From: an uncultured Clostridia bacterium
GTDB taxonomy: Bacteria; Bacillota; Clostridia; UBA1381
NCBI GenBank assembly: GCA_944392335.1
Contig: CALXWJ010000023.1
Coordinates: 1 to 35,802, forward strand
Direction of reading: 5' to 3'
Length of the DNA stretch: 35,802 nt
This document shows positions 1 to 35,802 of the stretch, one piece after another (the stretch's first letter is position 1; each line of letters begins with the position of its first letter). Below the pieces are notes generated by a model. The model had not been told where the DNA came from. It was given only the letters and a program-made list of their open reading frames with translations, and made no database searches. The translations under genes and the position numbers were made by a program.

Positions 1-18
1 ATTCTCATTTGGGCATAG

Positions 19-1026
19 TTATCCCATGTACACCTCTTTTCGTTTTAAAATAGTATATCTGCAAAAGTTATAAACAAGGTTTGTAAGACCTATATTAAAC
101 TCTGCTCGCTTTATTCCAATGGAACGCACAGTAAGACCATGCATAGATACGGTAATAAATCCAAATACATGCTCAATTCTGCATCGAATTTTTGATTTTC
201 TTCGATTGCTTTCTTTTTGTTCATCAGTCAACGGTTTGCCGCGATATCCTTTTTCACATATACGGTTTTCTACATGTTTCGGAATTTCTTTTCCCACATA
301 AGCGCTGTCAGCGTATATTACCTTGTCATCTTCTCCGAGAAATTCGGAAAATTCATTGCTGTCATGTATATTTGCTGATGTGGTTGCGTAATCCGTAATA
401 ATCTTACTGTCGGCATCCACTTTTACATGATTTTTATATCCGTAATGAGTTTCATCATTTTTCTTTGTCCAACGAGCGTCTGTATCTTTTTGCGCAAGTT
501 TATGGGTATTTTCCTCCCATTCTTTGGGTGTCTCGCCATTTTTAATCTGATTGTTTTCCTCACGAGTGTTGCGCTGACGCGGTGCATCCACAAAAGTCGC
601 ATCAACAATTGTTCCTGTATGCGTTATAATGCCTTGCGATTCCAATTGCGCTGTGAACTGATTAAATAAAGGCTCAATTATTTCTTTTTGCGTAATGGTA
701 TCCTTAAAAAGCCAGATTGTTTTTGCATCAGGTACACGCTCTCCTAATGATAAGCCAATAAAACGCTGAAAGCTCATTCGATCAGTTATCTGGTATTCGG
801 TTTGATCATCAGATAAATTAAACAATCGTTGCAATACGAGTATTTTGAACATCATTACAACATCATACGACGGTCTGCCGGCTTTGCTTTTACGTTCTTT
901 ACAATTTACCTTTTCAAGCAAAGGTCTGAATGATTCAAAGTCTATAACGTTCAGTTTTTCCAATGAATCTCCGAGTTCGGATAATCTCTGTAATTGTGTT
1001 TCTTCCGCAAAAAGATTGATCTGCAT
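19..1026 (-). CDS. IS5-family DDE transposase
   Basis: This 335-residue transposase catalyses cut-and-paste movement of its IS. The N-terminal third carries the helical region common to IS5 transposases (GRPSYDVVMMFKILVLQ). The DDE residues sit in IVDATFVDA (first Asp), YADSAYVG (second Asp) and RCRIEHVFG (Glu). The length is normal for the family and the frame is unbroken, so it may be active. An in-frame upstream ATG at 1089 exists, but the start at 1026 is preferred because AAAGGCGG lies 10 bases upstream (1037-1044) and the upstream start would overlap the promoter. It has no functional link to the sugar genes. Confidence 0.92.
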   Translation of the reverse strand: MQINLFAEETQLQRLSELGDSLEKLNVIDFESFRPLLEKVNCKERKSKAGRPSYDVVMMFKILVLQRLFNLSDDQTEYQITDRMSFQRFIGLSLGERVPDAKTIWLFKDTITQKEIIEPLFNQFTAQLESQGIITHTGTIVDATFVDAPRQRNTREENNQIKNGETPKEWEENTHKLAQKDTDARWTKKNDETHYGYKNHVKVDADSKIITDYATTSANIHDSNEFSEFLGEDDKVIYADSAYVGKEIPKHVENRICEKGYRGKPLTDEQKESNRRKSKIRCRIEHVFGFITVSMHGLTVRSIGIKRAEFNIGLTNLVYNFCRYTILKRKEVYMG

Positions 1027-1057
1027 TTCACTACTACCGCCTTTATTAAGTATCTTT

Positions 1058-1086
1058 ATTATACCATAATCTGACGATTTTTTCAA
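1058..1086 (-). promoter_or_regulatory. Promoter of the IS5 transposase
   Basis: On the minus strand a -35 box TTGAAA (1081-1086) and a -10 box TATAAT (1058-1063) are separated by exactly 17 bases. They lie just upstream of the preferred ribosome binding site and start at 1026. This is a near-consensus sigma-A-type promoter. Confidence 0.7.
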
Positions 1087-1104
1087 CACTTTTTTTCTGA
1101 ATTT

Positions 1105-1377
1105 TTAGAGGTTACCTTTAATAATTTCTTTTATCAGTTCCTCTTTAGACATAGTTTCGTATTCGGATAAACCTGATGAAGAAGATGAATTGGTAATACT
1201 AACATCATATGAAAAATTACTTTTGGGTAAAAGATTATTTGTATTTCTGTATAATCTCATGTAATCTCTGGCACAATCAATACTTATATCATATTGAATT
1301 GAAGCCTCATATTTGGTAAGTTTGTTCTCGTAAATTTGTTTTCCAATATTTAATCGTTGTTCTTTTGTATATTTCAT
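1105..1377 (-). CDS. Truncated IS3-type OrfA (HTH protein)
   Basis: This 90-residue protein has the N-terminal helix-turn-helix of IS3-family OrfA (KYTKEQRLNIGKQIYENKL, then YDISIDCARDYMRLYR). A serine-rich stretch follows, and then the OrfA-like segment MSKEELIKEIIKG. In the family this segment leads into a leucine zipper and a frameshifted OrfB with the catalytic domain. Here it stops at once and no OrfB follows; the IS5-family element begins instead. AGGAGG precedes the ATG at 1375-1377, so it could still be translated as a DNA-binding stub. It could also be a stand-alone HTH protein, but the abrupt end beside another IS favours a truncated transposase. Confidence 0.6.
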   Translation of the reverse strand: MKYTKEQRLNIGKQIYENKLTKYEASIQYDISIDCARDYMRLYRNTNNLLPKSNFSYDVSITNSSSSSGLSEYETMSKEELIKEIIKGNL

Positions 1378-1519
1378 TGATAAACCTCCTGTACACTTTT
1401 GAAGGGATGTTATTATTTTTATTATATCACATACAATAAAAATTTTCTACCCCCTCCTGTCCAGTTTTTGTTTATCACTGCAGCACAAAACATAATTTTG
1501 CATAAACTAAGCGTGAGGT

Positions 1520-1579
1520 GTGGATATGTTTCCGAATACAAGCCACGTCGAGTGCGTAGTTTTGATGTCAAGAAAATAA
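1520..1579 (+). pseudogene. rlmD 3'-end fragment (att-like scar, copy 1)
   Basis: A short frame reads VDMFPNTSHVECVVLMSRK and then stops; a TGA stop lies just upstream. This is the C-terminal signature of RlmD/RumA, the 23S rRNA uracil-5 methyltransferase, with no other part of the gene present. The 3' end of rlmD (rum/rumA) is a known integration target of some integrative elements in Firmicutes. An isolated tail of this kind therefore looks like an attachment-site remnant. It is not a functional gene. Confidence 0.6.
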
Positions 1580-1625
1580 AACAGTGTTAAAAATGTACGT
1601 CCCCAACCGTCTCTATTCCAAAACT

Positions 1626-2477
1626 TCAGATTGCCATCATTGCAGATACTGCAAATGCAATCAGTGCAGCGGTGATTTCCTTTTTCGTCAATTTTGATTT
1701 TCTCACAATCTCAATCAATGTTGAGAATACAATCACCCCACCGGTGACCATAGGATACTGTACAGAAGCAGGAAGCTTAAGCAGTGCGATTAAAAGGAGC
1801 AAATTTGCAATACTGTTTAAGCACGCACTTCCTGCGGAATATGCAAACGCCTTTTTGCTTACAGTAAAATTTCTTTCTTTGCTCAAGAAGATAAGCAACA
1901 CACTGAATACTGCCGTTATTATTTTTGAGAGCATCAAAAAATCCGCACTTCCTACACAATATTCCGGATATGATTGGTGAAATTTCGAAATAACTCCGAC
2001 CATACCGTTAAATATAAACACAGCCATATAATATATAAAGGCTTTTTTGGATTCCTTGCTTCTTCCTGCATTCATCGCAACAGCTGCCGATATTAAAATA
2101 CAGCATACAACTCGTATTGCCTTAAACTCTTCTCCGCACATAATCCCGTATATAAAAGGCAAAATCATTCCGCCTATCATTGAGAAAACAGAGTAGACCG
2201 AAAGATTTGCGATTTTTAATGCTTTAACGGTAAAGTAGTTCAAGGCTATACATACCATTGAGTATATTACAGCAACGGTCAGCGAAAACAGTGAAAATCC
2301 ACACTCAAATTTATTTATTACAAATAAAGCAGCAAATCCAACTATGGAGCTATACAGAGAAAATTTAAGAGAAGAATTCCAGCCGCTTCCGCTTTCCCTT
2401 TGATAGCCGTCATTTAACATAAACTGCAAGGCGAAAATTAACGCAGATAATGCTATCATCAGATAGTATACAATCAT
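1626..2477 (-). CDS. DMT/EamA-type permease
   Basis: This 283-residue, highly hydrophobic protein looks like a ten-helix drug/metabolite transporter in two EamA-like halves, sited in the cytoplasmic membrane. The conserved patches GGMILPFIYG, FNGMVGVISKFHQ and LPASVQYPMVTGG recur almost unchanged in the protein at 9378-10250, so the two are paralogues. Its ATG overlaps the stop of the upstream oxidoreductase by four bases (ATGA, 2474-2477), which implies translational coupling, and it is the last gene of a leftward operon. The substrate is unknown. The context of sugar-modifying genes suggests a sugar or sugar derivative, but export is equally possible. Confidence 0.85.
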   Translation of the reverse strand: MIVYYLMIALSALIFALQFMLNDGYQRESGSGWNSSLKFSLYSSIVGFAALFVINKFECGFSLFSLTVAVIYSMVCIALNYFTVKALKIANLSVYSVFSMIGGMILPFIYGIMCGEEFKAIRVVCCILISAAVAMNAGRSKESKKAFIYYMAVFIFNGMVGVISKFHQSYPEYCVGSADFLMLSKIITAVFSVLLIFLSKERNFTVSKKAFAYSAGSACLNSIANLLLLIALLKLPASVQYPMVTGGVIVFSTLIEIVRKSKLTKKEITAALIAFAVSAMMAI

Positions 2478-3766
2478 TTTTTACTACCCTGTGCAAATGC
2501 CATCGCTCTGTAATTTCCATCCTCCCGATGACATTCTTCCTCCCACAGCTTTTTCATATGCTCATAAACGCTGTCATCAATTTCCGGAGTTCCTTTTGAA
2601 AAGGTTGGAAGAAGCATATCACCTGCCGCTTTAGGGTCTGTACATGCTGTGTCATTCCGCCATCTGTTCCGCTCGTTTTTGTCACGCAAATCCGGAATTT
2701 CCATAGGTGTATTTCCCTTGAGAATTGAACGGTATGCAAATATCCCCGGCAAAAACATATCAAGAGCTTCATATACGTCTATTGTATCCGCCTCGGTATT
2801 GCCTTTAATCTTTTCAATAAAATTATACATAGAATAAAAATCCGACCCGCCGTGTCCAAAGCCTTCAACCTTGTCCTCCATGCCGTGTTTAGGCTCGTAG
2901 CTTTCTGCTTTTGCAGTATCATAGCCGCCGGAATACTCGTCGGAATCTACAAATATTTTGTAAATATGCCCGTCATTGGTAGCCTCTCTGCCGCATTCCA
3001 TCCTGCCCTTTGAGCCATATGCCGAGTACCAAATAGAATTTATATATAATCCTCCATGTATGCTTTTAATAATACCTCCGTTTTCAAGCGTCACCATCTC
3101 TATGCCAAACTGTCCGGATTTTGAACCCGTTCTTAAATTTCTTTCTGTTTTTATTCCCTCAAAGCCTACAACAGAAATAGGACGCAGACCTGTCATATGA
3201 ATAATCGGCCCCAAAGAATGAGTACAGTAAAAGGTTGAACTCATATTATTTCTCCAGTGATCCTTTTCCCCGTAAGTAATGCTTTGCCAAATCGGCTCGC
3301 AATTGTGAATATATTCACACTCACCGTATTCAAACTCCCCTATTTTTCCCTGTTTATATAGCTTTTTCATCTCATACGGTGCAGGCATATAGCAGTAGTT
3401 TTCTCCATAAGCATAAATGAGTCCTGTTTCTTCAACCGCTTCCACAAGCTCAACCGCCTCCTTCATATTCTGGCATGGCAAAACCTCTGAAAAAACATGA
3501 AATCCCTGTTTTAACGCTCTGACGGCAAACGGAGCATGCTCATTCGCATAATTTGCAAGGACAACCGCATCCATATCATGCTTTATAAAATCTTCAAAAT
3601 TATCATAATATGTAATATTGTCATCCTTTAAATTCTCACGCTGATAATTAAGCACCTCCTCGGATTTATCGCATATTGCCACAACCTCCGCATTATCCGC
3701 GCGTTCACAGTAATTTATCATACTTGAACCGCGATAGCCTCCCAAAACTCCTATTTTTATTTTCAT
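2474..3766 (-). CDS. Gfo/Idh/MocA-family protein (possible NAD-dependent glycosidase)
   Basis: This 430-residue protein starts with a Rossmann dinucleotide-binding site (IGVLGGYRGSS), followed by VVAICD and DAVVLANYANEHAPFAVRAL. It carries SEVLP where family dehydrogenases usually have EKP. The C-terminal half is the alpha/beta domain that forms the sugar pocket, with THSLGPI and GFGHGGSDF. The protein is longer than simple inositol or glucose dehydrogenases. The HGGSD motif recalls the GH109-type glycosidases that use NAD transiently. It could be an oxidoreductase or such a glycosidase, and the sequence alone does not decide. AAGGAG precedes the ATG at 3764-3766. No signal peptide is present, so it is cytoplasmic. 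Confidence 0.85.
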   Translation of the reverse strand: MKIKIGVLGGYRGSSMINYCERADNAEVVAICDKSEEVLNYQRENLKDDNITYYDNFEDFIKHDMDAVVLANYANEHAPFAVRALKQGFHVFSEVLPCQNMKEAVELVEAVEETGLIYAYGENYCYMPAPYEMKKLYKQGKIGEFEYGECEYIHNCEPIWQSITYGEKDHWRNNMSSTFYCTHSLGPIIHMTGLRPISVVGFEGIKTERNLRTGSKSGQFGIEMVTLENGGIIKSIHGGLYINSIWYSAYGSKGRMECGREATNDGHIYKIFVDSDEYSGGYDTAKAESYEPKHGMEDKVEGFGHGGSDFYSMYNFIEKIKGNTEADTIDVYEALDMFLPGIFAYRSILKGNTPMEIPDLRDKNERNRWRNDTACTDPKAAGDMLLPTFSKGTPEIDDSVYEHMKKLWEEECHREDGNYRAMAFAQGSKK

Positions 3767-3826
3767 TTATGCATACTCCTTTCAAATGTATAATTTACCA
3801 ATATTTATCTGTGTTTTTATAAAAAA

Positions 3827-4498
3827 TTATCTTTTTCTGCTTCTGATAATTCTGGCAGGATTTCCAACAGCCACACTATACGGAGGCACAGTTTTAACCA
3901 CCACTGAGCCCGAGCCTATTATAGATCCTTCTCCAATATCGGCACTATACAGCACACAAGCATTCATACCCAAATAACAGTCTCGACCAATAGACACCTT
4001 TCTTGTGTGACCACCTTGCTTAATTATTTCGCTGTCGGCATCTTCAAATATGTGTGAATAAGGTGTTATGGTAATGTTTTGAGCCAAAAGACTATACTCT
4101 CCTATTTCAAGTCCCACATGTCCAAAAAGCGTGGTACCCGTACCGATATAAACATTATCTTTAATAGTTATATAGCCGAGATCATCCCGCTCGGTATCAA
4201 GATATACTCTGTCATTAAGCCTAACATTATTTCCTATGCTTATACCACCTTCTCCTCTTGCAATCAATGTTACACCATCATCTATTATAACATTATTTCC
4301 AAGCGAAATATATTGAGGATTAACAATCTTAACTCCGACACCTATTTTAACATTATCGCCAACAGACTTAAACTGCCTTGAATAATATTCTATGCGAAGC
4401 TTTTCTGCTTCCTCAGAACGAGTATTCATTATTACAGCTTTGTAAAACTCTTCTTTATTATTCATTTGTTCAAATGCATTAGTAAAAAAATTATCCAT
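3827..4498 (-). CDS. Left-handed beta-helix (hexapeptide) acyltransferase
   Basis: This protein of about 223 residues is built from hexapeptide repeats (for example VGDNVKIGVGVKI, ISIGNNVRLND, YITIKDNVYIGTGTTL) and ends with VPPYSVAVGNPARII, as in the CysE/LacA/NodL acetyltransferase superfamily. These enzymes work as trimers and usually move an acetyl group from acetyl-CoA to a sugar or amino sugar. The start at 4498 is chosen because AGGAGG lies at 4503-4508; the longer in-frame form would begin with TTG ahead of that site. It is the first gene of the leftward operon. The substrate is unknown. Confidence 0.88.
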   Translation of the reverse strand: MDNFFTNAFEQMNNKEEFYKAVIMNTRSEEAEKLRIEYYSRQFKSVGDNVKIGVGVKIVNPQYISLGNNVIIDDGVTLIARGEGGISIGNNVRLNDRVYLDTERDDLGYITIKDNVYIGTGTTLFGHVGLEIGEYSLLAQNITITPYSHIFEDADSEIIKQGGHTRKVSIGRDCYLGMNACVLYSADIGEGSIIGSGSVVVKTVPPYSVAVGNPARIIRSRKR

Positions 4499-4546
4499 TT
4501 TACCTCCTATAAACAATAATATTTTTATTTCACTTATTTTGACAAG

Positions 4547-4575
4547 AGTATATCACTCTCGCCGGCATGTGTCAA
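4547..4575 (-). promoter_or_regulatory. Promoter of the leftward operon
   Basis: On the minus strand TTGACA (4570-4575) and TATACT (4547-4552) are separated by 17 bases, a near-perfect sigma-A promoter about 50 bases ahead of the acyltransferase start. It is back-to-back with the AraC promoter at 4617-4644. The 40 bases between the two -35 boxes are the natural place for operator sites of the divergent regulator. Confidence 0.75.
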
Positions 4576-4616
4576 TGGAAAAAATCCATGTAAATAAGTA
4601 AAATCGTCACATTTAA

Positions 4617-4644
4617 TTGATTTTTTTAAATTTTGTGATATAAT
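4617..4644 (+). promoter_or_regulatory. Promoter of the AraC gene at 4668
   Basis: TTGATT (4617-4622) and TATAAT (4639-4644) are separated by 16 bases and lie just upstream of AGGAG and the ATG at 4668. ACTTATTT-like words occur on both sides of the divergent promoters (near 4531-4540 and inverted at 4591-4600). These might be regulator contacts, but the match is weak. Confidence 0.6.
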
Positions 4645-4667
4645 TAAATAGATAGGAGCTGAAAATT

Positions 4668-5474
4668 ATGATTGAAAACATATGCTGTTTTATCCCATAC
4701 CACAAGGACTATCAGTCTATACATACAATAAATTTAGTGCTTGAAACAAAACCTCAGATATATAATTCTTTTAAGGCTGAGGCTGTCTATAAGGTTCACT
4801 ATGTCTGCGGCGGAAGCGCCTTTCTGCATACGCTCGGAACGGTTCACCCTTTATCGGCAGGAGATGTCTTTTTCACCTTTCCCGGCACTCCCTTTTATAT
4901 AGAATCAAAAACTGATTTTTCATATATGTATATAAGCTTTTTAGGCGCAAGAGCAAATATGATTATGGAAAAGCTGAAAATCTCAAACAGCAATTGTTAT
5001 TTTCCCGAGTGCAGTGAGATTTTTGAGTTTTGGAAAAACGCTTTTAATACAAATAAGGAGCTCACCGATTTAATATCGGAAAGTGTTCTGCTGTACACCT
5101 TTTCATATATAGGAAACAGAGTACTGACCTTTGATGAAAATATGCATAAAACCGAAAAAACCTTTTTAATTATAAAAAAATATATAGACGATAATTTCAC
5201 AAGCTGTGATTTATCGCTGAACTGCATAAGCAAAGAGCTTTTGTATAATCCAAAATATATATCGGGACTTTTTAAAAAGAAAATGAATATCGGTCTGGTT
5301 GAATATATTAACACTATACGCATTCAATATGCCTGCACCCTGATAAACCAAGGATTTACAAGCGTAAAGGAGATAGCTGCACTGTCCGGATACAGAGATG
5401 CGCTTTATTTTTCAAAAGTATTCAAAAATAAAATGGGAGTATCCCCAAAACAATATGTTTCCTCATTACATTGA
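4668..5474 (+). CDS. AraC-family transcriptional regulator
   Basis: This 268-residue regulator has an N-terminal cupin-type sensing domain (AGDVFFTFPGTPFYIES). Two C-terminal AraC helix-turn-helix units occupy roughly residues 165-265, including LLYNPKYISGLFKKKMNIG and the signature EIAALSGYRDALYFSKVFKNK followed by GVSPKQY. It is divergent from the acyltransferase operon, which makes that operon its likely target, with a sugar as likely inducer. AGGAG precedes the ATG. No membrane segment is visible. It is a different protein from the AraC regulator at 10311-11153. Confidence 0.9.
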   Translation: MIENICCFIPYHKDYQSIHTINLVLETKPQIYNSFKAEAVYKVHYVCGGSAFLHTLGTVHPLSAGDVFFTFPGTPFYIESKTDFSYMYISFLGARANMIMEKLKISNSNCYFPECSEIFEFWKNAFNTNKELTDLISESVLLYTFSYIGNRVLTFDENMHKTEKTFLIIKKYIDDNFTSCDLSLNCISKELLYNPKYISGLFKKKMNIGLVEYINTIRIQYACTLINQGFTSVKEIAALSGYRDALYFSKVFKNKMGVSPKQYVSSLH

Positions 5475-5497
5475 ATAATTCGGTTGTGCTTATCGTC

Positions 5498-5539
5498 CAT
5501 GTGGAGTGTGTCGTTTTAATGTCACGAGTAGATAAGTAA
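5498..5539 (+). pseudogene. rlmD 3'-end fragment (att-like scar, copy 2)
   Basis: The frame reads HVECVVLMSRVDK and then TAA. It matches copy 1 from the His-Val-Glu-Cys codons onward but has no similarity upstream, where copy 1 still shows the MFPNTS part. Similarity that starts abruptly in this way is what a recombination site leaves. Together copies 1 and 2 bracket the acyltransferase/Gfo-Idh/permease/AraC module. Confidence 0.55.
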
Positions 5540-5686
5540 GCGTGAAAAAAAGCCTTATTTTAAGCCTTTTTCGGCGGCACCGGCTTATGACATCTATAAC
5601 GAACACTACTTAAAATTGCTCTATGGAAACAGGTCGAGATGAATAATCTGTGAAAGGTTGTAACCTCGGATTAGATAACGCAAATT

Positions 5687-5710
5687 GAGTGTGTGGATTA
5701 GATGTCAGGA
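5687..5710 (+). repeat. Degenerate rlmD-end-like motif (copy 3)
   Basis: The 24 bases retain GAGTGTGTGG and GATGTCAGGA, in register with copies 1 and 2, but the frame has picked up a stop in the middle. It is the weakest of the three copies and could be chance. Confidence 0.35.
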
Positions 5711-5814
5711 TTTTGAAGTGATTTTTAAAAGAGGAAAAAAGTTGACAACAAATCCGGCAACTCGATAGTAAAGGCATTTTCGGGAAATAGAATAGATGTT
5801 AAGGAGGTATTAAT

Positions 5815-6763
5815 GTGAGTGATTCACAGATTACTATTTTTTATTCTTGGCAATCTGATTTGCCGGGAAGTGATACTAGAAATATAATTCAAGACAGTAT
5901 CAAAGATGCAGTTCGTTTATTGCGAGACACAGTTGATATTGAAGCTGACCGTGACACAAAGGGAGAATTTGGTTCCCCGGACATAGCACAGACAATTTTT
6001 TCAAAGATTGACGATTGTGATATTTTCATTGCTGCTGTTAGTGCGGTATGTCAATATGAGACAGTCGATAAAGATGGAAATAGTAAGATAAAATATATGC
6101 CAAATCCTAATGTAATGCTTGAATTAGGGTATGCCACGCATGGTTTTAGGCTGGGATAGGGTAATATGTGTTTTAAACTCTGATTACGGTGCACCAGAAA
6201 ACATGCCTTTTGACATTGCAAGTCGAAGATTGACTCCATTCTCATTAAAATACGGAAAAAGTAAGGGAGAGGTAAGGCGGTATATAAAAGGGGTAATACA
6301 AGATACTGTTGAAAATATTTTGGAAAATGGGAAGCGTGTTAAAGCAGGATTCTCAAACTTACGTCTGGGTTGTTTTGTCGATGGTGCTGTTTCTAATTTG
6401 ATTTGTCCGATTGAAGTATCAAGCTCAGTATCTTTTGTTAAGCATAAAACACAAATTTTAGAAGATTCTTTGAAATTGGTAGAACAAATTAGGAGTAACA
6501 AAATTACAGAACCATCTGAACTTCAAAGCAAAGACGAGGCAAATGATGAAGATGAGAAAAAAACAAGCGATGCTACTCCTATTATTAGAAATGATGGCTC
6601 AATTCTAACTCCAGTTACTAGCTCTTTTAAATTAAATCTTTTCAAGTTGCAGAAAGTATGCATAAATGATGAGGATAGAGGTTCGATAATAGATTTATGC
6701 AAAGAATATCTTGGAATAGATATATCTGAAGATACAGAATTTTTTAATATAGGAAACTTATAA
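5815..6763 (+). pseudogene. TIR-domain protein, frameshifted by one base
   Basis: The first part encodes a TIR-like domain: FYSWQSDLPG at the N-terminus, FGSPDIAQTIFSKIDDCDIF, and NPNVMLELGYA, whose Glu is the probable catalytic residue of TIR NADases. Frame 1 ends at 6159, while frame 2 continues the same protein from WDRVICVLNSDYG to 6763. Removing one T from the run TTTT at 6144-6147 restores a single frame (HGLGWDRV) of about 316 residues. The C-terminal half (about 200 residues) has no domain I recognise. The start is GTG at 5815, set by AAGGAGG at 5801-5807; the overlapping ATG runs straight into TGA. Bacterial TIR proteins of this kind usually act in phage defence or NAD signalling. 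No partner gene lies beside it. An assembly error in the T run is possible. Confidence 0.75.
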
Positions 6764-6845
6764 AGAAGATATGATTTGATGTCATCATATTCTTATTAAG
6801 GAACCTAAGAGGAAGAAGACAAATATCATACATCAATTATACCAC

Positions 6846-6881
6846 AAAAGCCGCTAAGTTTCCATACTTTAGCGGCTTTTT
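6846..6881 (+). terminator. Rho-independent terminator
   Basis: The stem AAAAGCCGCTAA (6846-6857) pairs perfectly with TTAGCGGCTTTT (6869-6880), with an 11-base loop and a T tail. It is the first strong terminator after the TIR pseudogene. The A run on the left would let it work in both directions. Confidence 0.8.
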
Positions 6882-6897
6882 GTGTGCAAATTTTTAG

Positions 6898-6933
6898 GGC
6901 TATCTCACCTTTTTAGTGAGACAGCCTCTTTTT
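6898..6933 (+). terminator. Second rho-independent terminator
   Basis: GGCTATCTCAC pairs with GTGAGACAGCC with one mismatch around a short loop, followed by TCTTTTT. It lies about 17 bases after the first terminator, which makes a tandem stop. Confidence 0.65.
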
Positions 6934-6959
6934 GCATTTCAAGCATAATTTAATCCATC

Positions 6960-6987
6960 AAATCACCTGTTTTACAACAGGTGATTT
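6960..6987. repeat. Perfect 12-bp inverted repeat with TTAC loop
   Basis: AAATCACCTGTT (6960-6971) pairs perfectly with AACAGGTGATTT (6976-6987) around TTAC. No T run follows, so it is not a classical terminator. The 4-base TTAC loop is shared with the hairpin at 30311-30336, which may point to a family of small palindromic repeats. Confidence 0.6.
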
Positions 6988-7102
6988 GCAATTTATACCC
7001 CCTCATACACTATTTGGCAAAATATCGGTAGTTTGATGATGATTTGCCCCCCTTTTTTTATCAAAACTTTATTATACCACTCTTTATTGTTGTTTCTAAA
7101 TG

Positions 7103-7164
7103 TCAGTATACTATATAAAAATATCAGTATACGACTTGTAATTCGCAACATCACGATATATAAT
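7103..7164 (+). promoter_or_regulatory. Promoter and paired operator of the 7224-10250 operon
   Basis: Two direct repeats TCAGTATAC start at 7103 and 7124, exactly 21 bases (two helical turns) apart. The second lies four bases upstream of the -35 box TTGTAA (7136-7141), which is followed after 17 bases by TATAAT (7159-7164). Two repeats beside a weak -35 is the classical layout for activation by AraC-type proteins. The same arrangement occurs at 11406-11467. Confidence 0.75.
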
Positions 7165-7223
7165 AAAAATAGTTTTAATGACATTATATAGGAGCCAGAG
7201 TTAAAATTAGGAGGAAAAGGTTT

Positions 7224-7904
7224 ATGAAAATTATTGAAAGTGAAAAAAGTGAAAAATATCTTGGTTATCGGCTTTATATTCCGGATAATATGAGTGACGA
7301 ACTTCCTCTTCTGATTTACTTACACGGTGCAGGGGAGAGAGGAGTGCGCAGGGCACAATTGGAACATTTGGAACGCAATGGTGTACCGCGTATTATAAAA
7401 GAGGGCAGAGAAATAGATGCTATTGTTCTGTGTCCGCAATGTCCTGAAATGTTTGTATGGAACAATATTGTTGTTGATTTAAAAAAACTGATTGATAACA
7501 TAATTGAGCAATACCGAATAAAAAAAGACAGAATATGCATTACCGGTTCGAGTATGGGAGGATATGGTACATGGGAAATGGGCATGACATTCCCTGGTTT
7601 TTTCTCGGCAATTGCTCCTGTTAGTGGCGGAGGAATGGAATGGCGTGCTCAGAAATTGGTTAATACACCTGTCCGGGCATATCATGGTGCAGATGATGAT
7701 GCTGTAAAACCTATCAATTCAAAAATGATGGTTGATAAAATTCAAGAGGCGGGTGGCTCTGCAAAATTTTGCCTTTTACAAGGCTTTGGACATGGTGATG
7801 GTATTTATGAAGCATATAAAAATCAAAACTTGATTGAATGGATATTAAAACAGAGAAGAACAAATTTTGATATTGTTGAAGAAGTGGCGTCAAGTTGGTT
7901 TTGA
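7224..7904 (+). CDS. Alpha/beta hydrolase, esterase/peptidase-like
   Basis: This 226-residue alpha/beta hydrolase lacks a signal peptide. The oxyanion region is LPLLIYLHGAGERG. The nucleophile is Ser110 in GSSMGGYGTWE. Acid candidates lie in HGADDDAVKP (around Asp157-159) and the catalytic His is His190 in GFGHGDG. This layout matches the COG4099/PHB-depolymerase-like and CE1-like esterases that remove acyl groups from sugars, though small prolyl-oligopeptidase-like enzymes share it. It is first in an operon with a GH28-like protein and a permease. AGGAGG lies at 7209-7214 region ahead of the ATG. Its role would be de-esterifying imported oligosaccharides, by inference from context. Confidence 0.85.
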   Translation: MKIIESEKSEKYLGYRLYIPDNMSDELPLLIYLHGAGERGVRRAQLEHLERNGVPRIIKEGREIDAIVLCPQCPEMFVWNNIVVDLKKLIDNIIEQYRIKKDRICITGSSMGGYGTWEMGMTFPGFFSAIAPVSGGGMEWRAQKLVNTPVRAYHGADDDAVKPINSKMMVDKIQEAGGSAKFCLLQGFGHGDGIYEAYKNQNLIEWILKQRRTNFDIVEEVASSWF

Positions 7905-7961
7905 TAGATGAATTACGAGTCTATCAATGCAGTTTTGCTGTTGTAAAGTCAGCAAAAATGC
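7901..7961 (+). other. Intercistronic hairpins after the hydrolase gene
   Basis: TTGATAGA (7901-7908) pairs with TCTATCAA (7920-7927) across the stop codon. GCAGTTTTGCTG (7929-7940) pairs with CAGCAAAAATGC (7950-7961) with one mismatch. Neither has a T tail. They may protect or separate the mRNA segments of the operon rather than end transcription. Confidence 0.4.
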
Positions 7962-8001
7962 TTTGCTATATAAAACAAATTTTACGAAAGAAGGATTAAA
8001 A

Positions 8002-9360
8002 ATGGAGATTAAAGCTTCGATGGGGCGTTATACTGTTTACGCCAGCGAGTATTTAAAATTGGACAGCGATGTACTGTCGGGAGGAGGAACAGATGAAACA
8101 GAGATACTTCAAAGTATTTTGGACAAAGCACCGGAATGGGGAAGTTTGCATCTTATAATGGACGGAGCGGCGCTCATAAGGGGGATTGAGGTGCACTCAA
8201 ACACTACTATAGAGTGTATTAACAGTAGCTGCGGATTTTTCCTGAAAGCAGGCTCTGACGATGCAGTTATAAAAAATCATGATATTTCGGAAACAGAAAT
8301 AAAAAATGTAAATATAACTCTAAAAGGTGGAACGTATAATCAGAATTGTCTTAATCAAGGCATGACCCCTCCGACTGAAAAACAATTGCCAAAAGGGCGG
8401 GGGTGCTCGGAAATGCTTACTTGTATGAGATTTTTTGGCGTTCGCAATTTAGTTATGGATGGTGTTACAATTTGTGATCAAAAGCGTTATGCACTGCTTA
8501 TGGGAAATTGGAAAAATGTATATATGAACAACATAAATATACCGCTTCCGCATATAGTAAAAGAGACAAATCAGGACGGTCTGCATTTTCATGGACCCGG
8601 TCAGAACCTAAGACTTAAGAACATTTATGGTCGAGGCGGTGATGATTTCATAGCGATAAATACTGATGAAGGAGACAATGTTTCGTCTATACGTGATGTC
8701 CTGATAGACGGGGTTATATTGCATGATGGTGCACACCAGGCAATTCGTCTTTTATGCAGAGATAAGGGTGTACTTGAAAATGTCACAATAAAGAATGTTA
8801 TGGGAAGCGTACGATGCTGCGGTTTTTATATAAATCCGTGGTTTAACTTCGAGCACCCTGAAGCAAAAGGCGGTCTTTTTAAGAATATCTATATTGAAAA
8901 TGTCAGATTGAAACAAGCAGATAATTTATTTGAAAGAATCCAGCCATTTATATTCTGCTTGGGCGGAAATATAAGAAATATAACAATTAAAGATGTATGT
9001 GCAGAGTCAGATAGTGATGAATTCAGACTCCTTACCGTAAGAGAGGGCGGTGGATATTTAAGCCATGTATATGAAGGAATGACTCCGACTCACATAGAAG
9101 ATTTAACCGTAGACGGAGTGTACGTTACAGACGGCGGACTCGGCAATGCAAAAGAGCATTTATTTGAAATTGAAGGAAATGCAAGGGTTGACAGAATAAA
9201 ACTCAGCAATATAAGTGCACATTCGGCAAAACCGGCGGAGGCACTTATCGGTATAACTGATAAGCCTGATGTTGGAGAAATCAGACTTGAATCGGTTTAT
9301 GCGGAAAATTTTTCGGAGCTTGTACGCGGAAAATGCAGAAAATTAACGGTTAAAGAATAA
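8002..9360 (+). CDS. GH28-like parallel beta-helix protein (polygalacturonase-like)
   Basis: This 452-residue protein has the repeated beta-strand pattern of a right-handed parallel beta-helix (for example VRNLVMDGVTI, LRLKNIYGRGGDDF, IRDVLIDGVIL). GH28 active-site features are partly visible: NQDG in place of NTDG (Asp192), GDD (Asp214-215), and GAHQAIRLL where GHG and RIK normally stand (His245, Arg249). The three acids are kept, so hydrolysis of a galacturonic-acid-like or rhamnose linkage is plausible, but the substrate pocket is altered. No signal peptide is present, which suggests an intracellular oligosaccharide enzyme. The start at 8002 follows GAAGGA; an upstream in-frame ATG at 7927 lacks such a site and lies in the hairpin region. 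Confidence 0.8.
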   Translation: MEIKASMGRYTVYASEYLKLDSDVLSGGGTDETEILQSILDKAPEWGSLHLIMDGAALIRGIEVHSNTTIECINSSCGFFLKAGSDDAVIKNHDISETEIKNVNITLKGGTYNQNCLNQGMTPPTEKQLPKGRGCSEMLTCMRFFGVRNLVMDGVTICDQKRYALLMGNWKNVYMNNINIPLPHIVKETNQDGLHFHGPGQNLRLKNIYGRGGDDFIAINTDEGDNVSSIRDVLIDGVILHDGAHQAIRLLCRDKGVLENVTIKNVMGSVRCCGFYINPWFNFEHPEAKGGLFKNIYIENVRLKQADNLFERIQPFIFCLGGNIRNITIKDVCAESDSDEFRLLTVREGGGYLSHVYEGMTPTHIEDLTVDGVYVTDGGLGNAKEHLFEIEGNARVDRIKLSNISAHSAKPAEALIGITDKPDVGEIRLESVYAENFSELVRGKCRKLTVKE

Positions 9361-9377
9361 TAGAGGGTGTATATAGT

Positions 9378-10250
9378 ATGGGCTCATATATAATAATTAT
9401 TGTTGCAGATATTCTTTTGGCTGTTGGATTTGTGCTGCAAAAAGAATATGAAAATAATGCGGGTGCGAGTATGCGTTCGGGCTTAGTTTATAATTTATTT
9501 ACAGGAATATTTACGGTTGTTGCCTTTTATGTTATAAGCGGATTCAGGATAAGTTTTTCGTGGTATTCTTTCTTGATGGCGTCGGGAATGTTTATTTTTA
9601 ACTTTGCATATCTTTTGACGGGATTTAAAATTATGAAGTATGGCAATATGTCTATGTATACCATTTTCCTGATGGCAGGCGGAATGTTGGTTCCGTATAT
9701 ATGGGGTGTTGCGTTTTTGGGGGAGAAAGTCTCGACGCTGAGGATTATAGGATGCATTGTAATTGTTGTTGCTATATTTATAAGCGATTTTGATAAAAAT
9801 CAAAAGATTGATAAAAAAATATGGCTTTGCATTGCTGTGTTTTTCATGAATGGTGCGGTGAGTGTAATAAGCAAAATGCATCAGATAAACGATGTATATA
9901 AAACGGTTTCATCTGAGAATTTTGTGTTTTGGAGTGCGGTTGCAAGAACTATAGTCTGCGGAGTATCAATGCTTATTTTAAAACCGCGAAAGACAGAAAA
10001 TGTTGCAAATTTATTCTGCGGCAAAAATTGGCTGATATTTTTTGCTTCGGCAGTTGTTGGTGGGGTTTCTTATGTTTGCCAACTTAACGGTGCGGTGAAT
10101 ATTCCGGCAACGGTGCTTTATCCTCTTATAACGGGAGGAACTGTTATCTTATCGGTTGTAGCTGACAGGATTGTATTTAAGACAAAGCTTACCAAACAAC
10201 AGTACATAGGAACAGCAATGTGCTTTGTCGGGACGTGTTTGTTTTTATAA
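9378..10250 (+). CDS. DMT/EamA-type permease
   Basis: This 290-residue membrane protein has about ten hydrophobic helices in two repeated halves. It shares GGMLVPYIWG, FMNGAVSVISKMHQ and IPATVLYPLITGG with the permease at 1626-2477, marking a paralogous pair in two separate sugar operons. It starts 17 bases after the GH28-like gene and is followed by a strong terminator, so it ends the operon. It is the only transporter gene of this operon; no ABC or PTS genes are present. Uptake or export of a breakdown product is inferred. Confidence 0.85.
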   Translation: MGSYIIIIVADILLAVGFVLQKEYENNAGASMRSGLVYNLFTGIFTVVAFYVISGFRISFSWYSFLMASGMFIFNFAYLLTGFKIMKYGNMSMYTIFLMAGGMLVPYIWGVAFLGEKVSTLRIIGCIVIVVAIFISDFDKNQKIDKKIWLCIAVFFMNGAVSVISKMHQINDVYKTVSSENFVFWSAVARTIVCGVSMLILKPRKTENVANLFCGKNWLIFFASAVVGGVSYVCQLNGAVNIPATVLYPLITGGTVILSVVADRIVFKTKLTKQQYIGTAMCFVGTCLFL

Positions 10251-10257
10251 AATTACC

Positions 10258-10301
10258 AAAAAAGTCATCAGTGTATAAAATTATGCGCAGATGACTTTTT
10301 T
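10258..10301. terminator. Bidirectional terminator between convergent genes
   Basis: AAAAAAGTCATC (10258-10269) pairs perfectly with GATGACTTTTTT (10290-10301), giving a T run on either strand. It serves both the permease operon (plus) and the AraC gene (minus), whose stop is at 10311. Confidence 0.85.
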
Positions 10302-10310
10302 TGTATATTC

Positions 10311-11153
10311 TTAATTAATGTATTTTATATTTTTTCTGTACTGTGACGGTGTGACGCTGTATTTTTCCTTAAATTGCTTATGAAACCATGACATATTCTC
10401 AAATCCGCAGGAAAAACAGATTTCCGTTACTGATAAATTGCTGCTGTATAGCATATTTGCGGCATATTCAAGCCTTAAATCCGCTATATACTGAGTTGGG
10501 GTGACATTGTAATATTGTTTTAAAGAACGAGCAAGATGTTCATAACTTTTCCCTGATACTTCGATCATTCTGTTTAGCCCGGCAATGAAGTTGATAGGTT
10601 TTTTCATTTTTTGATAAGCTACCTCAAGCCATATCGGAACAGCATAAGCATCTTCGGAATAATTGAAAAAGTATTGAGAAAATATCTGAAACAAAACAAT
10701 ACGAAATTCCATATGTAACGATATAATGTCTTTTTCATGACTCAGATTTAAAAGAGAATAAAATAATGAATCCTTCTTTTTTTGCGAAAGGATTGTCATG
10801 GGAGGAAAGGAAGTGTTTAAGAGAGAGGTGTATGGAAAGGCTTCCCCTAAATACTCGAATAATGCGTTAAAGTGTTGCTTTGTAAAAGCAAGATTGATAA
10901 ACTCAAAGCTATTTCCGTCGGCACTTTGATAATTATGAACATCACGGTCGCGTACAAAAAGCAAGTAACCGTCACGAATAATATTTGTCTGTGAGTTGAC
11001 CGTATGAGCAACATTGCCTTTTAAAATCAAAAAGAGCTCATAATAGTCATGATAGTGCAGTTTAAAGCGTTCAGTGTTACTTTTTACATATCTGCATAAA
11101 AATCCTGTTTGAGGGTTGGTGTGTTTTGAGGCTTTTAATAATTTTGCTTCCAT
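10311..11153 (-). CDS. AraC-family regulator, candidate activator of the flanking operons
   Basis: This 280-residue protein has an N-terminal cupin (FKLHYHDYYELFLILKG with its HYHDYYE metal/ligand-type motif, then GYLLFVRDRDVHNYQ). The C-terminal AraC domain has two helix-turn-helix units, around SYEHLARSLKQYYNVTPTQY and SVTEICFSCGFENMSWFHK, closing with SVTPSQYRK. The gene is monocistronic, with its own promoter and a shared terminator. It lies between two operons whose promoters carry the same 21-bp-spaced repeats, so it is the best local candidate to bind them. No clear Shine-Dalgarno site sits at the normal distance from the ATG; GGAGGAAAG is about 33 bases upstream. Confidence 0.9.
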   Translation of the reverse strand: MEAKLLKASKHTNPQTGFLCRYVKSNTERFKLHYHDYYELFLILKGNVAHTVNSQTNIIRDGYLLFVRDRDVHNYQSADGNSFEFINLAFTKQHFNALFEYLGEAFPYTSLLNTSFPPMTILSQKKKDSLFYSLLNLSHEKDIISLHMEFRIVLFQIFSQYFFNYSEDAYAVPIWLEVAYQKMKKPINFIAGLNRMIEVSGKSYEHLARSLKQYYNVTPTQYIADLRLEYAANMLYSSNLSVTEICFSCGFENMSWFHKQFKEKYSVTPSQYRKNIKYIN

Positions 11154-11225
11154 AAGACAGTTTTTTGTATTATAATTTTAATACTTTCCTCCGTACTGAA
11201 AAGATATTTTTTATTTGATAATGCT

Positions 11226-11254
11226 ATTATACAACAAAAATAAAGTAGTGTCAA
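11226..11254 (-). promoter_or_regulatory. Promoter of the AraC gene at 10311
   Basis: On the minus strand TTGACA (11249-11254) and TATAAT (11226-11231) are both consensus and are spaced by 17 bases. Such a promoter suggests strong constitutive expression. It leaves a leader of about 65 bases with a GGAGGAAAG word far from the ATG. Confidence 0.75.
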
Positions 11255-11405
11255 TATTTTGGCCCTAAAAAGAAAAGTTGTTTTTTGCAGGTTTTTTTGA
11301 GTAAAAGTGTTTGTTAAATCCTTAGATTTTAATGAAAATATTGGTAAATTTATCGGAGAAGTTAAAAATAAAATATTATTTGTAGCATGTGTTTTTTTGT
11401 GTATA

Positions 11406-11467
11406 TCATTATACTACACAAAAATATCATTATGCGACTTGTATTCACATACACGGTACCATATAAT
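11406..11467 (+). promoter_or_regulatory. Promoter and paired operator of the 11520-30119 operon
   Basis: TCATTATAC (11406-11414) and TCATTATGC (11427-11435) are direct repeats 21 bases apart. The sequence continues as GACTTGTA with a -35 box TTGTAT (11439-11444), a 17-base spacer and TATAAT (11462-11467). Distances are the same, base for base, as at 7103-7164, and the surrounding words are also close. This is strong evidence for one regulator of both operons. Confidence 0.78.
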
Positions 11468-11519
11468 ATAATTAAGATATTCGGATTAGTTTCCGTACTA
11501 ATGATTATGAGGTGCTTGT

Positions 11520-14516
11520 ATGAAAAAACAAAATACTGATTTCAGAGAAAAAAAGATTCAAAAAATGGTACGGCTTTTGAAAGAAAAAGCTATGATTGAT
11601 GAAAAAGATATTGATTTTGAATATATTGGGTGTGGGGAATATAAAAAAAGTAATACACCGCCTGCATTGTCGGACAATTGGAGGTTGTTCTTGAAGGGGG
11701 CTCGTTTAGAGGGCGTGGACAGGCATTTTTGGCTGCATTTGAAGATAGACGCAGTTGAAAAACAAGACGGAAAAGAACTGAGATTTTCTTTGAAAACAGG
11801 AAGAGAAGGACAGTGGGATCCAAAGAATCCGCAGTGTATAGTGTATGTAAACGGCAAAACAGAGCAAGCCTTTGACACAAATCATACATGGCTTCCTTTG
11901 GAGTTTGAAACCGACTATGATATTTATATTTATCTCTACACCGGAATGATAGGTGGATATTTTGATGTCTTACCGAGTATTCAAATCATAGATTTAGCGA
12001 TAGAGGGTCTTTTTTATGATATAAATGTACCGTATCTGTGTATGGAGGAATATAAAAAGGATGATTATAACTATATAAAAATAAGGGATTGCCTGGACAA
12101 AGCGTTGGTATGTCTGGATTTGAGAGAAATATATTCAGAAGAATTTTACGAAAGCGTCAGAAAAACATCGGAATATCTGCGTGACGAATTTTACGGTAAG
12201 TTATGCGGCGAGAATAACATATGCGTAAGCTGTATCGGGCATACGCATATTGATATTGCATGGCAGTGGACGGTTGCACAAACAAAGGAAAAGGCACAGA
12301 GGACGTTTTCAACGGTTATAAATATGATGAAAAGATATGAAGAATATTCGTTTATGTCGAGTCAGCCGCAGCTGTATCAGTATGTAAAGGAAAATGATCC
12401 TGAGTTATATGAAAAAATAAAAGAAAAGATAAAAGAGGGACGCTGGGAACCGGAGGGCGGAATGTGGATTGAAGCCGATACAAACCTTGTAAGCGGCGAA
12501 AGTCTTATACGTCAGATTATTTTCGGCAAAAGATTCATGAGGGAGGAATTTGGAAAAGACAGCAGAATTCTATGGCTTCCGGATGTATTCGGTTATAGCG
12601 GTGCATTGCCGCAGATAATGAAAAAAAGCGGAATAGATTACTTCTTTACAAGCAAAATGGCATGGAACAGAACAAATGCGATGCCAAATGATATTTTCCT
12701 TTGGGAGGGCATTGACGGCAGCAAAGTGTTTGCAAATCTTTTATGGAATTATGCTCAGCATATTACACCGGACTTTGTTCTGCAAACATGGGAAAAATAT
12801 AAGAATAAGTCGTATAACGATAACCCTGTTATGACTTTTGGATACGGTGACGGCGGCGGCGGCCCGACATATGAGATGATGGAAAATTACAGACGTCTAA
12901 AGTATGGGATCCCCGGTATGCCGAAGGTAAAATTGGACAAGGCTGAGGATTATTTTGAAAAAACCGAGGAAAAGTTTTATAAAAACTCTGAAGAGCTTTG
13001 CCGAACACCTAAGTGGGTCGGAGAGATGTATTTTGAAATGCACAGAGGCACATATACTTCGATGGCGAAGAACAAAAAGAACAACAGAATGAGCGAGTTG
13101 CTTTACTTAAAAGCGGAGGCGCTTTCTGTAGCAGATATGATTTTGTGCGGCGGTGTATATCCGGAGGAGAATCTTCGTAAAAATCAGCAGACCATATTGT
13201 TGAATCAATTCCACGATATAATTCCGGGATCTTCTATTAAGGAAGTGTATGACGTTACTGATTTGGAATATGAACGGATTTTATCGGATGCAAACAAAAT
13301 TGCAGAGGAAAAGCTGAGCAATATAAAAGCAGATATTGCAACCGAAGGGGGCATTTGGGTATATAACGCAACACCGTTTGAGGTGAGTGATTATATAAAG
13401 GTAGATGACGAGCTTTACTTTGCACAAGATATTCCCGCTCATGGCTGGAGGGTGATAGACGATAAACCTGTGAAATGGGATATAAAGGTGAGCAAGAATT
13501 GTATTGAGAATGATTGCGTAAAGGTTTTGTTTGACGAGAGCTATCATATAATTTCAATTTATGACAAAATAGAAAAACGTGAGGTTATAGCCGAAGGGGA
13601 AAAGGCAAATTGCATTGAAATTTTTGAAGATTATCCGGATAATTATGATGCATGGGAGATATGCGATTATTACAGACAAAAGATGTGGATTGCCGATGAT
13701 GTTTCAAAGGTCGCATTGCTCGAAAATGGGATAAGGGTGGAGAGAAAATACAGACATTCAAAAATAACTCAGGACATTACTGTAAGAAATGGCTCTAAAA
13801 GAATAGACTTTGCAACGACAGTTGATTGGCAAGAGGATCATGTCATGATGAAAGCGGCGTTTCCGATAGATATTCATTCACAATATGCGACATATGACAT
13901 TCAGTTCGGAAATCTTGAAAGACCGACGCATAAAAATACAAGTTGGGACGAGGTAAAATTTGAGGTATGTGCGCACAAATGGGCGGATTTATCTGAAAGC
14001 GGATTTGGTGTCAGTCTGCTAAATGACTGTAAATATGGCTATAGCATTGAAGACAATGTGATGGAAATAACTCTTTTAAAATCCGCGACATATCCCAATC
14101 CTGTAGCGGACAGGGGTATAAATACATTCACATATTCGCTCTATCCGCATACGGGAGATTACAGAAGAGGTAAAACGGTGCGTGAGGGATATATCTTGAA
14201 TCAGCCGCTTTCGGGATATCGGATAGAAAAAAATACGGGAGCAATTTCGGATTGCTACTCTATAGCAAAGAGTGATTGTGAAAATGTTGTTGTTGAAACA
14301 ATAAAAAAAGCAGAGGATGATAGTTCGGTTATTGTCAGACTGTATGAAACATATAATCAGAAGTCCGATGCACAGATAAGTGTGGGATTTGATTTCAAAG
14401 AGGTTTATTTGTGCGATATGTTGGAAAACAACTTGGAAAAAATAGAGTCGGAAAATAATGCGGTTAAAATTAAAGTTAAAAATTTTGAAATAATAACATT
14501 GAAGTTTATTATCTAA
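11520..14516 (+). CDS. GH38 alpha-mannosidase-like glycosidase
   Basis: This 998-residue protein has the family layout: an N-terminal domain, the GH38 catalytic domain, then the all-beta C-terminal region. The zinc site begins with HTHIDIAW (His241, Asp245). The nucleophile is Asp355 in LWLPDVFGYSGALPQIMKK, and NQFHDIIPGSS supplies a further His. Bacterial members hydrolyse alpha-mannosides and related sugars. No signal peptide is present, so it acts in the cytoplasm on imported oligosaccharides. It is the first gene of the large operon; GAGGTG lies at 11509-11514. The exact sugar specificity cannot be read from the sequence. Confidence 0.92.
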   Translation: MKKQNTDFREKKIQKMVRLLKEKAMIDEKDIDFEYIGCGEYKKSNTPPALSDNWRLFLKGARLEGVDRHFWLHLKIDAVEKQDGKELRFSLKTGREGQWDPKNPQCIVYVNGKTEQAFDTNHTWLPLEFETDYDIYIYLYTGMIGGYFDVLPSIQIIDLAIEGLFYDINVPYLCMEEYKKDDYNYIKIRDCLDKALVCLDLREIYSEEFYESVRKTSEYLRDEFYGKLCGENNICVSCIGHTHIDIAWQWTVAQTKEKAQRTFSTVINMMKRYEEYSFMSSQPQLYQYVKENDPELYEKIKEKIKEGRWEPEGGMWIEADTNLVSGESLIRQIIFGKRFMREEFGKDSRILWLPDVFGYSGALPQIMKKSGIDYFFTSKMAWNRTNAMPNDIFLWEGIDGSKVFANLLWNYAQHITPDFVLQTWEKYKNKSYNDNPVMTFGYGDGGGGPTYEMMENYRRLKYGIPGMPKVKLDKAEDYFEKTEEKFYKNSEELCRTPKWVGEMYFEMHRGTYTSMAKNKKNNRMSELLYLKAEALSVADMILCGGVYPEENLRKNQQTILLNQFHDIIPGSSIKEVYDVTDLEYERILSDANKIAEEKLSNIKADIATEGGIWVYNATPFEVSDYIKVDDELYFAQDIPAHGWRVIDDKPVKWDIKVSKNCIENDCVKVLFDESYHIISIYDKIEKREVIAEGEKANCIEIFEDYPDNYDAWEICDYYRQKMWIADDVSKVALLENGIRVERKYRHSKITQDITVRNGSKRIDFATTVDWQEDHVMMKAAFPIDIHSQYATYDIQFGNLERPTHKNTSWDEVKFEVCAHKWADLSESGFGVSLLNDCKYGYSIEDNVMEITLLKSATYPNPVADRGINTFTYSLYPHTGDYRRGKTVREGYILNQPLSGYRIEKNTGAISDCYSIAKSDCENVVVETIKKAEDDSSVIVRLYETYNQKSDAQISVGFDFKEVYLCDMLENNLEKIESENNAVKIKVKNFEIITLKFII

Positions 14517-14527
14517 GGAAAGGCGGG

Positions 14528-16123
14528 ATGAAAATGATAAAATTAAGCGAGAAAAAGGATGCAAAACTGTTTGGGGACACTATATTTAATTCAATTTCGG
14601 TCGGGAGTGCATATGAAATGCTTCGGCATGACGTCATGGAACACTTGCGGCAGATACAGTCTGAGCTGCACTTTAAATATTGTAGATTTCATGGGCTTTT
14701 TCATGACAATATGGCAGTTGTGAAGCGTTTGGCAAACGGAACAATAGCTTATCAGTGGCATCAGATAGACAAGCTTACCGATTATATGCTGTCAGTCGGA
14801 TTAAAACCGTTTTTTCAGTTGGGAGCTATGCCGGAAGAGCTGGCATCAAGACATGATTTTTATGCATTCGCCTGGAAAATGAATACAAGTGCACCGAGAG
14901 ATTATGATGAGTGGGGAGATCTTATTGAAAATTTTGTAAGACATATTGTGCAAAGATATGGCTTGGAAGAAGTTAAGACTTGGTATTTTGAGGTGTGGAA
15001 TGAGCCGAATGTAGGAAATGATGCGGGCGGTTTTTGGCCGAAAAGCCTCGGAATGAAAGAATACATGGAGAAGCTCTATACATATGCCGCATATGCAGTT
15101 AAGCGTGTTGATAAAGATTTGAGGGTGGGCGGACCTTCAACCGCGGGAGGCGCATATATAAGTGAGATGATAGATTATTGCGCAAAAAACGATGTGCCGA
15201 TTGATTTTATTACAACTCATGCGTATCCCTTGGGAGAGCAGTGTGAATATCGGGGTGAAAATAAATCGCCGTATAAAACAGGAGAATACTTAAAGGAACG
15301 TTTTCGTGAGGTTAAGGAAGCGGTGGAGAACTCTGTTATGCCGAAACTTGAAATACATTGGACAGAATGGAACACAATGTCTGCACCGAACGAAGAAAAA
15401 ATTATATGGCTTTGTAATAAATGTATTGATAACCTTTTTGGGGGCGCGTGTGTTGTGAGGAATATGCTCGGGGTAAGAGATTACTGTAATTCTGCGGCAT
15501 ATTGGGTCGCAAGTGATATATTCTCGGAAAACAGACAGGCACACAGCGTATTTTCTTGCACATATGGATTGGTAACTATCCGTGGAATAAATAAGGCGAC
15601 ATATAATGCGTATAAGCTTTTAAGAAAGATGCGCGGCAATGTTATGGATTGTGAAAAAGAAGGAGGTTTCGGACTCGGATGCGGAATCACTGCCGCAAGT
15701 GAAAAAGGGGTGATACGGGCAATTGCCTATAATCAACATTTTCTTGAGATTGAAAGCCAGCCGGATTGGAATGATGAGTTACAAATTCAGGTAGAAGATG
15801 ACGGAGAATATGTTATAACAAGTGCAAAAATAGAGAAATATCATGGGAGTGCATATGAGGCATGGCTCAATATGGGTTCACCAAATGATGTATCACCTAT
15901 GCAGGAGGAATATTTAAGAGCAGCAAGTACGATGAATTATCATTGCGATGTTAAAAAGGCGGAAAACGGAATTTTAAGGACGGGATTTTCCTTGAAACCC
16001 GATGAAGTAATCTATATTGAGGTGCAGAAAAAGGGAATTGAGGCAGTGCCAAGAGATATGTCACCTGCCGAGATGGAGGCATGGAATGAAAATGTAATGT
16101 ATCCGGAGCATGAGGAAATATAA
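14528..16123 (+). CDS. GH39-like glycosidase
   Basis: This 531-residue protein has a (beta/alpha)8 catalytic domain of the GH39 type (beta-xylosidase/alpha-iduronidase family). The acid/base is Glu159 in VWNEPN and the nucleophile is Glu280 in HWTEWNT; FITTHAYP lies between. A C-terminal beta domain follows, as in the family. No signal peptide is present. It starts 11 bases after the GH38 gene. ATG codons at 14528 and 14534 are both possible, with AGGAAAGGCGGG just upstream. Members hydrolyse xylosides, arabinosides or other glycosides, and the precise substrate is not clear. Confidence 0.88.
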   Translation: MKMIKLSEKKDAKLFGDTIFNSISVGSAYEMLRHDVMEHLRQIQSELHFKYCRFHGLFHDNMAVVKRLANGTIAYQWHQIDKLTDYMLSVGLKPFFQLGAMPEELASRHDFYAFAWKMNTSAPRDYDEWGDLIENFVRHIVQRYGLEEVKTWYFEVWNEPNVGNDAGGFWPKSLGMKEYMEKLYTYAAYAVKRVDKDLRVGGPSTAGGAYISEMIDYCAKNDVPIDFITTHAYPLGEQCEYRGENKSPYKTGEYLKERFREVKEAVENSVMPKLEIHWTEWNTMSAPNEEKIIWLCNKCIDNLFGGACVVRNMLGVRDYCNSAAYWVASDIFSENRQAHSVFSCTYGLVTIRGINKATYNAYKLLRKMRGNVMDCEKEGGFGLGCGITAASEKGVIRAIAYNQHFLEIESQPDWNDELQIQVEDDGEYVITSAKIEKYHGSAYEAWLNMGSPNDVSPMQEEYLRAASTMNYHCDVKKAENGILRTGFSLKPDEVIYIEVQKKGIEAVPRDMSPAEMEAWNENVMYPEHEEI

Positions 16124-16147
16124 AAAAAGAAAGGAATGATTATAAAA

Positions 16148-19100
16148 ATGAAAAACAAAAAAATATGCACATTTTTCCTTTGTATTTCGATGATAATGTC
16201 TTTTTTAACGGTTTTTGCGGAGTATAATCCGGATCCGTATACACAGGTAAGAGAAAGACCGGTGCCAAAGGGAAATCAGTATACGGTTGCGTTTATAGGA
16301 GGATCTCTTACAGCGGGAGGGGAAGAATGGATTAAACAAACCGCAGAATGTGTAAAAGCAAGGGTGAACGGAAAAGATGTTGTGACAATCAACGCAGGAA
16401 AGGGCGGCACAGGTTCCGATTACGGTGCCGCAAGATTCATGAATGATGTCGGTTCTTTTTCGCCCGATATGGTTGTTGTGGAATTTGCGGTAAATGACCG
16501 CAGAAGAGGTGAAAAAGACAGCAAGGTTTATATGGAGTCTATTGTAAGACAATGTCTGTCGCTTAAAAAAATTCCGTCGGTGTTGTTTGTTTATGCTCCG
16601 AATCCGATTGATGAATCAGACAGTCAATATGACTCTATGATAGAGCAGTTTAAATGGAAAGATGAGATTGCTAATCATTATGGCATAAAAAGCATAAACA
16701 TATACGATTATATGCAGCAGGACTTTAAATCGAATAATAAATTCGCTAATTTTGAGGCATATCTTGCAAGTATGTATAATGCATCGGGAGACGGGTTTGA
16801 TGTGCACGGCGGATATCAGAAATATGCAGAAGCTATAAAAAAAGCTTTTGATGAAGATGCCGATGCGTGTATGGCAAAACCTAAAAATGCCGGGATATAC
16901 TGTAAAGAATATGCGAATCTGGCAGATGCAAGATACAGATATATAGAATCGGACGATTCTGCAATTACATATGATGATAAATGGACGCGTTATGATGTAA
17001 ATAATAAATTTACAACCTATGACAGCAAGCTTACGATTGGCGATTATTCATATTCGTATCCATATTTTGAAAATGGTATCATGCAGACCGAAACATCAGC
17101 AACATTGAGCTTTAACAGTTCGGCAGAAGCATTCTGTTTCAATTATCCGTCAGCGACAGCGGGAAGTTCAGTGACAGTATATGTAGATAATACGGCATCG
17201 GAGCAAAAGCTTTCATGCTGGTCTGCAGCACAAGGGGTGAATTACATAAGCACGTGGTTTGAACTCCCGAAAGATGGTGCTTCACATGAAATATTGGTTG
17301 TTGTTGATGAGCCGACAGACCAAAATTATATTTTCAGATTCGGAAATATTATAGAAAGATATAAAAACAGGCAAAGTGACGATGATGGAAATAAAGATTC
17401 GGATAAACCTCAGAACGGCGGACAAAGCACAATTTCCGGAGAAATACTCGGCAAAAACGGTGCGACGCTTTATGTTTCACCTGACGGTGATGATGAAGAA
17501 AATGACGGTACATTTAATAAACCCTTTGAAACAATTCAACGTGCAAAGGAAGCAGTACGAGCTTTAAAGAATGAGGGGTTGCCGGAAGGCGGAGTCTGCG
17601 TTTATATCCGTGGAGGTGTATACAGAATTGAAAAGGGTATGACCTTTGGAGCAGAAGATTCTGGAGAAGAAGGAAAACCGATAACATATCGCCCATATCA
17701 AAATGAAAAGGTTGAGCTTATTGGAGGAATACAGCTCAGTGTATCTGATTTTAAGCGCGTGTCGGACGAGGAAGTTCTTGCGAAAATATATGACCGTGAT
17801 GCACGCAGTTGTATATATCAATATGATTTATCAAAAATCAAGGATTTCAATTATGGCAGCATATATTTCAGTAATCAGTCGGGAAACAAACCGAACGAGC
17901 TTGTTGTGGACGGTAAGATGATGACAATTGCAAGATGGCCGAATGCAACAGCGGGAGGAACGGACGTTTTTGAAAAGGTTAGCGTTGTGACGCCTCAGAT
18001 TAAGGACAAGGGATTTTCATTCACGCTTTCGGACAAAAACAGAGTAAATAACTGGAAAAATGCAAAAGATGCCGATCTGGTGGCAAACTGGAGGTACTTG
18101 TGGCAGTCATATCATGACAAAATTGATAATATAAAAAACGGTATCGTGACAACAACAATAGTTTTAGGGTCGGATGCTGTTGACGGAACGGCGAGATTTT
18201 ATATTCAGAACTTAATTGAAGAACTGGACAGACCGGGAGAATTTTATGTGGATAAAGAAAATAAAAAACTGTATTTTTATCCGCCGGCGGATTCTTCGGG
18301 AGAGTCAGAAATTTTTCTGTCAGATTTATCCGACAGTATGTTTAAGATAGACGGTGCAAATTTCCTGACGTTCAGAGGATTTACGATTCCCTGTTCAAGA
18401 GGCAGTGCATTTGAAATTAAAAAGGGCGATAACAATCTGATTGCTTATAATAACATTACAAACCTCGGAAGTATTGCTGTAAGCGTTGCGGCAGATACTT
18501 ATAATAACGGTGTGGTCGGCAATTATATTTCCATGACAGACGGCGGAATAAATCTATCGGGAGGAAATGTAAAAACTCTTACACCGGGTGGAAATTATGC
18601 AGAAAATAATGAAGTGGAAAAGTTCTCCAGAATAACAAAAACGTATACCGGCGGTATCCATGTTGGGGGATGCGGAAACAGGGTTTCACATAATGAAATA
18701 CACGACGCACTTCACTTGGGAATGCAGTTTTCGGGGAATGAAAACATAATAGAATATAATGAATTTTATGATCTTTTGCAGTCAGTGGACGATTCGGGCG
18801 GAATTTATTCCGGACGTACATGGATAAGACGCGGAAATCAGATAACGCATAATTATTTTCATGACTTCTATGGCTCATCAGGTGGTGTCGGATTAGGATG
18901 CATATATTTCGATGATAATCTTTCAGGCAACTCGGTAACAAAAAATATATTTGAAAATATTCCGGGACGCGGAATGTGGGCAGAGGCGGGAAGCGACAAC
19001 AATGTTGAAAATAATATTATGATCAATGTAGGAACGCCTATACGTTATGTTGACAGAGGAAACCCCACAACAAAACTTGCAGAGGTTGACGAATCTAACT

Positions 19101-19900
19101 ATATGGTTTCCTCCTTGAAGGAAGTACCCTATACATCAGATGTATGGCTTGCAAAATATCCGATTATGAGCGAAATTTGGAATTTGCCGGTTTACCAGCC
19201 GCACAGAGTATCTATTAAAAAGAATGTATTTGTAAATTCGGGTTCAAATGATATAAGTCCCAGCGTTATTTCACAAGGTACATTTGAAAATAACGTAAAT
19301 ATGGATAATCCGGGATTTGCGGATATAAAGAACAGAAATTACACTTTGACAGAGAACGCAAGTGTTTATTCGGAGATCCCCGGATTTGAGGATACACACT
19401 TTGAGAAGATGGGCAGATATACAGATAAGCTCAAAGAAAGAGTGAAAGATGCGGTGGTTTTGGGAATAGGGCGTGCAGGCGCTGAGAAAAACGGAGAAAT
19501 GACGCAAATAGATTCTCAGAATGACGCGGTTATGCCGATTATTATAAATAACAGAACTTTTGTGCCGGTAAGATTTATTTCAGAAAGTCTCGGCGGAGAG
19601 GTTTTGTGGAACGGGGAAACAAAAGAAATAGAAATTTCATGCGGAGCAAAGAATATCAAGATGACTGTCGGCAGCAGTACAATGGTTGTAGACGGTGCAG
19701 AGGTTACACTTGATGCAGCGCCTGTAATCAGAGAGAACAGAACACTTTTGCCTTTGAGAGCTTTGGTTGAAGCCTTAGGGAAACAGGTATTCTGGGACGA
19801 TAAAGGGCTTATTGTAATAAGTGACAATGCAGCGCTTTTTGACAGTACAGAGGACTCATATATGATAGATGAATTGTTAAGGCAAATAAATCTAAGATAA
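16148..19900 (+). CDS. Exported SGNH esterase / beta-helix (GH141-like) / stalk-domain fusion
   Basis: This protein of about 1250 residues starts with a signal peptide (MKNKK, a hydrophobic core, cleavage near VFA-E). An SGNH/GDSL esterase domain follows at about 45-245: GGSLTAGGE with the Ser, FAVNDRR with the Asn, and DVHGGYQKYA with the His. A beta-sandwich region of about 170 residues comes next. From about residue 438 to 1110 lies a right-handed beta-helix opening with LYVSPDGDDEENDGTFNKP, as in GH141-like proteins. The C-terminus has two copper-amine-oxidase-like units (NNRTFVPVRFISESLGG and ENRTLLPLRALVEALG), common as stalk or wall-binding parts in Clostridia. The start at 16148 gives AAAGGA normal spacing; the ATG at 16136 touches that site. 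It probably deacylates and cleaves a decorated glycan outside the cell. Confidence 0.82.
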   Translation: MKNKKICTFFLCISMIMSFLTVFAEYNPDPYTQVRERPVPKGNQYTVAFIGGSLTAGGEEWIKQTAECVKARVNGKDVVTINAGKGGTGSDYGAARFMNDVGSFSPDMVVVEFAVNDRRRGEKDSKVYMESIVRQCLSLKKIPSVLFVYAPNPIDESDSQYDSMIEQFKWKDEIANHYGIKSINIYDYMQQDFKSNNKFANFEAYLASMYNASGDGFDVHGGYQKYAEAIKKAFDEDADACMAKPKNAGIYCKEYANLADARYRYIESDDSAITYDDKWTRYDVNNKFTTYDSKLTIGDYSYSYPYFENGIMQTETSATLSFNSSAEAFCFNYPSATAGSSVTVYVDNTASEQKLSCWSAAQGVNYISTWFELPKDGASHEILVVVDEPTDQNYIFRFGNIIERYKNRQSDDDGNKDSDKPQNGGQSTISGEILGKNGATLYVSPDGDDEENDGTFNKPFETIQRAKEAVRALKNEGLPEGGVCVYIRGGVYRIEKGMTFGAEDSGEEGKPITYRPYQNEKVELIGGIQLSVSDFKRVSDEEVLAKIYDRDARSCIYQYDLSKIKDFNYGSIYFSNQSGNKPNELVVDGKMMTIARWPNATAGGTDVFEKVSVVTPQIKDKGFSFTLSDKNRVNNWKNAKDADLVANWRYLWQSYHDKIDNIKNGIVTTTIVLGSDAVDGTARFYIQNLIEELDRPGEFYVDKENKKLYFYPPADSSGESEIFLSDLSDSMFKIDGANFLTFRGFTIPCSRGSAFEIKKGDNNLIAYNNITNLGSIAVSVAADTYNNGVVGNYISMTDGGINLSGGNVKTLTPGGNYAENNEVEKFSRITKTYTGGIHVGGCGNRVSHNEIHDALHLGMQFSGNENIIEYNEFYDLLQSVDDSGGIYSGRTWIRRGNQITHNYFHDFYGSSGGVGLGCIYFDDNLSGNSVTKNIFENIPGRGMWAEAGSDNNVENNIMINVGTPIRYVDRGNPTTKLAEVDESNYMVSSLKEVPYTSDVWLAKYPIMSEIWNLPVYQPHRVSIKKNVFVNSGSNDISPSVISQGTFENNVNMDNPGFADIKNRNYTLTENASVYSEIPGFEDTHFEKMGRYTDKLKERVKDAVVLGIGRAGAEKNGEMTQIDSQNDAVMPIIINNRTFVPVRFISESLGGEVLWNGETKEIEISCGAKNIKMTVGSSTMVVDGAEVTLDAAPVIRENRTLLPLRALVEALGKQVFWDDKGLIVISDNAALFDSTEDSYMIDELLRQINLR

Positions 19901-19914
19901 AATAAAGATGTTTA

Positions 19915-19928
19915 CGGCGAGAGCGCCG
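19915..19928 (+). other. Small GC hairpin between operon genes
   Basis: CGGCG pairs with CGCCG around AGAG, in the 65-base gap before the AGGAGGGG site of the next gene. It has no T tail, so it may be an mRNA stability element rather than a terminator. Confidence 0.35.
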
Positions 19929-19965
19929 CAAATATAAAATTTAAAATTAATTAGGAGGGGAAACA

Positions 19966-22900
19966 ATGGTAAAAATGAAAAAAAGAGCATCTCTTATGCT
20001 CGCGCTGACTATGGCGGTAACCGCGTTGCCGTATAATGCAATGGCAGAAGAGACAGCGGAAAACATGACTCTGAAAACCTTTAATGCTACGATGAAGGTT
20101 ATAACCGTTGACTTTAACAATGTAACAACGGCAATCAGTGCAGAGGGATTGGAGGACAAAATTGCAATCACAGAGCATAAGGCTGACGGCAGCGAGGTTG
20201 CTGTGACAGATTTTACTGTCGATATCACGGCGGCAATGACGGGGACAGACTCGAGTGGAGCAGAGCTTACAACGGCGGAAGGAAATTCGATTATTATTAC
20301 TCCGGCAGCGGGAATTAACACAACGAGCCTTTACAAAGTAGAGTTTGCACCGACTATAACAGACGCAGACGCAACATCTTTGGCAACCGGCACAACAACC
20401 GGTTGGTTTAAGGTGAATGAACTGTTTTCAGATGATTTTAATGCTGAGGGTAAGTATGTAAAAGACGGTGAGACGACATATCCGTATTATTGGGATTCAA
20501 GCAATACGTATCTTTTGAGCAAATATTGGAATTATTCCAATGTCAGCAGAGTGCATATCGGTGATACGACAAACAAAAATAGTTATAAAAACTATAGTGT
20601 TATGCGATTTGTGGCCGATTCAAATATTTCAATATCCAATGAGGCAATTCCGGCAGACGAGAGAGTGGCAGACTATACGGTAGAGTATAAGTATCAGTAT
20701 CCGGAATATGCAAACAACGGTTCATTATATACAAGCATGAGAGCTAATGAAAGCGGCGCAACATATGATATATGGTCCGGCTACAGAGTACAGCTCAGAA
20801 ATAACACTGCGACATCGGCAAATCCGACAGCGCCGATTACACTTTATGCAGGGACAACCAAGCTAATATCACAGGATTATACACCTGCTGATACAACGGG
20901 ACTTGTTAATGTAAGAATGTCAGCGGTGGGCGATAATATACAGTATTATATAGATAACAACAAAATATTTGATATTACAAGCACTGCTTATCGAAATGCC
21001 GGAATGACAGGTTTTTGGGATAACAACAGCACAGCGTGGTGGAACCCGTCTTACATTGATGATGTTTCGGTTACATCTGTAACAAAGCTCGGAGATATAC
21101 CTCAGAAGGTTGAAATTGTGAGCTATAATGCCGATTCTGATACGGTATATCTTGAATTGGGAGATATAGATTTAAAATCCAATCCTATAGAAGAAACAAC
21201 CCTTGGCGGAATCAAGCTGTACGATAAAGATGGAGCGGAGATGCAGAGAAATGTTTCACTTGACGGTAAATTTATAATTGTAAAGCCACAGGAAGATTTT
21301 GAGATAAATCAGAAATATACCGTTGAAGTAAAGGGAATCACCACTCAGTACGGTACAGTTTTGAGCGACTATACAAAATCATTTAAGCTGATACAGGAAT
21401 ACAAAGAAACTTTTGATGAAAACATTGACGGCTTTAATGTACAGAATATCGGCTCATGGGATAATACGACAAAACCGGGAGATGCAATGATGAAGCTTGA
21501 AGGAACTTCCGTGTGGGTAGACTGTATATTCCCGAACACCGAAACATTTAAAAATATGGATTATACAACAGAGCTTGATATGTATGTTTACGATGTTGAT
21601 AAATTTAACGGTTTGTGCGTATATTCCAATAAAACACCGGGTTCGTCATACAACTGGATGAATGACGGTTCTTTACAGTGTGAGTTCGGTACAACCAGAA
21701 ATTTGGGTATATCGGTATCTAATACAGTAGACGGACATGATGCATCTCATAAAATTTATAATGGTGCAAAAAGCTCAAACTTTGATTTCAGTCAAAGCGG
21801 AGTGACCTATAAAATAAAAATCGTGAAGAAAAATGGCATTGGCTCATTCTATGTGAACGGTGAAAAAGAAGCATCCTTTGATTATTCGGAGTACGCACCT
21901 TTGCAGAAGGGTATTCTGGGATTCAGAGTCGGATCAAACACCGTAGTTGGTATAGATAATATTTTGTGTACATATGCGGCAGATTATGTCGATGACGGCG
22001 GAGGAGAGGAAAATCCGGAAATTGCGATAACCAAAGCGGATTTTTCGACCCCTGACGATACAGGCAAGGTGTCTGCGGAAATAAGTGTTTTGGACAACAC
22101 ATACGCACAGAACACATATACTGTTATTGCGGCAATTTATGATAAGCACGACAGGCTTATAAGTGCGAAGAGTATTCTCGAAGAAAATGCGGTGAAAGGC
22201 GAAGAAAAAGGCTATCCACTGGAGTTTGAAAATGCGTCGGATATGTCTTATGCAAAGGTGTTTATCTGGGATTCTCTCGGTACAATGAAATCTATAGGAA
22301 CAATGCGGAAAATAACCGGAATAAACAGTACAACATATTATGTTAATCCATCAGCTGACTTAATGTCAGCTGATGGAACGGCAGAACATCCGTATAAAGA
22401 TATAAATAGTGCGATTGAAAGAATATATGATGATGTGTCCTCGGGAGCTTTTGGTGTGAACTTTACGGTAAATGTCGGAGCAGGCGATATTTTCCTTGAT
22501 GATACCGTAACAATTAACGACTATAACTCTTTACTTTCAACATCAGGTACGACCATAACAATTCAGGGAAGGGGAACAGATAAAACGTTTGTCAAATCAG
22601 GCAGCGTAATTGCCGAAGGCGATATAGAAAAAGTAAAAGACCAAAATGTTTTGTCAAGGGTGCCGAGTGAAGCGAGAGATTATATATATTCTGTAGATTT
22701 GTCGGATAAAGGGTATATCGGTGATAAATCGGAAAATATAGAATTGGTTTTGAACGGAAAGGTTCAAACGGCGGCAAGATACCCAAATAGCGGATATTTA
22801 AAAACCGGTGAAGTAACAGCGGATAAAATGAGCTTTGTTTGTTCTGATGAGAGAGTAAACGCATGGCAGACGGCAGAGGATATGTATGTATACTATATGC

Positions 22901-24237
22901 CTCACTATTTTTCTTATGCATATAAGGCAAAGGCTTTGAACGGGTTGATAACTACAGAAAATAACGGCGGTTTTTTAACCGACAGAGAATATTATGTTTA
23001 TAATTTGCTTGAGGAACTGGATAGTGCAGATGAGTATTTTTATGATAAAACTAACGGCAGACTGTATTTTTACAGCAAAGATATAACGGGAAGTAAATAT
23101 GAAATATTTAATATGAATAAGAGCCTTATAGAACTGGTGTGTTGCGACAATGTGAAAATTAAGGACATGACTATCGAAAACAGCGGTGAAACTTTGGTTT
23201 ACCTAATATATACAAAAAATTCGGGATTGGAAAATTGTGTTTTGAGAAATAGTTCGAAATCAGCTTTGACCGTTTCGGATTCTTATAACTCGGGGGCATT
23301 AAATTGTGAGATTTACGATATGGGAAAAGGTGGAGTAAGTCTTTCCGGAGGTGATAGAAATACTCTTGCAAAAGGGAAGAATTACGTTAATAAATGCTCG
23401 ATTCACGACTGTCAGAGGCTGGACAGGACATATACCGCATTGGTATCTATGAGCGGCGTGGGGAATATGTGCATAAATTCCGATATATATAATTCATATC
23501 ATATGGCAATTGCAATTTACGGAAATGATTTAGAGGTGAGGAACAACAAAATCTATAATGTATGTACACAAACCGCCGACATGGGTGCGGTTTATGCAGA
23601 AGGCGATTATACTTTAAGAGGAACGGTTATTGAACACAATCTTTTTGAAAATATTCCGGCAAAGGGTGAGTTGGGAGCTTTTGCAATATATCTTGATAAC
23701 GGACTTTCCGGAGTTACGGTTAAGAATAATATTTTTAAAAATGTGCAAAGACAGGCTGTTTATGTAAACGGCGGAAGAGATAATAAGGTTATAAATAACA
23801 TTTTTGTGGATTCCGGAAGTATCGGTGCAATTTCAGACATATTTAACTGGGGAAAGGACAGCAGCGGAAACACATACAGCTATGAAAATCCTGCACCGGC
23901 AAGAACTACACTTGTAAATAAGCTTAATGCGGTTGACTATAAAAATGAACCTTATACAAAATATGAACATCTGTCGAATATCCTGGAAGATAAACCGTCA
24001 ATACCTAAATATAATGAATTTTCGGGGAATGTGTGTGTAAATGCCGGAGGACTATCAACGGCGTGGCTTAGAAATACTTCGCTGGAGACGCTTGTTTCGG
24101 ACGGCGGTTGTGAGTATTTGGTATATTCATGCAGTGAAAGCGATTTGATGGATTATGACGGAGGCGATTATACATTGTCAGATTCAAAAGCAAGTGAATT
24201 AGGATTTGATAAATTTGATAATGTATTTGGCAGATGA
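19966..24237 (+). CDS. Exported lectin-like / beta-helix (GH141-like) protein
   Basis: This 1423-residue exported protein has the signal peptide MKKRASLMLALTMAVTALP with cleavage near AMA-E. Residues about 145-375 form a concanavalin/CBM-like module (SDDFNAEGKYVK, TTYPYYWDS, TYLLSKYW, PSYIDDVSV) that recurs in the next gene. An Ig-like part and a second lectin-like domain (about 480-670) follow, and then a linker. The beta-helix runs from about 789 to the end, opening with TTYYVNPSADL and sharing LLEELDSADEYFYD with the LIEELDRPGEFYVD of the preceding gene. It is likely a glycan-binding and cleaving enzyme; GH141 members include RG-II fucosidase and xylanase. No SLH or stalk domain is present, so it may dock on a partner or be released. 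AGGAGGGG at 19953-19960 sets the start. Confidence 0.8.
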   Translation: MVKMKKRASLMLALTMAVTALPYNAMAEETAENMTLKTFNATMKVITVDFNNVTTAISAEGLEDKIAITEHKADGSEVAVTDFTVDITAAMTGTDSSGAELTTAEGNSIIITPAAGINTTSLYKVEFAPTITDADATSLATGTTTGWFKVNELFSDDFNAEGKYVKDGETTYPYYWDSSNTYLLSKYWNYSNVSRVHIGDTTNKNSYKNYSVMRFVADSNISISNEAIPADERVADYTVEYKYQYPEYANNGSLYTSMRANESGATYDIWSGYRVQLRNNTATSANPTAPITLYAGTTKLISQDYTPADTTGLVNVRMSAVGDNIQYYIDNNKIFDITSTAYRNAGMTGFWDNNSTAWWNPSYIDDVSVTSVTKLGDIPQKVEIVSYNADSDTVYLELGDIDLKSNPIEETTLGGIKLYDKDGAEMQRNVSLDGKFIIVKPQEDFEINQKYTVEVKGITTQYGTVLSDYTKSFKLIQEYKETFDENIDGFNVQNIGSWDNTTKPGDAMMKLEGTSVWVDCIFPNTETFKNMDYTTELDMYVYDVDKFNGLCVYSNKTPGSSYNWMNDGSLQCEFGTTRNLGISVSNTVDGHDASHKIYNGAKSSNFDFSQSGVTYKIKIVKKNGIGSFYVNGEKEASFDYSEYAPLQKGILGFRVGSNTVVGIDNILCTYAADYVDDGGGEENPEIAITKADFSTPDDTGKVSAEISVLDNTYAQNTYTVIAAIYDKHDRLISAKSILEENAVKGEEKGYPLEFENASDMSYAKVFIWDSLGTMKSIGTMRKITGINSTTYYVNPSADLMSADGTAEHPYKDINSAIERIYDDVSSGAFGVNFTVNVGAGDIFLDDTVTINDYNSLLSTSGTTITIQGRGTDKTFVKSGSVIAEGDIEKVKDQNVLSRVPSEARDYIYSVDLSDKGYIGDKSENIELVLNGKVQTAARYPNSGYLKTGEVTADKMSFVCSDERVNAWQTAEDMYVYYMPHYFSYAYKAKALNGLITTENNGGFLTDREYYVYNLLEELDSADEYFYDKTNGRLYFYSKDITGSKYEIFNMNKSLIELVCCDNVKIKDMTIENSGETLVYLIYTKNSGLENCVLRNSSKSALTVSDSYNSGALNCEIYDMGKGGVSLSGGDRNTLAKGKNYVNKCSIHDCQRLDRTYTALVSMSGVGNMCINSDIYNSYHMAIAIYGNDLEVRNNKIYNVCTQTADMGAVYAEGDYTLRGTVIEHNLFENIPAKGELGAFAIYLDNGLSGVTVKNNIFKNVQRQAVYVNGGRDNKVINNIFVDSGSIGAISDIFNWGKDSSGNTYSYENPAPARTTLVNKLNAVDYKNEPYTKYEHLSNILEDKPSIPKYNEFSGNVCVNAGGLSTAWLRNTSLETLVSDGGCEYLVYSCSESDLMDYDGGDYTLSDSKASELGFDKFDNVFGR

Positions 24238-24258
24238 ATTTGAGAAAGGATGAAAAAT

Positions 24259-27200
24259 ATGATTAAAAAATATTTATCGGGGATGTTGGCGATAAGTATG
24301 GGAATGACCATGATACCGCACAATAGTCTTGCGGCGGAAATTTTAAACATGGAATCATTTAATGCTACGAAAAGTGCAGTGATTCTTAATTTCAGCAGTT
24401 TGGAAGATAAATCGGATATAAATATTCCTACAGATAAGGCAAAGGACTTTATTGTACTGGAAAAGCATACAAGCGATGGAAAGATAACAAGAATCAGTGA
24501 TTATGATATTAAAATTCAGGATAAGCAATGGAGCAATGTCGAAAATGCTAACAGCTCCGTTGTAATAAAGCCTAAAGACGGTCTTTCGGAGGACGCATTA
24601 TACAGAGTAACCGTAAATGCCGAAGTAAAGAATTTTGAAGTAAAGGCGAACACGGGGTGGTTTGGCATTGATGTTATATTTTCCGATGATTTTAATGCTG
24701 AGGGTAAGTATGTAAAAGGCGGGGATACAACCTATCCGTATTATTGGGACTCAACCGGTACATATCTTTTAAGCAAATATTGGAAAGGATCTAATGACAC
24801 AAGAGTACAAATAGGAAATACCACCCAAAAACACAATTATACCGATTATAATGTTATGAGGTTTTTGGCGGATTCCAGTGTTTATATATCCGATGAAGCA
24901 ATCAGTGCGGATAAAACAACATCTGATTATACGGTTGAATATCAGTATCAATATCCGGGATATGCAAACGGCGGATCTCATTGGTTTAGTATGAGGGGCT
25001 CGCGGGATGATCTTTTCTATAACCGCCGTAAAGGTTATTATGTCCAGCTCAGAAACGACACTGCAATGATGGGGAAACTGTCAGCACCGATTAAGCTGTA
25101 TGCCGCAGGTACAAACATTGCAACATCGGAGGAGTATGTGCCGGATGATTCCGGGTTGGTGGACATCAGAATGTCAACAATCGACGATAATATACAATAT
25201 TACATAGATGAGAATAAGATATTTGATGTTAAAAATAAGTCATTCACTTCTTCAGGAGATACAGTTTTCTTTGACAAGAACAGTACGCAGTGGTGGGAAC
25301 CTTCTTATATTGACAATGTGTATGTCACACAGCTTGTAAAATACGGAGATGGTTTGCCGGAGATAAAGGTGACAAATAGCAGTATAAGCGGAAGTACGGC
25401 TATCATTGAATTGTCGCAGGAGATAAAGTGTGAAAACATAAAAAGTTTTATCGAATTGAAAAACGATGAGGGTGAGACATATCCGGTTGATGTCGAACAA
25501 ATAGGGACGTTTTTAGGTATAACCCCAAAAGCTGCGCTTGCCGATGGGAAGTATATACTTACGCTCAAAGAGGGAATATATGCTGCAAATTCGGCAGTAC
25601 TGCAAAATCCGTATCAGATGTATTTTGAAGTTTCAGACGGCAATATGCAGATGATTAAAATTACAAAACCGGAAATATCAAATATTAATACCGAAGTTCT
25701 GAACTGTAAATTTAAAATGACATATGATTATACGGGAGAGAATGCAAATAATTCGAAATATATTATATATTCATCAAAAAGCGTAAACGGAGATTTTGAG
25801 GAAATTAAAAATGGAAGACTGACCGGTGCGAAATTGGAATTTGATACAGACGAAAGTTATGTTGACTGTTATTTAAAAATCAAAATCAGCCCTGAGGATA
25901 GTAAAGGATATTTGAATGACAGTTTTTACACCGATGTGTTTAAAGGTATGTTTACGCCTGTTATAAAAGATGTTGTGATTGAAGATAACTTTGAAGGCGG
26001 AAACGTGAAAATCTCTAATTATGTGTTTTATGATGAAAACGGCGATGCCGATTTGACACAGATTCAATGGTATGCCTCAGATGAAGCAGACGGTGAGTAT
26101 ATTCCGATAGAAAATGCAACGCAAAGAGAATTGATAATTGATGATAGTCTGCGGGACAAGTTCATAAAAGTATATATAACTCCCAAAACAGATGTTTACC
26201 CACAGAAGGGTGAAATATATATATCAAACTATTTTTGCAGAATATATGAGCCGGAGGCGAGAAATGTAAAAATCATAGGTGAAGCAGCAATCGGTGCGAT
26301 TTTGACGGGTGAATATACGTACTATGACAAAAATCACTCGGAAGAAAACGGTACGACCTACAGGTGGCTGGTTTCAGACAGCAAAGACGGTGAATATGCG
26401 GAAATTGAGGGTTTTGAGGGACGCGAGTTTACAATAACGGAGGAGTATAACGAAAAATTTGTTAAGTTTGAAGTCACACCCAAAAAAGAAGGTGTGGCAG
26501 GCGCAGCTGTTTTGAGTGAAGCTTTTGCCTTGCCTGCAAAGCCTGTTGCAAAAAATGTGGAGATAAGAGGAACGGTAAAGCCGGGGTATACTGTTACGGG
26601 TGTATATGACTTTTATCAGGTAAACAATGTTTCGGAGGGGGATTCCGAATTTACATGGTATGTTGATTCAAAAGCGGTGTCGCATGAAAAAATGTATACA
26701 ATATTGAGGTCAGATGCGGGCAAAGAACTTTGCTTTGAAGTAAAGCCGATTGCCAAAAGGGAACCGTCTGAAGGCAAACCAAGTAAGAGCAAAACGGTAA
26801 AAATCGGGACAGTATCCTCTTCCGGGGGAAGCAGCGGCGGTGGTTCAAAACCTTCCGTCGGCTCGGGCATAATTATAGGACAAGTGAAAAACGATACGGA
26901 GAATGCGTCAAAAAACAACAATGAAATTATAACAAAGTTTACAGATATTTCAGAATCGCCTTACAAAAAGGAAATAGCGATTCTGACAGATAAAAAGATT
27001 ATAAATGGAGTGAGCGAAACCGAATTTGAGCCGAACCGAAATATTACAAGAGCGGAATTTACTGCATTGATGATGCGGCAGCTTGGAATGGGCGAGGGAA
27101 AATATTCCGGAGCCTTTGATGATGTTGCATCGGATATGTGGTTTGCAGGATATGTGCAGACGGCATATGAAAATGGAATTGTAGAAGGATATGCCGGATT

Positions 27201-27456
27201 GTTCAGACCGCAGGATGACATATCAATTGAAGAAATTTTAAAGGTTTTGATTGAATCATACGAGAAAAAGACGGCGATTGAACAGTATTCTGAAAATAAA
27301 GTTCATGATGTAAGCGACTGGGCAAAAGAATATGCGCAAAAGTCGGCGGAAATCGGGCTTATAACAGACAAGGAATTTGATTTGCGTGAGAAATCGTCAA
27401 GAGAAATTGCGGCGGCACTAATCTACCGATACATTGAAAAGGCGGGTGAAAAATAA
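24259..27456 (+). CDS. Exported lectin-like / Ig-like / SLH-anchored surface protein
   Basis: This protein of about 1065 residues begins with a signal peptide (MIKKYLSGMLAISMGMTMI, cleavage near LAA-E). Residues about 140-357 repeat the lectin-like module of the preceding protein; 33 consecutive bases are identical (20431-20463 and 24685-24717). Three Ig-like repeats follow at about 565-850, with phrases such as WYASDEADGEYIPI and WLVSDSKDGEYAEI. A Ser-Gly linker comes next (about 852), and then three SLH motifs (894-1064, for example RNITRAEFTALMMRQLG). It has no catalytic domain I recognise, so it appears to be a cell-surface glycan binder or scaffold. The start at 24259 has AGAAAGGA eight bases upstream; the ATG at 24250 overlaps that site. 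Confidence 0.85.
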   Translation: MIKKYLSGMLAISMGMTMIPHNSLAAEILNMESFNATKSAVILNFSSLEDKSDINIPTDKAKDFIVLEKHTSDGKITRISDYDIKIQDKQWSNVENANSSVVIKPKDGLSEDALYRVTVNAEVKNFEVKANTGWFGIDVIFSDDFNAEGKYVKGGDTTYPYYWDSTGTYLLSKYWKGSNDTRVQIGNTTQKHNYTDYNVMRFLADSSVYISDEAISADKTTSDYTVEYQYQYPGYANGGSHWFSMRGSRDDLFYNRRKGYYVQLRNDTAMMGKLSAPIKLYAAGTNIATSEEYVPDDSGLVDIRMSTIDDNIQYYIDENKIFDVKNKSFTSSGDTVFFDKNSTQWWEPSYIDNVYVTQLVKYGDGLPEIKVTNSSISGSTAIIELSQEIKCENIKSFIELKNDEGETYPVDVEQIGTFLGITPKAALADGKYILTLKEGIYAANSAVLQNPYQMYFEVSDGNMQMIKITKPEISNINTEVLNCKFKMTYDYTGENANNSKYIIYSSKSVNGDFEEIKNGRLTGAKLEFDTDESYVDCYLKIKISPEDSKGYLNDSFYTDVFKGMFTPVIKDVVIEDNFEGGNVKISNYVFYDENGDADLTQIQWYASDEADGEYIPIENATQRELIIDDSLRDKFIKVYITPKTDVYPQKGEIYISNYFCRIYEPEARNVKIIGEAAIGAILTGEYTYYDKNHSEENGTTYRWLVSDSKDGEYAEIEGFEGREFTITEEYNEKFVKFEVTPKKEGVAGAAVLSEAFALPAKPVAKNVEIRGTVKPGYTVTGVYDFYQVNNVSEGDSEFTWYVDSKAVSHEKMYTILRSDAGKELCFEVKPIAKREPSEGKPSKSKTVKIGTVSSSGGSSGGGSKPSVGSGIIIGQVKNDTENASKNNNEIITKFTDISESPYKKEIAILTDKKIINGVSETEFEPNRNITRAEFTALMMRQLGMGEGKYSGAFDDVASDMWFAGYVQTAYENGIVEGYAGLFRPQDDISIEEILKVLIESYEKKTAIEQYSENKVHDVSDWAKEYAQKSAEIGLITDKEFDLREKSSREIAAALIYRYIEKAGEK

Positions 27457-30119
27457 TGAAAAAAAGATGGATAGCGTCTGTTGCAGCATTGTTGTTGCTT
27501 TGTGAGAATGTTGCATTTGCGGAAGATTATTGGACAAAAGCAAATGATAATATTCAGACAGGCATAGGGGGACAGGGTTCTTCCGAGATTGAATTGATAA
27601 GCATAGATGAACTGATAAATAAGGGGTGGAGTGCGGACTTTGCCCCAAAGGAGGAAAAGAAAACAGAGTACGTATCTGCATATCAGAAGGAGATAAAGCT
27701 CGCGGTTGACTTGGGCTTTATGGATGAAAATGAAGACGGATTCAGACCGCAGGAAAAATTATCTTATTATGATTATTTAAAGGCGGTGAAGCTCCTTTCG
27801 CAAATGTCGTCTGTTGATATTTCGGGATTGGAAAGAGTACAAAATACAGTCACATTTTCAAAAACGGCAGAAGCAATGGTTTATGTTTTGGGCTATGATA
27901 AACTTGCCGACCCCAAAGATGAAGGATTTTTTGCATTGGCACAAAATTATAAAATATTTGACAACATTCCGGCAAGTGAAAATGATGAGATAACAAGAGA
28001 AGAATTTGCAAAGGTTATTTCAAATGCACTTGAATCGGAAGTGGTCACGGTGAAAATGGCAAATTCGCTTGAATATGTGATAGACGGCACTACACTTATG
28101 GAACAATTGAAAATTGCAAAGGTACGTGGCTGGCTGAATGCAAACAGCAGAACTAACATATACAGTGTCAATAAAGCAACAGAAAATACGGTTATGATTG
28201 ACAATGTTGAATATGGAACGGGTGAGAGTGATGCATATGGTTATCTCGGCAGATTTGTTGAAGCATATGTACGCGAAGATGATTCGGGGGATAAAACGGT
28301 TGCCTCGATAAGGATATATTCCACAAAGGATAATTATATAACAATTTATGATGAAGATGTAGAAGAGACCTCAAAAAGCAATATAAAATATGTTGACAGT
28401 TCAGAAAAGGTAAAAACTCTTAAATTGAGTGCAGACGGGAGTGTTATATATAACGGTGCATTTGCGGGTGCTCTTAGTGCATTTGATGTTTCAGGGTTAA
28501 AGAATAGCTTGAATGGATATATCAGCGCAGCAGATACCGATTTTGACGGTAAATATGACGTTTTGTTTGTATGGAACTATAAAACCTATGTAGTGGAAAT
28601 GGTTTCGGGAGAAAGGATAGTGGCAAGGAATAATGAAATTCTCGATTTCTCCGATGAACGAAAAGACATTTTGCTGCTTCAGGACGGTCAAACAACAGCA
28701 ATAAGCGACATTGCATCAAATAACGTTTTGTCGGTTGCCGAAAACCAAAAAGGCGATATGATAACAGTGCTGGTAAGCAATAAAAATTTCACAGGTTCGT
28801 ATTCATCGGCAGGCTCGGAGATACTTGTTGACGGTGATGGCAATGAGTATAAAATTGATCCGTTTTTCTCAGATGAGATTGGATTGGGTAAAGAATACAC
28901 ATTCTATATGAGTGTATTCGGAAAAATTGCAGGGGCTTCGGAATATACGACAGCGGCAACAAAAACGAGAACGGGGCGGAATTACGGATATTTTAGAAAG
29001 GCATATCTTGATGATGTTGATGAGAATGCTGCAAACTTTCGTATATACAGGCTTTCGGACAAAACATGGGTGACGCTTGAAGGTGCAGACAAAATAAAAT
29101 TTTATAAGGGTTTTGTGGACAGTGAGACAACAGAAGATAAGAAGGTGGAAAAGAAAAAGGTCAGTGCTTCGGAGGCGGCGGATTTGCTTGGAAAACCACA
29201 GCTGATAGTTTTTGAAACAGATGCATATGGAAAGGTTTCATCAATTACTACTGCATCGGACTATACCGCTACGGGAAATCTTGATGAGAATGTTTTTGCG
29301 TATAATTCTCATATAGAGGATAGAGTAAGAACTTATTATGGCGGATTTTTCGGTGGACGTTATCATAACGAAAATTGCATTATTTTGAGAGTGCCGGCGG
29401 ATAGAGAACAGGAAAAAAATTATGGTGTCGAAAGCATGCCGAGTGACGGATTCGTAGACGGTCCTATGGACATATACGATGTCAGTGAAACTTTAACATT
29501 AGGCGGCGTGATTGTTCGTTATTCAGAAGCGGGCGGAAGTGTGAATGAAGGAAATGTTGTTCTTATAACTGTGGATAAGGTTGAACAATGCGTGGTTGAT
29601 GATGAAATTTTATATAAAATTTTAACGGTTGAGGGAAAAACATACTATATTAGCAACGATGCTGAATTCGGAGAAGTGTCGATGGTAAAAGATGCAAATT
29701 CAAATCCGATGTGGCACGTGAAAAAGGCATCTGATTTAAAGCGCGGAGATGTTATGCGTATTAAGGTTGATTCGCTTGGGTATATAACTAATTTCAGTGT
29801 TGACACAAGAATAAGCGAATTGGCTGATATGGACTTTTTCTCATATAATTCCGGCGGCGAAATTGCGCAGTATTATTATGATTACGGCATGGTTATAAGA
29901 AATTCTGTTCTTGATAAAAATCTTGTGTTGAATACATCGGGAACGACAAATCCGTTATATAACACTCCAAAGCTTATAGAGAATGTTATGCTGCTATATA
30001 ACACAAAAACCGGAAAATTTGAAAAGTTAGACAATAAAAACGATATTTTGCCCGGTGATAAACTTTTTGTCAGATCGAGATATTATTTGATGGATATTAC
30101 CGCTATTGTAATAAGATAA
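27456..30119 (+). CDS. Large exported SLH-like surface protein of unknown function
   Basis: This 887-residue protein has a signal peptide (MKKRWIASVAALLLLCENV, cleavage near AFA-E). The first 220 residues hold SLH-like helices with weak signatures (GFRPQEKLSYYDYLKAVKLL, EITREEFAKVISNAL). The remaining 650 residues are beta-rich with no domain I can name. A recurring pattern is AKVRGWLNAN followed by a short beta hairpin, as in other clostridial SLH proteins of unknown role. Its ATG shares one base with the upstream stop (TAATG at 27454-27458), implying coupled translation with the SLH lectin. The two may form a surface complex. It is the last gene before the hairpin array. Confidence 0.7.
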   Translation: MKKRWIASVAALLLLCENVAFAEDYWTKANDNIQTGIGGQGSSEIELISIDELINKGWSADFAPKEEKKTEYVSAYQKEIKLAVDLGFMDENEDGFRPQEKLSYYDYLKAVKLLSQMSSVDISGLERVQNTVTFSKTAEAMVYVLGYDKLADPKDEGFFALAQNYKIFDNIPASENDEITREEFAKVISNALESEVVTVKMANSLEYVIDGTTLMEQLKIAKVRGWLNANSRTNIYSVNKATENTVMIDNVEYGTGESDAYGYLGRFVEAYVREDDSGDKTVASIRIYSTKDNYITIYDEDVEETSKSNIKYVDSSEKVKTLKLSADGSVIYNGAFAGALSAFDVSGLKNSLNGYISAADTDFDGKYDVLFVWNYKTYVVEMVSGERIVARNNEILDFSDERKDILLLQDGQTTAISDIASNNVLSVAENQKGDMITVLVSNKNFTGSYSSAGSEILVDGDGNEYKIDPFFSDEIGLGKEYTFYMSVFGKIAGASEYTTAATKTRTGRNYGYFRKAYLDDVDENAANFRIYRLSDKTWVTLEGADKIKFYKGFVDSETTEDKKVEKKKVSASEAADLLGKPQLIVFETDAYGKVSSITTASDYTATGNLDENVFAYNSHIEDRVRTYYGGFFGGRYHNENCIILRVPADREQEKNYGVESMPSDGFVDGPMDIYDVSETLTLGGVIVRYSEAGGSVNEGNVVLITVDKVEQCVVDDEILYKILTVEGKTYYISNDAEFGEVSMVKDANSNPMWHVKKASDLKRGDVMRIKVDSLGYITNFSVDTRISELADMDFFSYNSGGEIAQYYYDYGMVIRNSVLDKNLVLNTSGTTNPLYNTPKLIENVMLLYNTKTGKFEKLDNKNDILPGDKLFVRSRYYLMDITAIVIR

Positions 30120-30120
30120 C

Positions 30121-30341
30121 TAGGTAATTGTAAAACTGCCGTTTTACAATTAAAACGCTTAGGTAGAAATAAAAAGTTCCGGTTGATTTTAATTTTATGC
30201 CAGGTTGAAACTTTTTATTTCAGCCAAAAATGACGCACATATCGTCATTTTTGATTATAAATCAGGGGGTGCCACCCCCCCTGATAACCCCCCCTATAAG
30301 AATGGTGGCTAATTGTAAAATTTACATTTTACAATTACCTA
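30121..30341. repeat. Hairpin array with 15-bp inverted outer ends
   Basis: The outer ends TAGGTAATTGTAAAA (30121-30135) and TTTTACAATTACCTA (30327-30341) are exact inverted repeats. Inside lie consecutive perfect stems: 30126-30136 with 30141-30151; 30166-30178 with 30209-30221 (13 bp); 30225-30235 with 30243-30253; a G5/C5-rich stem 30261-30269 with 30277-30285; and 30311-30321 with 30326-30336. It could be a MITE-like element, a string of terminators/processing sites, or a structured RNA. No ORF fits it. It separates the SLH gene from the esterase gene. Confidence 0.65.
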
Positions 30342-30370
30342 TAATAAGAGAACTAAAAGGAGAACAAAAA

Positions 30371-31360
30371 ATGATAATAGATAATGTAATGTATCATAAT
30401 GTTGATGGGATTATAAAAAGACCATACGGAATGAGACTTTTACGTTATAGTGAAGGTGTGACCGAAAATTTAGAATACGGTGTCAAAAAAATGTCGGGGT
30501 ATGCTTGCAATGCCGAGATGCGGTTTGTGACTGAGGCACCGGAAACTTTTGTGAGTCTGATGAGCGAAATCGGAGAGGCGCATGTTACGGTATATTATGG
30601 AGATTGTGTACTAAAAGAATTTATTTTGCAAGAGGGCGTGATTACAAGAATAGAGCTGTATATTCCTAAAGTGCTTGACGGGTTGGATGAGAGTTTTTAC
30701 AAGAATAATCTGTTTTCAAAAAATGTGTGGAGACTGCATTTTAAAGGAATGATAACGGTGTGTGGGATAGATTCTTTAGGATATCCGATACGTCCGCCGA
30801 AAAAGGAAGAGATGCCGAAAAAAACCATACTCTGTTATGGGTCATCAATATCACATGGTATAGGATCTGCATACTATCCGGTTACATATGTCAATGTTCT
30901 TGCAAATCTTTTGGGTATGGATTGTCTGGCAAAAGGATTAGCCGGCGCTTGTTTTTGCAATACCAAAATAGCACAGAGCTTTGCGGAACGCAACGATTGG
31001 GACTGCGCATTTTTGGAACTGGGGATTAATATGATATGGGCACCGGATGAATTTTTAAAGAGGTTTGAATATTTTGCCGATACCATGTATAAAACCGGAA
31101 AAAAGCTTGTATTTACCACTATATTTGATAATAATAGGTATTACGAGGATGGAGACGCAAAAAACACTTGCATGGAATTTGACGCTATGATAAGGAAAAA
31201 GTGCAATGAGTTTGATAAGGAAAGAGTCCTTTTGATAGACGGACGAGATATTGTTTGCGAATCGGGGATACTTACAGCTGACGGAACACATCCGTCAACC
31301 GAGGGGCATATGAAGATGGGATACAATATATATGAGAAAGTGAAAGATTTTTTGGTGTAA
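30371..31360 (+). CDS. SGNH/GDSL-type esterase
   Basis: This 329-residue protein has an N-terminal beta-sandwich domain (about 1-150) and an SGNH hydrolase domain. YGSSISHGIG carries the nucleophile (Ser159 by alignment), LELGIN has the Asn, and TADGTHPSTEGH has the Asp-x-x-His pair (Asp304, His307). The two-domain layout resembles carbohydrate acetyl esterases. No signal peptide is present, so it is probably cytoplasmic. AAAGGAG precedes the ATG at 30371. A longer in-frame reading from 30230 runs through the hairpin array and is not credible. It would remove acetyl groups from oligosaccharides; a terminator follows. Confidence 0.85.
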   Translation: MIIDNVMYHNVDGIIKRPYGMRLLRYSEGVTENLEYGVKKMSGYACNAEMRFVTEAPETFVSLMSEIGEAHVTVYYGDCVLKEFILQEGVITRIELYIPKVLDGLDESFYKNNLFSKNVWRLHFKGMITVCGIDSLGYPIRPPKKEEMPKKTILCYGSSISHGIGSAYYPVTYVNVLANLLGMDCLAKGLAGACFCNTKIAQSFAERNDWDCAFLELGINMIWAPDEFLKRFEYFADTMYKTGKKLVFTTIFDNNRYYEDGDAKNTCMEFDAMIRKKCNEFDKERVLLIDGRDIVCESGILTADGTHPSTEGHMKMGYNIYEKVKDFLV

Positions 31361-31442
31361 CGAATATATTAAGAAAATGTTCGTAATATTTAAAATCTCT
31401 CGATGGTACAAAACGAGTAGCTATAATTGAATATTTATTAAG

Positions 31443-31488
31443 AAGGCTTTGATTTCAGCATAATGTTGAAATCAAAGCCTTTATTTTT
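31443..31488 (+). terminator. Strong rho-independent terminator
   Basis: AAGGCTTTGATTTCA (31443-31457) pairs perfectly with TGAAATCAAAGCCTT (31467-31481), followed by TATTTTTT. It ends the esterase transcript and marks the edge of the carbohydrate region. Confidence 0.9.
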
Positions 31489-31528
31489 TGGTTCAGGATT
31501 TTTATACCTCAAAAATTAAAAAAACTTT

Positions 31529-31559
31529 TTCAAAGGTGCAAAAACCTTGCACCTTTGAA
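31529..31559 (-). terminator. 13-bp hairpin, terminator-like on the minus strand
   Basis: TTCAAAGGTGCAA (31529-31541) pairs perfectly with TTGCACCTTTGAA (31547-31559). A T-rich tail follows only on the minus strand. No minus-strand gene ends here now, so it may be left over from the element whose genes start at 31603. Confidence 0.5.
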
Positions 31560-31602
31560 GTTTATGATATATCCGAAAGGTCAAGCAAAGGGGGTGTGAC
31601 GA

Positions 31603-31932
31603 GTGAGTAATATGACAATGACACCATGTGACAGGCGTGATGCAATTTTAAATGTTTTGTGCAAAAGGTGCACGGAACACATTAAAAATCTTGCGTTTGA
31701 GTTTGGCGTCAGCCGCCGAACCATTATCAACGACATCATAGAGCTCACCCGGTCATATCCGATAGAAACTGTCCGAGGCAACGGTGGCTGTGTCCGAGTT
31801 GCGGAAGGATACTACATAGGCAGAAAATATCTGAAGCCTGCGCAGAAAGAAGCGTTGCTTAATGCAATATCCAATACAGACGGCGAAACTCGAAATGCCT
31901 TGGAATCCATTTTGCATGACTTTTCACTTTAA
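31603..31932 (+). CDS. HTH DNA-binding protein (DeoR-like fold)
   Basis: This 109-residue protein has a winged helix-turn-helix of the HTH_11/DeoR kind: RDAILNVLCKRC, then HIKNLAFEFGVSRRTIINDI. A short C-terminal helical part follows, with no sensor domain. The start is GTG at 31603, set by AAGGGGGTG just upstream. It precedes a helicase and a Gp157-like gene in the order often seen in clostridial prophages and integrative elements. It may regulate that module or act in its replication. Confidence 0.8.
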   Translation: MSNMTMTPCDRRDAILNVLCKRCTEHIKNLAFEFGVSRRTIINDIIELTRSYPIETVRGNGGCVRVAEGYYIGRKYLKPAQKEALLNAISNTDGETRNALESILHDFSL

Positions 31933-31959
31933 TATACCGATCCACAAAAGGAGGAAAAA

Positions 31960-33621
31960 ATGATGCACGCAATTATTAAAGACGGCAAAATCTTGTTATA
32001 TGACAGCTATATCTTCAAAGAAAGCATAAAAGGAATACCTGGTCGGCAGTGGCATCCGGAGGAAAAGGCATGGAGCGTTCCGATTTCACAGCAGAACATT
32101 GAAACGCTTGACCTGCTTGGGTGTGAATTATCGGACGAGCTTACAGATACTCGTCAAAGATTTGTATCGAAGAATACCGTCAATGAAAATACTCTTCTTC
32201 CGGCACCGCTTAAAGTTTCACCATATGAGCATCAGCTTAAAGGTTACAATCTTGCTTGCCGGAGTATGGGTATTATCGGCGGCAACGGCGTGTCTCCCGG
32301 TTTTGCACTGCTCATGGAAATAGGGACAGGAAAAACCATAACTTCAATTGCCATTGTGGGAAAAGCATATCTGACAGGAAAAATAAAGCGTCTGCTTATT
32401 CTTGCGCCGAAATCTATCGTTGCCGTATGGGAGGACGAGTTTTTAAAGTTTGCGGATTTCCCGTATTCGCTTTCGGTGTTGACGGGAACTTCTGCAAAAA
32501 AGACGGATCAATTAAAAAGCATACCGCATAAAGGCTTAGAGGTTGCCGTTGTAAATTATGACAGTGTTCCCTTGATAGAAAAGGAGCTTACAGCATGGCA
32601 TCCGGATTTCCTCATTTGTGATGAGAGCAGCAAGATAAAAAATCCTACGGCAAAAATGAGCAAGGCAACGTACCGGATTGCGAAGGTATGCAAATACAGA
32701 TTGATTTTAACAGGAACACCGATACAAAATAACCCATTGGATTTCTTCTCACAATATAAGGTCTTGGACGATAGTATATTCGGTAAAAGCTTTTATGCCT
32801 TTAAGAATGAATATGCGGTACTCGGCACGTACAATCAGCCGATTAGCTGGCGCAAACTGCCAGAGCTTGTGAAAAAAGCACACAGCATTGCGTTCCGCGT
32901 TACGAAAGCCGAAGCGCTTGATTTGCCGGATACAATTGATGAAATCCGACCGATTACATTGGAGGACAAAGCACAAAAACTGTACAAAGCATTTGTGAAG
33001 GAAAGCTATATGGAACTTTCTAAAGGCGAGCAGGGAGCCCCTATGGCGGTAACTGCAACAAATATCCTCACAAGGCTTCTGCGTTTGCAGCAGATAACAG
33101 GTGGGTTTATTCGACCGGATGAGGAGTCGGAGCGGTACGAGCAGGTATCATCGGCAAAGCTTGACGCACTTGAGGATATTATCGATACCGCAATTTCTGA
33201 AAACAAAAAGCTTGTGGTTATCGCACGGTTCATTCCCGAAATTAAAGAAATATGCAGAATGCTTGATAAGAAAAAAATCAAGTATGCACATATTTGCGGC
33301 GATGTAAAGGACAGAGCGGCAGAAGTCGATGCTTTTCAGAACAATCCCGAATACATGGTATTTGTCGGGCAGCTGCAAACTGTATCAATGGGACTTACGC
33401 TGACTGCTGCAAGCATAATGGTGTTCTATTCGCTTTCATATAACTTTGCCGATTATTCACAGGCGAGAGCAAGGATTCATCGTATCGGGCAGAAGAATAA
33501 CTGCCTGTACATACACCTTGTTGTGAGGAATACGGTTGATGAAACTGTATTAAAAGCATTGAAACAAAAAGAAAATATTGCAACAAAAATTGTAGATGAT
33601 TGGAGGTCGATTTTAAAATGA
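31960..33621 (+). CDS. SNF2-type DEAD/DEAH helicase
   Basis: This 553-residue protein begins with a short N-terminal domain (to about residue 80). The ATPase core carries Walker A (MEIGTGKTITS), the Walker B-type DESSKIKN, motif III LTGTPIQN, and motif VI ARIHRIGQKN in the second RecA-like lobe. It is a typical stand-alone phage/ICE SNF2-like helicase that moves along double-stranded DNA. AGGAGG precedes the ATG. The downstream gene overlaps its stop by four bases. Confidence 0.92.
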   Translation: MMHAIIKDGKILLYDSYIFKESIKGIPGRQWHPEEKAWSVPISQQNIETLDLLGCELSDELTDTRQRFVSKNTVNENTLLPAPLKVSPYEHQLKGYNLACRSMGIIGGNGVSPGFALLMEIGTGKTITSIAIVGKAYLTGKIKRLLILAPKSIVAVWEDEFLKFADFPYSLSVLTGTSAKKTDQLKSIPHKGLEVAVVNYDSVPLIEKELTAWHPDFLICDESSKIKNPTAKMSKATYRIAKVCKYRLILTGTPIQNNPLDFFSQYKVLDDSIFGKSFYAFKNEYAVLGTYNQPISWRKLPELVKKAHSIAFRVTKAEALDLPDTIDEIRPITLEDKAQKLYKAFVKESYMELSKGEQGAPMAVTATNILTRLLRLQQITGGFIRPDEESERYEQVSSAKLDALEDIIDTAISENKKLVVIARFIPEIKEICRMLDKKKIKYAHICGDVKDRAAEVDAFQNNPEYMVFVGQLQTVSMGLTLTAASIMVFYSLSYNFADYSQARARIHRIGQKNNCLYIHLVVRNTVDETVLKALKQKENIATKIVDDWRSILK

Positions 33622-34028
33622 CAGATGAAATGTTTATGTTGGCTGACAAACTTAAGGAATTAAAAGAGCGTAAGGCAGAGCTTGCAGAGGAAACCAAGAA
33701 AAACAATGCGGAAATTGAAGAAACGGAGTACAAGCTGTCACAGCTTATGGCAGAATCTGAAACACAGAGCTTTCAGAGAGCCGGAACTTTGGTGTATTTA
33801 TGTACCAAGGTATATGCTTCAGCTGAAAAGGATAAGAAGGATGAATTGTATCAGGCACTAAAGGATGAGGGTTATGGTTCGCTCATAACTGAGACCATAA
33901 ATGTAAATTCACTGTCAGCCTTTGTAAAGGAGCAGATGTCTGAAAATGACGATGTTCTGCCTGATTGGTTAGAAGGTAAGGTTAATGTATTTGATAAGGT
34001 AACAGTAGGAATGAGAAAATCAAAATAA
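33618..34028 (+). CDS. Siphovirus Gp157-like protein
   Basis: This 136-residue protein starts with a long charged coiled coil (KLKELKERKAELAEETKKN, continuing to about residue 45). A compact C-terminal part follows, ending in VNVFDKVTVGMRK. Length and position behind the helicase fit the Gp157 family, named from a Streptococcus thermophilus phage and linked to resistance to other phages or to recombination. The start at 33618 gives ATGA overlap with the helicase stop and places GGAGG (33602-33606 area) upstream; the ATG at 33600 coincides with that site and is rejected. Confidence 0.75.
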   Translation: MTDEMFMLADKLKELKERKAELAEETKKNNAEIEETEYKLSQLMAESETQSFQRAGTLVYLCTKVYASAEKDKKDELYQALKDEGYGSLITETINVNSLSAFVKEQMSENDDVLPDWLEGKVNVFDKVTVGMRKSK

Positions 34029-34061
34029 TATAAAAGGAAAAATGAAAGGAAGTAAATAATT

Positions 34062-34187
34062 ATGACTAACGAAATTATGAAAACAAACACAGGATATGTT
34101 ATCCCAAATGTAAGTAACGATGTAACAGAAGGTATTTCAGAGGAATTAAACGGCTTAAATATAAGCCTTGATAAGGTTAAGATTTGA
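34062..34187 (+). CDS. Truncated phage/ICE gene (41-codon stump)
   Basis: AAAGGAAG lies nine bases ahead of an ATG that opens a 41-residue frame containing GISEELNGLNISLDKVKI. Its stop codon TGA (34185-34187) is formed by the first bases of the inserted IS3 element. From memory, related phage/ICE proteins in this position continue with a glycine-rich segment after a similar motif. The gene was therefore probably cut by the IS. The sequence after the IS does not clearly continue the frame. Confidence 0.55.
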   Translation: MTNEIMKTNTGYVIPNVSNDVTEGISEELNGLNISLDKVKI

Positions 34188-34239
34188 ACCATAGTCAAGT
34201 AAGTAGACACAAAAAAGCACAATTTTTTAGGGGATCAGG

Positions 34240-35094
34240 CTATTTTGTCTGCTCCCAATATAAAGCTTCCGCTTCATTGGGTGTAAGCATATTAAGCGTT
34301 CCGTGAGGTCTTTTTGTGTTGTAATACCCTTCAATGTATTCAAAAACAGATAACCGAAGCTCCGTTAAAGAGTGATAACATTTGCGATTTGTTTCTTCTT
34401 TTTTGAGATACTTGAAAAAACATTCACAGCAAGCATTGTCAAAAGGATAACCTTTCTTAGAAAAAGACTGCACAACATTAAGAGAGTCGAGAAACTGCCT
34501 AAAAGTGAAGGCAGTATACTGCGAGCCTCTATCGGAATGAAACATAAGCCCATACGGAGCATTTCGTTTTTCGTATGCCTTTTTAAAGGCAGTAATAACC
34601 AAATCAACATTGGCTTTTGAGGATATATGCCACGCAATCACCTTTCGTGAGAATAGATCCATGACAATACACAAATAGTACCATATTCCTCCGGCTTTAA
34701 TATAAGTAATGTCACTAACCCATACAAGATTAGGAGCTTTCTGATTAAATTTCTGTTGCAGATGATTGCAGCAAGCTTCGGCATCAGAAGAACTGCTACG
34801 GACAGCAGGTTTATCCGTAGACATTTTTGGCAATTGCAATTGTTTCATCAAGCGGTACACTCGTCCGACACTGATGTTTATGCCATAATCACGCTGAAGA
34901 ACATAGGTAATTTTGTAAGCGCCGAGCCGTTTGTTGTAATCAGCATAGATATGAAGAATTAAAGAAGCAATATATTGATTTTCTTTAATACGCGGAGAGG
35001 GTTCGGCAGAGAAGTGCTTGTAATAGGTACTCCTGTTTACTCTGAGAACCTTGCACAATATCTTAATGCTATGCTGGAAACGGAGCTTATGCAC
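34240..35094 (-). CDS. IS3-family transposase OrfB
   Basis: This 284-residue protein has the integrase catalytic core with the DDE residues in WVSDITYI, MFHSDRGSQYT and DNACCECFFKYLKKEE. GYYNTKRPHGTLNMLTPNEAE is the usual C-terminal family signature (quoted in parts: GYYNTKRPHG, LTPNEAE). The N-terminal HTH_21-type region (LCKVLRVNRSTYYKH) precedes it. The frame begins with GTG at 35094 or continues upstream from OrfA by frameshifting. It appears intact. Confidence 0.92.
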   Translation of the reverse strand: MHKLRFQHSIKILCKVLRVNRSTYYKHFSAEPSPRIKENQYIASLILHIYADYNKRLGAYKITYVLQRDYGINISVGRVYRLMKQLQLPKMSTDKPAVRSSSSDAEACCNHLQQKFNQKAPNLVWVSDITYIKAGGIWYYLCIVMDLFSRKVIAWHISSKANVDLVITAFKKAYEKRNAPYGLMFHSDRGSQYTAFTFRQFLDSLNVVQSFSKKGYPFDNACCECFFKYLKKEETNRKCYHSLTELRLSVFEYIEGYYNTKRPHGTLNMLTPNEAEALYWEQTK

Positions 35095-35386
35095 AGCTTC
35101 TAATCTTTGTTTGAGTGTGGCGTGAATATGGCAATCGCTTTTTTAGGATTAAATTTTCCTCTTCTAATTGTGCGTTACGTTTTTGGAGTTCCTTTACTTG
35201 TTTGGCGGTAAGCAGCTCGCCGTCACCGACTTCAACAGTAGAGTATTGCTTTACCCATTTTCCAAGTGCGGATTGAGAAACTCCGTATTCTTTGCAGAGC
35301 TGAGATTGAGTTTTTCCGTTTTGGTGCAGAGAAACAAGGGATTTTTTGAAATCCTCGTCATATTTGGTATAATTGTTGTTACCCAT
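35087..35386 (-). CDS. IS3-family transposase OrfA
   Basis: This 99-residue protein has an HTH (SQLCKEYGVSQSALGKWVKQY) and a leucine zipper (LQKRNAQLEEENLILKK). AGGAGG precedes the ATG at 35384-35386. After LILKK the frame becomes KRLPYSRHTQ and ends at 35087. The -1 frame would read KKAIAIFTPHSNKD, the tail I expect for this IS group. The switch lies at the heptamer A AAA AAG (35138-35144). Either ribosomes slip there or one A has been lost. Confidence 0.85.
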   Translation of the reverse strand: MGNNNYTKYDEDFKKSLVSLHQNGKTQSQLCKEYGVSQSALGKWVKQYSTVEVGDGELLTAKQVKELQKRNAQLEEENLILKKRLPYSRHTQTKIRSCA

Positions 35387-35594
35387 TGTCTTTCCTCCTA
35401 TTTTTGTGTTTATTTTATTATATCATATTTTGCATAATTGTGTCTACTTTTTTAGTATAGCACCATTCCCCAATTTAAGCAATAAACATTTGCCCGTAAA
35501 AAAGAGTAAAAAGCGTAAATATAACGAAGTCAGGACAGCTACAAACAACAAAAAAGGAATAAGTATATGCCAAAGAGATGAAGTATAAATGTTA

Positions 35595-35663
35595 AAATAA
35601 AAGTACACAAAAATTATCAAATAAAAGTGCACAGTTTAAAAAAACAGAAAAATACAGTATAAT
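35595..35663 (+). promoter_or_regulatory. IS21-type terminal repeats and istA promoter
   Basis: AAATAAAAGTACACA (35595-35609) and AAATAAAAGTGCACA (35619-35633) are direct repeats 24 bases apart, as found at IS21-family ends that bind the transposase. A -10 box TATAAT (35658-35663) with a weak TTTAAA (35635-35640) 17 bases upstream could drive the following gene. Confidence 0.55.
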
Positions 35664-35695
35664 ATGTTCATCCATATATATTCGGAGGATGTTCT

Positions 35696-35802
35696 ATGTT
35701 ATACAAATCAAATATTCCTGTTACAATAGAAATCAACACTGTTCAGGATTTATCTAAACTGGGGGCTTTTATGAATCACAATAATTTAAAAGTAAACAAA
35801 TC
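35696..35802 (+). CDS. IS21-family transposase IstA, N-terminal part (cut by window end)
   Basis: After GGAGG (35683-35687 area) an ATG opens a frame of 35 codons that runs off the window. It includes SNIPVTIEINTVQDLSKLG and FMNHNNLKVNKS. This matches the start of IS21-family IstA proteins as I remember them, where an HTH follows directly. The terminal repeats just upstream agree with that reading. Only the first tenth or less of the gene is visible. Confidence 0.6.
   Translation, partial: MLYKSNIPVTIEINTVQDLSKLGAFMNHNNLKVNK

What the first reader, a model, noticed from the sequence alone, without database searches (positions are those of the whole stretch)
7103..7164. Two carbohydrate operons share one AraC-type operator layout
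TCAGTATAC repeats at 7103 and 7124, and TCATTATAC/TCATTATGC at 11406 and 11427, are both spaced 21 bp. Both pairs sit four bases ahead of a TTGTA(A/T) -35 box, with a 17-bp spacer and TATAAT. The match covers about 60 bp between non-homologous operons. The AraC gene at 10311-11153 lies between them, which suggests a local regulon of esterase, GH28-like, permease, GH38, GH39 and surface proteins.
Basis: partly seen in the sequence, partly recalled or inferred. Interest (0 to 1): 0.75.

Follow-up and report, generated by a model that had tools for sequence, protein, structure and literature searches.

The report
AraC-type switch driving two sugar operons
Two neighbouring sugar-degradation operons carry the same pair of repeated DNA sites in front of their promoters, and comparison with 18 related loci indicates that these are landing sites for the AraC-type activator encoded between them: an ordinary kind of switch, but with a well-defined site sequence that I did not find described.

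Summary
TCAGTATAC at 7103/7124 and TCATTATAC/TCATTATGC at 11406/11427 are 21-bp direct repeats, each pair 3 bp (not 4) ahead of a weak -35 box with a 17-bp spacer and TATAAT. Homologues of the intervening AraC protein (10311-11153) usually sit divergently beside a GH38 alpha-mannosidase gene. In 18 of 23 such loci the araC upstream region holds a related element: ATATCAnnATAC or a close variant, a second TC(A) core 21-22 bp on, and a -10 hexamer exactly 35 bp after that core (15 of 18 with at most 1 mismatch; next-best offset 3). The half-site motif, fixed on one set of loci, recurred upstream of araC in 6 of 12 new loci and nowhere else in them. A matrix built from other genera ranks the two window sites first and second in the window (26.9, 23.0; next 10.7). 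Genome-wide, the only other promoter-located full match belongs to a paralogous AraC-GH38 pair; the rest lie inside genes. This supports direct activation of both operons by the local AraC protein. In most relatives the operator overlaps the araC promoter; here it is separate and present twice. New member of a known kind; binding, inducer and activation are untested.

The parts
7100..7132 (+). Operator 1: half-sites ATGTCAGTATAC (7100-7111) and ATATCAGTATAC (7121-7132), 21 bp apart
   Evidence: relatives-only matrix rank 2 in the window
7136..7164 (+). Promoter of operon 1: TTGTAA, 17 bp, TATAAT; -10 starts 35 bp after the proximal TCA
7224..10250 (+). Operon 1: alpha/beta-hydrolase (7224-7904), GH28-like (7927-9360), EamA transporter (9378-10250)
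10311..11153 (-). AraC-family regulator, 280 aa, N-terminal AraC-binding/cupin domain and C-terminal double HTH
11221..11254 (-). araC promoter TTGACA-17-TATAAT (11254-11226); best window match to the joint operator/araC promoter of relatives, but both TCA cores changed
11403..11435 (+). Operator 2: half-sites ATATCATTATAC (11403-11414) and ATATCATTATGC (11424-11435), 21 bp apart
   Evidence: relatives-only matrix rank 1 in the window
11439..11472 (+). Promoter(s) of operon 2: TTGTAT-17-TATAAT (11439-11467), overlapped by TTCACA-17-TATAAT (11444-11472)
11520..31360 (+). Operon 2: GH38 alpha-mannosidase, GH39, GDSL/beta-helix protein, beta-helix protein, SLH surface protein, unknown protein, GDSL-like protein (common transcript inferred from small gaps; last gene after a 110-bp gap is uncertain)

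Best explanation
The repeats at 7100-7132 and 11403-11435 are operators of the AraC-type protein encoded at 10311-11153. The protein, probably as a dimer, would contact two half-sites on one face of the DNA, two helical turns apart. The proximal half-site ends 3 bp before the -35 box and its TCA core lies 35 bp upstream of the -10, so the bound protein can touch RNA polymerase and make up for the poor -35 boxes: a class II activation geometry. An inducing sugar, not identified, would bind the N-terminal cupin domain and switch on both operons together: operon 1 (hydrolase, GH28-like, EamA transporter) and operon 2 (GH38, GH39, surface proteins). Shown: the sites, their register, their recurrence beside homologues of this regulator and their rarity elsewhere in the genome. 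Inferred: binding, activation rather than repression, and the inducer.
For: Homologues of the regulator lie divergently next to GH38 in all 8 tested loci of the first set and in 6 of 12 new loci. A related operator stands upstream of araC in 18 of 23 loci. Motif fixed on the first set recurs in 6 of 12 new loci and nowhere else in them. The -10 lies at +35 from the proximal core in 15 of 18 relatives with at most 1 mismatch; next-best offset 3 of 18. A matrix from 16 loci of other genera ranks the two window sites first and second, 26.9 and 23.0 against 10.7. Poor -35 hexamers throughout. Genome-wide only one other promoter-located full match, at the paralogous AraC-GH38 pair. Operon 1, regulator and start of operon 2 form one conserved block in the sister species.
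Against: No binding or expression data. The paralogue on contig C20 (49% identical) could bind the same sites. Half-sites alone, without the -10 term, separate operator 1 only narrowly from background (15.4 against 15.1). In relatives the second half-site overlaps the araC -35, so its conservation there has two possible causes. The relatives use 22 bp in 17 of 18 loci, the window 21. Operon 1 is tied to the regulator only here and in one close sister; no operator was found by GH28-like homologues in G015.
Confidence: 0.82

Rival explanations
1. The sites are AraC-type operators but are bound mainly by another AraC protein of the cell, above all the C20 paralogue, or by the neighbour at 4668-5474.
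For: The genome holds many AraC-like candidates (86 in the first look). The C20 paralogue has a related operator, ATATCACAATAC with a second core 22 bp on.
Against: The 4668 gene is not in the conserved block and the motif is absent from all 12 loci around it and its homologues. The C20 paralogue has its own GH38 neighbour and its own site; the 10311 gene sits between the two operators.
Confidence: 0.12
2. The regulator represses rather than activates: binding next to the -35 boxes hinders RNA polymerase and a sugar relieves this.
For: In relatives the same site covers the araC promoter and would be expected to repress it.
Against: The operator lies upstream of the -35 with constant spacing to -10, and the -35 boxes are weak, as expected for activation. 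AraC-family tandem sites upstream of promoters are read as activating in Caldicellulosiruptor (PMC8579813).
Confidence: 0.05
3. The match is only a duplicated or convergent AT-rich promoter without a regulator.
For: The region is AT-rich, and one promoter could be a copy of the other.
Against: A matrix from other genera finds both sites independently. The half-sites and the distance to -10 are conserved while promoter spacers and flanks differ.
Confidence: 0.02

Closest known systems
E. coli AraC at araI1-araI2 / araBAD (textbook knowledge, not tested here)
   Same: Direct-repeat half-sites 21 bp apart, proximal one at the -35, divergent regulator gene, sugar operon
   Different: Half-site sequence is unrelated by eye; no distant operator for looping was identified; here one regulator is predicted to serve two flanking operons with the same operator layout
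Predicted AraC-family rhamnose regulators with 21-bp direct repeats (PMC3870299)
   Different: Different motifs and targets (L-rhamnose); half-sites were not compared letter by letter here
AraC-family local regulators of Caldicellulosiruptor, such as PecR (PMC8579813)
   Same: Local AraC-family regulators of sugar genes with tandem sites upstream of promoter elements, read as activators
   Different: Main text has no GH38; the motifs themselves were not compared

Membership tests
AraC/XylS-family regulator (10311-11153) | C-terminal double helix-turn-helix domain | tested here: met
   HTH_18 E 1e-21 and HTH_AraC with two stretches, above cut-off
AraC/XylS-family regulator (10311-11153) | N-terminal sugar-sensing AraC-binding/cupin domain | tested here: met
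   PF02311 E 3.9e-10, Cupin_2 E 5.9e-7, both above cut-off; ligand not known
AraC-type direct-repeat operator | Two direct-repeat half-sites about two helical turns apart | tested here: met
   21 bp at both operators; 21-22 bp in relatives
AraC-type direct-repeat operator | Proximal half-site abutting or overlapping the -35 (class II position) | tested here: met
   3 bp to the -35 hexamer; -10 at constant +35 in relatives
AraC-type direct-repeat operator | Recurs beside homologues of the proposed regulator | tested here: met
   18 of 23 loci; 6 of 12 in the test set with the strict motif
AraC-type direct-repeat operator | Bound by the cognate protein, with inducer-dependent activation | not testable with these tools
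   Needs footprinting and expression measurements
Araban-type DNA looping with a distant operator | Third half-site far upstream, able to pair with the proximal pair | tested here: inconclusive
   No further motif match near either promoter; the degenerate element at 11221-11254 is the only candidate

The most novel reading that the evidence does not exclude
The ancestral AraC-GH38 module uses one operator that both represses araC and activates GH38. In this genus the operator left the araC promoter, whose remnant at 11221-11254 keeps the sigma hexamers but has lost both TCA cores; its half-sites were re-spaced from 22 to 21 bp and made alike, and it was copied to a second operon. This would uncouple autoregulation from activation and build a two-operon regulon.
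Probability: 0.4. Interest if true: 0.5.

Novelty: new member of a known kind. Interest (0 to 1): 0.4.

Why it matters
It assigns a DNA code (ATATCAnnATAC, second core 21-22 bp on, -10 at +35) to a subfamily of AraC regulators tied to GH38 alpha-mannosidases across several families of one bacterial class, so regulons can be predicted from sequence. It also gives a compact example of an operator separated from its regulator's own promoter and used twice.

Tried and rejected
The neighbouring AraC gene 4668-5474 as regulator: rejected. The third genome hit (C65) and the weaker hits L004-L008 lie inside coding sequences; L009 is outside any ORF but has 3 mismatches. A loose pattern across 296 genomes gave scattered background of about one hit per genome and was too unspecific to use. 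Operators upstream of GH28-like homologues in G015: none found. Seeking relatives in the genome collection by peptide patterns returned only the sister species. I first read the conserved block in relatives as operator only; it also holds the araC sigma promoter, so its conservation is not evidence for the operator alone. The weight lies on the TCA cores, the +35 register and the window sites, which do not overlap an araC promoter.

Full report
Observation. Both operator-promoter stretches are present as described: half-sites 21 bp apart, 3 bp to a TTGTA(A/T) -35 box, 17-bp spacer, TATAAT. Strong identity covers about 40 bp (34/40 from 7100 and 11403), then only the -10 region; flanks and promoter spacers are unrelated. 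In the 3.64-Mb genome the exact pair pattern occurs three times, the third inside a coding sequence. With up to 3 mismatches, nine places appear against two for the reversed control; apart from the two operators, all but L009 (3 mismatches) lie inside open reading frames.

Surroundings. The AraC protein at 10311-11153 has a cupin-type sensor and a double HTH. A second AraC gene lies at 4668-5474. In the sister species G002 a block from 6986 on is 99.1% identical over the 19.9 kb compared. It holds operon 1, the AraC gene and the start of operon 2, with both operators intact. Left of 6986 the sequences are unrelated, and the 4668 gene lies on another contig.

Homologues. A search of 101 genomes gave 11 homologues besides the window gene and its sister copy, including a paralogue in the own genome (contig C20, 49% identical). 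In the 8 loci whose divergent neighbour was tested, it is a GH38 alpha-mannosidase in all 8; the divergent neighbours of the other three (L037-L039) were not tested. Most of these intergenic regions hold ATATCACAATAC or a variant, an A-rich stretch, and (A/G)TCATGTCAA 22 bp on. The motif ATRTCANNATAC, written from window and homologues together, had 8 hits in 2.6 kb of these regions and 1 in 227 kb elsewhere. That count is circular, so it was tested on 12 new loci from a class-wide profile search. Six of 12 carried the strict motif just upstream of araC on the predicted strand, and none carried it anywhere else. Several others have near variants such as ATATCACAATAA. GH38 is the adjacent divergent gene in six of the 12 and lies further downstream in two more.

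Register. After lining up 18 relatives on their half-sites, a -10-like hexamer stands exactly 35 bp after the proximal core in 15 of 18 with at most 1 mismatch and 17 of 18 with at most 2. The next-best offset has 3 and 9. The hexamers at -35 are mostly poor. Both window sites have the same 35 bp. A matrix from 16 relatives, without window, sister or the C20 pair, scores the two window sites first and second over both strands of the window (26.9 and 23.0; next 10.7). Without the -10 term the scores are 19.3 and 15.4, then 15.1. So half-sites plus register single them out clearly; half-sites alone separate operator 1 only narrowly.

Own genome. A wider pattern allowing 21 or 22 bp gives 8 hits: the two window sites, the operator of the C20 paralogue, and five hits inside coding sequences. 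The predicted regulon is therefore local.

araC promoter. In 12 of 18 relatives the operator coincides with the araC promoter on the other strand, TTGAC(A/G/T)-17-TATTGT or similar, whose -10 and -35 lie within the two half-sites. Bound regulator would be expected to block araC while activating the divergent gene; this is inference. In the window the araC promoter (TTGACA-17-TATAAT, 11254-11226) is the best match to that joint element (16.4; next 3.9), but both TCA cores are changed (CTA and TAG), and the operator lies about 150 bp away. The matrix includes the sigma hexamers, so this score alone does not prove descent from a former operator.

Mechanism and comparison. The anatomy fits class II activation by an AraC-family protein. 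Direct repeats of 21-bp periodicity are reported for predicted AraC-family rhamnose regulators (PMC3870299), and upstream tandem sites suggesting activation are described in Caldicellulosiruptor (PMC8579813). A search for AraC together with GH38 found four papers; in the one read, the GH38 locus is listed with LacI and NagC regulators, not AraC (PMC5320581). Only open-access papers were searched, so absence of a description is weak evidence.

Limits. Binding, sign of regulation and inducer are untested. Operon 1 is tied to the regulator by its operator and by co-conservation in one close sister only. In operon 2 a second promoter register (TTCACA-17-TATAAT) overlaps the first, and in the sister species the first -10 reads TATATT.

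Noticed in passing
window 20425-20980 and 24679-25234: Two neighbouring large surface-protein genes share a 560-bp stretch, about 70% identical overall with a 40-mer at 39/40, which suggests a duplicated domain.
   Followed up: no
window 6960-6990: A perfect-looking hairpin (AAATCACCTG...CAGGTGATTT) stands at the left edge (6986) of the block shared with the sister species; the sequence to its left differs there, so operon 1, regulator and operon 2 may have moved as a unit.
   Followed up: partly
L029 (contig C20 of the same genome): A second AraC-GH38 divergent pair, 49% identical in the regulator, with the 22-bp operator overlapping its araC promoter.
   Followed up: yes
L053 (sister species, GH28-like gene): The operon-1 GH28-like gene of the sister species has one in-frame TAA in the match and may be broken or frameshifted.
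   Followed up: no
window 27456-30119: An 887-residue protein of operon 2 matches no Pfam family at E 0.001.
   Followed up: no
window 34240-35094: Transposase with integrase core (rve, HTH_21), IS3-like, near the contig end.
   Followed up: no
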